Source of the DNA: Thioalkalivibrio paradoxus ARh 1
Lineage (GTDB): Bacteria > Pseudomonadota > Gammaproteobacteria > Ectothiorhodospirales > Ectothiorhodospiraceae
DNA length: 64,000 bases
Assembly (NCBI RefSeq): GCF_000227685.2
Contig: NZ_CP007029.1
Span: forward strand, 186,001 to 250,000
Direction: 5' to 3'
Below the pieces are notes generated by a model that made no database searches, was not told the origin of the DNA, and saw nothing but the letters and a program-made list of their open reading frames with translations. The stretch's first letter is position 1. Each line of letters starts with the position of its first letter. This document shows positions 1 to 64,000 of this stretch, in pieces. The position numbers and the translations under genes were made by a program.

Positions 1-277
1 GCCGTTGCCGGCCGACCTCTCGGCCCCCAAGCAGACCATCTCCGCGCGCCGCGGCTGTACGAAGCGGTCTGGCTGCGCGGCATCACTGACGCAAGGTTCG
101 CTGGCCCTCGCGTCTGCACCGACCTGCGATGTGGCTGGGATCCGTGGGCGACTGCGGGGGCGGAAATCCCGCAAGCAGGAGCGGGGGCGGCCGCATCAGC
201 CATTGGGGGCTGTTTGGGAAGGCGTAGCGGCCCTTTGGCGTTCCGGGCCGGCAACGCGCACCCCTGTGCCCCCGAAA
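1..277. other. Leading segment without a recognised gene
   Basis: I see no credible gene here. Open frames exist on both strands but are Arg/Pro-rich, as expected from GC-rich noncoding DNA. The segment lies downstream of the minus-strand tRNA-Pro and its terminator. Confidence 0.5.
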
Positions 278-309
278 CGACATGGGCCCGGTCACCCGGG
301 CCCATGTCG
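278..309 (-). terminator. Rho-independent terminator behind tRNA-Pro
   Basis: A 14-bp perfect stem (CGACATGGGCCCGG and its complement) closes a 4-nt loop. Read on the minus strand it begins about 10 nt after the tRNA-Pro CCA end and is followed by TTTC. The stem is strong but the U-tract short. Confidence 0.75.
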
Positions 310-319
310 ACGATTCAAT

Positions 320-396
320 TGGTCGGAGTGAAAGGATTCGAACCTTCGACCCCTGCCTCCCGAAGGCAGTGCTCTACCAGGCTGAGCTACACTCCG
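320..396 (-). tRNA. tRNA-Pro (anticodon CGG)
   Basis: A 77-nt cloverleaf on the minus strand with the CCA end encoded at 320-322. The acceptor stem is CGGAGTG/CACTCCG and the T-arm contains GGTTCGAATCC. The anticodon stem CTGCC/GGCAG encloses the loop TTCGGGA, giving anticodon CGG. It lies downstream of ispB on the same strand. Confidence 0.97.
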
Positions 397-461
397 AACC
401 GAGCCGCATATTCTGCACGGAACTGGTGCCGCTGTCCATGCCTTGCGGGCAACGCGCTGCG

Positions 462-1430
462 TCAGTGGTCGCGTTCCACCGCGAAGCGAGCGAGTTGGGT
501 CAGCGCGTCGCGGTGCGGCGAGGGCGGCAGACGGTCGAGGGCGGCGATCGCTGCCGACACCTCGGCCTCGGCGCACGTTCGCGCGTAGTCGAGCGCGCCG
601 CTGTCGCGCACGATCGCAAGAATGCGGTCGACATGATCCCGGCCGCCCGACTCGATTGCGCCGCGGATCAGGGCCTGGCCTTCGGGGGGGGCAATGCGCA
701 GGGCCTCGATCAGCGGCAGCGTGGGCTTGCCCTCGGCGAGGTCGTCGCCCATCCGCTTGCCGGTCACGTCGCTGTCGGCGGAATAGTCGAGCACGTCGTC
801 GATCAGCTGGAATGCGGTGCCGAGGTGCATGCCGTAGCGGGCCAGCGCCTGTTCCTCCGGCTCCGGCCTGCCGGCCAGTATGGCCCCGAGCTGGCACGCG
901 GCCTCGAACAGTTTCGCGGTCTTGGACCGGATGACCTCCATGTAGCGCGCTTCGTCGACGTCCGCGTCGTGACAGTTCATCAGCTGCATCACCTCGCCCT
1001 CGGCGATCACGTTGGTCGCGTGCGCCAGGATCTCCATCACGCGCATCGAGCCGACATCGACCATCATTTCGAAGGCCCGCGAGTACAGGAAATCGCCGAC
1101 CAAGACCGCTGCCTCGTTGCCGAACAGCTGATTGGCCGTTTCCTGGCCCCGACGTAACTCCGAGGCGTCGACGACGTCGTCGTGCAGCAGGGTTGCGGTA
1201 TGGATGAACTCGACCACGGCGGCGAGCGTCACATGGTGCGGGCCCTCGTAACCGCAACTGCGCGCGGCGAGCACCGCGAGCAATGGGCGCAGGCGTTTGC
1301 CGCCGCTGCGGACAATATAGTGCGAGAGCTGATTGATCAGCGCCACCGGCGAGGCAAGGCGCTCGCGGATGCACTGATCGACCGCCTGCATGTCGTCTGC
1401 AGCGATGGTTGGGATGGCGCTCATGGACAT
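462..1430 (-). CDS. ispB: Octaprenyl diphosphate synthase
   Basis: This 322-residue trans-prenyltransferase elongates the polyprenyl chain used for the ubiquinone side chain by adding isopentenyl units. It has both Asp-rich motifs, DDVVD near residue 85 and DDVLDY near residue 212, which bind Mg-diphosphate, and the length is normal for the family. It is divergent from rplU-rpmA, the arrangement seen in many gammaproteobacteria. The chosen start begins MSMSAIPTI; the second Met is two codons later and equally possible. The chain length (C40) is inferred from context and cannot be read from the motifs alone. Confidence 0.93.
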   Translation of the reverse strand: MSMSAIPTIAADDMQAVDQCIRERLASPVALINQLSHYIVRSGGKRLRPLLAVLAARSCGYEGPHHVTLAAVVEFIHTATLLHDDVVDASELRRGQETANQLFGNEAAVLVGDFLYSRAFEMMVDVGSMRVMEILAHATNVIAEGEVMQLMNCHDADVDEARYMEVIRSKTAKLFEAACQLGAILAGRPEPEEQALARYGMHLGTAFQLIDDVLDYSADSDVTGKRMGDDLAEGKPTLPLIEALRIAPPEGQALIRGAIESGGRDHVDRILAIVRDSGALDYARTCAEAEVSAAIAALDRLPPSPHRDALTQLARFAVERDH

Positions 1431-1536
1431 GTTGCAGGCAGGAAAGCCGATGGTGAGGGCGATTGCATGCTAGAAACGGCTTGGAGGGGTGTCAAGCGGC
1501 CCCTCGTCCGCGCGGTCGTAGGCGGGCGCCCCGGCG

Positions 1537-1565
1537 TTGACCGCGGAGCGATCCGTTGCTAGTAT
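1537..1565 (+). promoter_or_regulatory. Sigma70 promoter for rplU-rpmA
   Basis: TTGACC (1537-1542) and TAGTAT (1560-1565) are separated by exactly 17 nt, a near-consensus -35/-10 pair about 47 nt upstream of the rplU start codon. The TGC just before the -10 box resembles an extended -10. Confidence 0.75.
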
Positions 1566-1611
1566 TCCGCCCCTTTCGCGAGAGCAGTAGCGCCAACGGA
1601 GTCTGAGCAAC

Positions 1612-1923
1612 ATGTACGCGATCATCGCAACGGGTGGAAAGCAGTATCGGGTGGCCGAAGGCGACCTGATCCGGATCGAGAAGCTCGAGGCCGACGTCGG
1701 TTCGACCGTCGATTTCGACCGGGTTCTGATGGTCGGTGAGGGCGAGGACGTGCGTGTCGGAGCTCCGCTGGTCGAAGGCGGCAAGGTCACGGCCACCGTG
1801 GAATCCCACGGGCGCGGGGACAAGGTGCGCATCATCAAGTTTCGGCGCCGCAAGCATCATCGCAAGCAGATGGGGCACCGCCAGTACTACACGGCCGTGC
1901 GCATCACCGGCATCGCCGGGTAA
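1612..1923 (+). CDS. rplU: 50S ribosomal protein L21
   Basis: This 103-residue ribosomal protein binds 23S rRNA in the large subunit. It opens [18 protein letters not shown] and has the conserved basic segment [16 protein letters not shown], both hallmarks of bL21, at full family length. It is first in the rplU-rpmA operon behind the promoter at 1537-1565. The rpmA start follows 12 nt after its stop codon, so the two are probably cotranscribed. Confidence 0.98.
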
Positions 1924-1935
1924 GGAGAACGAACG

Positions 1936-4443
<2,508 letters not shown>

Positions 4444-4478
4444 CGGCAACCACGGGGGCGCGGGGCCGATCGGCAACG

Positions 4479-4515
4479 CAGAACGCCCGCCGAGCGATGC
4501 GCGGCGGGCGTTCTG
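4479..4515. terminator. Bidirectional terminator between proB and rpsT
   Basis: A long GC-rich inverted repeat, CAGAACGCCCGCCG and its complement, around a short loop between the convergent proB and rpsT genes. Flanking T/A runs are weak, but position and symmetry favour a shared terminator. Confidence 0.65.
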
Positions 4516-4552
4516 TCGATGGAAGCACCGGACGTGGTCCGGTGCCCCGCAA

Positions 4553-4822
4553 TCAGGCCTGGCCCATCTCCCGGATCCGGGCGTTCAGCCGGCTCTTGTG
4601 GCGCGCGGCCTTGTTCCGGTGAATCAGGCCCTTGCTGACGGTGGAATCGATCACCGGCACGGCCTGCCGATACGCGCTGGTGGCGCTTGCCGAATCGCCG
4701 GAGCGAATGGCCTTCAGCACGTTCTTGACCGACGTGCGGAAACGGGAACGCAGCGCCATGTTGTGGGCGCGGTTCTTCACTGCCTGTCGCGCGCGCTTGC
4801 GTGCGGATGCGATGTTCGCCAA
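4553..4822 (-). CDS. rpsT: 30S ribosomal protein S20
   Basis: An 89-residue bS20, rich in Lys/Arg, that binds 16S rRNA. The family N-terminus ([12 protein letters not shown]) fixes the start at a TTG codon (4820-4822), 7-8 nt behind an AGAGGA ribosome-binding site. A longer reading from an upstream ATG would add residues absent from the family. A non-ATG start is known for rpsT in enterobacteria, where it matters for autoregulation. The gene is convergent with proB. Confidence 0.95.
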
Positions 4823-4912
4823 GGCGGAATCCTCTTGAATGCCGTGTAGAGCTTCGGAAAGGGGCAGAAAATTACAGGGATCGACGCCTGCGGTCAAGTC
4901 TGCACGCGCCGG

Positions 4913-4949
4913 GTTTCAATCCGCGCCTGGGCTCGGCGCGGATTGAAAC
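4913..4949. repeat. 15-bp perfect inverted repeat with CRISPR-repeat-like ends
   Basis: GTTTCAATCCGCGCC and its exact complement flank a 7-nt spacer. The outer ends (GTTTCAAT / ATTGAAAC) and GGATTGAAAC resemble the termini of type I CRISPR repeats. There is only one unit, with no array or cas gene nearby. It lies in the divergent interval between rpsT and the next gene. Confidence 0.6.
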
Positions 4950-5071
4950 GGCCGGCTGCTGCGTCTACTTGCACAGGCTGCCTGCGTCGCGCCGCATTGC
5001 TCGGCACTGGCTGGACGGCGCCTCGGGTGTTCAGGCCGGCAGCGAAACCCACGATCCAAAGGAGAAATTCG

Positions 5072-5599
5072 ATGACGAAGACTGGAACTTTCGGAACGCG
5101 TGCCCGTTCCTCCGGCTGGCTGGGCATGGCGGTGCTGCTGGCCGCCGCGACCCTGATGCTGGTGGCGGCGCCGAAGGCCGCGAGTGCGGCCGAGGCGCGC
5201 GTCGTCTACCACGCGGACTTTGCAGATCCCCGGCGCTTCTCGGCGATGCTGACCAGCATCAACAACATGGTGATGCACTACGACGACAACTTCATCGACT
5301 ACGACGTGCGCATCGTGTTCGTTGCGCATGGGATCCGGTTTGTCACCGACGACACGCTGGAGGGCACGCCGTTCGCCGAGGACGAGCAGCTGCGCGAGGA
5401 CCGGTCCACGCTGCGCGGGCGCCTGCAGTCGCTGAACAGCCTGCACAACGTGCGCCTCGAGCTCTGCGAGATCACCCAGAACTCGGTCGGCCTGGCTGGG
5501 GACGCGGTCTACGACGCGGTGGATTTCATTCCCTCCGGTGTGGTGCGGATTGCCGAGTTGCAGAACGAGCAAGGCTTCGCCTACGTGAAGGTCGAATGA
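5072..5599 (+). CDS. Exported DsrE-like protein
   Basis: This 175-residue protein has a Sec signal peptide (Arg-rich start, hydrophobic stretch, likely cleavage after ASA near residue 39). The mature part has a DsrE/DsrF-like alpha/beta pattern (RVVYHADF, DVRIVFVAHGIRF, LELCEIT). DsrE-type proteins handle sulfur or sulfane groups. This one keeps a single Cys in the core and should be periplasmic. AAGGAG lies 8 nt before the chosen ATG, and an upstream ATG in frame at 4943 has no such site. The family assignment comes from sequence feel and the substrate is unknown. Confidence 0.65.
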   Translation: MTKTGTFGTRARSSGWLGMAVLLAAATLMLVAAPKAASAAEARVVYHADFADPRRFSAMLTSINNMVMHYDDNFIDYDVRIVFVAHGIRFVTDDTLEGTPFAEDEQLREDRSTLRGRLQSLNSLHNVRLELCEITQNSVGLAGDAVYDAVDFIPSGVVRIAELQNEQGFAYVKVE

Positions 5600-5748
5600 T
5601 CGCCTGAGTCCGGGGTGGGGGCGGCAGTCTGGCCCCCACCTCCCCCGGCGCAGGTCGCGGTCCGCGCGATCCGCGCCAGCGCCCCGGCTTGCTTCATCCG
5701 GTGGCCGGCGTCGCCTACACTACCCGGTTTTCGCGACGCAGGCCCGCC

Positions 5749-7308
5749 GTGAACCGCATCTTCCGTTCCACCGCGATCGTCAGCGGGATGACGCTGATCT
5801 CTCGCGTTCTCGGCTACCTGCGCGACATGGTGCTGGCGGTCACCTTCGGCGCGGGTGCCACGACCGACGCGTTCTTCGTCGCGTTTCGGATTCCGAACTT
5901 CTTTCGCCGCCTGTTCGCCGAGGGAGCGTTCTCGCAGGCCTTCGTGCCGGTGTTCGCCGAGTACCGCGAGAAGCATGGGCGCGTGCCCTTGCGCGACCTG
6001 CTCGATCATACCGCCGGAGCATTATTGGCTGCGCTGACCCTGGTCACGCTGATCGGCGTGTTGGCCGCGCCCTGGCTGATCTGGGTGTTCGCGCCCGGTC
6101 TGGCTCAGGCCGAGGGGCGCCAGGATCTCGCGGTGCAGATGCTGCGCATCACCTTCCCCTACCTGCTGTTCATCTCGCTGACCGCGATGGCTGCCGGAAT
6201 CCTGAACAGCATCGGGCGCTTTGCGGTGCCGGCTTTCACGCCGGTATTTCTGAACCTGGCATTGATTGCCGCGGCGCTCTGGGCCGCGCCGATGTTCCCG
6301 GAGCCGGTAGTGGCGCTGGCCTGGGGTGTGTTCGTCGCCGGCATGCTGCAACTGGCCTTTCAGGTGCCGTTTCTGCTGCGCGCGGGCCTGCTGCCCAGGC
6401 CGCGTTTCCGGCGCGCACACGCGGGGGTGCGCAAGATCGTGCGGCTGATGCTGCCTGCGATCCTGGGCACTTCGGTGGTTCAGATCAACCTGCTGGTCGA
6501 CACGGTGATCGCGTCGTTCCTGGTGGCGGGTTCGATCTCCTGGCTGTATTTCGGAGACCGTTTCGTCGAATTGCCGCTGGCGCTGTTCGGAATCGCGATC
6601 GCGACCGTGATCCTGCCGCGGCTGTCGGGCGAGCATTCGCGCGCCGATGCGGCCGCGTTCGGGCGTACGCTGGACTGGGCGTTGCGGCTGTCGCTGCTGG
6701 TCGCGTTGCCTGCCGCGGCTGGCCTGATCGTGCTGGCGGTGCCGATCCTCGCGACGCTGATCCAGTACAGCGCCTTTACCGAGCACGACACCCGGATGGC
6801 GGCGATGGCGCTGGCCGCGTATGCGCTGGGTCTGCCGGCGTTCATCCTGATCAAGGTGCTGGCGCCGGGCTTCTTCGCGCGGCAGGACACGAAGACCCCG
6901 GTGAAGATCGCGGTGATCGCGATGCTCGCGAACATGGGGCTGAACGCGCTGTTCGTCCTGCCCTGGTACCTGTCCGGCGTTCCCGGCGCGCATGCCGGCC
7001 TGGCGCTGGCCACGTCCGCCTCGGCCTATCTGAACGCGGGTTTGCTGTATCGCGGGCTGCGGCGCGAGGGCATCTACCGCCCCGGCCCGGCGCTGCCCGG
7101 GTTCCAGCGCGGCCTGTGGACGGCGCTGGCGGTGATGGTGGCGGTGCTCGCGCTGGCCGCTCCGGGCTGGGGGCAGTGGTCGGACTGGAGCGCGGCGCAG
7201 CGCGGGCTGGTGTTGTCGGGCCTGATCGCTGCCGGCACCGGCAGTTTCCTCGCGGTGCTGCTGCTGGCCGGGCTGCGCCCGCGCCAGTTCCTGCTGCGCG
7301 ATGCCTGA
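5749..7308 (+). CDS. murJ: Lipid II flippase MurJ
   Basis: This 519-residue, 14-helix inner-membrane protein of the MVF family moves lipid II to the periplasm for peptidoglycan synthesis. Its N-terminus (FRSTAIVSGMTLISRVLGYL, then RDMVLAVTFGAG and FRIPNFFRRLFAEGAFSQ) is diagnostic. I chose the GTG start at 5749 because it gives the family N-terminus; an ATG 20 codons upstream would prepend a non-conserved stretch. It is followed by ribF, matching the usual rpsT/murJ/ribF/ileS neighbourhood. Confidence 0.95.
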   Translation: MNRIFRSTAIVSGMTLISRVLGYLRDMVLAVTFGAGATTDAFFVAFRIPNFFRRLFAEGAFSQAFVPVFAEYREKHGRVPLRDLLDHTAGALLAALTLVTLIGVLAAPWLIWVFAPGLAQAEGRQDLAVQMLRITFPYLLFISLTAMAAGILNSIGRFAVPAFTPVFLNLALIAAALWAAPMFPEPVVALAWGVFVAGMLQLAFQVPFLLRAGLLPRPRFRRAHAGVRKIVRLMLPAILGTSVVQINLLVDTVIASFLVAGSISWLYFGDRFVELPLALFGIAIATVILPRLSGEHSRADAAAFGRTLDWALRLSLLVALPAAAGLIVLAVPILATLIQYSAFTEHDTRMAAMALAAYALGLPAFILIKVLAPGFFARQDTKTPVKIAVIAMLANMGLNALFVLPWYLSGVPGAHAGLALATSASAYLNAGLLYRGLRREGIYRPGPALPGFQRGLWTALAVMVAVLALAAPGWGQWSDWSAAQRGLVLSGLIAAGTGSFLAVLLLAGLRPRQFLLRDA

Positions 7309-7509
7309 TGCTGCGCTCTCCGCGCCCGCCGGTTTCCCAAACGCGGCGCCGGCCGGCCGGGTCTCGGGGGGCGCGGCCTGGAGAACGCCGCGAACACTGG
7401 GCGTTGCCCGGGGACCGGCCGCGCGCTTGGAACCCCTGGCCTGCCAGGGGGAAGGTGTGTGGCCAGGGGCGCCCGGGGTATACTTCCGCTTTTGCGCGGA
7501 TGTGTGGCG

Positions 7510-8457
7510 ATGCGGCTGTTGCGCGGCTTGGCCTTCCGCGGGCCGGTGTATTCCGGCGCGGCGGTCACAATCGGGAACTTCGACGGCTTCCATCGCGGGC
7601 ACCAGGCGGTGGTCTCCCGGCTGCTCGACGCCGGTGCGCGGCTGAATGCGCCCACCGTACTGATCACCTTCGAGCCGTTGCCGCTGGAATTCTTTGCGCC
7701 GGAGCGCGCGCCGGGCCGGCTGCAGCGCCTGCGTGACCGCATCGATTTTCTGCGCACCACCGGTCTGGATGCGGTCTGGCTGATGCGCTTCGGCCCCGGC
7801 CTGGCCGGTTTGGCGGCCGAAGCCTTCGTGGAACGCGTGCTGCGCGACACCCTGGCCGCCCGGCACGTGCTGGTCGGCGACGACTTCCGTTTCGGCAAGG
7901 GCCGAACCGGCGACTATGCATTGCTCGAGCGGATGGGTGCCGAGATGGGCTTTTCGGTGGAAGCGACCCCGACACTCAGCGACGGCGCGGGACGCATCAG
8001 CAGCACGCGCGTGCGCGCCGCTGCGCAGGAAGGCGACTTCGATGCCGTGGCCCGGCTGCTCGGGCGCCCCTACGCGCTCTGCGGCCGGGTTTCACACGGC
8101 GACAAGCGCGGCCGCGTGATCGGCTTCCCGACCGCCAACCTGCGCCTGGGCCCGCAGCCGTTGGCGTTGCGCGGGGTGTTTGCGGGTTGGCTGTTCCTGC
8201 GCGGCGGCGCACGCATGGCAGCGGTGACGAACATCGGCTGGCGGCCCACGGTCGCTGGCCGTGAACAGCGCCTGGAAGCGCATGTGCTGGACGCCAGCCC
8301 GGACCTGTACGGCCAGCTGGTGCGGTTCGAACCGCTGGCCCAGTTGCGCGGCGAACAGCGTTTCGAGTCGCTGGACGCGCTGAAATCCCAGATCGAGCGC
8401 GATGTCGCCGGCGCCCGCGCGGTGTTCGCGCATCACTCACTGCATCAGCCGGCCTGA
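7510..8457 (+). CDS. ribF: Bifunctional riboflavin kinase/FAD synthetase
   Basis: This 315-residue enzyme turns riboflavin into FMN and then FAD. The N-terminal adenylyltransferase domain (TIGNFDGFHRGHQAV) spans roughly residues 15-180 and the C-terminal flavokinase domain (KRGRVIGFPTANL, TNIGWRPTV) residues 185-305. The ATG at 7510 is preferred over a start 17 codons upstream because MRLLRGL fits the family. A TATACT hexamer at 7479-7484 may be its -10 box. It begins the ribF-ileS-lspA-fkpB-ispH operon. Confidence 0.95.
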   Translation: MRLLRGLAFRGPVYSGAAVTIGNFDGFHRGHQAVVSRLLDAGARLNAPTVLITFEPLPLEFFAPERAPGRLQRLRDRIDFLRTTGLDAVWLMRFGPGLAGLAAEAFVERVLRDTLAARHVLVGDDFRFGKGRTGDYALLERMGAEMGFSVEATPTLSDGAGRISSTRVRAAAQEGDFDAVARLLGRPYALCGRVSHGDKRGRVIGFPTANLRLGPQPLALRGVFAGWLFLRGGARMAAVTNIGWRPTVAGREQRLEAHVLDASPDLYGQLVRFEPLAQLRGEQRFESLDALKSQIERDVAGARAVFAHHSLHQPA

Positions 8458-8478
8458 CCGGCGCTTCGGAATCGACCC

Positions 8479-11316
8479 ATGGCACGCAAACCGCCCCCGC
8501 CGAACCCTTACAAGCACACGCTGAATCTGCCCGAGACCCCGTTCCCGATGCGGGCCGGGCTGGCGCAGCGCGAGCCCGGCTGGCTGCGCGACTGGGCCGA
8601 GGCAGGGCGCTACCAGCGGCTGCGCGAGCATTGTGCCGGCCGCCCGCGTTTCGTGCTCGCGGATGGCCCCCCCTATGCCAACGGCTCGATCCACGTCGGG
8701 CATGCGGTGAACAAGATCCTGAAGGACTTCATCACCAAGAGTAAGACGCTGTCGGGCTACGACGCGCCGTTCGTTCCGGGGTGGGATTGTCATGGCCTGC
8801 CGATCGAATTGAAGGTCGAGCAGCGACTGGGCAAGGCCGGCAAGGATGTGGATCCGGCGACGTTCCGCGCCGCCTGCCGCGAGTACGCGGCGGAACAGGT
8901 CGCAGGCCAGAGCGCCGACTTCCAGCGCCTGGGCGTGCTGGCCGACTGGGACCGCCCCTACCTGACCATGGACTACCGCGTCGAGGCCGACACCATCCGG
9001 GCCTTGGGCCAGATCATGGCGCGCGACCACGTGCAGATGGGCGAGAAGCCGGTGCACTGGTGCGTCGACTGCGGCTCGGCGCTGGCCGAAGCGGAAGTCG
9101 AATACGAGGACAAGACCTCGCTGGCGATCGACGTGCGCTTCCCGGTGGTCGACGAGCTCGACCTGCTGCGGCGGCTGGAGCTCGACGGCGATTCCGACGA
9201 GCCGGTCAGCGTGGTGATCTGGACCACCACGGCCTGGACGCTGCCGGCCAATCAGGCGGTGGCGCTGAACCCGACACTGACCTACGTGCTGGTGCGCTTC
9301 GAGCGCGAACGCCTGCTGCTCGCCGAGGCGTTGCTGGACGACTGCCGGAACCGCTATCAATTGGGCGAAGGCGTCGTCGTCGGCCGTGCGAGCGGCGCGA
9401 GCCTCGAGGGTCTGCTGCTGCAGCATCCGTTCCTGGAACGCCAGGTGCCCGTGATCCTCGGCGACCACGTGACCGTCGATGCGGGCACGGGCTGCGTGCA
9501 TACCGCACCGGGTCATGGTCAGGACGATTACGCGATCGGGCAGCGCTATGGGCTGCCGGTGGAGAACCCGGTCGGCCCCGACGGTCGTTTCCTGCCGGGA
9601 ACGCCGTACTTCGCCGGGGAGAACGTGCATCAGGCGAACGCGCACGTGGTCGACGTGGTGCGCGAGCGCGGCAGCCTGGTCGTGGTGGAAAAGTTTCATC
9701 ATAGCTATCCGCATTGCTGGCGGCACAAGACGCCGACGATCTTCCGCGCCACGCCGCAATGGTTCATCAGCATGGAACGCGGCAATCTGCGGCGCGACGC
9801 GCTGCGCGCGGTCCGGGCGACCCGCTGGGTGCCGGAATGGGGCGAGGCGCGCATTCGTGGCATGGTCGAGAACCGGCCGGACTGGTGCATTTCGCGGCAG
9901 CGCAACTGGGGCGTGCCGATCCCGCTGTTCGTGCACCGGGAGACCGGGCGCCCGCATCCGCAGTCCGAGGCGCTGCTCGAGGCCGTCGCCAGGCGCGTGG
10001 AAGAACAGGGGATCGAGGCGTGGTTCGCGCTCGAGCCCGAGGAGCTGCTCGGTTCCGACGCCGGGAATTTCGTGAAGCTGAAGGATACCCTGGACGTCTG
10101 GTTCGATTCCGGGGTCACCCATTTCACCGTCAGCGATCAGCGCCCGGAACTCGGCTTTCCCGCCGACCTGTACCTGGAAGGCTCGGACCAGCACCGCGGC
10201 TGGTTCCAGTCGAGCCTGCTGACCAGCGTCGCGATGCGCGGTCAGGCACCTTACCGGGCAGTGCTGACGCACGGCTTCACCGTGGACGAGAAGGGCGAGA
10301 AGATGTCCAAGTCGCGCGGCAACGTGGTCGCGCCGCAGGAGGTCGTCTCGACGCTGGGTGCCGACATCCTGCGGCTGTGGGTTGCCGCCACCGATTTCTC
10401 CGGCGAGATGGCCATCTCGCCCGGAATCCTGGAGCGCATGTCGGACGCGTATCGGCGCATCCGCAATACCGCGCGCTTCCTGCTCGCGAACCTCAACGGC
10501 TTCGAGCCCGCGCGCGACGCGCTGCCCGCCGAGGCCCTGCTGCCGCTCGACCGCTGGATCGTCGACCGCGCGCTGCGGGTCCAGAACCACGTCGTGCAGT
10601 CCTACGACGACTACCAGTTCCACCAGATCTACCAGCGTGTGCACAACTTCTGTTCGGTGGAACTGGGCAGCTTCTACCTGGACGTGATCAAGGACCGCCA
10701 GTACACCACGCCCGCGGACAGCCTCGCGCGGCGTTCGGCCCAGACCGCTTTGTATCACGTGGCCGAGGCGCTGACGCGCTGGATCGCGCCGATTCTGACC
10801 TTCACGGCCGAGGAAATCTGGGCGCTGCTGCCGGGCGAGCGCGCCGAGAGCGTGCTGTTCGCGCAGTGGTATGACGGTCTGCAGCCGCTGGCGGGCGACG
10901 CCGTGTTCTCGGCGCGCGACTGGGATCGGATCCTCGAGGTGCGGACCGCGGTCGCGCGTTCGATCGAGGTGGCCCGCAACGAGCAGGGCCTGGGCGGCTC
11001 GCTGAACGCCGAGATCGACGTCTATGCCCAGGACGAGCTGGCCGCGCTGCTCGACCGCCTCGGCGACGAGCTGCGGTTCGTGCTGATCACCTCCGACGCG
11101 CGCGTGCTGCGGGCAGCACCGCCCGAGGGCGTCGAACCGGTGGCACTGGACAGCGGTGAGGCGATCGCGATCGCCGTGCGCAGGAGCGAACATCCGAAAT
11201 GCGTGCGCTGCTGGCATCGTCGCCCGGACGTGGGCCACCATCCCGAGCACCCCGAACTCTGCGGGCGCTGCGTCGAGAACGTGGCCGGCGCCGGCGAACA
11301 GCGGCGGTACGCCTGA
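8479..11316 (+). CDS. ileS: Isoleucyl-tRNA synthetase
   Basis: This 945-residue class I synthetase has the HIGH motif as HVGH near residue 74, a large editing domain ([12 protein letters not shown]), KMSKSRGN near residue 608 and the anticodon-binding domain. The C-terminal zinc finger (CVRCWH... CGRC, about residues 908-931) marks the canonical bacterial housekeeping form. It starts 21 nt after ribF and its stop overlaps the lspA ATG. Confidence 0.98.
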
Positions 11317-11819
11317 TGGCTCCGGCGACGGCATTGGTGCCGGGGCTGGCGATCGCCGCGGTCGTCTTCGTGCTCGACCAGATCACCAAGCTCTGGGCCG
11401 AGCATGCGCTGACGCTGTACGCGCCGATCGAGGTCACCGGCTTCTTCAACCTGACGCTGGTCTACAACCCCGGCGCGGCGTTCAGTTTCCTGAGCGCGGC
11501 CGGGGGCTGGCAACGCTGGCTGCTGTCCGGCATCGCGCTGGGTGTCGGCGTGCTGATCGTGGTCTGGCTGCGGCGCCTGCCGCGCCAGGCCTGGCTGATG
11601 ATGGCGTCGCTGGGGCTGATCCTGGGCGGTGCGCTGGGCAATCTGGTCGACCGGCTGCGCCTGGGCATGGTGGTCGATTTCCTGGATTTCCACTACGCCG
11701 GGCTGCACTGGCCCGCCTTCAACGTGGCCGACGCCGCGATCACCGTCGGTGCGATCTGCCTGATCGTCGCCACCTGCACCGAGCAGTGCGGGCCGAACCG
11801 CCAGGGCAACGCGCGATGA
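11316..11819 (+). CDS. lspA: Lipoprotein signal peptidase (SPase II)
   Basis: This 167-residue, four-helix inner-membrane aspartyl protease cleaves prolipoprotein signal peptides. Conserved blocks are DQITKLW, NPGAAFSFL, GNLVDRL, VVDFLDF and FNVADAAI; the Asp residues in the last two are the catalytic pair. Its start overlaps the ileS stop (TGATG), and the fkpB start overlaps its own stop, so it is operon-internal. At least two lipoproteins encoded in this window are likely substrates. Confidence 0.97.
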   Translation: MAPATALVPGLAIAAVVFVLDQITKLWAEHALTLYAPIEVTGFFNLTLVYNPGAAFSFLSAAGGWQRWLLSGIALGVGVLIVVWLRRLPRQAWLMMASLGLILGGALGNLVDRLRLGMVVDFLDFHYAGLHWPAFNVADAAITVGAICLIVATCTEQCGPNRQGNAR

Positions 11820-12277
11820 CTGCGGTGACACCGGGCAGCCGCGTGACGCTGCACTACCGTCTGGTGCTCGAGCAGGGTTTCGTTGCCGACCGCTCGGGCG
11901 ATGAACCGCTGGAATTCGTGCTGGGCGACGGCACGCTGGAACCGGGGCTGGAACGCCATCTGATCGGGCTGGAAGCAGGGGAGCGGCGGGAAATTGCGAT
12001 CGCTCCCGGAACCGTGTTCCCCTTTGCGGTGAAGGCCGCGGTGCAGGTGCTCGAACGTGCCGCATTTCCGGCGGACATGCCGCTTGAACCCGGCATGATC
12101 TACGAATTCAATACTCCGGCCGGCGATGCGGTGCCGGGACGCATCAAGGCGGTGGAGAGCGACGCGGTGACCGTGGATTTCAATCACCCGCTGGCGGGGC
12201 AGCCCTTCACCTTCGAGGTGGAGATCGTGTCGGTCGAGCCGGCGGCCGCCGATCCCGCAACCGATGGCGAGGGCTGA
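11816..12277 (+). CDS. fkpB: FKBP-type peptidyl-prolyl isomerase, SlpA/FkpB type
   Basis: This 153-residue FKBP has the insert-in-flap architecture: FKBP strands ([31 protein letters not shown]), then an IF domain (residues 70-120), then the closing strand ([18 protein letters not shown]). SlpA-type FKBPs are cytoplasmic prolyl isomerases/chaperones. The lspA-fkpB-ispH order matches E. coli and many relatives. It overlaps both neighbours by a few bases. Confidence 0.93.
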
Positions 12278-13220
12278 GACGGTGGACGTAGTGCTGGCCA
12301 ATCCCCGCGGTTTCTGCGCCGGGGTGGAACGTGCGATCGAGATCGTCGAGCGCGCGCTGGAGCTGTTCGGTGCGCCGCTGTATGTGCGCCACGAGGTGGT
12401 ACATAACCGCCATGTGGTCGATCGGCTGCGCGCCGGTGGCGTGGTGTTCGTCGATGAACTCGACGAGGTGCCGGACGGCCAGGTCGTGATCTTTTCAGCC
12501 CACGGTGTTCCCAAGCGCGTGCAGGACGAGGCGGCCCGTCGCGGCCTGCAGGTGTTCGATGCGACCTGCCCACTGGTCACCAAGGTGCATTTGGAGGTGG
12601 CGCGCTATGCCCGGGAAGGGCGCGAGGTGGTTCTGATCGGGCACGCCGGCCATCCGGAAGTCGAGGGCACGCTGGGGCAGTTCGCCCCCGCCCACGGTGG
12701 CCGGATGTACCTGGTCGAGGCGCCCGAGGATGTCGCCGGCCTCGAAGTGTCCGACCCCGATCGGCTGGCCTACGTCAGCCAGACGACCCTGTCGATGGAC
12801 GACACCGCCGCGGTCATCGACGCGCTGCGCGCCCGCTTCCCGCGGATCGAGGGCCCGCGCAAGATGGACATCTGCTACGCGACGCAGAACCGTCAGGACG
12901 CGGTGAAGGAACTCGTGCGCCAGTGCGACCTGCTGCTGGTGGTCGGATCCGGCAATAGCTCCAACTCCAACCGCCTGCGCGAGATCGGCGCGCGGGCCGG
13001 CGTCGAGTCCTATCTGGTCGACGGTCCGGCGGACGTCGAGCCGGCCTGGCTGGAGGGCAAGCGCCACATCGGGGTGACTGCCGGCGCATCGGCACCCGAA
13101 ATCCTGGTGCGGGAACTGATCGAGTTCCTGCGCGCCCAGGGCGCGGAGCAGGTCAGCGAAGCCAGCGGCCTGGAGGAACACGTGACCTTCTCCCTGCCGG
13201 CCGCGTTACGCCGGGCCTGA
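12264..13220 (+). CDS. ispH: 4-hydroxy-3-methylbut-2-enyl diphosphate reductase
   Basis: This 318-residue iron-sulfur enzyme performs the last MEP-pathway step, making IPP and DMAPP. The three cluster cysteines are in RGFCAGV, DATCPLV and [18 protein letters not shown], and the VEGTLGQ and [10 protein letters not shown] blocks are present. It overlaps fkpB by 14 nt. The downstream CobW-like gene starts on its last base, suggesting co-transcription. With ispB the window holds both early and late isoprenoid genes. Confidence 0.97.
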
Positions 13221-14278
13221 TGTCGGGCCCGGGAATGCGGCCGCCTCGGGACATCCCGGTCAACCTCGTCACCGGTTTTCTCGGTGTCGGCAAGACCACC
13301 GCGATCCGGAACCTGCTGCGGCAACGCCCCAGCGGCGAGCACTGGGCAGTCCTGGTCAACGAATTCGGCGAGATCGGCGTCGACGGCGGCTTGCTCGCGG
13401 ACACCGGCGTTGCGCTGGAGGAAATCCCCGGTGGTTGCCTGTGCTGCGTGTCGGCGCAGCTGTTCACGGTCGGGCTGAATCGCCTGATTCGCCAGCGCCG
13501 GCCGGACCGGATCCTGATCGAGCCCACCGGCCTCGGGCATCCGGCGCAGATCCTGCGCACGCTGACCGAACCGCCCTATGCCGGTGTGCTGGACCTGCGC
13601 GCGACCATGACGCTGATCGACGCCCGCCATCTGGCGTCCCTGCGGCATCGCGAGCATCCGATCTGGCGGGACCAGATCGCGCTGGCGGACATCCTGGTGG
13701 CGAACAAGCTCGACCTGTATACCGAGGCCGACCGCGAGGCCTTGCGGGACTACGTTGCACAGATGCCCGCGCCGCGCCCGCTGGTGGTCGAGACCTCCAA
13801 CGGCCGGGTGGCAGTGGAGTGGTTGAGTCGCCCGCGTCTGGATCGCGGCGGCGCGCTGTTCCCCGAAGCCCGCGCGTTTCTGCAGGCCCAGGCCGCTCAG
13901 GGTCACCATGACCATGACCATGACCATGACCATGGCCACCACGCATCCGGCGCGGCACCCGGCGACTGGGTCACCGTCGATACCCGTGGCGACGGCTACA
14001 TCGGCCGGAGCTGGTGGCTTCCCGTGGATCGGGAGCTCGATCACGCGTCGCTGCAGCGATGGGTCAGGGCGTTTTCCGGCGAACGCCTGAAGGGTCTGAT
14101 GCGTACCGAGCGGGGTTGGCAGCAACTGAATCGCGTCGACGGCGACGGCGAACTCGAAGACCTGCCGCCGCCATCGGAGCCGATTCGCCCCCGGATCGAG
14201 GCGATCGTTCCCGAGCACAGACCCGACCTCCTTCAGGCCTTCGACGCGGCGCTGCGCGGTACCGAACGCCGGGCCTGA
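13220..14278 (+). CDS. CobW/COG0523 family metallochaperone GTPase
   Basis: This 352-residue G3E-family GTPase carries a P-loop (GFLGVGKTT), the CxCC metal-binding motif (GCLCC) near residue 73, EPTGLGHP (switch) and NKLD. A His/Asp-rich loop (HHDHDHDHDHGHH) lies near residues 229-242, before a CobW C-terminal domain. Such proteins insert or store metals, most often zinc. The His-rich linker supports metal binding but does not identify the metal. It follows ispH without a gap. No Zur box was searched for by computation. Confidence 0.87.
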   Translation: MSGPGMRPPRDIPVNLVTGFLGVGKTTAIRNLLRQRPSGEHWAVLVNEFGEIGVDGGLLADTGVALEEIPGGCLCCVSAQLFTVGLNRLIRQRRPDRILIEPTGLGHPAQILRTLTEPPYAGVLDLRATMTLIDARHLASLRHREHPIWRDQIALADILVANKLDLYTEADREALRDYVAQMPAPRPLVVETSNGRVAVEWLSRPRLDRGGALFPEARAFLQAQAAQGHHDHDHDHDHGHHASGAAPGDWVTVDTRGDGYIGRSWWLPVDRELDHASLQRWVRAFSGERLKGLMRTERGWQQLNRVDGDGELEDLPPPSEPIRPRIEAIVPEHRPDLLQAFDAALRGTERRA

Positions 14279-14704
14279 GCCGGGCGCAGGCCGGCTCGAC
14301 GCGGTGCGCCCCCTCCGGCGCACCGCAGCCCCGCGCCCGCTACGTCCGGACCCCCAAGACCGACCATCCGCGCGCCAGCCGCCCTGGGGTGATGCAGGCC
14401 TCCGGGAGAACGGGGCCGGGCGATGCCTGCGTTATTTCGAACGCTTCCCGCGCCGACCTGCGTGAAATGCCGCACTCACTGGGATGCTCATCCGGCGCAA
14501 TCGGCGTCGGACCCGCATTGTGGGTCTTGGCGCGAATGCTGCTTGTACCCACGTTGCCGGCAGAGGCCGTGGGTGCGGGGAACCCTTCCCGAATTGTTCA
14601 AGCTCGGTCGCGGTGTCCCCCATCGCTTGCTTCGCGCCAAGGGAGGGGCCGCCTCGCGCCACGCTTCCGCCGGCACACCAGATTTCCACCAATCGAGGAT
14701 ACTC
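14279..14704. other. Intergenic region before the second DsrE-like gene
   Basis: These 426 nt contain no open frame with protein-like composition. The only clear signal is the ribosome-binding site (CGAGG) just before 14705. A promoter is expected here, but I could not pick one with confidence. Confidence 0.5.
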
Positions 14705-15163
14705 ATGATCAAGAAGCCTTTGGCATTTATCGCCCTGTTGCTCGTTTTGCTTGCCGGGTTCGCGACTGCTGCGCATGCCGATGACGAGCACACCCAGGGG
14801 CTGTTCGTCAATCTGACCACCGATGACACCTGGTCAGCCAGCAAGGCCATCTTCTTTGCGCACCAGCGGGCGCTCAAGGCTGGCCATGAACCGGTTGCGG
14901 TATGGTTGAACGTTCGGGGCATCTATCTCGCGGACCGCAAACGCGCGTCGGATGTGCATGGTCCGATGGCCGAGCAGGGGGCCTCGATCCAGGATATGTT
15001 GCGGGCGTTCATCGAGGACGGTGGCCGCGTCATCGCCTGCGCGGCCTGCGCGCGCGCAGCGGGGCTCGCGCCGGCCGATTTCATCGAAGGGGTCGAAATG
15101 GGGGATCCCGAGCTGGTGCTCGGCCTGGTGTTCGACCCCAATGTGAAAACGTTGACCTGGTAG
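14705..15163 (+). CDS. Exported DsrE-family protein with a CxxC motif
   Basis: This 152-residue protein has a signal peptide (KKPLAFIALLLVLLAGF, cleavage near AHA|DDEH at residue 25) and a DsrE-like fold (LFVNLTTDD, AIFFAHQRALKAGHEPVAVWLN, GDPELVLGLVFD). Cys112 and Cys115 (ACAACA) lie where DsrE-type proteins carry sulfur-binding or redox cysteines. It should act in the periplasm in sulfur handling, a role inferred from fold and motif. It is upstream of a periplasmic copper chaperone (54-nt gap), possibly in the same operon. Confidence 0.75.
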   Translation: MIKKPLAFIALLLVLLAGFATAAHADDEHTQGLFVNLTTDDTWSASKAIFFAHQRALKAGHEPVAVWLNVRGIYLADRKRASDVHGPMAEQGASIQDMLRAFIEDGGRVIACAACARAAGLAPADFIEGVEMGDPELVLGLVFDPNVKTLTW

Positions 15164-15217
15164 CCTGCCGTCCACGCGAAGGATGAACCCAACCAACACG
15201 CTCGACGGAGGCTAGGA

Positions 15218-15784
15218 ATGGATTGCCAACACCGATCAGGTTCTTTCCACAAGGCTGCGTTGGCTGCCATCGCGTTCGTCGGCTGCGCGATGGGCAGTTC
15301 TGCATTGTTTGCCCACCACGTGCCCGGCCACCACGGGTCCGACATCGCCGAATGTGATTGTCCGCCAGGTGTCGAACTGGCGTCCGACGCCTGGGTGCGC
15401 CTGCTGCCGCCGACGCAGCCGAATACCGCGGCTTACATGACGCTGCGCAATCTCACCGATGCGGATCTGCACATCATTGCGGCGGAATCGCCGGCGGCCC
15501 GGGTGACCGAACTCCACGACCATGTGCAAGACGCCGAGGGCGTGATGCGCATGCGCGAGGTCGACGCGATCGTGATTCCCGCGCACGGGAAGGTGGAACT
15601 GAAACCGGGCGGCCTGCACGTGATGCTGATCGACATGGTCGAGCCGCTGCAGCAGGGGCAGCACGTGCCGATCACCCTGTACGTCGAAGGGTTCCAGGAT
15701 CTGCATCTTCATGCGCCCGTGCAGCACGCGGGTAGCGGTGCGGGCCACGATCACCACCACGATCACCACGGCCATTCTCACTGA
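15218..15784 (+). CDS. Periplasmic copper chaperone PCu(A)C
   Basis: This 188-residue PCu(A)C/DUF461 protein delivers copper to the CuA site of cytochrome oxidases. The metal ligands fit the family motif: His100, Met110/Met112 (GVMRMREV) and His134/Met136 (GLHVMLID). The N-terminus has a signal-like hydrophobic segment. The C-terminus is a His-rich tail (HDHHHDHHGHSH), and another HH cluster (HHVPGHH) lies near residue 33, giving extra copper sites as in many free-living bacteria. A GGAGG site precedes the ATG. Confidence 0.9.
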   Translation: MDCQHRSGSFHKAALAAIAFVGCAMGSSALFAHHVPGHHGSDIAECDCPPGVELASDAWVRLLPPTQPNTAAYMTLRNLTDADLHIIAAESPAARVTELHDHVQDAEGVMRMREVDAIVIPAHGKVELKPGGLHVMLIDMVEPLQQGQHVPITLYVEGFQDLHLHAPVQHAGSGAGHDHHHDHHGHSH

Positions 15785-15956
15785 CGGTCGTTTTCCCGGC
15801 AGCAGGCGTCGGGAAGCATGAACGCGGCCTGCGGATGAATGCGGAAAAGCCATGTAAAGGGCCTCGGCTGCCCCGCGTCCTTCGCGGGGTCCGTGTTCGT
15901 CCGCCGGCCGCTATTGCAAGCGGGCGCAGCCGGAGGCGTTCCGGCACTCCTGGCTC

Positions 15957-15989
15957 GAATTCCCGATCCAACGTCGGCTTCGGGAATTC
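15957..15989. terminator. 9-bp inverted repeat between convergent genes
   Basis: GAATTCCCG and CGGGAATTC flank a 15-nt loop, between the copper-chaperone gene (+) and the HD-GYP gene (-). There is no clear U-run, so it is at best a weak terminator. Confidence 0.35.
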
Positions 15990-16017
15990 ATCAAATGTTG
16001 CCTGCTGCGTCTTCGGT

Positions 16018-17442
16018 TCAGTATTCGGCCAGGGGTAGCCGTCCCGCATCGATCAGTTTCAGGCAGGCGTCGACCACTCGCGCATCGAAGCGGGTGCCCC
16101 GGTGGGTCCGAATCTCTTCGACGGCCGCACTCAGGCCCAGCGCGGGCCGATAGGGGCGGTGCGAGGAAATGGCCTCGACCACATCGGCTACGGCGAGGAT
16201 GCGCGCTTCGAGCAATATGTCGTTCCCGGACAGGCCATCGGGATAACCCGATCCATCCAAACGCTCATGGTGCTGGCGGATGATCTGGGGCACCGGCCAG
16301 GGGAAGTCGATGCCCTTGACGATGTCGTATCCGGCAATCGCATGCCCCTTGATGATCTCGAACTCGGCCACGCTGAGCTTCCCGGGGCGGGAAAGAATCT
16401 CCACCGGCACCGAAATCTTGCCGATGTCGTGAATCGTACCCGCCACGAACAGCCCCTTGAGACGGTGTTCGTCGAGTCCTATTTCGTGAGCGATGGCTTC
16501 GGCAATGCGGGTGGCACGCTTCTGATGGCCTGCCGTGTAGGGATCGCGGAATTCCAGTGTGGTGGCAATGGCCTCGATCGTACGCTCCAGCGAGTGTTCC
16601 AATGCATGTCGCGCCTTCAGGTGCTGTTCACGGGCTTGGAGCGTGTCCAGGCCATAGGTCAGGTCGCCGGCCATCTCCACCATCACCCGGACATCCTCGA
16701 TTTCCGAGAAGGCATGGTGATCATCGGCGAACACCAGCAGCCGACCCAACGGGCGGTCCTGCAGCCGCAAGGGCAGGATGATCGAGTGCCCCGGGCGATC
16801 GGCATCGCCGTCGTAGAGTCCGCAGGGGCCATCTGGCATCAGATCCTCATCCCAGTGCACGTCCTCCCGTCCCGCCTGGCACCGGGCGCCATCGTCCAGC
16901 GCGATGAGTGCCGCCGGGTACCCGCCCCCAATGATGGCCTCGCCCATCAACTCGAGCATCTCTTCCACGCTCCGGGCATGGACCACGGCCTGGTTCCCCG
17001 CCGAAAGCGTGCGTAGCGCGCGGGTGCGCTCCGCCACTTTCCGCTCGAGTTCGAGCTGCAGCTCGCGCAGGTTCAGATGGCTCTGAACGCGGACCAGCAC
17101 TTCTTCGGGAACGAAGGGCTTGGTGATGTAGTCGACGGCACCCACCGCGAAACTTCGCAACTTGTCGGCCGATTCGCGCAGGGCGCTGAGGAAAATCACC
17201 GGCACATCGCGGCTGGCCGGATCCTGCTTGAGCCTTTCGCACACCTCGAAGCCATTCATCTGCGGCATCTTGATGTCCAGCAGCACCAGATCCGGCAGGC
17301 GGGCCTTCACCGACTCCAGGGCCATCCGGCCGCTGGACGCAACGCGGACGTTGTAGCCGGCCCCTCGCAGTACCTTGGTCATCAGCTTCAGGTTCGCCGG
17401 ATTGTCGTCGACCACCAGCACCCCACCGTTGAGCAGACTCAT
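16018..17442 (-). CDS. Response regulator with HD-GYP c-di-GMP phosphodiesterase domain
   Basis: This 474-residue RpfG-like protein has a receiver domain at residues 8-120 (DD near 12-13, phospho-acceptor Asp in LVLLDIKMP near 55, Lys in ITKPF). A coiled linker follows, then a GAF-like middle (about 150-260) and an HD-GYP domain (HDIGK near 336, HHERLDGSGYPDG near 395). HD-GYP domains hydrolyse cyclic di-GMP, and the key residues are present. Its start overlaps the stop of the upstream hybrid kinase by 4 nt, so that kinase probably controls it. Confidence 0.92.
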   Translation of the reverse strand: MSLLNGGVLVVDDNPANLKLMTKVLRGAGYNVRVASSGRMALESVKARLPDLVLLDIKMPQMNGFEVCERLKQDPASRDVPVIFLSALRESADKLRSFAVGAVDYITKPFVPEEVLVRVQSHLNLRELQLELERKVAERTRALRTLSAGNQAVVHARSVEEMLELMGEAIIGGGYPAALIALDDGARCQAGREDVHWDEDLMPDGPCGLYDGDADRPGHSIILPLRLQDRPLGRLLVFADDHHAFSEIEDVRVMVEMAGDLTYGLDTLQAREQHLKARHALEHSLERTIEAIATTLEFRDPYTAGHQKRATRIAEAIAHEIGLDEHRLKGLFVAGTIHDIGKISVPVEILSRPGKLSVAEFEIIKGHAIAGYDIVKGIDFPWPVPQIIRQHHERLDGSGYPDGLSGNDILLEARILAVADVVEAISSHRPYRPALGLSAAVEEIRTHRGTRFDARVVDACLKLIDAGRLPLAEY

Positions 17443-19694
17443 TCTCCCGCCTCATTGCCATCCAGCACAGCCAACACCTCATCGTATCGGAAGGACTCCA
17501 ATGGCCCATGCAAGACCCGTGCCAGTGGCGCATCGTCCCGAGCAATGTCGGACACGAGCGTCTCCAGCGCATCGACATCCCCTGCCAACAGCGCCTCGCG
17601 CAAGGTGCCGCGGCGATCGGGGGACAGGCGGGCAAGCGCGCCAGCCCAATCGGTGGATTCTGCGGAGCTGCCCCGTGTTGCCGGGTCATCGTCGGCATAG
17701 CGATAGCGTAGCCCCAGATGCCGTCGCATGGTCTCGAAGATCTGATGCGGCTGGAACGGCTTGCGCAGCAGGGCCACGCAACCGCTGGCGAACACTTGGG
17801 CCTGATCGTCCGTGGAAATGCTCGCCGTGAGGGCGGCGATCACGGTCTTGTCGCCGTCTGCAGCCTTGCGAATCAGGCGAGCTGCCTCGTGGCCATCCAT
17901 TTCCGGCATGCGGATGTCCATCCAGACGAAATGCGGGTGCCAGTCATTGAATTGCTGCACGGCTTCACGGCCGTCAGCCGCCTGCCGCACCGAGAAACCG
18001 GCGCCCTCCAGCAGGCGGACCAACAGCAGCCGGTTGGCATCGGAGTCGTCTGCCACCAGCACCCGCCACTCCGGCTGATCCTCAGTCAAGTGAAGCACAC
18101 GGCGTGCAGGGGCCGCTTGCTCGATCTGGTCGGGCCTGGCTTTCTCGAGCGGCAGCCGAACGGTGAAGCGGGAACCGGAACCCGGCTGACTCTCGACCGA
18201 GATCTCGCCGCCCATCAGTTCGACGAACTGCCGGGTGATCGGCAGCCCCAGCCCGGTTCCCTCGGTGGGGCCGGCCCCATCCACCTGATAAAACGGCTCA
18301 AAGATACGCGCGATGGCCTCGTCGTCGATCCCCCTTCCCTGATCGGTGACAGTGATCTCCAGCACCGCCTGCCCGCCGCGAGGTTGGATGGACCGGGCCG
18401 CGATCCGCACCTCGCCCCGGTCGCTGTACTTGACCGCATTGCTGGCCAGATTGATCAGTATCTGCTGCAACTTGCGTCCATCCGAACGGATATGTGCCGG
18501 CAGAGCGGGATCCCGGAATACCGAAAGCTCGAGCCCCCGCTCGTTCGCACGTGGGCGCAACATGTCGGCCACGTCATCGAGCAGCGATGGCAGGTCGACC
18601 GTGCTCTCCTCCAGCGTCAGGCGACCGGATTCGATCTTCGCCGTGTCCAGCACGTCGTTGATCAGCGACAGCAGGTGTGCGCCATTGCGCTGCACGAAGT
18701 CCAGATACTCGCGCAGCTGAGCCGTGGCGCCGGAATCGTGTTTTGCCAGGTGCGCGAAGCCGAGAATGGCATTGAGCGGTGTGCGCAACTCGTGGCTCAT
18801 GTTCGCCAGGAACACGCTCTTGGCCCGGTTGGCCGCCTCGGCTCGGTCGCGCGCCACCTCGAGTTCCGCCGTGCGTTCGGAAACGAGGGCCTCCAGCCCC
18901 TCGTTGAGTCGGGCGATCTTTGCGTTCGCCTCGTGGCGCACCCGCATGTCCCGGACCAGACGCTGCCGCGCTGCCAGCAGCCCGGCGATACCCAGCACCC
19001 AGGCCGCGAGAAAGGTGGCCAGGTTCTGCCCCACCGCCGTGCGCTCGTGTTCCAGATAGCCGGACAGGGGCACCGCAACGGACACCCCACCGCGGATATC
19101 GCCGATGCGGTACCCCTGATGCCCATGGCAGTGCAAACAGCCGGGATCCGTCTCCATCGGCGACATGTAGCGCAGGTATGGCTTGCCGTCGATCTCCGCG
19201 ACCTCCATGACCTCTCCGCCGCCTTCCTGGAAATGCATCAGCGCACTGCGCTCCCAGGGATCCGGCTGGTTGTCGGGACGCAACGGATCAAGGCTCGTGA
19301 TGTTGCCGCGCACACCGAACAGCTCCCCGAACTGCTCGTTGAGTTCGCGCAGCATGTATGCCGGATTCATCAGGGTGAGCTCACGCCCGGAGGGAAGGGT
19401 AATGTCCCGTTCCGGGACATGGGCCAGCCAGGGGTTGGGCGGGGTTTGCTCGCTGACCGGCACGTACACGCCGCCATGCATCGCGCCCCAGAAGCGGAAC
19501 GCCTGATCCTTGTTGAAATTGGCCTCCGCTTCCTTGCGGGCTAGATCCATGGTCATGTCATGCAGACTGTTGACCGTCCACCAGGCCATCCCTGCGAAGG
19601 TGAGCGTCCAGGCCAGCGCCGCCAGGCCGAGGTAGACATGCAGCCAGTGTATTTGGCGCTGGAGATGTCTGGCACTGTCATCGAAAGCAGACAT
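17439..19694 (-). CDS. Hybrid sensor histidine kinase with haem-type CxxCH sensor domain
   Basis: This 751-residue membrane kinase has TM1 near residues 18-43 and TM2 near 225-242. The periplasmic domain between them (DUF3365/Tll0287-like) carries CLHCH at residues 186-190, a c-type haem attachment motif. Then come HisKA (MSHELRTPLN, His301), HATPase (GTGLGLPITRQF) and a receiver (FVWMDIRMPEM). The last 100 residues have no clear family. The haem motif suggests redox or gas sensing, by inference. It is the first gene of a two-gene operon with the HD-GYP regulator. Confidence 0.92.
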   Translation of the reverse strand: MSAFDDSARHLQRQIHWLHVYLGLAALAWTLTFAGMAWWTVNSLHDMTMDLARKEAEANFNKDQAFRFWGAMHGGVYVPVSEQTPPNPWLAHVPERDITLPSGRELTLMNPAYMLRELNEQFGELFGVRGNITSLDPLRPDNQPDPWERSALMHFQEGGGEVMEVAEIDGKPYLRYMSPMETDPGCLHCHGHQGYRIGDIRGGVSVAVPLSGYLEHERTAVGQNLATFLAAWVLGIAGLLAARQRLVRDMRVRHEANAKIARLNEGLEALVSERTAELEVARDRAEAANRAKSVFLANMSHELRTPLNAILGFAHLAKHDSGATAQLREYLDFVQRNGAHLLSLINDVLDTAKIESGRLTLEESTVDLPSLLDDVADMLRPRANERGLELSVFRDPALPAHIRSDGRKLQQILINLASNAVKYSDRGEVRIAARSIQPRGGQAVLEITVTDQGRGIDDEAIARIFEPFYQVDGAGPTEGTGLGLPITRQFVELMGGEISVESQPGSGSRFTVRLPLEKARPDQIEQAAPARRVLHLTEDQPEWRVLVADDSDANRLLLVRLLEGAGFSVRQAADGREAVQQFNDWHPHFVWMDIRMPEMDGHEAARLIRKAADGDKTVIAALTASISTDDQAQVFASGCVALLRKPFQPHQIFETMRRHLGLRYRYADDDPATRGSSAESTDWAGALARLSPDRRGTLREALLAGDVDALETLVSDIARDDAPLARVLHGPLESFRYDEVLAVLDGNEAGE

Positions 19695-20094
19695 CGAACA
19701 AATCCTTCCTCAGTTCGATCTGTGCCGGAACACGATCGGAGCCGGCGCTGGTTCACGCCGCCGCATCCTGGACCATGGGACCCTGCTTCTTTTGCGGGGC
19801 CATGGTTTAGACATCTTGGCATATGTCCTTTCGTCGTGCTCGGCCCGTTCTGCGTTCCCTGTCCTTCGACGTTGGCCTTCGACGCTGGCCCCATCCGCGA
19901 AGTCTGGTTGACGCGCTCGCGCGATCGCCCACCGGCATTGCGCCGTCCGCCCGACGCCATGGCCCGGTCGATAGTATGAGGAATTCAGATTTGTTAATAT
20001 TCCGGCATTCGTGTCAGCTTGGCACTGAACGCCGGCGGCGGCGTCGCGACAGCTGCTGGCCTTCTCGAACCCATGACCGAACGAGGGAGCGGCG
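19695..20094. other. Divergent intergenic region (kinase operon / ABC importer)
   Basis: These 400 nt separate the minus-strand signalling operon from the plus-strand ABC importer and must hold promoters for both. The only candidate I can point to is TAATAT at 19995-20000 as a -10 for the importer, without a good -35. Open frames here have no protein-like character. Confidence 0.4.
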
Positions 20095-21708
20095 ATGAAC
20101 CGAACCAAGTGCCGGCAGAACGCCGGGGTTGGTATCCGTCTACTCGTGCTGGCACTGCTGCTGATGCTCGCCGCCGGGGTGTCGGTCAGCACGGCGAGCG
20201 AGCCATTGCCGGACATTCGGATCGGGGACGGCCGCGGCGACTGGGGGCATCCGAACCCCTATCTGCACTACCCGCGCGGTCCGGGCTACGTGCGCATGAG
20301 CTGGGTCTTCGACACGCTGATCTGGAAAGACGAAGACGGATTCCGTCCCGCACTGGCGCGGTCCTGGAGTTACGACGCGGAGAAGCGGGCCTTCGTGTTC
20401 GAACTCGAGCCGCAAGCCCGTTGGCACGACGGCGAGCCGCTGACCGCGGACGACGTCGCGTTCACGATCGAGCTGTTCCAGGAACACCCGTACGACTGGA
20501 TCGGCATCGACGACGTCAGCCATGCCGAGGTGCTGGGTTCGCACGAGGTTGCCATTCATCTGCGCCAGCCCTATGCGCCTTTCCTCGCCGACATTGCCGG
20601 CACGATGCCGATCATGCCCGCGCACATCTGGCGTGGGATCGAGGATCCGAACCGCTTCACCGCCCCGGAAGCCTTCATCGGCAGCGGCCCCTACCGGCTC
20701 GTGGATTTCAATCCGGTGCAGGGCAGCTATCTCTACGAGGCCTTTGCCGACTACCACCTCGGCGAGCCGAAGGCCAAGCGTCTGGTCTACGTTCGCATCG
20801 GGCAGCCGATCGCGGCGCTGCGCAACGGTGAAGTGGATCTGGTCACCATCCGGCCGGAGATGGTCGAGCCGCTGCAGCGCCAGGGCTTCGAGATCATTCA
20901 GGACGAACGCGGCTGGAACAAGAAGCTGATGATCAACCACCGCAAGGCGCCGTTCGACGACCGCCGGTTCCGCCAGGCTCTGGCGCATGCGATCGACCGG
21001 CAGGAGATCATCGACAAGGCGCAGCGCGGTCACGGGCGTCTGGCTTCATTCGGATTGCTGTCTCCGGATCATGCGCTGTACAGCTCCGACACCCCGGATC
21101 ACGCCCACGACCCCGAGCGCGCATTGGAACTGCTGCGGGGGCTGGGCTATGCGCGCGGCCACGACGGCTTCCTGCAGAAGGCCGGGACTCCCCTCAGGAT
21201 CGAATTGCTGGTGTCCAACATCACCGCGGGCGGACAGACGGCTGCGGATCGGGACGGCGAGGTGATCAAGGCCCAGCTGGAGCGCATCGGCATCCGCACC
21301 GAACTGGTGAACCTGGAGCAGGGCAGCACCGACACGCGCGTTCGTGACTGGAATTTCGATCTCGCGGTCTCGGGTCATGGCGGCATCTCCGGCGATGCGC
21401 GGATTCTGAACGAGATGATCTCGTCCGCCCACGGCGCGGGATCGGTGAACAGCGCCCGGTTCGACGCGCATCCCGAATTGAACGCGTTGCTGGACCAGCA
21501 ACTCCGGGCGATGGATCCCGAAGAACGGCGCGAGATCGTCGCGCGGATTCAGCATCTGCACGCCGAGGAGCTTCCGGCGATCCCGCTGTACTACCCGGAT
21601 TCCTTCGCCGCGTTCGATCCCGCGAAGGGAGTGCGCTGGTTCTTCACGCCCGGCGGGATCGCGAAGGGCATCCCGATCCCGCACAACAAGGTGTCGCTGT
21701 TGCCGTGA
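20095..21708 (+). CDS. ABC transporter substrate-binding protein, family 5 (peptide/nickel type)
   Basis: This 537-residue extracytoplasmic binding protein has a signal peptide ending near STASEPLPDI (about residue 35). It has the family-5 pattern ARWHDGEPLTADDVAFTIE and DDRRFRQALAHAIDRQEII. Relatives bind peptides, nickel chelates or opines, and the ligand cannot be told from sequence. GGGAG precedes the ATG. It begins a four-gene importer with both permeases and a fused ATPase. Confidence 0.9.
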   Translation: MNRTKCRQNAGVGIRLLVLALLLMLAAGVSVSTASEPLPDIRIGDGRGDWGHPNPYLHYPRGPGYVRMSWVFDTLIWKDEDGFRPALARSWSYDAEKRAFVFELEPQARWHDGEPLTADDVAFTIELFQEHPYDWIGIDDVSHAEVLGSHEVAIHLRQPYAPFLADIAGTMPIMPAHIWRGIEDPNRFTAPEAFIGSGPYRLVDFNPVQGSYLYEAFADYHLGEPKAKRLVYVRIGQPIAALRNGEVDLVTIRPEMVEPLQRQGFEIIQDERGWNKKLMINHRKAPFDDRRFRQALAHAIDRQEIIDKAQRGHGRLASFGLLSPDHALYSSDTPDHAHDPERALELLRGLGYARGHDGFLQKAGTPLRIELLVSNITAGGQTAADRDGEVIKAQLERIGIRTELVNLEQGSTDTRVRDWNFDLAVSGHGGISGDARILNEMISSAHGAGSVNSARFDAHPELNALLDQQLRAMDPEERREIVARIQHLHAEELPAIPLYYPDSFAAFDPAKGVRWFFTPGGIAKGIPIPHNKVSLLP

Positions 21709-21764
21709 TCTCACCGCTTCTCGTGGGCAGATCATGAAACCTGTCCCCAGCTCCGCTTGAGGCC

Positions 21765-22736
21765 ATGCTGACCTGGCGCGGCCATCTGCTTGCCTACTTC
21801 CTGGCGGCGCTGGCGATGGTCTACCTGAGCTACCGGTTGCCCGGCTGGCTGCCGGGCGACTTCGTTACGGCGATGTATGCGGATTCGCATGTGGCGCTCG
21901 GGCAGGAACAGGAGGCCGCGCTGCGCGAGCGGCTGCAGCAGGCCGGTGCCGGTTTCGGGGCCTATCTGCTTGCCCTCGGGCGGCTGGACTGGGGGATGTC
22001 CTACGCGTTGCGGACCCCGGTGTCCGACCTGATCCTCGAAGCATTGCCGTGGACGTTGCTGTTGATGGGCAGCGCGCATCTGCTCGCGACAGTGCTCGGG
22101 TTCATCGCGGGCGTCGAGGCTGCCTGGCGACGCGGTGGCCGGATCGAACGCGCCGGCGTCGGCGGCATGACGGTATTGCAGGGCGTGCCCGAGATCGGCA
22201 CCGGCGTGCTGCTGCTGATGGTGTTTGCCTACCATCTGGGCTGGCTGCCGGCGGGGAGCGGCGCGACGCTGTACGTCGAGTACGGATTCGCCGAGCGGGT
22301 GCTCGACGTGCTGCGTCACCTCGCGCTGCCGCTCGCGACGCTGCTGCTCGCCTGGTTCCCGGGCAACTTCCTGCTTGCGCGTGCCAGCATGGTGCTGGTG
22401 CTGGGTCAGTCGTTTCTCGACACGGCCAGGGCGAAGGGGCTGCCGCCGATGCGGGTGCGCTACGCCCACGCGGCGCGCAACGTGCTGTTGCCGATGGCGA
22501 CACGCTTCGGTTTGCGGTTCGCGTTCATGGTGACCGGCGCACTCGTCGTCGAGACGATTTTCTCCTACCCGGGACTCGGCACGCTGCTGTTCAACGCGAT
22601 CGGGGCGCGGGATCTGCCGCTGATTCAGGGCATCGTGCTGTTTTCGGCGCTGGCGGTGCTCGGGGTGAACCTCGTGCTCGAGTGGGTGTATGGGCGTCTG
22701 GATCCGCGGGTGAGGGTGCATGGACGCGCGCTTTGA
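21765..22736 (+). CDS. ABC transporter permease (DppB-like)
   Basis: A 323-residue inner-membrane permease with about six helices and the EAA-loop region ARAKGLPPMRVRYAHAARN, which contacts the ATPase. The tail FSYPGLGTLLFNAIGARD is typical of the DppB/OppB family. It overlaps the second permease by 17 nt. The periplasmic segment after helix 1 (residues 35-65) is shorter than in DppB. Confidence 0.9.
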   Translation: MLTWRGHLLAYFLAALAMVYLSYRLPGWLPGDFVTAMYADSHVALGQEQEAALRERLQQAGAGFGAYLLALGRLDWGMSYALRTPVSDLILEALPWTLLLMGSAHLLATVLGFIAGVEAAWRRGGRIERAGVGGMTVLQGVPEIGTGVLLLMVFAYHLGWLPAGSGATLYVEYGFAERVLDVLRHLALPLATLLLAWFPGNFLLARASMVLVLGQSFLDTARAKGLPPMRVRYAHAARNVLLPMATRFGLRFAFMVTGALVVETIFSYPGLGTLLFNAIGARDLPLIQGIVLFSALAVLGVNLVLEWVYGRLDPRVRVHGRAL

Positions 22737-23583
22737 TCCGCGTGCGGGGCTGTGGCGGCGGCTGCTCGTCGACCCCTGGTTCGTGATCGGCGTCAGCCTC
22801 GCCGCGGTGCTGGCGCTGCTGCTCCTGTTGTCCCCGTGGCTCAGCCTGCACGATCCGCAGGACATGAGCCACGTGCCCTTCGCGGCGCCGTCTGCCCAAC
22901 ACTGGCTGGGGGTGAACGATGGCGGCATGGATCTGTTCGCGGAGCTGCTCGCCGGGCTACGCAACACCTTGGCGTTTGGCCTGATCACCGGGGCCGCGGG
23001 CCTGGCACTCGGGATCCTCGTCGGCCTGTCCAGCGCCTGGTTTCGCGGCTGGGTGGATCAGGTGCTGATGCGCCTCGCCGATCTGCTGCTGGCGATCCCG
23101 GCGGTGATGATCCTGATTCTCCTCGCGGCGTTCTACCGGCCCTCGCCCTGGATACTCGCGCTGGTGCTCGCGCTGCTGGCCTGGCCGACCAGTGCCCGGC
23201 TGATCCGATCGCAGGCGCTCGGTCTGAAGAACCGCCCGCACATCGCCGCGGCACGGCAGATGGGCGGCTCGAGCGCGTACGTGATCGGCCGGCACATGAT
23301 GCCGGAGCTGTTCCCGCTGTATCTGATCGCGTTCGCCGCCAAGGTGCGGATGGCGGTGTTCATGGAGGCGTCGCTGAGCTTTCTCGGCCTGTTCGACCCG
23401 ATGCGCAAGTCATTGGGGCGCACGATCAGCGACGCATTGCCGTTCTATTACCTGGACATCTGGTGGTACTGGCTGTTGCCACCGATCCTGTTGCTGACCT
23501 TGTTGATCATGGCCTTCACGTTTCTTGCCGTCAGTCTGGAACGCTTTTTCGACCCGCGGTTGAGGGCGGCATGGGCCGGCTGA
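22720..23583 (+). CDS. ABC transporter permease (DppC-like)
   Basis: A 287-residue permease with an N-terminal OppC-like helix, then the HWLGVNDGGMDLFAELLAGLR signature region of DppC proteins (typically HWLGTDxxGRD). The ATPase-contact loop is near residues 170-195 (ARQMGGSSAYVIGRHMMP). It overlaps the ATPase gene by 13 nt, indicating translational coupling. Confidence 0.9.
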   Translation: MDARFDPRAGLWRRLLVDPWFVIGVSLAAVLALLLLLSPWLSLHDPQDMSHVPFAAPSAQHWLGVNDGGMDLFAELLAGLRNTLAFGLITGAAGLALGILVGLSSAWFRGWVDQVLMRLADLLLAIPAVMILILLAAFYRPSPWILALVLALLAWPTSARLIRSQALGLKNRPHIAAARQMGGSSAYVIGRHMMPELFPLYLIAFAAKVRMAVFMEASLSFLGLFDPMRKSLGRTISDALPFYYLDIWWYWLLPPILLLTLLIMAFTFLAVSLERFFDPRLRAAWAG

Positions 23584-25439
23584 GCGTGCGCGAGCTGTCG
23601 GTCACCTACCGTGCCGAGGACCACCGGCTGACGGCGCTCGAGCGCGTCGACCTGGATCTGCAACCGGGCCGCATCGTCGCGCTGGTCGGCGAATCGGGCT
23701 CCGGCAAGAGCACCCTCGGCAAGGCGCTGCTGGGACTGTTGCCGGACTCGGCCGCGGTCTCGGGGCAGATTCTGCTCGACGCTGTGGACCTGTCGGGCTT
23801 CGACGAGCGGCGGTGGAACGCCCTGCGCTGGCAGAAAATCTCCATGCTGTTCCAGGACGCGGCGGGCAGCCTGAACCCGGTGCACCGGGTTCGCGACCAG
23901 GTCGCGGAGCCTCTGCGCGTGCATCGCGGACTGGGCGCGGCGGAAGCCGGAGCCCGGGCCGACGCCGCATTGGCCGCGGTCGGTCTGGATCCGTCGCTGG
24001 GCAGGCGCTATCCGCACGAGATCAGCGGCGGGCAATTGCAGCGCGCGCTGCTCGCGATGGCGATGATCCTCGAACCCGAGTTCGTGGTGCTCGACGAGCC
24101 CACCGCGGCACTCGATTCCGGGACCAAGGGAGCCATCGGCCGCTGGATACGGCAGGCTGCGGACGCCGGCACCGGCATGCTGCTGATCACCCACGACCTG
24201 GAACTCGCGGTCGCGCTGGCCGACGAGGTCCACGTGCTCTACCTGGGGCAGGTGTTCGAGACGTTGCCCGGGCCGGAATTGTTGACCCGTCCACGGCATC
24301 CCTACAGCCTCGCATTGAGCCGCTCGGTCGCGGGGCTGGAGACGCATCGAGACCTCGGCGGCGTGCGCGGCGATGCGCTGTACCGCGTGCTGCACCGGCA
24401 CCCGACGGGAAACGGCGCGGCCGAACACGCGCATCTGGTCGGATCGGCGCTGAGCCACGCCGACTGCCATCTGCCGGCGCGCGGTTGCCTGTTCGCGCCG
24501 CGCTGCACGCAGGCGGTGGCGGAGTGTTCCGTCGAGGAACCGGAACTGGAGGAGAGCCAGGGGCGTCGGATCCGCTGCCTGCGGGGCGGCATCGTGACCG
24601 AACTGCGGCTGCAGGGTGTCGCGAAACGCTACGGCGAGGTCCACGCGCTGCACCCCACCGATCTGGAGCTGCGCGCCGGGGAAACCTTCTGCCTCGTCGG
24701 CGAGTCGGGTTCCGGCAAGACCACGCTCGCGCTGATGGCGGCGGGCATGCTCGGCCCCGACCAGGGCGAGTGCCTCTTTCGCGGTCGCGCGATGGAATCC
24801 TGGCTGCGGCAGGACCGGACGTTCCTCGCGCGCCAGATCGGCGTGGTCCAGCAACACCCGGCCCGGGCCGTCAGCCACCGCTTCACCGTGTTCGAGATCG
24901 TCGCCGAGCCGCTGCGCATCCAGGAACCGCGGCTGGGGCGCGAGGCTCTGCGCGAGCGCGTGACCGGTGCGCTGCGCGACGTGAATCTCGCCCGCGAGCC
25001 CGAGTTCCTGCAGCGCTACCCGCACGAACTCAATCTCGGCGCGTTGCAGCGCGTCTGCATCGCCCGCGCGCTGATCACCGGGCCGTCGCTGTTGATCGCG
25101 GACGAACCCACCAGCGCACTCGACCCCGGGGTGCAGGCCAAGGTGCTGAAACGGCTACTGGAACTGCAGATCGAAAAGGGACTGACGCTGCTGATGGTCA
25201 CCCACGACCTCGGGTTGGCACGCAAGGTGGCCGACCGCATCGGGGTCATGCGGGCGGGGCGCATCGTCGAGAGCGGCCCCGCAGTGCGGGTACTGAACCG
25301 CCCCGAGCACCCCTATACCCGCGCATTGCTGCAGGGTCCGTTCCGGCAGCAACCGGCGACGCCGGCGGGCGGCACGAGCGGCGACGGCACGATGGCGAAC
25401 GACCCCCAGCGGGAGGAACCATGCTCTTCCATCAGTTGA
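23571..25439 (+). CDS. Fused double ABC ATPase of the peptide/nickel importer
   Basis: This 622-residue protein joins two DppD/DppF-like nucleotide-binding domains. Domain 1 (1-320) has GESGSGKST, the signature ISGGQLQRA and LDEPTAALD, plus an OppD-type Cys-rich tail (CLFAPRCTQAVAEC). Domain 2 (about 343-600) has GESGSGKTT and ADEPTSALD, but its signature reads LNLGALQRV instead of LSGGQ. One hydrolysis site may therefore be weak, as in other asymmetric ABC pairs. The start codon lies inside the permease gene. Confidence 0.9.
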   Translation: MGRLSVRELSVTYRAEDHRLTALERVDLDLQPGRIVALVGESGSGKSTLGKALLGLLPDSAAVSGQILLDAVDLSGFDERRWNALRWQKISMLFQDAAGSLNPVHRVRDQVAEPLRVHRGLGAAEAGARADAALAAVGLDPSLGRRYPHEISGGQLQRALLAMAMILEPEFVVLDEPTAALDSGTKGAIGRWIRQAADAGTGMLLITHDLELAVALADEVHVLYLGQVFETLPGPELLTRPRHPYSLALSRSVAGLETHRDLGGVRGDALYRVLHRHPTGNGAAEHAHLVGSALSHADCHLPARGCLFAPRCTQAVAECSVEEPELEESQGRRIRCLRGGIVTELRLQGVAKRYGEVHALHPTDLELRAGETFCLVGESGSGKTTLALMAAGMLGPDQGECLFRGRAMESWLRQDRTFLARQIGVVQQHPARAVSHRFTVFEIVAEPLRIQEPRLGREALRERVTGALRDVNLAREPEFLQRYPHELNLGALQRVCIARALITGPSLLIADEPTSALDPGVQAKVLKRLLELQIEKGLTLLMVTHDLGLARKVADRIGVMRAGRIVESGPAVRVLNRPEHPYTRALLQGPFRQQPATPAGGTSGDGTMANDPQREEPCSSIS

Positions 25440-25609
25440 CCCAGGCCGCGCGACAGGCGGCCCACGTCCACGGGCTGCGGCTTTGCGAGTTCACGCTTGG
25501 CGCGTTGCTGACCCATGTGCGCGTGACCGACGGTGCCCGCATGGCCTCCGGCCCCGCGACGCGCGCCCCGAGGTCTGTGGACTCGCGTCGGGCTGCAGTG
25601 TCGTTCTGA
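25421..25609 (+). CDS. Short ORF behind the ABC ATPase, possibly a truncated gene
   Basis: A 62-codon frame starts at ATG 25421, overlapping the ATPase 3' end by 19 nt, with a good GGGAGG ribosome-binding site. The first 42 residues (MLFHQLTQAARQAAHVHGL...) look protein-like and the rest is Arg/Ser-rich filler. It may be the N-terminus of a fifth operon gene cut off by deletion. I do not recognise the family. Confidence 0.35.
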   Translation: MLFHQLTQAARQAAHVHGLRLCEFTLGALLTHVRVTDGARMASGPATRAPRSVDSRRAAVSF

Positions 25610-25789
25610 TACTGCCCGCGAGACACATGTGTCGCGGTGCTACGCATCTCCCGGCCCCGGACCATCGCGGGCAGACCGGAGAAAACTCCCAAGTGCTTGC
25701 TCAGAGCGGCTGTTCGAGTCCGAACGTCCGCTTGGCATGTGACATGCAGGCCGCAGAGAGCGAAATCACCATCTCAACCGGAGTTTTCG

Positions 25790-26395
25790 ATGAGACGACA
25801 GAAAACGATATTGAAGCTTGCCATCGCGTCCCTCGTGACGCTGGGGCCAGCGGCCGCTGCTCAAGGTCTTGGCGCGGATCCCAGTGGCGCAGCACCCGGC
25901 GCCGGCACGGCTGCGCCCCCACAGGAGCGCGGCATGGAGATGCCGCCCCGGGAAGGTGGCATGGGTGCGCCGCCGCAAGGACAGGGTATGGAGACGCCGC
26001 CCCGCGAAGGCGACATGGGCGCGCCGCCGCGAGGGCAGGGCATGGAGATGCCGCCTCGCGAGGGCGGCATGGGCGCGCCGCCGCGAGGGCAGGGTATGGA
26101 GACGCCGCCCCGCGAAGGCGGCATGGGTGCGCCGCCGCGAGGGCAGGGCATGGACATGCCGCCTCGGGAAGGCGGCATGGGCGCGCCGCCGCAAGGTCAG
26201 GGCATGGACATGCCGCCTCGGGAAGGCGGCATGGGCGCGCCGCCGCAAGGTCAGGGCATGGGGACGCCGCCCCGGCAGGGTGGCATGGGCACGCCTTCGC
26301 CTTGGGAGGGTGGCCAGGAGGCGCCGCGGCGCGAAGAAGCGGACGAGCCCTCCGCCGATGACGGTGCCGGAGCGCCCCCGACGCGTTGGCCCTAA
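25790..26395 (+). CDS. Exported Met/Gly/Pro-rich tandem-repeat protein
   Basis: This 201-residue protein has a signal-like N-terminus (RRQKTILKLAIASLVTLGPAA). Its body is built almost entirely from an 18-residue unit, GMEMPPREGGMGAPPQGQ, repeated six times with small variations plus a partial seventh. The tail is acidic. It has no known domain and is probably disordered. Many Met residues in regular spacing could bind Cu(I), but no biochemical link is shown. The next gene encodes a lipoprotein with similar GMGAPP segments. Confidence 0.7.
   Translation: MRRQKTILKLAIASLVTLGPAAAAQGLGADPSGAAPGAGTAAPPQERGMEMPPREGGMGAPPQGQGMETPPREGDMGAPPRGQGMEMPPREGGMGAPPRGQGMETPPREGGMGAPPRGQGMDMPPREGGMGAPPQGQGMDMPPREGGMGAPPQGQGMGTPPRQGGMGTPSPWEGGQEAPRREEADEPSADDGAGAPPTRWP
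25931..26308 (+). repeat. 54-bp tandem repeat, six full units plus a partial one
   Basis: Units begin at 25931, 25985, 26039, 26093, 26147, 26201 and 26255 (the last diverging). All are in frame with the gene and encode 18-residue units. Units differ by a few substitutions (Met/Thr, Glu/Asp, Gln/Arg), so copy number may vary between strains. Confidence 0.93.
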
Positions 26396-26557
26396 CCGGA
26401 CCCTCCCGGTCCGGAAGCCGCCTGGAGCGTGCCCAGGGCACGCGGGCCTGCGGCAGAAAGCTTCTTGAATTTCCAACTCCAGCCCGGCGTTCGCCCCGGT
26501 TTGCGGAGCCGCGCCGGTGCGGCCCGGGTCTGGTTCAGTCCCAACAGGAGTCCCGAT

Positions 26558-26857
26558 ATGCGACATGTGAAGATGACACTCGTTCTGCTCGCCGCCGCGC
26601 CGCTCGCGTTGCTGGTGGGTTGTGCGGAGATGGAAGAGCCGTTCCCGGCTGAAGAGCCGGGAATGGAACAGCAGCAGGAAGGAACCTGGGGAGCGCCCCC
26701 GGAGGAAGCTCCGCCGCCCGAGCGAGGCATGGGTGCTCCGCCTGCCGAAGGCGAGGGCATGGGCGCCCCACCACCGGAAGGTCGCATGCCTGCGCCACCC
26801 GATTCCGATGGCGCAATGCAACCGGAGCCGCCCGCGGGCGCGCCTGGCGACCGCTAA
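26558..26857 (+). CDS. Small Pro/Glu/Met-rich lipoprotein
   Basis: A 99-residue lipoprotein with a signal peptide and lipobox LALLVGC (Cys near residue 22), so it would be lipid-anchored by LspA. The mature part is low-complexity: GMGAPP and EGMGAPPPEG motifs resemble the preceding repeat protein, suggesting the two share ancestry or role. There is no recognised domain. CAGGAG precedes the ATG. Confidence 0.65.
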   Translation: MRHVKMTLVLLAAAPLALLVGCAEMEEPFPAEEPGMEQQQEGTWGAPPEEAPPPERGMGAPPAEGEGMGAPPPEGRMPAPPDSDGAMQPEPPAGAPGDR

Positions 26858-27166
26858 GCTCGGAAGCCCCCGGTGCGGTAGGTCGGGGGGCAGCCGCGCT
26901 GCGGCTGCCCGTCGTCCTGGGCACCCGCCCCGATCCCCTGGGCAGCGCAAGGCTGCCGACCAACGTTTTCCGTAGGGGCAGCGAGTAGAACCGGTCCTTG
27001 TGGGGGCCCGGATTCCGCGGTGGTAGTCTGGCCCGCTCTCATTTGACAAGCCGTCGGCGATCACGCCGGCACCTGTGCGAGACGTGCTGCGGCCTACCGA
27101 AGGCAGGCGCTGGACCCGGGCAGGAAAGGGGTGTCTACTCTTGCTGGTCGCCCCGGGAAAACGCCC
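26858..27166. other. Intergenic region with a hairpin
   Basis: These 309 nt hold no gene. At 26888-26910 there is a perfect GGGCAGCCGC/GCGGCTGCCC hairpin with a 3-nt loop, which may terminate the lipoprotein transcript although no T-run follows. Confidence 0.45.
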
Positions 27167-29005
27167 ATGAAGCGCATTGCCAGCCTTGCCGTTTGCACCG
27201 CTTTTCTGCTCGCCGCCTGCGGGGCGCCGCCGGAGATACGGCCGACGGCCCCCGCTGCCGAACCGTTCACCCTGACCGTTCTGCACATCAATGACCATCA
27301 CAGCCATTTGGAAGCCCGACCGCTGGATATCGATCCCGCCGTCCCGGGGCGGAAGGGCGCTGCGGATGGGGCGTTGCGTCTGGACCATGGCGGGTTTCCC
27401 CTGCTCGCAGCGCTGTTCGACGAACGCAGCCGCGCCAACGACGCAGTGCTCAAGCTGCATGCGGGCGACGCGATCACCGGCACGCTCTACTACACCCTGT
27501 TCGAAGGCGAGGCCGATGCCGCACTGATGAACCGGATCTGCTTCGACGCCTTCGCGCTGGGCAATCACGAGTTCGACCACGGCGACGCATCGCTGGCGCG
27601 CTTTCTCGATTTTCTGGCCGATGGTGCCTGCGGGACCGCCGTTCTTGGCGCCAATGTCGTCGCGCACGACGCTTCCCCGCTGCGCGGGCGCTATCAGCCG
27701 TCGGCCGTGTTCGAGCGCGCGGGACGGCAGATCGGGGTGATCGGGCTGGTGATCGCGGGCAAGACCCGGATTTCGTCGTCGCCCGACCCCGGCACGCTTT
27801 TCCTCGACGAGGTCGAGACCGCACAGGCCGAAATCGACCGACTGCGCGCCCAGGGAGTGTCGAAAATCATCCTGCTCACCCACTACCAGTACGCCAACGA
27901 GCGTGCGCTGGCGCGCGCGCTGTCGGGGGTGGACGTGGTCGTGGGCGGGGATTCGCACACGCTGCTCGGCGACGCGGAAGCGCTGGTTCCACTCGGGTTC
28001 AGCCCGGATGGCCCCTATCCCACGCTGGAGGTCAACGCCGACGGGGATCCGGTATGCGTGGTGCAGGCGTTCGAGTACGCCCGCGTGATGGGCGAACTCC
28101 AGGTTCGTTTCGATGACGACGGGCGGGTCATCGACTGTTCCGGCGGACCGCGCATCCCGGTGGACGCCAGCGACGCGGATCGCGACCTGCGCGCCGCGCT
28201 GGAAGCCCATCCGGTGCTGCACCCGGTATCTCCCGACCCGCAAAGTACCGCGCTGCTCGACGGGTTCACGGCCGCGTTGAGCGAGCTGCGCGAGACGGTG
28301 ATCGGTGAGGCGGCCGAGAACCTCTGCATGGTCCGCCTGCCCGGCGAGGGGCGTGCCGAGCCGCTGTGTTCGCGCGCGGAGACCTACGCCCAGGGCGCTC
28401 ATGTGACCACGCTGGTGGCGAAGGCCTTCCTGGCGCGGGAGGGCAGCGCCGACCTTGCCATCCAGAACGCCGGCGGCGTGCGCGCCAGCATCCCGGCCGG
28501 GCCAGTCACCATCGCCGATGTCTTCACCATCCTGCCCTTCACCAATACCTTGCATGTGCTGGATCTGTCCGGGGCGGAAATCATCGAAACGCTCGAACAG
28601 GCGGTCGCCGACCCCGACAGCGGCGGGGGCGCGTATCCGTATGCAGCCGGTCTGCGCTTTGCGGTGGATCGGTCCGCGCCCCCGGGCGCGCGCATCGGCG
28701 CGGTCGAGGTCAATTCGCGCTTGGCCGGCGACTGGGTGCCCATCGATCCGGAGGCGCGCTACGCGGTGGTTACCAATTCGTTCATCGCCGGCGGTGGGGA
28801 CGGCTACGAGGTGTTCGCCCGCGCCAGTGCCGAAGGGCGCGTGCGTGACACCTTCGCCGAATACGCGCAGAGCTTCGTCAACCATGTGCGCGCCCGGACC
28901 GAGGCGGGCGAGCCACTGACGCGCCCGGCACCGGAGCGCATGAGCACCCAGCATTTCATCAATGCCGATGGCTGCGACCACGCCCAGCGTCTGGATTGCC
29001 GCTAA
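27167..29005 (+). CDS. Lipoprotein 5'-nucleotidase / metallophosphoesterase (UshA-like)
   Basis: This 612-residue protein has a lipobox (FLLAACG), a calcineurin-type phosphoesterase domain (LHINDHHSHLE, GNHEFDHG, VVVGGDSHTLLG) at about residues 40-340, and a 5'-nucleotidase C-terminal domain (IQNAGGVRASIPAGPVTIAD, NSFIAGGGDGYE). The family hydrolyses extracellular nucleotides using two metal ions. The ATG at 27167 gives the lipobox; an in-frame start 12 codons upstream does not fit a signal peptide. Confidence 0.9.
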   Translation: MKRIASLAVCTAFLLAACGAPPEIRPTAPAAEPFTLTVLHINDHHSHLEARPLDIDPAVPGRKGAADGALRLDHGGFPLLAALFDERSRANDAVLKLHAGDAITGTLYYTLFEGEADAALMNRICFDAFALGNHEFDHGDASLARFLDFLADGACGTAVLGANVVAHDASPLRGRYQPSAVFERAGRQIGVIGLVIAGKTRISSSPDPGTLFLDEVETAQAEIDRLRAQGVSKIILLTHYQYANERALARALSGVDVVVGGDSHTLLGDAEALVPLGFSPDGPYPTLEVNADGDPVCVVQAFEYARVMGELQVRFDDDGRVIDCSGGPRIPVDASDADRDLRAALEAHPVLHPVSPDPQSTALLDGFTAALSELRETVIGEAAENLCMVRLPGEGRAEPLCSRAETYAQGAHVTTLVAKAFLAREGSADLAIQNAGGVRASIPAGPVTIADVFTILPFTNTLHVLDLSGAEIIETLEQAVADPDSGGGAYPYAAGLRFAVDRSAPPGARIGAVEVNSRLAGDWVPIDPEARYAVVTNSFIAGGGDGYEVFARASAEGRVRDTFAEYAQSFVNHVRARTEAGEPLTRPAPERMSTQHFINADGCDHAQRLDCR

Positions 29006-29020
29006 CTGTCATGGCTAGCG

Positions 29021-29333
29021 GCCACCCCCGATGATGAAATAGGCGTAGGGCGGAAAAGGCCGAAGGCCGTCATCCGCCATCCGGCGCCCGGGGTGCTGCG
29101 GGTGCCTGGGCACTGCGAACGCCGTACGGCGGATGACGCTGCGCTTTTCCGCCCTACGGGTCGCCCGGGACACGAGACAGGCCGTGACTTTCACGTTAAA
29201 CCCAGGCTGACTCCACGCGTTCGAGGCGCCGCAGGCCGGCGCCAGATAGTCCCGCGCCTGAGCGCGCAGGCGCGTGTGCTCCAAGGGCGCGATCTCTTCC
29301 CGAAGGGCCGCCAGCTCCTCGGCGCAGGCCTCG
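29021..29333 (+). repeat. Long direct repeat, copy 1 (about 313 bp)
   Basis: This segment recurs almost base for base at 35113-35427 in the same orientation, with a few substitutions and small indels. It contains one dispersed inverted-repeat unit (29045-29157) and the 3' end of a decayed minus-strand gene. The two copies bracket about 6 kb of toxin-antitoxin and Fic genes. Confidence 0.9.
29045..29157. repeat. Dispersed inverted repeat unit 1 (REP-like)
   Basis: GTAGGGCGGAAAAGGCCGAA at one end and CTTTTCCGCCCTAC at the other, with GTCATCCGCC / GGCGGATGAC inside, so the unit can fold into a large hairpin. Similar units occur at 35138, 49489, 51647, 52518, 53930, 60568 and 62944. Confidence 0.9.
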
Positions 29334-29521
29334 ATCGCCGTTTCCAGTTGCGGGATCTCTCCGAGGCGCCAGCGTTCGTAGGCTGGATACGGCAGCAATG
29401 CCGATTCCAGCAGCCACTCCAGCGCCGAGTAGGCACCCGTCTGCTGCACCTGCCGCTCCACGGTGGCGAGGTCCAGCCGCGGCAGTTCGGGGGCCAGCAA
29501 TCCGTTGTCATCGATGCTCAT
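29196..29521 (-). pseudogene. Decayed gene of unknown family (frameshifted)
   Basis: The minus strand from ATG 29521 encodes a protein-like sequence (MSIDDNGLLAPELPRLDL, AYSALEWLLESALLPYPAYE, then a Glu/Ala/Arg-rich helix). The second copy of the repeat shows the 3' end as ARDYLAPAWRRLERLESAWV. Here one base is missing near 29235, so the frame runs on into repeat sequence, while the proper ending RRLERVESAWV and TAA (29196-29198) lies in another frame. I do not recognise the family. Confidence 0.6.
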
Positions 29522-30040
29522 GGCTAGACCTGTGACCTCCAATGCTCCATCGCGATAGGCAGTTCGCCACGGATGCGCGCTTTCGCGCAAGCGGCGCGAA
29601 GGCAGCTGGAACGAGCCGCCGTGGGTGTCCTGCGGCGCAGGGTTTTGGAGGTCCAGACCAGGTTCAGCCTTCGAGCTCTGTCTCACCTGTTCCAGCGTTC
29701 CGCGAATCGCACCGGCGGTAAGCCCGTTTTTAACCCTAAACCTGGGGTGTCTCACAGGCGCCCGTCGTGAGCGGCTGGAGTGGCCACGCGAGCGGCCACT
29801 GCGGCACGGCCTGGTTCACGATGGCTTGCCTCCGGAAAACGCTACAGGTTTGCCTGATTGATTCCCGCGTTCGTTCCTGGCCCTTCACATGCATCGGCAG
29901 CAGTGAGGCCGCGCTCGGGAACCAGGGTAGGAGCGGGCGGCCCCTTGCGCGCCTGCGTCAGGGTCGAACCTGAATGGTCTAGAGAGTGGACGCCCCCGTG
30001 ACGGAGCCAGTACGGGATATACGCGGTGCCCTCTCATGTG
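29522..30040. other. Non-coding stretch upstream of dinJ
   Basis: These 519 nt have no frame with coding character. They may be upstream remains of the decayed gene and earlier insertions. The last part carries the dinJ-yafQ control region. Confidence 0.4.
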
Positions 30041-30064
30041 TATGATGTAGCTACATTGTAGCTA
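30041..30064 (+). promoter_or_regulatory. Promoter/operator of the dinJ-yafQ operon
   Basis: TGTAGCTA occurs twice, at 30046-30053 and 30057-30064, 11 nt apart (one helical turn). Each copy contains the palindrome TAGCTA. A TATGAT hexamer (30041-30046) could be the -10 box. This layout suits autorepression by the RelB/DinJ-type antitoxin encoded 22 nt downstream. Confidence 0.5.
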
Positions 30065-30085
30065 TCGAAGAACAGGAGGGACACC

Positions 30086-30343
30086 ATGAGTGCGGATACT
30101 GTGGTTCGAGCTCGTATCGACAGCGAAACCAAAAAGCGTGCCACTGCGGCCTTGGAGGCCATGGGGTTGTCGGTGTCCGACGCGATCCGCTTGCTGATGC
30201 TGCGCATTGCTGATGAACAGCGACTTCCCTTCACGGTTCAGGTGCCCAACGCGCTTACTGCCAAGGCGCTGGAAGACCTGGATTCTGGTAAAGGAAAGCG
30301 GTTCGATAGTGCTGATGAGCTCTTCAAGGACTTAGGGATCTGA
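30086..30343 (+). CDS. RelB/DinJ-family antitoxin
   Basis: An 85-residue antitoxin. The N-terminal ribbon-helix-helix (VVRARIDSETKKRATAALE, AMGLSVSDAIRLLMLRI) binds DNA and dimerises. The C-terminal part (SADELFKDLGI) is the usual toxin-wrapping segment. AGGAGGG precedes the ATG. The last base of its stop codon is the first base of the toxin ATG, so the two are coupled. It should repress its own promoter through the repeats at 30046-30064. Confidence 0.9.
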   Translation: MSADTVVRARIDSETKKRATAALEAMGLSVSDAIRLLMLRIADEQRLPFTVQVPNALTAKALEDLDSGKGKRFDSADELFKDLGI

Positions 30344-30615
30344 TGCTGACTGCGGTCCGTTCCAGCCAGTTCAAACGCGATGTGAAACGGCTTCAGAAAC
30401 GTGGCAAGGATATGGGCAAGTTGCGGATTCTGTTGGGCCTGCTGATTGAGAAGGCCCCATTGCCGGAGGCGTACCAGGATCACTCCTTGCGAGGAAACTG
30501 GCGTGGCTACCGAGATGCACATATCGAGCTGGATTGGTTGCTGCTGTACCGCGTTGTCGGCGACGAGTTGCACTTGGCCCGGACCGGTAGCCATGCGGAT
30601 CTGTTCCGCGAGTAG
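30343..30615 (+). CDS. YafQ-family mRNA interferase toxin
   Basis: This 90-residue RelE-superfamily toxin cleaves mRNA on the ribosome. It matches YafQ along its length: KRDVKRLQKRGKDMGKL, the DHSLRGNWRGYRDAHIELDW core and RTGSHADLF at the C-terminus with the catalytic His. The gene looks intact, unlike the two toxin genes downstream. It is translationally coupled to its DinJ-type antitoxin. Confidence 0.92.
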   Translation: MLTAVRSSQFKRDVKRLQKRGKDMGKLRILLGLLIEKAPLPEAYQDHSLRGNWRGYRDAHIELDWLLLYRVVGDELHLARTGSHADLFRE

Positions 30616-31093
30616 GTGCTGTGTGTTGGATGCTCAGGCCCCACCACCGCCAATGCCGGGTCTCGACCCTGAGCTGCCACTCGGCCTCAACGGATGAGGG
30701 TCTCCAGCCCTGCCTCAAGCGGACATTCGTCACTCGCCCTTCGGTGTTGGGGGCAGGCGGGCCAACGGTTTCGCTGAGCTTGGTATCCTGAAGGCCAGCA
30801 GAATCTCGCACGGATGCGACCATATTGCCGTTGGTGGCTGGCAGGGAACCCAGCAAGGGTGTGGATGCGCCGACGTACGTGCGCCATCGCCCGGAGCGTA
30901 CCCTCCTCTATTAAATCGTCGAGGAACACTTCCCAGCGCTCAAGGAACGTCGGCGGCAGCACGTCCTGCATCTCTCGGACTCCTTCTACGTTGATGCCGC
31001 GTTTCTGGGTGATTCCAGCCCGGAAAGGAGATGTTTGCATCACGACACGCCAGCGCGTGACCACAAGTGAACTATGGTTCACAATACGGTCCA
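30616..31093. other. Non-coding stretch between TA modules
   Basis: I see no convincing gene in these 478 nt. The longest frame (minus strand, 30687-31094) has a plausible middle segment but an Arg/Gln-rich end and no ribosome-binding site. It could be an old remnant. Confidence 0.4.
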
Positions 31094-31390
31094 ATGGTCA
31101 CGATCCAGACAACCAATACGTTCGATGCATGGTTCGAGTCACTGCGGGACCGTCAGGGCAAGGCCCGGATCGCAGCCTGATTGCGGCGCGTGGAGATGGG
31201 ACACATGGGCGACGCGAAGACGGTCGGCAAGGGCGTGCAGGAGATGCGGATCGACTGCGGACCCGGATACCGGATCTATTTCATCCGGCGGGGCATCGAG
31301 ATCGTGATCCTGTTGGCCGGTGGCGACAAGGACTCCCAGCAACGGGACATTCGCGCGGCCACCGAACTGGCCCGGCAGATTGGAGACTGA
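31094..31390 (+). pseudogene. HigB/RelE-type addiction-module toxin with an in-frame TGA
   Basis: Read from ATG 31094 the frame gives a full 98-codon addiction-module killer protein: TIQTTNTFDAWFESLRDRQG KARIAA, then TGA at 31178-31180, then [23 protein letters not shown] and [17 protein letters not shown]. Relatives have a sense codon (usually Arg) at that position. Either the toxin is dead, or translation restarts at TTG 31181 giving a 69-residue fragment. The antitoxin follows 4 nt downstream and is intact. Confidence 0.75.
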
Positions 31391-31394
31391 CGAC

Positions 31395-31721
31395 ATGACC
31401 AACGTGACGCTGAAGCCCTGGGACGCAGTGGCCCACCTCCACACGGACGAGGACATGGCCCTCTATCTCGATGCCTGCTTCGCTGAAGATCCCGGGGACG
31501 GGAGCCTGATCCGGGCCGCGCTCGGAGACATTGCCCGAGCCCGCGGTATGACCCAACTGGCCCGGGACACCGGCATGGCTCGCGAGGGACTGTACAAAGC
31601 GCTGTCCAGCGAGGGAAACCCTGAGTTCACCACGATCATGAAGGTTGTGCGCGCCCTCGGGCTTCGGCTGCACGCCCAAAGCGCGAACGCGAACCGGGAA
31701 CCGGGCGTTTCGGTACAGTAG
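31395..31721 (+). CDS. HTH antitoxin of the HigBA-like module
   Basis: A 108-residue 'probable addiction module antidote' protein: an N-terminal segment (LKPWDAVAHLHTDEDMALYL) and a helix-turn-helix (MTQLARDTGMAREGLYKALS, then GNPEFTTIMKVVRALGLRL). It would neutralise the upstream toxin and repress the operon. Because the toxin gene carries an internal TGA, this antitoxin may now be free-standing. The gene itself is intact. Confidence 0.88.
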   Translation: MTNVTLKPWDAVAHLHTDEDMALYLDACFAEDPGDGSLIRAALGDIARARGMTQLARDTGMAREGLYKALSSEGNPEFTTIMKVVRALGLRLHAQSANANREPGVSVQ

Positions 31722-32401
31722 CGGCCACTCGAACGCGAAAGCCCCGGTCTTGCCGAGGCTCAGACGGAAATGGGGGGTGCGGGTCTCTCAGTCAGTCCCG
31801 GGCGCGAGGCTAGAATACCCCTGCTCGCGCGGCTTCCTCGGTCTGCCGGGGACAGCCCATCGATATCGCCAACACCCATTGCCGTCCGGGGCGGCTCCGG
31901 CCATCTGGGCCCACCTACTGTAACGGGCGAATTCGGGGGCTCTTGCCGACCCACACCGGGCAGCCACCCGGGCGGGCCGAGTTTCCCCTCTCGAGGGTAG
32001 AGCCGACGCAGACCATCAGTCGTCGCTGTCCACAGCAGGCCCTGCCGCTCTGTGGTGGAAAGAGCAATACTGTGCCTATGTTGTCAGTATCAGTACGCCG
32101 TCACGGACACCGACATGGCCGTACAACCGCAGGGGTATGCGCTGCTCCCTACCGCCGCCGTCGCCCCGCCGATACACCGTTTATTGGGTGGTACAAAGCT
32201 ACTTGGAGACTTTCCTTTCACAGTGTAGCGATGGACATCTCGCCGGATGGCGCCCAGTCCGCGATTCTCAGGCCGCTGATGCGGCTAAACTCGCGGGTAT
32301 TGTGGATCACGAGAGTGGCGTCTTCCGCCAGCGCGTGTCACGCGATACCAGCTCTATGTCGAGCAGGCTAGACTTTGACCGTCCCCTATTTGGAGTCGAC
32401 C
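31722..32401. other. Gap with a possible transposase remnant
   Basis: There is no intact gene in these 680 nt. Around 32166-32235 the plus strand reads RYTVYWVVQSYLETFLSQC, which resembles the N-terminal region of IS91-type transposases, but it breaks down at once. This is a low-confidence resemblance from memory of the family. The rest shows no structure. Confidence 0.3.
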
Positions 32402-32635
32402 ATGAACCCCGCCTTTGACCGCATTACCATCGATTCCGCCGTGATGAACGGCCAGCCCTGTATTCGCGGCATGCGCCTAACCGTCAAGCGGGTGGTGCGT
32501 GCCATGGCGGTCTACCCGGATCGAGCCGAGCTGAAGCAGGAGTATCCGGAATTGGAGGACGAGGACCTGCGCCAAGCCCTGGAATTTGTAGCCAGCTATC
32601 TCGATGACGAAGAAATCCTTCTGGGTGCCGCCTGA
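32402..32635 (+). CDS. DUF433 antitoxin-like protein
   Basis: A 77-residue DUF433 protein (DRITIDSAVMNGQPCIRGMRLTV, PELEDEDLRQALEFVASY), a small helical DNA-binding family usually paired with DUF5615 PIN-like proteins in VapBC-type modules. GGAG lies 8 nt before ATG 32402; an in-frame start at 32375 lacks a site. Its stop overlaps the start of the partner gene, so they are coupled. Confidence 0.88.
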   Translation: MNPAFDRITIDSAVMNGQPCIRGMRLTVKRVVRAMAVYPDRAELKQEYPELEDEDLRQALEFVASYLDDEEILLGAA

Positions 32636-33006
32636 TGCGACTGCTGCTCGATCAAGGACTGCCGCGTAGCGCTCTGGTTTACCTGCGGCAATGCCAGATC
32701 GAGACCAGCCATGTAGCCGAACTGGGAATGAGCCGAGCCAGTGACAGCCAGATCCTGGAGCGCGCCCGCCAGGAAAACGCCGTCGTGGTCACCTTGGATG
32801 CCGATTTTCACGCCCTCTTGGTCCTATCCGGTGATGCCCTGCCTTCCGTCATTCGTATCCGCAGCGAGGGGCTGCGCGGTGAGGACGTGGCAAAGCTGTG
32901 AACTCGACTCTTGCCCCGCATCGTATCCCAGTTGCAAGAGGGGGCTGTGGTTACCCTTAACGAGCGCGGTGCCCGCATTCACCGATTACCGATCAGGCCC
33001 CGGTAG
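32635..33006 (+). pseudogene. DUF5615 PIN-like toxin interrupted by an in-frame TGA
   Basis: The frame MRLLLDQGLPRSALVYLRQ... with VVTLDADFH is a PIN-like DUF5615 protein, the usual partner of DUF433. It meets TGA at 32899-32901 after residue 88 (GEDVAKL). The same frame then continues as TRLLPRIVSQLQEGAVVTLN and ERGARIHRLPI to TAG at 33004-33006. That continuation is the normal family C-terminus (about 120 residues). The first Asp residues are kept. The 88-residue product may be inactive. Confidence 0.75.
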
Positions 33007-33304
33007 ATCCGTGAGCATCATTACCACCATCCAATCGATCGCAGAATCGCGTTGTAGTAGGTAGGCACAACCTTGCGTGCCTGCAACTGTCTGTTTGTGG
33101 GCGACCGCTTCCGATCAGATAGCGCTGGCTGATTGCCGCAGCTCGGGTGACGGGTAAGGGCCGAGCCCTGCCACTGCCGGGTCTCGTGGCGTAGCAGTCC
33201 CAGTAGCAGAGCTCTGGTCTCGGCGCCCGAGGCGATTGGCGTTTGGTGGATCCGGGCCCACACCTGCCTGTTGTACGCCAACCACCTCTGTTCGGCATGC
33301 GCCG

Positions 33305-33735
33305 GCGAGGTGGCCGATGTCGTGGCGTTGAAACGCAAGGGGCAGGAACTGTGCGTGCGGGTCGTGCAAGACAAGCATTCCGCCTCGGACAAGCCGGGTG
33401 CCGGCATTGACGATTTCTATCCCGCCTGCGGCCAGGCGCAAGAATCGGTTCATTGGCGCGAAAAGCTCCGCCGCCTACTCAAGCACTTGTTCCATCAGGA
33501 GGACCTGCGCCTGAAAGCCAGCGGCGCGTCGCGTTTCGAGCGCGGCTCCCGGCGCGATGTCCAGCAGCTTGCCCAATGCCTGCCGCGAACTGAGCTTCGC
33601 CTACCGGGGCGTGATCGTGCAGCCGGGCCTGTCCAAAGCGAAGATCGCGCCGGCCGCCCTCGAAGTGCTCGGGGGACCGAAACCTTCCTTCAGGAGACGT
33701 TCTCAATGCCGCTTGACGTGATTGCGAGCGGCTGA
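33305..33735 (+). pseudogene. Decayed C-terminal fragment of a larger protein
   Basis: Protein-like sequence runs through two frames. Frame 1 gives VADVVALKRKGQELCVRVVQ and HWREKLRRLLKHLFHQEDLR. From about 33560 to 33670 frame 2 gives ELSFAYRGVIVQPGLSKAKI. Frame 1 then ends TETFLQETFSMPLDVIASG and TGA. Two compensating frameshifts explain this. No 5' part of the gene is nearby, so it is a fragment. I do not recognise the family. Confidence 0.55.
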
Positions 33736-33826
33736 ACCTGCCCGGATGATCCGGCAGTACAACCGGACATGGGAAAGGCTCACGTGAAGCTGGGATGGGT
33801 CATAAGCGCATGATAAAATTAAATTT

Positions 33827-35077
33827 ATGAGTGATTCCAAACCGGACATAAAAGCGGACAAAAGTCCGGCCAAAGACACGGTCCCTGCAGATCGGGGCGA
33901 GAGCATCGGCCTGATGGAGCCGCTGCTCATCAGCGAGAGCTCGAGGCACCGCAGGGCGCTCACCGACCTTGCCGTCGAACTCGCCGCCCGCTCGGCCGGC
34001 TTCCGCCGCAGCCTGCCGCCGGGCGTGCTGACGGCGCTGGCCGATCTCGTACGGGCGATGAACTGCTACTACAGCAACCTCATCGAGGGTCACGACACCC
34101 ATCCGGTCGATATCGAGCGCGCGCTCAAGAACGATTACAGCGCAAACCCCGAAAAGCGGAACCGCCAGCTCGAAGCCAAAGCCCACATCACGGTCCAGCA
34201 ATGGATCGATGAAGGCGGGCTTGCCGGGGACGCCACCGCGCCGGATGCCATCCTCGAAATCCACCGCCGCTTTTGCGAGCTGCTGCCCGAAGAGTTGCTC
34301 TGGATCACGGTCCCGGACACCGGTGAGAAAATCAAAGTCACGCCCGGCGCACTTCGCCACCGCGATGTGAAGGTCGGCCACCACGTCCCCGTCAGCCCCG
34401 GCGCGCTGCCGCGTTTCATGGACCGGTTCGCCGCCGCCTACACCAAGCTGGGCCGCACCGACGCCATCCTCGCCGCAGCGACGGCACACCACCGCCTGCT
34501 GTGGATTCACCCGTTCCTTGACGGCAACGGCCGCGTCGCCCGGCTGATGTCCTACGCGATGCTGCTGGACACGCTCGATACCGGCGGCATCTGGTCGATC
34601 GCCCGCGGCCTCGCCCGAAACGAAAACGGGTACAGGGAACGACTGATGGCCTGCGATGCCGAGCGCCACAACGATCTCGACGGCAGGGGCCACTTGTCCG
34701 AAGAGGCGCTGGCGGAATTCACGAGGTTCTTCCTCACCACCTGCATTGATCAGGTCGATTTCATGGAAAAGCTGGTCCAGCCGGAACGCCTGCGCGATCG
34801 CATCCTGATCTGGGCCGAAGAGGAAATCCGCGCCGACACGCTGCCCTCGAACTCAGGCGCAGTGCTCGAAGCCGTTCTCTTTCGGGGAGAACTGCCGCGA
34901 GGCGACGTCGCCAAACTGCTGAATGTCGGCGACCGTCAGGCCCGTCGCGTCACCTCGGCCCTGATCGACCATGAAGTGCTGGCCTCCGAGAGCACCCGCG
35001 CCCCCCTGCGCCTCGCGTTCCCCGCTAGGCTGGCGGGAAGATGGATGCCAGGGCTTTTCCCGGAGCAAACCGGCTAA
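33827..35077 (+). CDS. Fic-domain protein (putative AMPylator)
   Basis: This 416-residue Fic protein has the active-site motif HPFLDGNGRVAR near residues 227-238, with the catalytic His and the ATP-binding GNGR. An N-terminal self-inhibitory helix (SNLIEG near residue 83) fits the S/TxxxE(G/N) class-II pattern. A C-terminal winged-helix-like part (GDVAKLLNVGDRQARRVTSA) may bind DNA. Targets are unknown. The gene stands alone inside the TA region with no partner. Confidence 0.9.
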   Translation: MSDSKPDIKADKSPAKDTVPADRGESIGLMEPLLISESSRHRRALTDLAVELAARSAGFRRSLPPGVLTALADLVRAMNCYYSNLIEGHDTHPVDIERALKNDYSANPEKRNRQLEAKAHITVQQWIDEGGLAGDATAPDAILEIHRRFCELLPEELLWITVPDTGEKIKVTPGALRHRDVKVGHHVPVSPGALPRFMDRFAAAYTKLGRTDAILAAATAHHRLLWIHPFLDGNGRVARLMSYAMLLDTLDTGGIWSIARGLARNENGYRERLMACDAERHNDLDGRGHLSEEALAEFTRFFLTTCIDQVDFMEKLVQPERLRDRILIWAEEEIRADTLPSNSGAVLEAVLFRGELPRGDVAKLLNVGDRQARRVTSALIDHEVLASESTRAPLRLAFPARLAGRWMPGLFPEQTG

Positions 35078-35112
35078 CGGCAAGAGCTCAAGCTAATTTT
35101 CATGGCGCGGGC

Positions 35113-35427
35113 AGCCACCCCCGATGATGAAAGAGGCGTAGGGCGGAAAAGGCCGAAGGCCGTCATCCGCCATCCGGCGCCCGGGGTGCTGCGGGTGCCT
35201 GGGCACTGCGAACGCCGTACGGCGGATGACGCCGCGCTTTTCCGCCCTACGGGTCGCCCGGGACACGAGACAGGCCGTGACTTTCACGTTAAACCCAGGC
35301 TGACTCCAGGCGTTCGAGGCGTCGCCAGGCCGGCGCCAGATAGTCCCGCGCCTGAGCGCGCAGGCGCGTGTGCGCCAAGGGCGCGATCTCCTCCCGCAGA
35401 ACCGCCAGTTCCTCAGCACAGGCCTCG
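35113..35427 (+). repeat. Long direct repeat, copy 2 (about 315 bp)
   Basis: Nearly identical to 29021-29333 in the same orientation. It keeps the base that copy 1 lost near 29235. Downstream of the match, the minus-strand gene fragment continues with a different 5' part. Confidence 0.9.
35138..35250. repeat. Dispersed inverted repeat unit 2 (REP-like)
   Basis: GTAGGGCGGAAAAGGCCGAA ... CTTTTCCGCCCTAC, the same unit as at 29045-29157 and carried within the long direct repeat. Confidence 0.9.
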
Positions 35428-35560
35428 GGGGCGACTGGCGCGGCCTGTTCGACGTGGCGCGCGTACAGCACCAGGATCTCGTATTCGCCGAGCCCGGCGT
35501 GATTCGGGGCGATCCGGCAAACGAACGTATCAGACCAACGCGCGGCAAAGAGCCGGCCTT
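35289..35560 (-). pseudogene. C-terminal gene fragment sharing its 3' end with the 29.2 kb pseudogene
   Basis: The minus-strand reading is VEGRLFAARWSDTFVCRIAP, NHAGLGEYEILVLYARHVEQ, AAPVAPEACAEELAVLREE..., ending RLERLESAWV and TAA. There is no start codon in a reasonable place. The last ~55 residues match the fragment in repeat copy 1, but the upstream part differs, as if two paralogues had been recombined. The family is unknown. Confidence 0.45.
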
Positions 35561-35797
35561 CGACCCTGAGTGGCCACCGGCCACCCGCTCACGAACGCTC
35601 CGTTACCGAACTGCTGGGCACGCCCGAAATCCGCCCGTGCCGGCGTCGTTCACACGGGTCGACGCGCAACAAAGGCGGCATCTGCATCTGAAGGGTCTTG
35701 GCAGTGCAGCCTAAGCCACCGCAGCCCGCGTCCGGAAAACGCGGGGCGGTTCAGTTCATCAAGCAACAACGAGAGGGTCGATGCCTGACCCGGTGAT

Positions 35798-36691
35798 TCA
35801 GGCCTCGGGGAGAATCGCTTGGAACAAACCAGGGTCCACGAGATTCGCGGCAGCGAAACGGTGAGCGGTATCGATGAAACTAGGCGCGTTTCTGGCCAGT
35901 TGGCCGAGCAACTGCCGTGCCTCGTCGACGCGCCCCGCCTTGGCCAGCACGGTGGCGTGCAACAGAGCGAGCTCTGGTTCGTCGTGTGGGGTGGAAATCG
36001 ACCCGTCAAGCAGATCGAGCCCGGCGGCGGCCTGGCCATCGAGTGCCAGCTCAAACGCGCGATACGCGGCGTGATAGCGCACGCTATATCGCGTCATGCG
36101 CTCCAGTTCGGTTACGGGATCGGGATGATCGTCGATCCTGAGGTCCACCACGTTGTCGCGCCAGGGCCGACCACTGCGCTCGGCCCGCACCACCAGGAGC
36201 GCGGCCGAACGCTGACCGCGGACATCGCCACCCAGTGATTGCGCGGCTTTCAATGCCTCGACCAAACGTAGCGCCAGGCTGCCCGTGGAGCTCTCGAATA
36301 CCTCGACCATGCGCGTCCAAATGGCGCGATCCGCAAGCATGTTTCCAAGCGCCACGCAATGGTCGCTCACATGGTGCCCGGCCTCTGCGACGCAGGAATC
36401 ACCGGTATAGCCTGCCAGCGCGCCGTTGCAGTCGATCATCGCGACCTGACGGCGTTCGGGCGAGGGGTCGATCGATCGCAACGCATCCAGGGCTTCCGGC
36501 GCGGTGAGGCCGCTACGCATCAGATCGAGCCCCAGCTCTCCATACATGGGCTCGCCAATCGATTGTGTGGCGATCACGCCGGCACCGGGCATTGCCCACG
36601 GCACGCTGCTTCCCACCGCAAACGCCTGACTTTGCGTGGCCACGCCCATTTCACGAGTTTGCGGATCCCGCGCGACAATTGAGTAGGTCAT
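35798..36691 (-). CDS. DUF1028 family protein (Ntn-hydrolase-like)
   Basis: This 297-residue DUF1028 protein starts MTYSIVARDPQTREMGVATQ; the chosen start places the conserved TYSIVA at the N-terminus. It has VGSSVPWAMPGAGVIATQS and RSAALLVVRAERSGRPWRDN. The DUF1028 domain has an N-terminal-nucleophile hydrolase fold, but reactions are not known. A C-terminal TPR-like tail (LALLHATVLAKAGRVDEARQ, roughly residues 215-290) is an accessory part. It lies between two accessory regions. Confidence 0.88.
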   Translation of the reverse strand: MTYSIVARDPQTREMGVATQSQAFAVGSSVPWAMPGAGVIATQSIGEPMYGELGLDLMRSGLTAPEALDALRSIDPSPERRQVAMIDCNGALAGYTGDSCVAEAGHHVSDHCVALGNMLADRAIWTRMVEVFESSTGSLALRLVEALKAAQSLGGDVRGQRSAALLVVRAERSGRPWRDNVVDLRIDDHPDPVTELERMTRYSVRYHAAYRAFELALDGQAAAGLDLLDGSISTPHDEPELALLHATVLAKAGRVDEARQLLGQLARNAPSFIDTAHRFAAANLVDPGLFQAILPEA

Positions 36692-37287
36692 GCGCCGAGC
36701 ATAACCCAACACGCTTCTTCATCTCATCCGCGCGGCGGCAAGGTCGGTGCGTCTCGGCCAGCTGCTCGCAACCCTGCCGGCTTGGCTCGATCCCGGCGCC
36801 CCGCGGGCAAGCTGTACCAGCGTTCAGTCCACCGATTCCGGCACGAAGCGAATGGCCGGGAGCATTACCGGACTGTACTGGCTCATCCTGATGCTGTTGT
36901 GCCGGGTATCCGTTCAGCCCCCCGTCCGCATCCTCGTCGCCCCCCGTGCCTAGGAAAATGGGTCATCGCGAGGAGCGAAGCCTTCAGCCGCGAGCGCAGC
37001 GTGGCGGGACGTGGCGATCCATAAGGCGGTGATTCAATTTGCGTCGTTTGGATTGCCGCGCTTCGCTCGCAATGACAATGACAGGCGCTTTCCTAACCCT
37101 CGCACTCGGATTTGGGAGGGGGGCTGAACGCATTCTGTGCCGGAGGTGGTCGCCACCTCTCGCGACGTCTTGCGTTCCGCGGGGGGTCATGCTCGCGCAC
37201 GATCAGCCTGCAATTCCACGGTCGTGATAGGGTTCTGTCGGTGACCATGCTGCGCAAGACAGCCGAGATCGGGGGGCAGTCGCAGGA
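36692..37287. other. Intergenic region upstream of the helicase operon
   Basis: These 596 nt have no gene. They contain the interspersed repeat at 36960-37085 and presumably the promoter of the helicase-methylase operon. I could not identify convincing -35/-10 boxes. Confidence 0.45.
36960..37085. repeat. Interspersed GTCATTGCGAGC-type palindromic repeat
   Basis: GGTCATCGCGAGGAGCGAAG ... CGTGGCGATCCAT is followed by GGATTGCCGCGCTTCGCTCGC and AATGACA. The two halves are related and inverted (GTCATTGCGAGCGAAG / CTTCGCTCGCAATGAC). This resembles a widespread intergenic repeat of proteobacteria and differs from the GGGCGGAA family elsewhere in the window. Confidence 0.65.
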
Positions 37288-40158
37288 ATGAATTACACGC
37301 CAGGCATGCGGGTGGAGATCCGCGATGCGGAGTGGCGGGTTCGCCACGTGGATCGCGCGACGGATGGGGGCTACCTGCTCGGTTGCGAGGGGTTGTCGGA
37401 ACTAGTGCGCGGGCGCGGGGCCCGATTTCTGACCAGGCTCGAAGGCAACATCCGCATCCTCGATCCGCGCGAGACGCTGCTTACCGACGACACCTCCAGC
37501 GGCTTTCAGGCCAGCCTGCTGTACCTGGAAACCGCGTTCCGCAAGACCCCGGTCGCGGGTGAGAAGGTGTTTCTCGGCCACCGCGCCGCGCTGGACGCCT
37601 TGCCGTTCCAGCTGGATCCGGCGGTACAGGCCCTGCGCCAGCCACGTACGCGCATTCTCGTGGCTGACGCGGTCGGTCTCGGCAAGACGCTCGAAGCCGG
37701 CATCCTGGTCGCTGAGCTGATCGCCCGCGGGCGCGGCAAACGCATCCTGGTGCTGGTGGTGAAGTCGATGCTCGCGCAGTTCCAGCAGGAGTTCTGGAAC
37801 CGCTTCACCATCGGGCTCACGCGTCTGGATTCGCTCGGTCTTCAGCGGGTGCGCAACCAGATCCCCGGCAACCACAACCCGTTTCATTACTTCGACCGGG
37901 CGATCATCTCGATCGACACGCTGAAGCAGGACATCGAGTACCGCCACTACCTCGAACAGGCGTACTGGGACATCATCATCATCGACGAGGTGCACAACGT
38001 TGCCGAGCGCAGCACGCACTCGCAGCGTTCCCGCCTCGCCCGGCTGCTGGCCACGCGTTCCGACACGCTGATCATGCTGTCGGCCACGCCGCACGACGGC
38101 AAGGCGCGCAGCTTCGCGAGTCTGGTGAACATGCTGGACCCTACCGCGATTCCGGACCCGGACAACTACGCGCACGAGGATTTCCGCGACAAGGGCCTGG
38201 TGATCCGCCGCTTCAAGAAGGACGTGCAGTCCCAACTCGCGCAGCACCTGCCGGAGCGCGAGATCGGCATCGAGCGCAACAGCGCCTCCGCCCCGGAAGA
38301 AGAGGCCTATGCGATGCTCGAGGCGCTGAGCTTCCATAGCCTCGACGGGCGCCGTAATACCGGCGGCAGCCAGCTCTTCCGGACCACGCTCAAGAAGGCG
38401 CTGTACTCCAGCCCCGCCGCCTGCCTGAGCACCATCGAGAATCGCATCCGTCGTCTTGAGAAACGGGAGTCATCGCAGGAGGTGGCCGCCGACCTCGACA
38501 AGCTCAACGGCCTGCATCTGGCCGTGCGCGCCATCACCCCCGATGCCTTCAGCAAATACCAGCGCCTGCTCGCGCTGCTGGGTACCGGTCCGGAGTCACT
38601 GGGCTGGAATCCAAGAGATGCCGACGACCGCCTGGTGATCTTCACCGAAAGCCTGAGGACCCTCGAGTTTCTCGAAGAACACTTGGCCAAGGATCTCGGC
38701 CTGCGTGCGAAGCAGCTCGCGATCCTGCGCGGCGATCGACCGGACCGGGAACTGATGCAGATCGTCGAGGACTTCGGCCGCCGTGAGAGCCCGGTCCGCC
38801 TGCTGCTGTGCTCGGATGTTGCCGCCGAAGGGATCAACCTGCACCACCTCGCGTATCGGCTGATCCACTTCGACGTGCCCTGGTCGCTGATGGTCTTCCA
38901 GCAGCGCAACGGCCGCATCGACCGCTACGGACAGACGCGCCGGCCACAGATCCGCTACCTGATCACCGAGTCGCGCAATCCCCGCATCCAGGACGAGCAG
39001 CGGGTGCTCGAGGTGCTGATCGAGAAGGACGAACAGGCGCAGCGCAACATCGGCGACCCGTCGGAGTTTCTCGGCGAGTACTCGGTGGAACAGGAAGAAG
39101 AACGGGTGGCGGAGTTCCTGGAGCGGGAGGAGGGCGACCTCGCTGCGCTGTTCGCCGAGTTCCTCGACATCCAGCACGAATCCAGTGCCACGCCGCTGGA
39201 ACCCTTCCTGCCCGACCGTGCGCCCAGCGACACACTCGCCGAAGTGGCCGACCAACCGTTCAGCCTGTACCGCGACGATTTCCATTACGCCGCCGACGCG
39301 GTGCAATGGCTGCGGGCGAGCGGCGTGCCGATGCAGGCGGAAACCGATCGCGCCGCGCGCCGGCTGACGCTGACCGTGCCGCCGGACCTGAAACAGCGCC
39401 TGCGCCATCTACCGCCCGAGTCCCGCCCCGACGGCGACCGCTTCATCCTCACGCCGGAAGTTGCCGAGATCCAGGAAGAACTGCGCCGGCGCCGCGACGA
39501 GGACAGCCCCTGGGCGCAGCGCCAGTACCTCTGGCCGCTGCACCCGGTGATGGAATGGCTGGCCGACCGCGCGCTCGGCGCCTTCGGCCGCCACACCGCC
39601 CCGGTACTGCGTCTTCCGGGACGGCTGCAACCCGACGAGGCCGCGTTCCTCCTCCAGGGCGGCTTCCCGAACCGCCGCGGCTACCTGCTGATCCAGCGCT
39701 GGATCGGTTTCGTGCTGCGTAACGGCGAAGTGGCCGAGGAGCTGGACCCGGCGCGTTTCTTCGCCCGGCTGGGTCTGGAACCCGGGCAGGTGCCGAACCC
39801 CGGCGTGCCCGGCGACACCACGTTTCTTCAGAACCAGCTCCCGCGCGTGGTCGACCTCGCCATCCAGCGTCTGCGCGCGCACAAACACGATGTGGAGACC
39901 GTGCTCGACCAGCGCCTGAACACCCAGATGGCCGCGATGGACGCGCTGAAGCAGCGTCACGTGCAACAGCTCGAACTCGAACTCGCCCGCAGCGACCAGC
40001 CCGAAGTGTTCAAGACCCGCCGCCGCGACGAACGCCTCGCCCACATCGACCGCATCTTCCGCGACTACGAAAGCTGGCTCGAAGAAACCCAGATGACCGA
40101 ACCCGACCCCTACGTCCAGGTCATCGCCGCCTTCACCGGACGGAGGGTTGCGCCATGA
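37288..40158 (+). CDS. SNF2-type helicase of a helicase-methylase-ATPase defence operon
   Basis: This 956-residue superfamily-2 helicase/translocase has Walker A ADAVGLGKT near 128-136, IIIDEVHNVAE near 231, LSATPHDGK (motif III) and the C-terminal motor (CSDVAAEGINLHHLAYRLIH, then QQRNGRIDRYGQ, about 505-550). A long C-terminal extension is unique to the subfamily. It resembles DISARM DrmD and the helicase of Hma. Its stop overlaps the methylase start as ATGA. Role in phage restriction is inferred. Confidence 0.88.
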   Translation: MNYTPGMRVEIRDAEWRVRHVDRATDGGYLLGCEGLSELVRGRGARFLTRLEGNIRILDPRETLLTDDTSSGFQASLLYLETAFRKTPVAGEKVFLGHRAALDALPFQLDPAVQALRQPRTRILVADAVGLGKTLEAGILVAELIARGRGKRILVLVVKSMLAQFQQEFWNRFTIGLTRLDSLGLQRVRNQIPGNHNPFHYFDRAIISIDTLKQDIEYRHYLEQAYWDIIIIDEVHNVAERSTHSQRSRLARLLATRSDTLIMLSATPHDGKARSFASLVNMLDPTAIPDPDNYAHEDFRDKGLVIRRFKKDVQSQLAQHLPEREIGIERNSASAPEEEAYAMLEALSFHSLDGRRNTGGSQLFRTTLKKALYSSPAACLSTIENRIRRLEKRESSQEVAADLDKLNGLHLAVRAITPDAFSKYQRLLALLGTGPESLGWNPRDADDRLVIFTESLRTLEFLEEHLAKDLGLRAKQLAILRGDRPDRELMQIVEDFGRRESPVRLLLCSDVAAEGINLHHLAYRLIHFDVPWSLMVFQQRNGRIDRYGQTRRPQIRYLITESRNPRIQDEQRVLEVLIEKDEQAQRNIGDPSEFLGEYSVEQEEERVAEFLEREEGDLAALFAEFLDIQHESSATPLEPFLPDRAPSDTLAEVADQPFSLYRDDFHYAADAVQWLRASGVPMQAETDRAARRLTLTVPPDLKQRLRHLPPESRPDGDRFILTPEVAEIQEELRRRRDEDSPWAQRQYLWPLHPVMEWLADRALGAFGRHTAPVLRLPGRLQPDEAAFLLQGGFPNRRGYLLIQRWIGFVLRNGEVAEELDPARFFARLGLEPGQVPNPGVPGDTTFLQNQLPRVVDLAIQRLRAHKHDVETVLDQRLNTQMAAMDALKQRHVQQLELELARSDQPEVFKTRRRDERLAHIDRIFRDYESWLEETQMTEPDPYVQVIAAFTGRRVAP

Positions 40159-43100
40159 CCTGGGCCGGCATCGTCAACGACAACGAGTTCTATTCGGAGC
40201 ACTACCTCAGCGAACTCTTCCTGAACGACATCGGCGATGCGCTCGAACGCTGGCAGCAGGCCGAAACCGCCGCCCGCGAGGCCGCCAGCAAAGCCGATCA
40301 GGCCCCGCTCCCCGACCACCACCTCACCCCCTGGAACCGTCTCAACCGCCTCGCGCACGCCTACCTCCAGGACCTCTCCATCCTCGAACGCGAACGCCAG
40401 ATCGAGCGCCGCGTCGAGGCCCAGCGGGAACTCGTCCGCACCCTGCTCGAAGCCCTCGGCTACCACTACCAGCCGCGCCGCCTCCCCGCCGGCGACGACG
40501 CCGAGTTCCCGGTGCTCTCCGAATACCTCGGCTCCGACGGCGCGCCGCTGCTCTGGGTCGTGCAAGCCGTGCCGCTGGAAGAACCCGACCTCGACCCCCT
40601 CGCGGTGCCGTTGCGCGCCGCGCAGTACCTCTCGCTCTCTGCCACCCCGGTGCCGAAAGCCCTGCACGCCGAAGGCGGCGGCCTGGTCGAATGGCAGACC
40701 GCGCTCGGCCGCTTCGTGCTCGCGCAGCCACGCCCGCCGCGCTGGGTATTGCTCGCGAGCCCGCGCCAGTGGGTATTGGTCGACCGCGCCAAGTTCGCGC
40801 AGGGCCGTGTGCTGCGTCTCGATTGGGTCGAACTCTTCTCGCGCCGCGAGACCGAGAGCCTGAAGGTCGGCGCCGCGCTGCTGCACCGCGAATCCCTGGT
40901 CGAACCCGGCGGCCAGCCGCTGCTCGACACGCTGGAAGAGAACGCCCACAAGCACGCCTATGGCGTTTCCGAAGACCTGAAATACGCACTGCGCGAGGCG
41001 ATCGAACTGCTCGGCAACGAGGCCGCCGCGCAGCTCATCGAGCAGGCCCGCGCGCGCAAGGAGGGCATCTTCTCCGGCCAGCTCGACGCCGCGCAGCTCT
41101 CGCTGGAATGCCTGCGCTACATGTACCGGCTGCTGTTCCTGTTCTACATCGAGGCCCGCCCGGAACTCGGCTACGCGCCGATGAACGCGTCCACCTACCT
41201 GCACGGCTACAGCCTCGAACACCTTCGCGAACTCGAACTCGTCCCGCTCACCAGCAGCACCGAGCAGCAGGGCCGCTACTTCCACGACAGCCTGAACACG
41301 CTGTTCCGTCTGGTGCAGGAAGGCTATCAGCCGCACGCGAACCGCCAGCAGGACCTGCTCGCGACGAACACCGGCGCCGACGCCTTCGAGATGGCGCCGC
41401 TGCAATCGCACCTGTTCGACCCGGAGCGCACGCGGCTGCTGAACCGCGTGGTGTTCACCAACCAGACACTGCAACAGGTCATCCGCCTGATGTCGCTCTC
41501 GCGCCCAGCCCAGGGTGGCCGCGGGGGCCGGCGCCGGCGCGGCCGCATCTCCTACTCGCGGCTCGGCATCAACCAGCTCGGCGCGGTGTACGAGGCCCTG
41601 CTCTCCTACCGCGGCTTCTTCGCGCAGGAAGACCTCTTTGAGGTGAAAAGGGCAGGGGACGACAACCCGGACCCGCTCGACACCGGCTACTTCGTGAGCG
41701 CCGACGCGCTCGAGCAGTACAAGGACGACGAGCGCGTGTACGACCGCGACGAGCACGGCCACCGCGTGCTGCGCCGCCACCCGAAGGGCCGCTTCCTCTA
41801 CCGCCTGGCCGGGCGCGACCGCGAGAAGTCCGCGTCGTACTACACCCCGGAAGTGCTCACCCGCAGCCTGGTCAAGTACGCGCTGAAGGAACTCTACGCC
41901 GAACAGCTCGACCCGCTGCCGGACGACGCCGCCCGCGCGGAGCGCGTGCTCGGCCTGCGCATCTGCGAACCGGCGATGGGCTCCGCGGCGTTCATCAACG
42001 AGGCGATCGACCAGCTCGCCGACAAGTACCTCGAACTCGCGCAGAGCGCCCGCGGCGAGCGCATCCCCCAGGCCGACTATGCGCGCGAGAAACAGCGCGT
42101 GAAGATGTACATCGCCGACCACAACGTCTTCGGCGTCGACCTGAACCCGGTCGCGGTCGAACTGGCCGAGGTCTCGCTGTGGCTGGGCGCGCTCTCCGAC
42201 GACCGCCACGTACCCTGGTTCGGTCTGCAACTGCGCGCCGGCAACTCGCTGATCGGCGCACGCCGCGAGACCTACCCCAGCAGCAGCCTCGCGCTGAAGC
42301 CGAACGAAGACGCCTGCTGGCTGAACCGCGCCCCGGACCGCACGCCGCTCGGCCAGCCGCGCCCCGAGGGCCGCATCTGGCACTTCCTGCTGCCCGACAC
42401 CGGCATGGGCCACTACACCGACAAGGTCGCGAAGACCCTCTACCGCGAGCAGATCCAGGCGATCAACGCCTGGCGCAAGGCCTTCACCCGCCCGTTCGAC
42501 CGCGAACAGCGCGAGCGCCTCGAACGTCTGAGCGCACGCATCGATGACCTCTGGCACGAACACGCAAACAGCCTCGCCGACCTGCGCCGCCGCACCACCG
42601 ACCCGTACCCCATCTACGGCCGCGACGCGAAGGGCGAACGCTCGCCGCTGCGCTACAAGGACCAGGCGCTCGCCGGCGAACTCTTCGCCGAGTACCAGAA
42701 GAACGCCACCGCCTACCGCCGCCTGAAGCTGGTGATGGACTACTGGTGCGCGCTGTGGTTCTGGCCCATCGCCGAACACGCCAGCCTGCCCGACCGCGAG
42801 GAATTACTGTTCGACCTGGAAAACCTGCTCCTCGGCGACACGCTGCGCGCCGGCCCGAAATACGAAGTGCGCGACCTCTTCGCCCCCACCGAAAACCCCG
42901 AAGACGGAAAACGCTTCATCAACCGCTTCGGCGTCGTCGACCTCAAGCTCCTGTTCCGCAGCTTCCCGCGGCTGGAGCTCGCGCAACGCATCGCCGACCA
43001 GCGCCGCGTGTTCCATTGGGAACTCGAGTTCGCCGACGTTTTCTCTCCTCTCCCGCAGGCGGGAGAGGGGGCGGGGGTGAGGGCGCCCGGCTTCGACCTG

Positions 43101-45155
43101 ATCCTGGGCAACCCTCCCTGGATCAAAGTCGAATGGCAGGAATCCGGCATTCTCGGTGACCACGAGCCGTTGTTCATGCTGCGCAAGTACAGTGCGAGCC
43201 AGCTTACGCACCTGCGGGAACGGGCGTTTCATGAGAATGCCGGGCTGGAGGCTGCTTGGCGGAGCGAGTACGAGGAGGCGGAGGGGACGCAGAACTTTCT
43301 GAATGCGACGGTGAACTATCCGGCGCTGCGCGGCGTGCAGACGAACCTGTACAAGTGCTTTCTGCCGGTGGCGTGGCGGCTGGGGAACGAGCATGGGGTG
43401 TCCGGGTTTCTGCATCCGGAGGGGATTTATGATGATCCGAAGGGTGGGGGGGTGCGGCGGGAGGTTTATCCGCGGTTGCGGGGGCATTTTCAGTTTGTGA
43501 ACGAGGTGAACCTATTTGCCGACGTCGACCACCACTCGAAGTTCAGTATCAACGTGTACGGCCCGTTTGCCCAGGCGCCGGGCTTTCGGCACATCGCGAA
43601 CCTCTTCATCCCACGGACCATTGATGCGAGTTTCACGCACCATGGCGCTGGCCCCGTCCCAGGTCTCAAGGAGGAATCCGAAGACGCGGAGGGTCGCATT
43701 CGAGTGACGTGGGGAACAAGCGGCCACTCCGAGCGGGTGATCGACGTGGGAGGCCAGCAACTCGCGCTGTTTGCTGAACTGTACGACGAACCGGGCACGC
43801 CGTGGCTCGAAGCCCGCCTTCCGGCGTTACATGCAAGGCCGCTGGTGTCCGTGCTGGAGAAATTCGCTGTGCAGCCGCGTCGCCTGGGAGATCTGACGGG
43901 CGGACACATCTCGCTCGAAATGTGGCACGAGACCAATGCACAGAAGGGCGGCACCATCCGCCGCGAAACCCGATTCCCGAAGAATCCCCGTGAATGGATC
44001 CTCTCTGGTCCACATTTCTTTGTCGGGACTCCGTTCTACAAGACCCCGCGCGCCGTCTGCACCCAGAACAGCCACTACGACGTTCTCGATCTTGAAACGC
44101 TTCCTTACGACTATTTGCCGCGCACCAACTACGTGCCAGCATGCGAACCGGATACCTACCGTGCTCGAACGCCCACGGTGCCGTGGAGCGACGCTCGGTC
44201 GAGCACCGGAAGCCGTGTAACAGACTACTTTCGCCTGGCTGCACGACGGGGTGCGCATCCAGCGGATGAGAGATCGGTTCGAGTCGTGGTGCTTCCGCGA
44301 CTCGCGTCCCATATCGATGGTGTGTTTTCGGTAACTTTCAAAGACGAGGCATTGCTCGTCGACACGGCCTCTCTCTGGGTTTCATTGCCGGCGGACTTCT
44401 TTGTGCGCGTTTCTGGAAAAAAGGATTTCCGCGACGGGACGGCCTCGTTGCTCCCCCTCGGGACGCCCGACGTGCGAAGGAAAGCCCGGTTTCTCTGCCT
44501 CGTGGCCTTGACGAGGCATTATGCCGACCTTTGGGCGGCTCAATGGGATGACGGGTTTCGCGAGCAGAAATGGGCAGTGGCGGATGGAACGGATCAGGCC
44601 AGGATCCTCTCTCAGACCTTCTTTTCCAACCTCACGGATCACTGGCAGCGCCATTGCGCCCTACGCACCGACTATGCCCGCCGCCAAGCCCTGCTCGAGA
44701 TTGACGTCCTTGCGGCCCAGGCCCTCGGCCTGAGCCTCGAAGAACTGCTGACGATCTACCGCGTCCAGTTCCCGGTCATGCGCCAGTACGAAGCCGACAC
44801 TTGGTACGACGCCCGCGGTCGCATCGTCTTTACCCCCAGCAAAGGCCTCGTCGGCGTCGGTCTCCCGCGCAAGGCCCGCAAGACCGACCTCGACGAAGGC
44901 ACCCGCTACGGCATCCACACCCCGACCCGCAGCGAGCAGAACATCGCACTTGGATGGGAAGACATCCGCGACCTCCAGCAAGGCACCGTCACCAAGACCT
45001 TCCCCGACGACACCCTCCCCGGCGGCCCGACCGAGCGCACTATCGAATACCGCGCCCCCTTCCACAAACCCGACCGCGAAGAGGACTACCGCATCGCGTG
45101 GGGCATCTTTCAGCAAAGAGCCGCCCAAAGGGGTCTCAATGAAAATGAGAGATGA
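40155..45155 (+). CDS. Large N6-adenine DNA methyltransferase of the defence operon
   Basis: This 1666-residue class I methylase has a helical N-terminal region (1-550). Motif I is ICEPAMGSAAF near 604-614, motif II-like is GVDLNPVAVELAEVSLWLGA near 660, and catalytic motif IV is NPPW near residue 987. The C-terminal ~600 residues should recognise target DNA. Large NPPW methylases of this type occur in DISARM class 1, Hma and type IIG-like systems. I see no PD-(D/E)xK nuclease motif. An in-frame palindromic insert lies just before NPPW (see 43043-43087). Confidence 0.88.
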   Translation: MTWAGIVNDNEFYSEHYLSELFLNDIGDALERWQQAETAAREAASKADQAPLPDHHLTPWNRLNRLAHAYLQDLSILERERQIERRVEAQRELVRTLLEALGYHYQPRRLPAGDDAEFPVLSEYLGSDGAPLLWVVQAVPLEEPDLDPLAVPLRAAQYLSLSATPVPKALHAEGGGLVEWQTALGRFVLAQPRPPRWVLLASPRQWVLVDRAKFAQGRVLRLDWVELFSRRETESLKVGAALLHRESLVEPGGQPLLDTLEENAHKHAYGVSEDLKYALREAIELLGNEAAAQLIEQARARKEGIFSGQLDAAQLSLECLRYMYRLLFLFYIEARPELGYAPMNASTYLHGYSLEHLRELELVPLTSSTEQQGRYFHDSLNTLFRLVQEGYQPHANRQQDLLATNTGADAFEMAPLQSHLFDPERTRLLNRVVFTNQTLQQVIRLMSLSRPAQGGRGGRRRRGRISYSRLGINQLGAVYEALLSYRGFFAQEDLFEVKRAGDDNPDPLDTGYFVSADALEQYKDDERVYDRDEHGHRVLRRHPKGRFLYRLAGRDREKSASYYTPEVLTRSLVKYALKELYAEQLDPLPDDAARAERVLGLRICEPAMGSAAFINEAIDQLADKYLELAQSARGERIPQADYAREKQRVKMYIADHNVFGVDLNPVAVELAEVSLWLGALSDDRHVPWFGLQLRAGNSLIGARRETYPSSSLALKPNEDACWLNRAPDRTPLGQPRPEGRIWHFLLPDTGMGHYTDKVAKTLYREQIQAINAWRKAFTRPFDREQRERLERLSARIDDLWHEHANSLADLRRRTTDPYPIYGRDAKGERSPLRYKDQALAGELFAEYQKNATAYRRLKLVMDYWCALWFWPIAEHASLPDREELLFDLENLLLGDTLRAGPKYEVRDLFAPTENPEDGKRFINRFGVVDLKLLFRSFPRLELAQRIADQRRVFHWELEFADVFSPLPQAGEGAGVRAPGFDLILGNPPWIKVEWQESGILGDHEPLFMLRKYSASQLTHLRERAFHENAGLEAAWRSEYEEAEGTQNFLNATVNYPALRGVQTNLYKCFLPVAWRLGNEHGVSGFLHPEGIYDDPKGGGVRREVYPRLRGHFQFVNEVNLFADVDHHSKFSINVYGPFAQAPGFRHIANLFIPRTIDASFTHHGAGPVPGLKEESEDAEGRIRVTWGTSGHSERVIDVGGQQLALFAELYDEPGTPWLEARLPALHARPLVSVLEKFAVQPRRLGDLTGGHISLEMWHETNAQKGGTIRRETRFPKNPREWILSGPHFFVGTPFYKTPRAVCTQNSHYDVLDLETLPYDYLPRTNYVPACEPDTYRARTPTVPWSDARSSTGSRVTDYFRLAARRGAHPADERSVRVVVLPRLASHIDGVFSVTFKDEALLVDTASLWVSLPADFFVRVSGKKDFRDGTASLLPLGTPDVRRKARFLCLVALTRHYADLWAAQWDDGFREQKWAVADGTDQARILSQTFFSNLTDHWQRHCALRTDYARRQALLEIDVLAAQALGLSLEELLTIYRVQFPVMRQYEADTWYDARGRIVFTPSKGLVGVGLPRKARKTDLDEGTRYGIHTPTRSEQNIALGWEDIRDLQQGTVTKTFPDDTLPGGPTERTIEYRAPFHKPDREEDYRIAWGIFQQRAAQRGLNENER
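43043..43087 (+). repeat. Palindromic repeat inserted in frame within the methylase gene
   Basis: CTCTCCTCTCCCGCAGGCGG then GAGAGGGGGCGGGGGTGAGG resembles a common intergenic palindromic repeat of proteobacteria. It is in frame and adds about 14 residues (SPLPQAGEGAGVRA) directly before the FDLILGNPPW motif. Related methylases usually pass directly into the FDLILGNPPW block. Confidence 0.7.
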
Positions 45156-45304
45156 ACCCTCGGATCCAGAGTTGAAAACTCGGTCCTCAAGCTTCCGGCC
45201 TTAGGTTGCGACATTTGGAGTTCCCCAGGCACAGTACAAGGTTTTGCATACCAAGCAGCCCTAGACCCTGTGCATGATGCTACTTGACACTGGAAAACAA
45301 TGCC

Positions 45305-46546
45305 ATGAGTGATCCATTCGGCTTACAGCGCGAAGCGCTTATTCGAAAATCGGGTGTCCGGGAGATCTTTACCCCTCACAAGCCGATCCATTCCCTGACC
45401 CTGTTTTTCGGGCGCACCCTTGAAGTCCGTGCGCTTATTGAACATCTAAACACACCCGGCCAACATGCGCTTTTATATGGGGACCGTGGGGTTGGGAAGA
45501 GTTCTTTGGCGAATATCGCTACCGAGCTTCTCTTAGAGCAACTATCGTCTGGCAAATGTTTCAAGAAGCGCTGCGACAGCACCGATAACTTCAAAAGCAT
45601 CCTCGAAGAGCCTCTTGCTGAGGTCGGTGTCAATATCCGTCTCATTGAATCCGAACGGCGAAAAGCTGAAGGAGGAAAGGCTCAAGTTGGCATTCCTGGG
45701 TTCGGTGGTGATTTGCATACGACTACAGGACAAAGGTCGAAAGAGCGCGGGCTGTCCTCGGAACTTGAGTCACCTAGCTGGGTCGCTTCGAAGCTCTCTA
45801 GGTTCGACGGTCTGCTGCTGGTGGATGAGCTAGATGCGCTTCGCGATACCTTGGACCGTCACAAGATTGCGGAACTGATCAAACAACTGAGTGATATAGG
45901 CTCTCCGTTTAAAGTGTTCCTAGTTGGCATAGCAGAAACAGGGGCTGATCTGACGGATGGTCACCCCTCCGTTGAACGATGCCTTCGAGAAACCAGACTT
46001 GGTCGAATGTCCGATTCCGAGTTGAGACAAATTATCGACGAGGGGGAAAGGGCGCTTGGATTGAGGTTTACGCCCGAAGCAAAACAGCGAATTGTCAGCG
46101 TATCTTCTGGTTACCCGCACTTTACGCACCTGCTTGCACTAAAAGCAGCGGAAGACGCTATCGCTGAGAGGCGTACTGAAATTGGTATTACCAGTGTCGA
46201 AGCAGCAACCCGTCGTGCCGTGGATGATTCGGAGGGGCGTCTGAAGAGACAATATGATGAGGCTTGCCGATCTTACGGGACCGACGAATATCATCACATT
46301 GTTTGCGCCGCGGCGGTTCTTGGGTCCGAGGAGTTCACCGCCGCGCAACTTCGGGATGAGTATGAAAGCCTCTGGGGTAGGAAGATCGATCAGAACAGTC
46401 TTAACAATTATTTCAATCGGTTAGTTTCGGAAGGGGATCAAACGATACTCAGAAGGCTTGCGAAGGGAGTGTATCGATTTAACGACCCCCGTATGCCGAG
46501 TTTTGTCCGGATTTCAAATATGGCGGTCATGAATGTTGAACGATAG
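45305..46546 (+). CDS. AAA ATPase (ORC/Cdc6-like) of the defence operon
   Basis: This 413-residue AAA+ ATPase has Walker A GDRGVGKS at residues 59-66, Walker B LLLVDELDAL near 170, a sensor-like segment, and a C-terminal winged-helix-like part (FNRLVSEGDQTILRRLAKGV). It follows the methylase by about 150 nt, so it may have its own promoter. Its sequence is visibly less GC-rich than both upstream genes, suggesting separate acquisition. A start at MSDPFG is preferred over one 7 codons earlier. Order and content fit a helicase-methylase-ATPase system. Confidence 0.82.
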   Translation: MSDPFGLQREALIRKSGVREIFTPHKPIHSLTLFFGRTLEVRALIEHLNTPGQHALLYGDRGVGKSSLANIATELLLEQLSSGKCFKKRCDSTDNFKSILEEPLAEVGVNIRLIESERRKAEGGKAQVGIPGFGGDLHTTTGQRSKERGLSSELESPSWVASKLSRFDGLLLVDELDALRDTLDRHKIAELIKQLSDIGSPFKVFLVGIAETGADLTDGHPSVERCLRETRLGRMSDSELRQIIDEGERALGLRFTPEAKQRIVSVSSGYPHFTHLLALKAAEDAIAERRTEIGITSVEAATRRAVDDSEGRLKRQYDEACRSYGTDEYHHIVCAAAVLGSEEFTAAQLRDEYESLWGRKIDQNSLNNYFNRLVSEGDQTILRRLAKGVYRFNDPRMPSFVRISNMAVMNVER

Positions 46547-46604
46547 ATGTCGGCTACTGGATACACGCTTTGTTGACCGCGACTTCCTCTGGCGGCGAGC
46601 ACCA

Positions 46605-46627
46605 TGAGACCCCTACTTTGTAGACCG
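46605..46627 (+). repeat. Dispersed 22-bp motif TGAGACACCCACTTTGTTGACC
   Basis: This is the first and most diverged of at least nine copies between 46.6 and 50.9 kb. The others begin near 46760, 47072, 48139, 48210, 49973, 50704, 50761 and 50876. The 46605, 46760 and 48210 copies are followed by GTCGCCGCGGCGGGG-like DNA and a RAYT 5' end. The motif therefore marks the left end of the RAYT element. The remaining copies sit at breakpoints inside or beside other genes. Confidence 0.8.
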
Positions 46628-46698
46628 CCGCCGCGGCGGGGCCGTCGACTGTCGCCGATGGCGTTCGCATGGAATCGAACCGAGAAGGAGGCAGGGAG

Positions 46699-46749
46699 AT
46701 GCCGCAGCCGCGTTCCAGTCTGGTCAGTCTGAGCGATACCCCCTGGTAC
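46699..46749 (+). pseudogene. RAYT transposase fragment A (5' end only)
   Basis: The first 17 codons ([17 protein letters not shown]) of the RAYT gene at 48304, identical in protein and followed abruptly at 46750 by another copy of the left-end motif. It looks like an insertion of a second element into the first. Confidence 0.8.
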
Positions 46750-46853
46750 GGGCACACTTTGAGACACCCACTTTGTTGACCGTCGCCGCGGCGGGGCCGT
46801 AGGCTTGCGCCGATGGCGTTCGCATGGAATCGAACCGAGAAGGAGGCAGGGAG

Positions 46854-47053
46854 ATGCCGCAGCCGCGTTCCAGTCTGGTCAGTCTGAGCGATACCCCCTG
46901 GTACCACGTCGTCTCGCGCTGTGTGCGGCGAGCGTATCTGTGCGGAGAGGATGTCCATTCCGGGCGAAGTTTCGAGCATCGGCGGGGCTGGATCGTGGAG
47001 CGTCTGGGGCAGTTGGCCGGGGTCTTCGCGGTGGACGTCGCGGCCTATGCGGT
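46854..47053 (+). pseudogene. RAYT transposase fragment B (5' third)
   Basis: About 67 codons nearly identical to the start of the intact copy (one visible change, LEQLAG to LGQLAG), ending after AAYAV. That is just before the HxH catalytic motif. A short spacer and the TGAGAC motif at 47072 follow, so the catalytic half is absent. Confidence 0.82.
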
Positions 47054-47088
47054 GCGCCGGACCGAACACTGTGAGACACCCACTTTGT

Positions 47089-47220
47089 GCGGTCCTGAAA
47101 GTAATCCCCTTTCTATGAACGTGTGTGCCAGCCCCGGGGCGGTTTTGTCCAACAGACGTTTATCCGCTATGCTGCGCACGCTGGATATGCGCTAAGCTGT
47201 TATCGGCATCAAGGGAGCGG
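47089..47220 (+). repeat. About 120-bp repeat, copy 1, upstream of a low-GC gene
   Basis: CGGTCCTGAAAGTAATCCCC ... CAGACGTTTATCCGC ... GTTATCGG. It recurs at about 50130-50245 upstream of hicBA. It ends in a GTTAT core just before the gene, reminiscent of an integron recombination site, but a full attC fold is not evident. Confidence 0.65.
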
Positions 47221-47224
47221 CCCT

Positions 47225-48118
47225 ATGGAGCTAGTTGTTAAACAGCAGATTTACTACTCAAACAAGCAGCTGGTTCCAATGAAAGAAGTGGCCGAGTCGC
47301 TCCTGGCATTGGAGGCTGTAATTCGGCATTCCCCTCAGGTGCTAGAAGCCCTCTTTCCCGGAACAACAATTGATGCAGTTGATGTATTTATCAAAGAGTT
47401 GCGATCCGAGAGTATTTGGGAAGATGTCGTCATTAAGTTCGTATTTGGAAGCCAAAAGAAATTCGATCAGTTTATCGAAAATGTTCGCGAACGCGTAGGG
47501 ATGGATAACATCGTGAACAATCCACAGCTCCTTTCCGCAATAATCCTCGTTCTGATCTTGAGCGGAGGCGCATATTATCTTGGCAAAGATGCCCCGGAGC
47601 AGCGCGCAACGATCGAGGCAAACAACAATACCATCATCAACATCGGCGCAGGGATGGTTGAAATGTCCGCCGAGGAGTTTCAGGTAGTCGTCGAAGCAGC
47701 AATCAAGGACAAACCGAAATTGGCAAAAGATGCTGTGCGGGTTGTGAAGCCCGCCAAACTGGATCCGACTGCCTCGATCACGTTTAGCGACAATGAAAAA
47801 CTCCAAATAACACCGGAAGCTGTTCGCGCAATGCCGCGCTATATGGCAGTGCAGGAGGAAGAACAATTTATTGAAGACTTCAAGAAGATAGAAATGGAGT
47901 TACGAGCAACGGATTTGGATAGCACAAAACGTGGCTGGGCTGTCGTCGTGCCCCAGCTAAGCGAAAGGCGTGTCAGGCTCCAACTCGACCCGACAGTGAA
48001 CCCAGAGGAGCTTTACGAGCGACGTAAGTTCACGGCGAACGCAACTATCATCTTTGGGCATGATAAAGAGTACAAGAAAATTCCGAAGCTTGTGTTCTTG
48101 CGCGAAATTGTTCGATAA
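47225..48118 (+). CDS. Hypothetical membrane-anchored protein, cassette-like
   Basis: A 297-residue protein of unknown family. Residues 1-95 form a soluble N-terminal part, residues 101-118 one transmembrane helix (LLSAIILVLILSGGAYYL), and the rest is soluble and charged (FKKIEMELRATDLDSTKRGW, ATIIFGHDKEYKKIPKLVFL). GGGAG lies before the ATG. Base composition is clearly AT-richer than the surroundings, and it sits between two RAYT copies, so it looks horizontally acquired. A single-helix effector is one possibility, without support. Confidence 0.72.
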   Translation: MELVVKQQIYYSNKQLVPMKEVAESLLALEAVIRHSPQVLEALFPGTTIDAVDVFIKELRSESIWEDVVIKFVFGSQKKFDQFIENVRERVGMDNIVNNPQLLSAIILVLILSGGAYYLGKDAPEQRATIEANNNTIINIGAGMVEMSAEEFQVVVEAAIKDKPKLAKDAVRVVKPAKLDPTASITFSDNEKLQITPEAVRAMPRYMAVQEEEQFIEDFKKIEMELRATDLDSTKRGWAVVVPQLSERRVRLQLDPTVNPEELYERRKFTANATIIFGHDKEYKKIPKLVFLREIVR

Positions 48119-48303
48119 AACGAATAATGGTGACGCTGTGAGACCCCCACTTTGTGCGACACGAAGTTGCACGCTTATTTATCAGGGAGTTAGATCTCGG
48201 GGAACACTGTGAGACACCCACTTTGTTGACGGTCGCCGCGGCGGGGTCGTAGGCTTTCGGTATAGGCGTTCGCATGGAATCTAACCGAGAAGGAGGCAGG
48301 GAG

Positions 48304-49440
48304 ATGCCGCAGCCGCGTTCCAGTCTGGTCAGTCTGAGCGATACCCCCTGGTACCACGTCGTCTCGCGCTGTGTGCGGCGAGCGTATCTGTGCGGAGAGG
48401 ATGTCCATTCCGGGCGAAGTTTCGAGCACCGGCGGGGCTGGATCGTGGAGCGTCTGGAGCAGTTGGCCGGGGTCTTCGCGGTGGACGTCGCGGCCTATGC
48501 GGTGATGTCGAACCATGCTCACCTGGTGGTCCGCATTGACGCCGAGCGAGTGCAGGGCTGGGATGCCGAGGAAGTCCTGCGGCGCTGGACGCAGGTGTTT
48601 TCCGGGCCGTTGGTGGTGCAGCACTACCTGGCCAATCCCGAGTCGTTGGGCGCGGCGGAAACGGCGGTGGTCCTCGACTGGGTGGAGACCTACCGCAGCC
48701 GGTTGGCGGATCTGTCCTGGTACATGCGCGTGCTGAACGAGTCCATCGCCCGGATGGCCAATGCCGAGGATGGCGTCACGGGCCGGTTCTGGGAAGGTCG
48801 CTTCAAGAGCCAGGCGCTGCTCGACGACGCGGCGGTGCTGACTGCGATGGCGTATGTCGACCTGAACCCGATCCGGGCGAAACTGGCCGAGACGCCGGAA
48901 ACCTCTGAGTACACGGCGATCGCCGAACGCCTGGCGGAGCTGCAGGGCGGGGCGGCTCGGTCCCCCACGGGTGAAAACGCCATCCGCTGCAATGCGAGCC
49001 GCGTCGTCGCTGCGGACGGGCCAACAAACCCACTTTCCGGTGCCCATGAAGAAGACACCGAACCCCCGGGCCTGCAGCAAGAGCACCGTCTGGCTGCATT
49101 AGCGTGCGCCCCGCTGATGCCCTTCGATGCGACCGGACGTTTGCCCACCGCGGTGCCGTTCGCGTTCGAGGACTACCTCGAGCTGGTGGACGGCACCGGT
49201 CGGGTCATCCGCGAGGACAAGCGCGGGTTCATTCCTGGCGCGACGCCGGCGATTCTGGAACGCCTGAACATCGACCCGGAGCAGTTCATTCGCACCGCTG
49301 GCCGCACGTTGCACCGCTTCGGCAGCGCGATTGGTGCGCCCGAGCGCCTGACCGAACGCTGTGTTTCCCGCAATGTCGCCTACCTGCGGGGGATCCGGGC
49401 GGCGCGGGCGCTGTTTGATCGGTGCGAGGTCGCCGCGTAG
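48304..49440 (+). CDS. REP-associated tyrosine transposase (RAYT, IS200/TnpA-like)
   Basis: This 378-residue protein is the only full-length copy here. It has an N-terminal Y1/HUH nuclease-like domain ([21 protein letters not shown] in SNHAHLVVRID near residue 75) and RFWEGRFKSQALLDDAAVL and VDLNPIRAKL, typical of the REP-associated branch. These proteins cut at repeat hairpins. An extended C-terminal half (200-378) is specific to the subfamily. The start at MPQPRSS has the AGGAGGCAGGGAG site before it. A REP-like unit follows 48 nt downstream. Confidence 0.88.
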   Translation: MPQPRSSLVSLSDTPWYHVVSRCVRRAYLCGEDVHSGRSFEHRRGWIVERLEQLAGVFAVDVAAYAVMSNHAHLVVRIDAERVQGWDAEEVLRRWTQVFSGPLVVQHYLANPESLGAAETAVVLDWVETYRSRLADLSWYMRVLNESIARMANAEDGVTGRFWEGRFKSQALLDDAAVLTAMAYVDLNPIRAKLAETPETSEYTAIAERLAELQGGAARSPTGENAIRCNASRVVAADGPTNPLSGAHEEDTEPPGLQQEHRLAALACAPLMPFDATGRLPTAVPFAFEDYLELVDGTGRVIREDKRGFIPGATPAILERLNIDPEQFIRTAGRTLHRFGSAIGAPERLTERCVSRNVAYLRGIRAARALFDRCEVAA

Positions 49441-49488
49441 GCGCGCAGCCCTCGACGGCGGGATGGGGGCGGAAGCCTGCCGCTGCTT

Positions 49489-49522
49489 GGCGGATGACGG
49501 CCTTCGGCCTTTTCCGCCCTAC
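49489..49522. repeat. REP-like half unit 3, behind the RAYT gene
   Basis: GGCGGATGACGGCCTTCGGC ... TTTTCCGCCCTAC. A single arm of the dispersed inverted repeat, 48 nt past the RAYT stop, the classic position for repeats mobilised by a RAYT. Confidence 0.85.
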
Positions 49523-49653
49523 AAGTTCTTGGCGCGGGGGTCAGTGGTGTAGGATCGTTCCGTAGGTCTTCGCATTAGATTGGCGGGGTCCCCGTAATGC
49601 CGACGAAACGTGGTTGTGCGTTGGGGCGTGAGGCGCTTGCGTAGGAGAGCAAC

Positions 49654-49878
49654 ATGAATCTGAAGGAAATCGAGCAAGAGGCCCTTCACCTGTCTGCGGA
49701 AGAACGAGCGGAGTTGGCGCAGAAACTGCTGCTGAGTCTTGACGTGCCAGGGGCGGAGGAAATTGAAGCAGACTGGTTGGTGGAGGCACATCGCCGCGCC
49801 ATAGAGATTGATGAGGGCACTGTGGAGCCGATTCCAGCCGATGAAGTGCGAAAGAGGGCGCAAGCCCTGCTGAGATGA
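49654..49878 (+). CDS. Putative addiction-module antitoxin (TIGR02574-like)
   Basis: A 74-residue helical protein (MNLKEIEQEALHLSAEERAE, LAQKLLLSLD, HRRAIEIDEGTVEPIPADEV). This is the small 'addiction module component' family that partners RelE/ParE-type toxins. AGGAG precedes the ATG. Its stop overlaps the start of a truncated toxin gene, so the module is half broken. Confidence 0.85.
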   Translation: MNLKEIEQEALHLSAEERAELAQKLLLSLDVPGAEEIEADWLVEAHRRAIEIDEGTVEPIPADEVRKRAQALLR

Positions 49879-49972
49879 CGTATTTCTTTCATCCGGCGGC
49901 AGAGGCGGAGCATCTGGAAACCGTTGCTTACTATGAATCCAAACGGGCTGGCTTGGGCGCGTCTGGACACAT
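49875..49972 (+). pseudogene. Truncated RelE/ParE-type toxin
   Basis: From ATG 49875 the first ~33 residues (MTYFFHPAAEAEHLETVAYY, ESKRAGLGAS) match the N-terminus of ParE-like toxins that follow TIGR02574 antitoxins. The gene is cut at about 49972 where a TGAGAC-type motif begins, and the rest of the toxin is missing. The frame runs on as unrelated sequence to 50141. Confidence 0.78.
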
Positions 49973-50129
49973 TAAGACCCCCACCTTATTGACCCTCGCG
50001 ACTGGATTTGCCGGCAAGATGCGGCTAACGTTGAAGCAAATAACCACGACAGGGAGCGCTAGCATGGCCCGAGACCGCCGCCACGACTGCTACAGCGCCC
50101 GAGCCCGGGGTGCATCCCCCGGCCTTCCT

Positions 50130-50245
50130 GGCCCGTCCTGAAAGCAATCCCATTTCTATGAACGTGGGTGCCAGCCTCGGGACGGTTTCGTCCAGCAGAC
50201 GTTTATCCGCCATGCTGTGCACGGCGGATAAACGCTAATATGTTA
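50130..50245 (+). repeat. About 120-bp repeat, copy 2, upstream of hicBA
   Basis: CGTCCTGAAAGCAATCCCAT ... CAGACGTTTATCCGCC ... GGCGGATAAACGCTAAT, ending in GTTATGTG. It is the homologue of 47089-47220. CGTTTATCCGCC and GGCGGATAAACG (about 50200-50235) can form a 12-bp stem. A GCATAACAAGGCGG sequence follows hicA at 50684, partly complementary to the GTTATG end. Confidence 0.65.
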
Positions 50246-50269
50246 TGTGCTCAATAGAGAGGAAGTGTA

Positions 50270-50473
50270 ATGAAGCTAAAAGTTGTAGTGCACGAGGCAG
50301 AAGAAGGCGGTTACTGGGCAGAAGTCCCTTCTATTCCTGGTTGTGCAACTCAGGGAGAGACCTTCGACGAACTGCTGAGCAATATTTACGAAGCAGTGGA
50401 GGGGTGTTTGTCCATAGATATTCAGGATATCCCGATTTCAGAAAAAGACAAGGTAATGGAGATTGCCGTTTGA
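50270..50473 (+). CDS. hicB: HicB-family antitoxin
   Basis: A 67-residue HicB with the partial RNase H-like fold (KLKVVVHEAEEGGYWAEVPS, IPGCATQGETFDELLSNIYE). The GAGAGGAAG site precedes the ATG. It appears shorter than many HicB proteins because no C-terminal DNA-binding domain is present. Its stop overlaps the hicA TTG start. The operon order is HicB then HicA, and the unit is AT-richer than its surroundings, suggesting horizontal gain. Confidence 0.88.
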   Translation: MKLKVVVHEAEEGGYWAEVPSIPGCATQGETFDELLSNIYEAVEGCLSIDIQDIPISEKDKVMEIAV

Positions 50474-50676
50474 AACCTGTCAGCGGCAAGAGTTTCTGTA
50501 AAGTCCTCGAAACGAAAGGCTGGAAATTGAGGCGCATCAATGGAAGTCATCATATCTACGGAAAAGCGGGTGAGAGCGCGCGCGTTTCAGTCCCAGTGCA
50601 TGGCAATGCACTGTTGAAAATCGGTCTGCAAAGGCACTTGATGAAGGTTGCTGAAATTGAAGAAAACGAATTATAA
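50470..50676 (+). CDS. hicA: HicA-family mRNA interferase toxin
   Basis: A 68-residue toxin with the double-stranded-RNA-binding-like fold of HicA: KSFCKVLETKGWKLRRINGS, then HHIYGK with the catalytic His, then HGNALLKIGLQRHLMKVAEI. The start is taken as TTG 50470, which overlaps the hicB stop and gives the family length. HicA cleaves mRNA and HicB blocks it. No frame defects are seen. Confidence 0.88.
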   Translation: MKPVSGKSFCKVLETKGWKLRRINGSHHIYGKAGESARVSVPVHGNALLKIGLQRHLMKVAEIEENEL

Positions 50677-50780
50677 TTCAGCGCATAACAAGGCGGCACA
50701 CTATGAGAGCCCCACTTTGTTGACGATCACCGCGGAGGGGTCATACAACAACAAAGAAGTAGACACCCAGTTTGTTGACC

Positions 50781-50865
50781 CCCGAGTTCCTGACCGAGCG
50801 TTGTGTTTCCCGCAATGTGGCCTACCTGCGGCGAATCCGGGCGGCGCGAGTGCTGTTCGATAGGC
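50781..50865 (+). pseudogene. RAYT transposase fragment C (3' end)
   Basis: The last ~28 codons of the RAYT gene (LTERCVSRNVAYLRGIRAAR in the intact copy) recur with several substitutions and a new stop. They begin right after a CACCCAGTTTGTTGACC motif at 50764-50780. A fourth trace of the element. Confidence 0.78.
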
Positions 50866-50900
50866 GGGGACTACCATAAGCCCCCACTTCGTTGGTCACG

Positions 50901-51284
50901 TCATTGCTCTTCGGCCCGGGCAAACGCCCGCAGCCATGGGTCGAGGTGGGCGATGTCGAATGTCCCCGACTCGAACATTTGCATCATCTCCGAGTAGATC
51001 TGCAGCGGGCCACGCTGCAAGCGCCAGCCGTTGATGCGAAAGAACACGTCTGCAGCGGCAAAGGCGATGCGCTTGTTGCCATCCACGAAGGGATGGTTGA
51101 TGGCCAGGCTCTCGATCAGCGCAGCCGCTTCAGCCACGATGTCTTCGTAGTAGCCAGTGTGTGGTCGAAACAGGGCAGCCTCCAGGGCGCCGGGGTCACG
51201 CACGCCGAGCGCGCCACCGTAGCGCCGAATCAACACCGTGTGCATGCCGAGCATGTCGGCCACTGTCGGGTAGTCGCGCGGCAC
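50901..51284 (-). CDS. Doc-type toxin (death on curing; Fic fold)
   Basis: This 127-residue Doc protein has the motif NHPFVDGNKRIAFAAADVFF near residues 63-82, matching the Doc HxFx(D/N)xNKR signature. Doc proteins phosphorylate EF-Tu. The segment TVLIRRYGGALGVRDPGALE is also typical. It follows its antitoxin with a 3-nt gap on the minus strand. Unlike the two long Fic proteins here it has no built-in inhibitory helix, so it depends on its partner. Confidence 0.9.
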   Translation of the reverse strand: MPRDYPTVADMLGMHTVLIRRYGGALGVRDPGALEAALFRPHTGYYEDIVAEAAALIESLAINHPFVDGNKRIAFAAADVFFRINGWRLQRGPLQIYSEMMQMFESGTFDIAHLDPWLRAFARAEEQ

Positions 51285-51287
51285 GGC

Positions 51288-51518
51288 CTACTTCGCCAAT
51301 TCACGGTAGAGGCTGTCGAACTCCTCGAGGCTGGAGGCAAACGAGGCCATCACGTGGCGGCGCGGGCGTTCCTTCTGCTGCCGGTCGATGTACTCGCGCA
51401 GGGCTTCATCGAGCACGGCCTGGAACTGGCGCCCCTGGCTTTCTGCGATCTGGCGCAGCGCAGCCAGCACCTCGGGTGCCGCTTGGGACGAGAACTTTTC
51501 TCGGACGGGAGTGGCCAT
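51288..51518 (-). CDS. Antitoxin partner of the Doc protein
   Basis: A 76-residue protein (MATPVREKFSSQAAPEVLAA, LRQIAESQGRQFQAVLDEAL, then REYIDRQQKERPRRH) with a ribbon-helix-helix-like N-terminus and a C-terminal helix (SLEEFDSLYRELAK) suited to bind the toxin. The start at 51518 has GGAG 6 nt before it; ATGs at 51530 and 51533 are alternatives. Position directly upstream of doc makes it the likely antidote and repressor. It is not obviously Phd. Confidence 0.78.
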   Translation of the reverse strand: MATPVREKFSSQAAPEVLAALRQIAESQGRQFQAVLDEALREYIDRQQKERPRRHVMASFASSLEEFDSLYRELAK

Positions 51519-51646
51519 GGCGATCTCCATCATGATGGGTCTTGACGTTTCATGATAAAGCAAGATACCGCCGTGCGACACCAAAGGGTGCGTGTTCGAA
51601 ACGGGTCAGGGTTTGTGCAGGTGGCGACGACGTCCGGTCGCGGGTC

Positions 51647-51720
51647 GGCGGATGACGGCCTTCGGCCTTTTCCGCCCTACGCGGGCCCTGGTAGGGCGGA
51701 AGAGCGCAGCGTCATCCGCC
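51647..51720. repeat. REP-like unit 4
   Basis: GGCGGATGACGGCCTTCGGC ... CCGCCCTAC, followed by GTAGGGCGGAAGAGCGCAGC ... GTCATCCGCC. Both arms are present in reversed order. It separates the Doc and VapBC modules. Confidence 0.88.
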
Positions 51721-51832
51721 ATTGCGGCGTTCGAACGGCCATTCGGCCGGGGGGCCGCCGACCGGCGCGCAGGTTGACGGCAATTGCTGTCGCGACTTAG
51801 TGTGTAGCTGTCTGCACGCGTGTAGGGAAAAC

Positions 51833-52087
51833 ATGGCGCTGAATATCCGAAATCCAGAAGCGGATCGGCTGGCAGCAGAGCTGGCCCAGGCCACGGGTGA
51901 AACCAAGACCGAGGCGGTGATTCAAGCGATGCGGGATCGCCTGAACCGTGTGCGCCGTGAGCGCGGGGGAACGCGGCTCGCGGATGAGCTGGACGAGATC
52001 GCGCGTGCCTGCGCGGCATTGCCGGTTCGCGATCGCCGCAGTGCGGAGGAGATCCTCGGTTACGACGAGCACGGTCTCCCGCGCTGA
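51833..52087 (+). CDS. VapB-family antitoxin
   Basis: An 84-residue Psk/VapB-type antitoxin: [37 protein letters not shown] (ribbon-helix-helix-like N-terminus), and a C-terminal tail ([15 protein letters not shown]) that contacts the PIN toxin. Its stop overlaps the vapC ATG. It should repress its own operon. Confidence 0.9.
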
Positions 52088-52491
52088 TGGTCATCGATAC
52101 CTCGGCGCTGGTTGCCATTCTCCAGGACGAGCCGGAACGGCACGCTTTCAACGAAGCCATCGAGGCTGCGGAGTCGCGCTTGCTTTCGGTGGCCAACTGG
52201 GTCGAGACGTCCATCGTGATCGAGGTGCGCTACGGCACGGCGGGGCTGCATCTGTTCGACCGATTCCTGGATCGCGCAGCGATCGAGTGCGTGCCCGTGG
52301 ATCTTCGGCAGGCCAAGGAGGCGCGTCGTGCCTTCAGCCAGTACGGCAAGGGGCGACACCCCGCCGGCCTGAATTACGGTGACTGTTTCGCCTATGCGCT
52401 GGCGCGCACGAATGGCCAGCCGCTGCTGTTCAAGGGTGACGATTTCGCCCGCACGGACATCGCCCCAAGCATTGGCTCAGCCGCCCGGTAG
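52087..52491 (+). CDS. VapC-family PIN-domain ribonuclease toxin
   Basis: A 134-residue PIN protein: [17 protein letters not shown] carries the first catalytic Asp, VETSIVIEVRYG the second acidic site, and LNYGDCFAYALARTNGQPLL and FKGDDFARTDI the remaining acidic residues. VapC toxins cut tRNA or rRNA. All acidic residues are present, so the toxin should be active. It is translationally coupled to VapB. Confidence 0.93.
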   Translation: MVIDTSALVAILQDEPERHAFNEAIEAAESRLLSVANWVETSIVIEVRYGTAGLHLFDRFLDRAAIECVPVDLRQAKEARRAFSQYGKGRHPAGLNYGDCFAYALARTNGQPLLFKGDDFARTDIAPSIGSAAR

Positions 52492-52517
52492 CTACAGCGT
52501 AAGGCGGACGAGAGTTT

Positions 52518-52631
52518 GTAGGGCGGAAGAGCGAAGCGTTATCCGCCATTGCGGCGTTCGAACGGCCACCCGGCCGGGGACGCGCCCACCGCCGGTCGGC
52601 GGATGACGGCCTTCGGCCTTTTCCGCCCTAC
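52518..52631. repeat. REP-like unit 5
   Basis: GTAGGGCGGAAGAGCGAAGC ... ATCCGCC and GGCGGATGACGGCCTTCGGC ... CCGCCCTAC. It lies between vapC and the second fic gene. Confidence 0.9.
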
Positions 52632-52723
52632 GGAAGGAAGCTTTCGTTAGCGCCGATCTAGAGAAAGGATTTGCTCCTATCCGTTCGTTAGGGCATGCTC
52701 GGGAAAAGGAATTTTATCCGGCC

Positions 52724-53896
52724 ATGATCTCAGCACCAGAACGGTCCCGCCTCGGGCAACGGGTGACGATCTCGACCGCGGGTGAGCGGGTGGAGGCCTT
52801 TGTGCCGCCTGCATTGCCGCCGGATCCAGCCATTCGGATGGATCGCCTCTATCGACCGCTTGAAAACGCCAACCGCGCGCTCGGACGTCTCGACGGGGTC
52901 ACGTCCATCCTGCCGGACACGCCGCTGTTCCTCTACATGTATGTCCGCAAGGAAGCGATTCTGTCGTCCCAGATCGAGGGGACGCAATCGTCTCTTTCGG
53001 ATCTCCTGTTCTTCGAGAGCGAAGAGGCCCCCGGCGTTCCTCTGGACGATGTTCAGGAGGTCTCGAACTATGTCGCGGCAATGGACCATGGTCTTGCACG
53101 GATTCGAGACGGGTTTCCGGTATCGCTGCGGCTGATCCGGGAAATCCACGAGACGCTGCTTGCCCGGGGGCGCGGCAGCACGAAGCAGCCGGGCGAATTT
53201 CGCCGCTCGCAGAACTGGATCGGCGGTACGCGGCCGGGAAACGCGCTGTTCGTCCCGCCTCCACCCGACCGTGTGCTGGACCTGATGTCTGACCTCGAAG
53301 CCTTCATTCATGCCGACACGCCGGAGATTCCGGCTCTGGTCAAGGCTGGTCTGGTTCATGTGCAGTTCGAAACCATACACCCGTTTCTGGACGGGAACGG
53401 GCGCGTCGGCAGGCTCCTGATCACCTTGCTTCTTTGCGCGCAGGGTATCCTGCAGGAACCCGTTCTGTACCTCAGTCTCTACTTCAAGGCGCATCGCAGG
53501 CAGTACTACGATCTGCTCCAGCAGGTTCGGGAACGCGGCGCGTGGGAGGCCTGGATCGAGTTCTTCCTGGACGGCATCGCGGAGACCTCGCTGCAGGCGG
53601 CCGAGGCAGCGCGCGAGATTCTGGGTCTGTTCGAGGCCGACCGCGAGCGGATCGAGGGCCTCGGTCGTCCGGCCGCATCCGCGCTCCGTGTGCACCAACT
53701 CCTTCAGCAGAAGCCGCTCGTCGGAATCCCCGACGCCGCACAGAGGCTCGGCCTCTCCGCGCCGACCATCGCGAAGTCCATACAGCATCTTGCAGACCTC
53801 GGGATCGTCCGGGAAATCACGGGCAAGCAGCGCGGGCGGTTGTTCGTGTACGGCGGTTATCTGGATATCCTGAACCGCGGAACAGAGCCACTTTGA
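52724..53896 (+). CDS. Fic-domain protein with self-inhibitory motif
   Basis: A 390-residue Fic protein with inhibitory motif SSQIEGTQSSL near residues 82-92 (S/TxxxEG type), Fic motif HPFLDGNGRVGRL near 219-231 and a C-terminal winged helix (IPDAAQRLGLSAPTIAKSIQ, HLADLGIVREI). It is the common DUF4172-like AMPylator type. It stands alone upstream of the large helicase gene, separated from it by a pair of REP-like units. Confidence 0.92.
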   Translation: MISAPERSRLGQRVTISTAGERVEAFVPPALPPDPAIRMDRLYRPLENANRALGRLDGVTSILPDTPLFLYMYVRKEAILSSQIEGTQSSLSDLLFFESEEAPGVPLDDVQEVSNYVAAMDHGLARIRDGFPVSLRLIREIHETLLARGRGSTKQPGEFRRSQNWIGGTRPGNALFVPPPPDRVLDLMSDLEAFIHADTPEIPALVKAGLVHVQFETIHPFLDGNGRVGRLLITLLLCAQGILQEPVLYLSLYFKAHRRQYYDLLQQVRERGAWEAWIEFFLDGIAETSLQAAEAAREILGLFEADRERIEGLGRPAASALRVHQLLQQKPLVGIPDAAQRLGLSAPTIAKSIQHLADLGIVREITGKQRGRLFVYGGYLDILNRGTEPL

Positions 53897-53929
53897 ATGG
53901 CCATCGTGAGCCAAGAGGTAGGGCAAGAG

Positions 53930-54098
53930 GTAGGGCGGAAGAGGCCGAAGGCCGTCATCCGCCGTTTCGGAGTTTCGGGTTGGCCGGAGGTTTACGGCTT
54001 CGCCCGGCGGTGCATGGCGGATGACGCTGCGCTTTTCCGCCCTACGCGGTCTAGGCGGTCTTCGGTAGGGCGGAAGAGGCCGAAGGCCGTCATCCGCC
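53930..54098. repeat. REP-like units 6, a triple array
   Basis: GTAGGGCGGAAGAGGCCGAA ... GTCATCCGCC, then GGCGGATGACGCTGCGC ... CCGCCCTAC, then another GTAGGGCGGAAGAGGCCGAA ... GTCATCCGCC. It ends 29 nt before the large helicase start, so it covers its expected promoter region. Confidence 0.9.
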
Positions 54099-54126
54099 AT
54101 TTCCACGCGCGGCGGGATGTGGCGGC

Positions 54127-57100
54127 ATGATTCCCTCGATCGTCGCGAGCGAGTTGCAGGAGGCGATCCGGCGCTTTCTGTACGCAAGCTTCCCGATGAC
54201 GACGCCGGGGTTCCGCCGCGACGACGGCGGCACCATACTCGACGATCTCCTCGCCGAGCCGGAGGCGATCTTCAAGGGCCCGTACCTCGGGTTGGGATTG
54301 CCGTTCCGGCGCATGGAGCCCGGCGCGACGCTGCCGTTCGAGCGGATCGAGCTTTCGTTCACCCCGTACCGCCACCAGGTCAGGGCCTTCCAGCGCCTCT
54401 GCGGCCCGAACCCCCGTTCCACGCTGGTCGCAACCGGAACCGGGTCGGGCAAGACCGAGTGCTTCTCGCTGCCCATCCTCGACTATTGCGCCGGCCGCCC
54501 GGAGCCGGGCGTGAAGGCGGTCATCGTGTACCCGATGAACGCATTGGCGGCCGACCAGGCCCGGCGCTTTGCCCGCGACATCCACCGGGATCGGGAGAGC
54601 TTGCGCGGCCGGGTCAGCGTCGGTCTCTACGTGGGTGACAGCGGACCCTCGGTGCACAAGGTGATGAGCCGCGACAGCGTGATCACCTGCCGCGAGACCT
54701 TGCGCGAATACCCGCCGGACATCCTGCTCACCAACTACAAGATGCTGGATTTCCTGCTGCTGCGCCCGCGGGACCAGCGTCTGTGGCGCCATAACGAACC
54801 GGGCCGCTTGCGCTATCTCGTCGTCGACGAGCTGCACACCTTCGACGGTGCCCAGGGTACCGATCTCGCCTGTCTGGTCCGCCGCCTGCGCGATCGACTG
54901 CTGCCGGGCGAAGGGCTTGCCTGTGTCGGGACGTCGGCGACCCTGGGTGGCGAGTCGGCGGGCCAGGAACTGATCGACTACGCCTCCCAGGTGTTCGCGA
55001 GCCCGTTCGATGCCGATGCGGTGGTGATGGAGGATCGGGAAACCCCGGAGGAGTTCCTGGCAGGCGCCGAGCTGCGCTTCACGAACTGGCCCACCACCGG
55101 CACGTACGGTGGCGGCTATGGGGAGGTGCAGGAGGCGGCGGTCGACAACCTGCGCAAGCTGGCGATGCGCTGGTTTGGGGGTGACGCCCCGGCGCTGGAT
55201 GCACGAGACCCGGCGGTGGCGATGCAGGCCCGCTTTCAGCTCGCCGAGCGGCTGCGCGAGTGCCGCGCGTTCCGCGAGTTGCTGGAGCACGCACCGGGGT
55301 TGCTGGATGTGAATGCCGTGGTGGCCGACTGGGCGCAGCGGTTCCGGATCGAGCCGGAACAGGCGCGGCAGATGCTCGACAGCCTGCTGGCACTGGTTTC
55401 GTGGGCTCGCCGTCCGAACGATCCCCACGCGACGAGCACCGACGATCCGGGCCAGCCCTTCGTGACCCTGCGCCTGCAGCTCTGGCTGCGCGAGCTGAGC
55501 CGGTTGGTCGCGAACGTCGGATTCCGCCCGATGCTCCGTTTCGCCGATGACCTGACGGACATCGCATCGCCCCTGCACCTGCCGGTGGTGCATTGCCGCG
55601 AATGCCATGCGACGGGCTGGCTATCGGTGCGCAAGGCGGACGAAGGGCGGCTCGAGACCGACCTGCAAGCGATCTACCGGACCTATTTCGGCAATCACCC
55701 GGAGATGTGCCTGCTGTTCCCGCTGGAGGGGACACCGCCGGCCGAGCCGAAGGGCATCGAGGGTGCAATCTGCCCGCAGTGCGGGCAACTGCTTCCCAGG
55801 GCCGGCGCGACGCAGTGCCCGCACTGCAAGGGCGATGCCCCGCTCGTGCCGGTCTGGGAGCCGAACATGCGCCGCACGCAGGCGCGGGGCGACCTGAACG
55901 TGCAGCGCAGCCACCACGACTGCCCGTTCTGCGGCGCGCACGAGGGGCTGAGCTTGATCGGCTCACGCGCGGCGTCGTTGGCGAGCGTACTGATCGGGCG
56001 TTTGTTCGCCACCCCGTACAACGACCACCGCAAGCTGATCGCATTCTCCGACGCGGTACAGGACGCCGCGCACCGCGCAGGATTCTTCGGTGCGAGAACC
56101 TACAGCACCCTGATCCGAGGGGCGATCGCGCGTTTCGTGACGGCACAGGGGGAGGGCCTGCCGCTTTCGGTGGTCGCGAGCGAGATGCCGCGGTACTGGC
56201 GCAACCGCACCGGTAGTGAGGCGCGCTTCGTCGGCACCTTCATCGCACCGAACATGGAGTGGCTTCGGGACTACGAATATCTGAAGACCCAGGGTCAGCT
56301 CCCGCCGCACAGCGCCGTTCCCGGGTGGGTGGAACAGCGCCTGACCTGGGAGGTGTTGCAGGCGTTCGGCCTGCGTGCCCGGATCGGGCGCACGCTGGAA
56401 CGTTCCCGTGTCGCGGCCGTCGGGCCGGATCCGGGGGCGCTCCGGGAGTCCGCAGCGCGCCTGGCCCAGCGGCTTTCGGAGGAGATCGGCTCCTTGCGCG
56501 GGATCGGTGAGACGGCCGTGCTGCGCTACCTGCTGGGGTTTCTCTGGCGCATGCGGGTGGGCGGTGCCTTTTATCACCCGATGCTGGATGGCTACATCCA
56601 GGATCGCGGCAAGCCCTACGCGCTCTACCGCACGCCGCACATGCCGAACTACGGCGGCGCCGCCGCTCCGCCGGCGCTCGTCACGTTGAACCGGGTGGGG
56701 CGGTCGTTCACCGCACTCGCGGCCGATGGGCGCTCGGGCTATGCGGACTGGTTCGACAAGACGCTCGCGGTGGGCGATGCGGTGCTGGCCTCTGCCGAAT
56801 ACCGCCAGGTGATCCAGCGGGTGCTCGGACAGCTCACGCAGGATGGTTTCCTGATCGAACGGGAGGTGGGTGGTGACTCGGTCTGGGGTCTGGACCCGGA
56901 GCGCTGGATCTGCACGACGGCGGTGGCGGCGCTGACCTGCGAACGCTGCGGTCATCAGATCCAGGTGCCACGACAGGAGCTCAGCGACTGGACCGAGACG
57001 CCCTGCCTGCGCAGCCCTTGCGCGGGCATCTACCAGCCGTCCGCAGTCGCATTACCAGCCTCCGACGGCACGAACGGGGCGCTGCACCGGTTGGTCGCCG

Positions 57101-60100
57101 CGGAGCACACAGCACTGCTCGACAGCGAGACGCGTCACATGGTGGAGCATTCCTTCATCGATGGTGACGCGCCCTGGGATGTGAACCTGCTCTCCGCCAC
57201 CCCGACGCTCGAAATGGGGATCGATATCGGCGATCTTTCTGCGGTGCTGCTGTGTTCCGTGCCTCCGGGGCAGGCGAACTACCTCCAGCGGATCGGCCGC
57301 GCCGGAAGGCGGGACGGCAATGCGCTGACCGTGACCCTGGCGAACGCACACAAGCACGATCTCTATTTCTACGCCGATCCGCTCGCGATGCTGGCGGGCG
57401 AGGTGCGTCCGCCGGGCGTGTTCCTCCAGGCGACCGCGGTCCTCGAGCGGCAGCTCATCGCCTACTGTTTCGATCGCTGGGCCGCATCCGGGATCGACGA
57501 TTCCGCGATTCCCGGTAACTTGCAGGAAACCCTGAACGGGGTCGAAGCGGAGGCCGGCGGTCGCTTCCCGTTGTCACTGCTTGAGTTCGTCGAACACCAC
57601 CGTGCCAAGATCCTGCGCAGCTTTCTCGGTTTCTTCCCGGATCTTCCGGACGAGTCGCGCGAGCACTTGGGCACCTTCCTGTTTGGCGGCGGGGGAACCT
57701 CCGGGATGGCCGTCCGGCTGGTGAACCGGTTGCACCAACTGGTGCAGGAGCGCAAGAGTCTTACGGCCCGGATCGATCGTCTGAAGAAGCAGAAGGAACG
57801 CCTGGAGTCACAGCCTCTGGACGATCGGGTCCGGGAGGAACTCGAGGCGGTGCTGGCCGAACGCGGCGCGCTGATGGCGCTGCGTCGGCGAATGAATGGC
57901 AAGCCCACGCTGAACTTCTTCACCGACGAGGGCCTGTTGCCGAACTACGCGTTCCCGGAAGAGGGGGTCACGATCCACTCGGTGATCCTGCGGCGCGTGA
58001 CTCAGGCGGAGCGGGATGAAGGTGAGTCGGGACGCCGCTACGAGCGGATCAACTTTGAAATGCAGCGCCCGGCGGTGGCCGCACTGAGCGAACTGGCACC
58101 GATGAACCGCTTCTACGCGGTCGGCCGGCGGGTGGAGATCGACCAGGTGGATCTCTCGGTGAGCAGCGCCCAGGAGTGGCGGCTCTGTGACCGCTGCCAC
58201 TACATGGAGAACGTGACCGAGAGCGGAGATGCGCACACGGTCTGTCCGCGCTGCGGGAGTCCGCAGTGGGCGGATGCGGGGCGCAAACGCACGCTGCTGA
58301 AATTGCGCCAGGTGTTCGCGACCGCGGATGATCGTGGCAGCCGCATCGGCGATGACAGTGATCAGCGCACGCCGGCGTTTTTTCAGCGCCAGATGCTGGT
58401 GGACGTGCCCCTGTCCAGTGTAGGCAAGGCCTACCGGCTGGCATCGGAGGAACTGCCGTTCGGTTTCGAATATTTGCCGCGGGTGAAGCTACGCGAGGTG
58501 AACTTCGGCCAGCCGGGCGTGGAATCCCACGAGTTTGCGGTGGCCGGCGAGTTGGCCTCGCGGCCCGGGTTCCAGTTGTGCCGGCACTGCGGCAAGGTGC
58601 GGCGCAAAGGCGGGCGCGAGCGCGCATCCTTCCAGCATGCCTACGACTGCAAGCTGCGCAAGCCGGGTGCCGAGGAGAGCGAAGCCGACTATTTCGACAG
58701 CTTGTACCTGTTTCGGGAGCTGGAGTCCGAGACGGTGCGGATCCTGTTGCCGCTGGCCGAGGTGGGGTCGTCGGGAACACGGCTGCACTCCCTGATCGCG
58801 GCGCTGAACCTGGGACTTCGCCGCTACTTCCGCGGCGATGTCGGTCATATCCAGGTGGCGCACCAGTCCGAGCCCGCCGGCGGCGAGAGCCGCAAGCACT
58901 TTCTGGTGCTGTTCGACAGCGTGCCCGGCGGTACGGGCTACCTGAAGGAGCTGCTGCGCCAGCCGGATAACCTGATGAACTTGCTGCGGGCGGCCTTTGA
59001 GGTGGTCAGTCGCTGCGAGTGCCGCGAAGACGAAACCCGCGACGGCTGCTACCGCTGCCTGCTCGCCTACCGCGAGAGCCGCCGGATGGACGAAATCTCG
59101 CGCAAGGCGGCGGAGGAGATCCTGGGCAAGATCCTGGCCGCCGCCGACACCCTCCAGCCGATCGACGGGTTGGCGTCGGTGGACATCAATGCGCTGCTGG
59201 AAAGCGAGCTCGAGCAGCGTTTCGTGGACGCGTTGGCCAACGCGCCCGGGGTGACGCTCTCGCCCCAACTCGTGCACGGCAAGTCGGGGTTCTTCCTGTC
59301 AGTGGCCCCCCAAGGGGTAGGGCAGCGCCCCGCGGCCTGGAAACTGGAACCGCAGGTGCAGCTCGGGCCGGGGCAGGGCGTTGCGGTGAAGACGAAGCCC
59401 GATTTCGTGCTGTGGCCGGTGCGCGAGGCGCCGGGGCTGCTGCCGGTGGCCGTCTTCATGGACGGGTTCCAGTATCACTGGAACAAGGCGGACGACGACA
59501 CCCTGAAGCGTCAGGCCTTGCTCGACAGCGGCCGCTTCCGGGTGTGGAGTCTGAGCTGGCACACGCTGCCGATGCCGGGCATGAAGCAGGTCAACCCGGC
59601 GGCGCAGCTGTTGAAGACGGGGCAGCAGGCGACGATGCAGACGCTGTTCACCCGACTCGCGCCCAGCGGTGGCTGGGATCCCTATCTGGCCTATGGCGGC
59701 TTCATCGACAAGGGACCATTTGGCTGGTTGTTGGCTTATTTGGCGGGCGGCACGGAGAACCTGGACAGGCTGCGGTTTGCCGCGTTGTCCCGGGCTTTGG
59801 GGTGGCTGGATTCGCGCAGCGTGCAGGACCCCGCGTTTCGGAATGCCTTGCTTGAGGACGTGCAGTCGCGGTTCCCGGAGGCGGTGCACGCCGGTTGGAG
59901 TGGCACGCGGCAGGATCCGAGAATCCTGGGTGGATTGCTGCCTGCAACCGGCGGTGACGACACACCGATGGCGGGGATCGATGTCGGCGTCTGCCTTCCA
60001 CGCAGTGCGATGCAGGCGGCCGCCGGGGGCGATTTGCAGGGGTTGCAAGCGGATATCCGAGTGCACCTCGGGATAGACGATGAGCAAGCCCGGCAGGACA

Positions 60101-60549
60101 AGGATTTCGAGACCCGGTGGGGCGCGTTCTGGGGTTCGGCCAACCTGCTTCAGTTCCTGCCGCGGCTGACACTCGCTTCTGCTCGGGGCATCCAGCAGGG
60201 GCTGTACGGCGTGGTGTTTCGGATGGCAGAACCGTCCGGGGAGGAGCCCGCGGCCGACGACGGCGACGCGTTGCAATGGCAGGAGATCGCCCAGAATTCG
60301 TTGTTTGGAGAGCATGTGTTTGGGCTGCGCGATGCCGGGGTGCCGCCACCGGAAGTCGGGATCGAGCTGGTCGACGAGGCGGGCGCGGTGCTGCCCGAGA
60401 TCGAACTCCTGTGGCGGGACCAGCGGATTGCGGTGGTGGCGGAGGTGGACGAATCGGGGCGCGTGGGCCTGGAGCGGCTGGGCTGGACCGTGCTGGACGG
60501 TCTGGACGATCGGGCGATTGCCGAATTGACGGGTAGGCTGGCGCCGTGA
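54127..60549 (+). CDS. Giant DEAD/DEAH-box helicase with DUF1998 (DruE-like)
   Basis: A 2140-residue superfamily-2 helicase. Walker A ATGTGSGKTE lies near 100-110 and VVDELHTFDGAQGTDL near 233. The second motor (LLSATPTLEMGIDIGDLSAV, then LQRIGRAGRRDGN) lies near 1023-1065, separated by long insertions. Zn-finger-like Cys clusters occur at CRECHATGW, CPQCG/CPHC, CPFCG, CDRC/CPRC and CRHCG. A DUF1998 block (GGTGYLKELL, CECREDETRDGCYRCL, about 1600-1650) and a nuclease-like C-terminal region follow. Size and layout resemble Druantia DruE, but I see no other Dru gene. Confidence 0.85.
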   Translation: MIPSIVASELQEAIRRFLYASFPMTTPGFRRDDGGTILDDLLAEPEAIFKGPYLGLGLPFRRMEPGATLPFERIELSFTPYRHQVRAFQRLCGPNPRSTLVATGTGSGKTECFSLPILDYCAGRPEPGVKAVIVYPMNALAADQARRFARDIHRDRESLRGRVSVGLYVGDSGPSVHKVMSRDSVITCRETLREYPPDILLTNYKMLDFLLLRPRDQRLWRHNEPGRLRYLVVDELHTFDGAQGTDLACLVRRLRDRLLPGEGLACVGTSATLGGESAGQELIDYASQVFASPFDADAVVMEDRETPEEFLAGAELRFTNWPTTGTYGGGYGEVQEAAVDNLRKLAMRWFGGDAPALDARDPAVAMQARFQLAERLRECRAFRELLEHAPGLLDVNAVVADWAQRFRIEPEQARQMLDSLLALVSWARRPNDPHATSTDDPGQPFVTLRLQLWLRELSRLVANVGFRPMLRFADDLTDIASPLHLPVVHCRECHATGWLSVRKADEGRLETDLQAIYRTYFGNHPEMCLLFPLEGTPPAEPKGIEGAICPQCGQLLPRAGATQCPHCKGDAPLVPVWEPNMRRTQARGDLNVQRSHHDCPFCGAHEGLSLIGSRAASLASVLIGRLFATPYNDHRKLIAFSDAVQDAAHRAGFFGARTYSTLIRGAIARFVTAQGEGLPLSVVASEMPRYWRNRTGSEARFVGTFIAPNMEWLRDYEYLKTQGQLPPHSAVPGWVEQRLTWEVLQAFGLRARIGRTLERSRVAAVGPDPGALRESAARLAQRLSEEIGSLRGIGETAVLRYLLGFLWRMRVGGAFYHPMLDGYIQDRGKPYALYRTPHMPNYGGAAAPPALVTLNRVGRSFTALAADGRSGYADWFDKTLAVGDAVLASAEYRQVIQRVLGQLTQDGFLIEREVGGDSVWGLDPERWICTTAVAALTCERCGHQIQVPRQELSDWTETPCLRSPCAGIYQPSAVALPASDGTNGALHRLVAAEHTALLDSETRHMVEHSFIDGDAPWDVNLLSATPTLEMGIDIGDLSAVLLCSVPPGQANYLQRIGRAGRRDGNALTVTLANAHKHDLYFYADPLAMLAGEVRPPGVFLQATAVLERQLIAYCFDRWAASGIDDSAIPGNLQETLNGVEAEAGGRFPLSLLEFVEHHRAKILRSFLGFFPDLPDESREHLGTFLFGGGGTSGMAVRLVNRLHQLVQERKSLTARIDRLKKQKERLESQPLDDRVREELEAVLAERGALMALRRRMNGKPTLNFFTDEGLLPNYAFPEEGVTIHSVILRRVTQAERDEGESGRRYERINFEMQRPAVAALSELAPMNRFYAVGRRVEIDQVDLSVSSAQEWRLCDRCHYMENVTESGDAHTVCPRCGSPQWADAGRKRTLLKLRQVFATADDRGSRIGDDSDQRTPAFFQRQMLVDVPLSSVGKAYRLASEELPFGFEYLPRVKLREVNFGQPGVESHEFAVAGELASRPGFQLCRHCGKVRRKGGRERASFQHAYDCKLRKPGAEESEADYFDSLYLFRELESETVRILLPLAEVGSSGTRLHSLIAALNLGLRRYFRGDVGHIQVAHQSEPAGGESRKHFLVLFDSVPGGTGYLKELLRQPDNLMNLLRAAFEVVSRCECREDETRDGCYRCLLAYRESRRMDEISRKAAEEILGKILAAADTLQPIDGLASVDINALLESELEQRFVDALANAPGVTLSPQLVHGKSGFFLSVAPQGVGQRPAAWKLEPQVQLGPGQGVAVKTKPDFVLWPVREAPGLLPVAVFMDGFQYHWNKADDDTLKRQALLDSGRFRVWSLSWHTLPMPGMKQVNPAAQLLKTGQQATMQTLFTRLAPSGGWDPYLAYGGFIDKGPFGWLLAYLAGGTENLDRLRFAALSRALGWLDSRSVQDPAFRNALLEDVQSRFPEAVHAGWSGTRQDPRILGGLLPATGGDDTPMAGIDVGVCLPRSAMQAAAGGDLQGLQADIRVHLGIDDEQARQDKDFETRWGAFWGSANLLQFLPRLTLASARGIQQGLYGVVFRMAEPSGEEPAADDGDALQWQEIAQNSLFGEHVFGLRDAGVPPPEVGIELVDEAGAVLPEIELLWRDQRIAVVAEVDESGRVGLERLGWTVLDGLDDRAIAELTGRLAP

Positions 60550-60567
60550 ACCTGACAAACTCCGCAT

Positions 60568-60709
60568 GGCGGATGACGCTTCGCTCTTCCGCCCTACACC
60601 ACCCCCCTCGCCACCGAAGGCCGGAACAGGGCGCAGCCCGTCATCCGCCGGCCCCCGGCGCGGCCACGCCCCCCTGTAGGGCGGAAGAGGGCGCAGCCCG
60701 TCATCCGCC
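60568..60709. repeat. REP-like units 7
   Basis: GGCGGATGACGCTTCGCTCT ... CCGCCCTAC, then GGCGCAGCCCGTCATCCGCC, then GTAGGGCGGAAGAGGGCGCA ... GTCATCCGCC. It fills most of the gap between the DUF1998 helicase and the UvrD helicase. Confidence 0.88.
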
Positions 60710-60769
60710 ATTCGACACCGCTGACCGGCACGCCTGCGATTCGGCCACGATGATCGACCGGAGACCGAT

Positions 60770-62947
60770 GTGAGCGAAATGAGACCCACCGTTGCCATCT
60801 CGACGGATTTCCTGCAGGCCTACGCGACGATCCCGAAGGCCCAGCAGAAAAAGGTGATGAACTTCGTTACGAAGTTCCGCAACGACCCGTTCAGTTCGGG
60901 CATCCACTACGAGAGGATCAACGACGCGCGGGACGCGAACTTCCGGTCGGTTCGCATCGACCAGGACTACCGCGGGATTGTACTGAGCCCTGAGAAGGGC
61001 GATGTGTACGTGCTGCTGTGGGTGGACAAGCACGATGATGCCTACGCCTGGGCGCGCCGTCACACCTGCGGGGTTCACCCGGAAACCGGAAGCCTCCAGT
61101 TGTTCGAAGCGGACTCTGAGATCCTGACCCCGGAGAGGGCCCCGGCGGTCGAAGTCGCGCAGCGGCCCCTGTTCAGCCTGCGGGAGCGCGAACTCCTGCG
61201 CATCGGGGTGCCGCACGATCGGCTGGCACGGGTGAAGGAAGTGAAGACCGAGGAGGAACTCGAACGCCTCGAGACGCTGCTTCCGAAGGAAGCCTTCGAG
61301 GCGCTGTATCTGATCGCGGCGGGCAGCGATCCGCAGGAGATCATCCAGGAATACGCGGCCAAGGCGGAGGCGGTGGACACGGAAGACTTCGCGGCCGCAC
61401 TGACGCGCGAGCAGAGCCGGCGTAGCTTCCACGTGGTCGAGAACGACCAGGAACTCGAAGCGATGCTCGTGGCGCCGCTGGAGAAGTGGCGGGTCTTCTT
61501 GCACCCGTCCCAGCGTCGGCTCGTGCATTGGCGTGTCAACGGTCCGATCCGGGTGCTCGGCGGCGCGGGCACAGGCAAGACGGTGGTCGCGATGCACCGC
61601 GCGCGCTGGCTCGTGCGCCACGCGCTGAGCGCTCCAGACCGCAAGGTGCTGTTCACCACGTTCACCGCGAACCTGGCCACCGATATCGCCGAGAACCTGC
61701 GCAAGATCTGCTCGCTGGAAGAGCTGGAGCGGATCGAGGTTGTCCACATCGATGCGTGGGTGAGCCGCTTCCTGAAGCGACAGAACTACCCGCATCAGAT
61801 CGTTTACGACGGCAACGCGCAGTACGAGGCCTGCTGGCGTGCCGCGCTGGATGCACGCCCTGCTGATCCGCCGCTCCCTGAAAGCTTCTATCGCGAGGAG
61901 TGGGATCGGGTGATCTTGCCGCAGCGGATCACGGATCGCGCCCAGTATTTCCGTGCGAGACGCGTCGGACGCGGGGTGCCGCTGACCCGTGCACAGCGCG
62001 CCGCGCTCTGGAGCGTGTTCGAGGAGCTCCGGATCCAACTGCATCAGCGTGGCCTGAAATGCAGCGAGGATGCCACCCAGGATGCGGCCGACCTGCTGGC
62101 GAGCGGCAAGGCCTACCAGCCCTATGACGCCGTGGTCGTCGACGAGGCCCAGGACATGGGGCCGCAGGTGATGCACCTGATTCGGCTCCTGGTACCGGCG
62201 GGGGCGAACGACATCTTCATCGTCGGTGACGGTCATCAGCGGATCTACCGGCGACGCTACACGCTCGGCGCTTGCGGAATCGAGGTGCGCGGACGCAGTC
62301 GAAAGCTGAAAATCAATTACCGCACCACCGAGGAAACTCGGCGGTTTGCGGTCGCTGTGCTGGAGGGAGAGCCTATCGATGACCTCGACGGAGGCGAGGA
62401 TTCCACCAGCGATTACCGGTCGTTAGTGCATGGGGTGCCGCCGATCATCCGAGGCTTTGCCAGCCAGGAGGAGGAGTTGGACTGGCTCGCCGAGCAGGTG
62501 AGGGATTTGCAACAGGAAGGCGCGGAGCTGAAGGACATCTGCGTGGTCGCCCGAACCAACGCACTGGTGGAGAGCTACGAGAGTGGGCTCAGGACACGCG
62601 GCTTCAGCTGCATTCGACTGAGCCGCAAGCTGGCCGACAACCGTGCGCAGGAGGGCGTGCGACTCGCAACCATGCACCGGATCAAGGGGCTGGAGTTCCG
62701 CCACGTGATGCTGGCGGCCGTGAATGAGGGTGTTATCCCGCTCCGGCAGGCCATCGAAAGCTCCGAGGATCCGACCGAACGCAGGGCCGGTGAACTCACC
62801 GAGCGTGCGCTGTTCCACGTCGCGGTCACGCGTGCCATGAGTCGTGTGTTCATCAGCTATTTCGGACAGGGCAGCGCGTTTCTGGCACGGGCCGCGATCA
62901 AGGCCTTTGTCGTGAAAGAACCCGCGTCGCGCCCCGGGGTCCCGTAG
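60770..62947 (+). CDS. UvrD-type helicase with N-terminal RelE/ParE-like domain
   Basis: This 725-residue protein starts with a ~100-residue RelE/ParE-like segment: FLQAYATIPKAQQKKVMNFV, IHYERINDARDANFRSVRID, then YRGIVLSPEKGDVYVLLWVD. From about residue 240 it is a superfamily-1 helicase: Walker A VLGGAGTGKT near 258-268, VVVDEAQDMGP near 453, INYRTTEETR, TMHRIKGLEF and LFHVAVTRAM. The fused N-terminal part may be a toxin-type RNA-binding fold or a regulatory relic. It follows the DUF1998 helicase in the same orientation. Confidence 0.85.
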   Translation: MSEMRPTVAISTDFLQAYATIPKAQQKKVMNFVTKFRNDPFSSGIHYERINDARDANFRSVRIDQDYRGIVLSPEKGDVYVLLWVDKHDDAYAWARRHTCGVHPETGSLQLFEADSEILTPERAPAVEVAQRPLFSLRERELLRIGVPHDRLARVKEVKTEEELERLETLLPKEAFEALYLIAAGSDPQEIIQEYAAKAEAVDTEDFAAALTREQSRRSFHVVENDQELEAMLVAPLEKWRVFLHPSQRRLVHWRVNGPIRVLGGAGTGKTVVAMHRARWLVRHALSAPDRKVLFTTFTANLATDIAENLRKICSLEELERIEVVHIDAWVSRFLKRQNYPHQIVYDGNAQYEACWRAALDARPADPPLPESFYREEWDRVILPQRITDRAQYFRARRVGRGVPLTRAQRAALWSVFEELRIQLHQRGLKCSEDATQDAADLLASGKAYQPYDAVVVDEAQDMGPQVMHLIRLLVPAGANDIFIVGDGHQRIYRRRYTLGACGIEVRGRSRKLKINYRTTEETRRFAVAVLEGEPIDDLDGGEDSTSDYRSLVHGVPPIIRGFASQEEELDWLAEQVRDLQQEGAELKDICVVARTNALVESYESGLRTRGFSCIRLSRKLADNRAQEGVRLATMHRIKGLEFRHVMLAAVNEGVIPLRQAIESSEDPTERRAGELTERALFHVAVTRAMSRVFISYFGQGSAFLARAAIKAFVVKEPASRPGVP

Positions 62948-63056
62948 GGCGGAATAGCGCAGCGTCATCCGCCACGCGGCGTTCATGCCGCCCAAGAGCC
63001 CGGGGGCGCCCCAGCGCCGGCTGGCGGATGACGGCCTTCGGCCTTTTCCGCCCTAC
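62944..63056. repeat. REP-like unit 8
   Basis: GTAGGGCGGAATAGCGCAGC ... GTCATCCGCC ... GGCGGATGACGGCCTTCGGC ... CCGCCCTAC. It overlaps the last bases of the UvrD-type gene and closes the accessory region. Confidence 0.9.
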
Positions 63057-63204
63057 GCCTAGAGGGCACGCGAATCCGAGGATAAGGTGAGGGGATGTTC
63101 GCAGCCCCCTCGAACAACCCGGGATAACTGCGGGTTGATCCCTGGCTCTGTAAGGGCGCGATGCGCCCGGTCGTGATCGGAGGCGTTGCCGCCGACCAAA
63201 GGTC

Positions 63205-63280
63205 TGGTGCCGACGCGCAGAATCGAACTGCGGACCTATCGATTACGAATCGATTGCTCTACCAGCTGAGCTACGTCGGC
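63205..63280 (-). tRNA. tRNA-Thr (anticodon CGT)
   Basis: A 76-nt cloverleaf on the minus strand with CCA encoded at 63205-63207. Acceptor GCCGACG/CGTCGGC, D-arm with GTAGCTCAGCTGGTAGAGC, anticodon loop TTCGTAA giving CGT, T-arm containing AGTTCGATTCT. It lies at the edge of the accessory island, a common site for integration, but I found no duplicated tRNA end. Confidence 0.97.
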
Positions 63281-63329
63281 GCGATGCGCATGATAGCCGA
63301 GCGCGCGGCCGGACAACAACGTTTCCGGG

Positions 63330-63770
63330 TCAGGACGGCTTGCGGGTAGCGACCCGGATGACCACGTCCACGCCCACGACCTCGACCCCGCTGGCCAGAG
63401 TCGGCAGGCCGGCGATATCGACCTGGGCCGGGGGTACGTCCTCGAGCCGGCCGGAATCGGTGAAAAACAGATGGTGGTGCGGATTCAGGTTGGAGTCGTA
63501 GAAGCGCTTGGTGGGCTCGATGATCACCTCGCGCACCAGGCCCGTTTCGGCGAACAGCTTCAGTGTGTTGTACACGGTAGCCTTGGAAACGCGGCTGGCC
63601 TGCCGGCTGAGTTGGGCGAGGATCTGCTCCGCACTGAGGTGCTGGTGGCGTGCAAACAGCAGCGAGGCGATTTCGATTCGCTGCTCGGTGGGGGAGATGC
63701 CGTGACGGTCGAGCAACTCGACCGCCTGCTCTCGCGACAGGCGCTCCCCGTTGTTCTGTGACACGCTCAT
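63330..63770 (-). CDS. Fur-family transcriptional regulator (Irr/PerR-like)
   Basis: A 146-residue Fur-superfamily repressor with an N-terminal winged helix (HGISPTEQRIEIASLLFARH, SKATVYNTLKLFAETGLV) and a metal-sensing region with NPHHHLFF. The structural CxxC zinc motifs of many Fur/PerR proteins are absent. That, with the HHH motif, brings it nearer to Irr-type proteins. Specific role (iron, haem or peroxide) is not determined. A TAGAC-GAA-GTCTA palindrome lies upstream, so it may regulate itself. Confidence 0.85.
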   Translation of the reverse strand: MSVSQNNGERLSREQAVELLDRHGISPTEQRIEIASLLFARHQHLSAEQILAQLSRQASRVSKATVYNTLKLFAETGLVREVIIEPTKRFYDSNLNPHHHLFFTDSGRLEDVPPAQVDIAGLPTLASGVEVVGVDVVIRVATRKPS

Positions 63771-63792
63771 ATCACAAGCATATACCAGCCTA

Positions 63793-63807
63793 TTAGACGA
63801 AGTCTAG
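63793..63807. promoter_or_regulatory. Candidate Fur/Irr-type operator
   Basis: TTAGAC-GAA-GTCTAG in the promoter interval of the Fur-family gene: 5-bp arms (TAGAC/GTCTA) with a 3-nt centre. It resembles Irr- and PerR-type boxes (TTAGAA-N3-TTCTAA form). Confidence 0.5.
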
Positions 63808-63912
63808 TTCGTATTCAGGCTGGCCTGCGGCGCGCACGCCATGCGCGCGACTCGGTCGCGACGACAGGGAGCAGGTGGTAGACTCTGCGCATGTGCGCGA
63901 AGGTCGAAGGGA

Positions 63913-63986
63913 TGGAGCGGGTGAAGGGAATCGAACCCTCGTCATCTGCTTGGGAAGCAGAGGCTCTACCATTGAGCTACACCCGC
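63913..63986 (-). tRNA. tRNA-Gly (anticodon CCC)
   Basis: A 74-nt cloverleaf on the minus strand with CCA at 63913-63915. Acceptor GCGGGTG/CACCCGC, anticodon loop TTCCCAA giving CCC, T-arm containing GGTTCGATTCC. It is complete within the window. Confidence 0.96.
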
Positions 63987-64000
63987 GCCGGCCCGCTATT

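Follow-up and report, generated by a model that had tools for sequence, protein, structure and literature searches.

Two neighboring helicase genes of Thioalkalivibrio paradoxus as the probable back half of a split ARMADA type II operon

The question raised by this locus is whether two adjacent helicase genes form a defense system of their own or belong to a larger one. The window (the whole stretch of DNA analyzed, 64,000 nucleotides of Thioalkalivibrio paradoxus ARh 1) encodes a 2140-residue DUF1998 helicase followed by a UvrD helicase in the same orientation, and the first-pass annotation proposed that the pair may be a distinct defense system or an unrecognized Druantia relative. The two open reading frames are as it described them (54127-60549 and 60770-62947, both on the plus strand), but armA and armB upstream complete a four-gene ARMADA type II system. 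This front half ends about 9 kb before armC, and the 8,971 nt in between explain why it was missed.

Gene content and identity of the locus

The four genes are all on the plus strand in the order armA-armB-armC-armD, which is the published order of ARMADA type II (ORF list, Pfam, and PADLOC). The probability that armC and armD form the second half of an ARMADA type II operon, split at the armB/armC junction by 9 kb of cargo, is about 95%. The pair belongs to a system already known to be active and is neither new nor a two-gene unit, so cloning it on its own is not advisable. The main features are as follows.

37288..40158, plus strand: armA, SNF2/RapA/BrxHII-like helicase, 956 aa (SNF2-rel_dom and Helicase_C domains; DrmD/BrxH models)
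40155..45155, plus strand: armB, PglX/type IIG-like adenine methyltransferase, 1666 aa (Eco57I domain; REase_MTase_IIG, E 9.7e-258)
45156..54126: cargo slot, 8,971 nt, between armB and armC
53931..54098: REP elements just 5' of armC
54127..60549, plus strand: armC, YprA/DUF1998 helicase, 2140 aa, ATG start (DEAD, Helicase_C, and DUF1998-type MZB domains)
ArmC residues ~1690-1830: C-terminal Vsr/PD-(D/E)xK-like motif (sequence motif)
60568..60709: REP elements in the armC-armD gap
60770..62947, plus strand: armD, UvrD/GajB-like SF1 helicase, 725 aa, GTG start (UvrD N- and C-terminal helicase domains)
ArmD residues ~1-110: N-terminal RelE/ParE-like domain (topology; sub-threshold ParE-like matches)
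63205..63280, minus strand: tRNA-Thr (cgt), 3' end facing armD, a possible island boundary

The start of armB overlaps the end of armA by 4 nt. No convincing direct repeat for an island boundary at tRNA-Thr was found in the window; its longest match, of 21 nt, falls in another tRNA (320-396).

The residues known to matter for ARMADA function in E. coli are present at the locus. All eight functionally tested residues of E. coli ArmA-D are conserved in comparison with E. coli plasmid homologues. ArmA is 52.3% identical to its homologue and retains the Walker residues K133 and D233, while ArmB is 54.5% identical and retains G609 and N986 (NPPW). In ArmC K109 and D234 are conserved, as are K270 and D458 in ArmD. 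The E. coli plasmid has contiguous armABCD genes. Of 5,426 E. coli genomes, 518 carry its armB/armC junction, including that of ATCC 8739, whose ARMADA II was tested in PMC12458937. That preprint (Bell et al. 2025) reports that ARMADA type II has anti-phage activity in E. coli, that all four genes are needed, and that the defense is non-abortive.

The C-terminal motif of ArmC (PDF...D-G...H) has D1759, D1779, and H1784 invariant in 14 of 14 aligned sequences, and structural matches to this region are weak, the best being TnsA at E 0.13. The UvrD part of ArmD matches the UvrD fold (E 1.2e-23). Its N-terminus has ParE/RelE-type matches in nine of ten homologues, all below every Pfam cut-off and at scores that unrelated families also reach; it has no matches to PDB sequences, and no similarity was found between ArmD and an 88-aa slot ORF at 49875.

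Linkage and relatives of armC and armD

The linkage of armC and armD is far above chance. Co-conservation of the two helicases had been set as a test by the first-pass annotation, and it holds: among 369 genomes of the class, a close UvrD homologue lies directly 3' of the helicase in all seven that have a close full-length helicase homologue. The best 80 of 561 confirmed stretches tell the same story, with an armD match no more than 4.5 kb behind armC in 69 of the 70 loci with a long enough contig; in the remaining 10 the contig is too short to score armD. Locus L083 has armC without armD, and L138 has armD at 16516. One close ArmD homologue (G119, L042) is found behind a Sacsin/NO VEIN-like protein and not behind ArmC.

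Could the two genes be ordinary DNA-repair enzymes of the MrfAB/YprA and UvrD types? The MZB domain takes its name from the repair helicase MrfA. Against this, the helicase has 2140 residues with a nuclease-like C-terminal motif, it is linked to a methyltransferase and defense cargo, and its spread in the class is patchy (of 369 genomes, 7 have a close full-length homologue and 17 have one at E 1e-30). A repair function for the pair is extremely improbable.

Relatives also bear on whether armC and armD might stand alone, having been parted from armA and armB, which would then be an unrelated restriction or Hma-like system. The 9 kb between armB and armC favor this, as do the matches of ArmA to the HmaA and DrmD models of PADLOC and the ATPase gene after armB. 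Hma is made up of a helicase, a methylase, and an ATPase, and armAB with the ATPase resembles it. However, the A-B-C-D order with homologues of the window's armA and armB recurs in relatives, contiguously in L061, L088, and L140 and with other cargo elsewhere. In G247, the nearest relative, the best-matching parts of armA and armB share 75% and 70% identity with those of the window, and there, too, armB comes before armC, with other cargo in between. A stand-alone pair is thus very unlikely. Assignment to ARMADA type II is also consistent with a quick tree, which places ArmC in a set of six with Enterobacter and E. coli-plasmid ArmC (SH-aLRT 99); the depth of this tree is limited, since it keeps 29 rows from 42 loci with one distant YprA outgroup and leaves out type I and the reference DruE.

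Comparison with known defense systems

The locus agrees with ARMADA type II as presented in PMC12458937 in its four genes, their order, their domain make-up, the tested catalytic residues, and the ArmC clade. It differs in that armB and armC are 8,971 nt apart and REP elements lie between armC and armD. The paper gives a strict gene order, and no mention of accessory genes at armB/armC was found in its section 4, its legends, or by term search. The first-pass interpretation is supported in part: the two genes are co-conserved, and the helicase is related to Druantia but sits in a defense context of another kind. The system, however, has four genes and had already been described.

ArmC shares with the DruE of Druantia a YprA-family helicase and a large C-terminal region, and DruE models are its best PADLOC matches (E 2.7e-96). 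The first-pass annotation had noted a Druantia relative without the Druantia partners, and DruABCD, DruMFG, and DruH are indeed absent among the listed PADLOC matches of five proteins (best 25 per protein). The companions here are ArmA, ArmB, and ArmD, and ArmC has the Vsr-like motif instead of the PLD domains described for type III (PMC12458937). ARMADA type II is itself related to Druantia. Given the four-gene ARMADA order and the fact that the PADLOC version used (2.0.0, 2023) is older than ARMADA, there is next to no chance that the locus is a Druantia system in spite of the DruE models at the top of the list.

Class 1 DISARM (DrmD, DrmMI, DrmAB) also combines an SNF2 helicase, a PglX-like methyltransferase, and a YprA helicase. 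In contrast to that system, the DUF1998 part is fused here, with the MZB and helicase domains in a single ORF and no separate DrmA and DrmB; there is an additional RelE-UvrD protein, and no PLD nuclease was found among the ORFs scanned. Gabija would require GajA (OLD-TOPRIM) next to the UvrD helicase, while the neighbors of armD are armC, tRNA-Thr, and a Fur-family gene.

Proposed mechanism

A mechanism can be carried over from E. coli ARMADA II and Druantia III, although the way in which ARMADA restricts DNA was counted among unknown mechanisms in a 2026 review (PMC12904381). By this analogy ArmB would most likely methylate adenine in host DNA at a site that its variable region specifies, and ArmA would translocate on DNA. 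DruE is described as a helicase-nuclease that loads on 3' tails (PMC13192584). ArmC would most likely load on infection-associated DNA with exposed single strands, unwind it, and cut it with the Vsr-like nuclease. ArmD, with its SF1 helicase and RelE-like domain, would most likely give assistance that is required. The infected cell would most likely survive.

Cargo at the armB/armC junction

In ARMADA II, exchangeable accessory genes, many with defense functions, are repeatedly found between armB and armC. The count rests on 99 rows, whose genome_contigs loci are the best 80 of 561 confirmed stretches, and the sampling thus follows similarity to the window. More than 300 nt separate armB and armC in 29 of 56 non-redundant clusters; the corresponding figures are 2 of 42 at armA/armB and 4 of 76 at armC/armD (Fisher p 4e-12). 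These loci are from many phyla. A cluster was scored as filled if any member is filled, two of the 29 being mixed (L061/L081/L141/L143 and L135/L145/L146/L150), and L054 was removed because it duplicates L036. Since the flanks are 10 kb long, A-B gaps above ~5 kb and B-C gaps above ~9 kb are invisible. The B-C value is missing in 31 of 99 rows, mostly short contigs. No measurable armB occurs within 10 kb upstream in L082, L117, L136, and L138 or within 5.5-6.3 kb in L120 and L139, and the armB match ends early in L119 and L125, which also lack a B-C value. L038, with 5.6 kb from an armB remnant to armC, was left out of the count.

The cargo is varied and includes Mokosh, Zorya II, Gabija-like, GmrSD, and SIR2-type genes. 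Its GC content is below that of the flanks in 28 of 30 loci, and near-identical plasmids can have the site filled or empty, in pairs that share 99.7% and 97.6% identity on the side of armC. The longest-ORF rule, used without a gene finder, gave 117 slot ORFs, or 103 after removal of the window, L112, and L128. Another 20 short, antisense, or doubtful ORFs were removed and 83 were annotated as tallies (the 25 commonest of 86 Pfam families and of 444 PADLOC models); 20 slot ORFs, 4 more, and 6 of the window were read singly. For some slot proteins nothing matched at the cut-offs applied, among them one of 1372 aa in L130 (Pfam) and one of 826 aa in L073 (PADLOC). Since there is no transposase family among the 25 commonest Pfam families, the cargo was probably gained by recombination between defense loci and not through a single transposon. 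A divergent 3' part of armB in a Nostoc/Aulosira pair was considered as a cargo-borne recombination tract and rejected: in the protein alignment it is located at ArmB residues ~950-1500, and the next 100 columns are 99% identical. It is likelier to be a variable target-recognition region.

The junction is probably a dedicated slot in which defense genes are rapidly swapped in several bacterial phyla, possibly for shared expression or joint action. A functional link of the cargo to ARMADA is a separate matter, and the chances are somewhat better than even that there is none and that the slot is no more than a place where a defense island tolerates insertions. The variety of the cargo fits such an insertion point, with no homology in five of the seven locus pairs compared, including the window and L036. 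So do the toxin-antitoxin and REP content of the window and the cargo-free ARMADA II of E. coli, which is protective there (PMC12458937). On the other hand, armB and armC are joined as tightly as other gene pairs in cargo-free loci, many gaps being -4 to +21 nt, so the junction is not singled out by looser coupling. In addition, the ORFs in the slots are co-directional over about 85% of their length (longest-ORF rule, with redundant loci and the window counted).

The recurrent cargo slot is the new part of this analysis, and it is a new host for the known phenomenon of embedded defense genes. That phenomenon is attributed to Payne et al. (2024 preprint, 10.1101/2024.01.29.577857) in PMC13092281, PMC12255303, and PMC12629846, with Septu in Hma and DarTG2 and PrrC in type I RM as examples. 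In each case defense genes of one system lie between genes of another; here the host is ARMADA II, one specific junction is used, and the cargo is of wide variety. The slot is bounded by two easily recognized genes, and armB-armC junctions are therefore a direct route to candidate defense genes. Pairs of filled and empty plasmids provide a natural setting for asking whether an embedded defense gene depends on its host system.

The cargo of the window

The slot of the window has a GC content of 0.59, compared to 0.66 for armB and 0.67 for armC. It contains the following genes.

45284..46546, plus strand: nSTAND1/AAA NTPase, 420 aa (nSTAND1 E 3e-12; weak PDC-S59 match in PADLOC)
46824..47195, plus strand: shortened copy of the 5' part of the gene at 48274 for a putative REP-associated transposase (same N-terminal protein sequence)
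47123..48118, plus strand: protein of up to 331 aa with no Pfam match
48274..49440, plus strand: putative REP-associated (HUH/Y1-like) transposase, 388 aa (HAHLVV motif in the translation; no Pfam match)
50245..50676, plus strand: HicA-type toxin (HicA_toxin E 8.5e-14 on 50452-50673)
50901..51284, minus strand: Fic/Doc-family protein, 127 aa (Fic E 2.7e-13)
51833-52087, plus strand: PSK_trans_fac antitoxin (E 5e-30)
52087-52491, plus strand: PIN toxin (E 2.6e-20)
52724..53896, plus strand: Fic_N-Fic-wHTH protein, 390 aa (Pfam)

It is uncertain whether the split operon is expressed. The intervening 9 kb, partly on the opposite strand, make it unlikely that armC and armD depend on the promoter of armA, and a search for promoters of the sigma-70 type in 53850-54200 found none. 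No duplicate of the armB 3' end or armC 5' end was found as an insertion scar at this slot, while such duplicates are present in 4 of 30 other gaps examined (L036, L137, L068, and L095).

The HAHLVV motif is the basis for naming the ORF a putative REP-associated, HUH/Y1-like transposase. The slot of the window itself contains putative REP transposases, although the commonest families in the slots at large include no transposase. The REP-like repeats reported between the two helicases are there, in the 220-nt gap between armC and armD. They belong to an ordinary genome-wide family, with 179 and 181 perfect pattern matches in the 3.76-Mb genome compared to 0 and 0 for the reversed-pattern control.

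ARMADA type II in the window

The helicase pair is, by sequence comparison, armC-armD of ARMADA type II (Bell et al. 2025, PMC12458937), and armA, armB, armC and armD are found in the window in the published order. The locus itself is another case of a kind already described. The features are as follows.

37288-40158: armA, upstream of the stretch covered by the first-pass annotation
40155-45155: armB, likewise upstream of that stretch
54127-60549, + strand: armC, intact ORF of 2140 aa with DEAD, Helicase_C and MZB domains
60770-62947, + strand: armD, intact ORF of 725 aa with UvrD N- and C-terminal domains

The first-pass annotation described a large DUF1998 helicase followed by a UvrD helicase on the same strand with REPs between them, and the ORFs are real and their domains confirmed. 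Its proposal of a distinct two-gene system was half right: the two helicase genes are real and co-conserved, but they do not stand alone, as all four arm genes are present. The REP elements in the armC-armD gap belong to a family with 179 and 181 perfect matches across the 3,756,729-base genome (0 and 0 for a reversed-pattern control).

The window proteins are 52.3% (ArmA), 54.5% (ArmB), 42.8% (ArmC) and 52.0% (ArmD) identical to those of the contiguous armABCD on E. coli plasmid pYLPD7b. All eight residues mutated in Bell et al. 2025 are kept: ArmA K133 and D233, ArmB G609 and N986, ArmC K109 and D234, and ArmD K270 and D458. A quick tree was built from 29 YprA proteins, with a single distant outgroup row and without reference DruE or ARMADA I proteins. 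In it, the window ArmC clusters with genome G247 (SH-aLRT 100), next with loci L037 and L120 (100), and next with Enterobacter and E. coli (99). PADLOC labels ArmC as DruE, and no ARMADA model is among the PADLOC matches listed for it.

A Vsr-like motif (PDF...FMDG...H) lies at the ArmC C-terminus, with D1759, D1779 and H1784 invariant in 14 homologues. The predicted fold of this region has a mean pLDDT of 76.5 and weak PDB matches (best TnsA, E 0.13). ArmD has a clear UvrD fold in structure comparison (E 1.2e-23). Its residues 1-100 are predicted to form a strand, two helices, four strands (one short) and a helix. The N-terminus has sub-threshold matches to ParE/RelE-type families (ParE_like, Gp49, YhaV, ParE-like_toxin) in nine of ten homologues, in some of which unrelated families score level with them, and no matches to PDB sequences. 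The results for both termini agree with the domain assignment in PMC12458937 without proving it.

Co-conservation of armC and armD

In the class genomes, a close UvrD homologue follows every close homologue of the window helicase. ArmC matches at E 1e-30 or better occur in 17 of 369 genomes of the same class, and seven of these (G000, G247, G060, G334, G196, G145 and G102) have a close full-length or near-full-length homologue, 39-70% identical to the window ArmC, the window itself aside. The UvrD gene is directly 3' in all seven. Among the best 80 of 561 related loci, ten were excluded for short contigs. In 69 of the other 70, armC is followed by an armD match at a distance of at most 4.5 kb, the exception being L083.

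An eighth UvrD homologue (G119, 45%) is preceded by a 1621-aa Sacsin/NO VEIN-like protein, not ArmC; this RelE-UvrD protein adjoins it at L042 (G119:C7), 4461-11516. The arrangement suggests that ArmD is a module common to another system. Six more distant UvrD homologues (34-37%) are found in class genomes, with no armA-C matches within the 12-kb stretch read beside them.

Other arrangements were seen. A second MZB/DUF1998 helicase lies 5' of armC in L136 (38-7695; best segment 42% identical, with a GmrSD gene between it and armC) and in L138 (4149-8432). L082 has an AbiEii-type gene on the opposite strand (16384-17352) at the armC-armD junction, where few insertions were seen. The order in L147, a Cylindrospermopsis plasmid, is C-D-A-B, so ARMADA II gene order is not absolute.

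A cargo slot between armB and armC

In the window armB and armC are 8,971 nt apart. This slot holds an nSTAND/AAA protein, an unknown ORF, HicA, Fic/Doc, an antitoxin-PIN pair, a Fic_N-Fic protein and REPs, and its GC is 0.59 compared with 0.66 in armB and 0.67 in armC. A putative REP-associated transposase is also present twice, once truncated and once complete, with the unknown ORF between the two copies (46824-49440). A third Fic-family gene is located 5' of armA (33827-35077).

The gap comparison drew on the window itself, six genomes of the class (L036 and L054 being the same one entered twice), the best 80 of the 561 loci and 11 plasmid regions. These 99 rows form 88 clusters at 90% ArmC identity, with L054 removed from counts. 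Among clusters with a measured value, gaps above 300 nt occur at B-C in 29 of 56, at A-B in 2 of 42 and at C-D in 4 of 76 (B-C versus the other two together, Fisher p 4e-12). According to the sequence records, filled slots are found in Gamma-, Beta- and Alphaproteobacteria, Acidobacteriota, Cyanobacteriota, Verrucomicrobiota, Bacillota and sulfate-reducing lineages. In E. coli, an armB/armC junction query matches 518 of 5,426 genomes, 478 of them with at least 80% of the query in one place. Of the 60 matches listed, 59 have no large interruption, and the remaining one (H79) extends over 2.9 kb next to an IS3 transposase; the slot is therefore essentially empty in the species where ARMADA II was tested.

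Defence genes embedded in other defence systems are already known (Payne et al. 2024, as cited in later papers). Neither literature listings on ARMADA, YprA helicases and embedded defence genes nor a term search within PMC12458937 turned up a description of cargo at the armB/armC junction.

Cargo genes

Many cargo genes resemble defence genes. The tallies cover 83 slot ORFs alone, irrespective of the defence-richness of their surroundings. The 25 commonest of 86 Pfam families include AAA_15/OLD-type ATPases (5), GTPase/dynamin (4 and 3), AbiE (2), GmrSD (2) and patatin (2), and no transposase family. The PADLOC models listed include AriA, PDC-M07, HEC-01, GajA and LeoA, several of them cross-hits on the same ATPases.

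Cargo of individual loci (PADLOC cut-off for single ORFs, E 1e-8)
L068: MkoA of Mokosh (PADLOC, E 0)
L073: ZorA2 of Zorya II (PADLOC); two of three proteins without a match
L072, L087, L036: PDC-M07A, ThsA-like SIR2, PDC-M28-like (PADLOC)
L062, L092: PbeA, REase_II (PADLOC, weaker)
L085: no PADLOC match
L103: OLD-TOPRIM ATPase and UvrD helicase (Gabija-like), Schlafen-AlbA (Pfam)
L104, L097, L143: GmrSD, M78 peptidase, bpMoxR (Pfam)
L109: DUF2326; second protein without a Pfam match
L113, L130: no Pfam match
L038 (G334): two dynamin-like GTPases, HipA

In 28 of the 30 loci compared, the cargo has a lower GC content than its surroundings on either side (Wilcoxon p 1.3e-7). Some 85% of the total ORF length in the slots is co-directional with the operon.

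Cargo turnover

Cargo differs between related loci. The window has none in common with its nearest relative, G247 (ArmC 70% identical). Among seven locus pairs compared, five have no common cargo, L092/L130 have parts in common, and L095/L113 have short weak matches only. The slot of Haematobacter pOT1-7 is filled by an 849-nt gene, putatively ImmA/IrrE-like from a HELGH motif seen by eye, inserted after the armB stop and before the armC start, while that of Martelella pMM259 is empty. Starting at armC, the two plasmids share 99.7% identity across 9,700 nt. Sliding identity gives a 99-100% block from about the armB end to 24 kb, on a backbone of 84-95%, which places a recombination edge at the slot or close to it. 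In a second pair, Nostoc plasmid2 has a filled slot and Aulosira plasmid1 an empty one; their identity is 97.6% on the side of armC and 88.9% on that of armB. The duplicates seen at the junctions of L036, L137, L068 and L095 fit recombination between ARMADA loci.

Possible mechanism

ARMADA type II is reported to protect E. coli without cell killing, with every gene needed (PMC12458937). A 2026 review groups it with systems whose restriction mechanisms are unknown (PMC12904381). DruE, a relative of ArmC, is described as loading on 3'-tailed DNA and cutting long DNA (PMC13192584). ArmB may mark self, while ArmA and ArmC would process unmarked or replicating phage DNA; the Vsr-like domain of ArmC would do the cutting, and ArmD could have an assisting role. 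The variable part of ArmB in the Nostoc/Aulosira pair, at about aa 950-1500, fits a changing target-recognition region. In the closely related plasmid systems L143 and L141, ArmB is 42-65% identical over aa 1000-1500 and 93-99% over most of the rest, which is probably a swapped target-recognition region.
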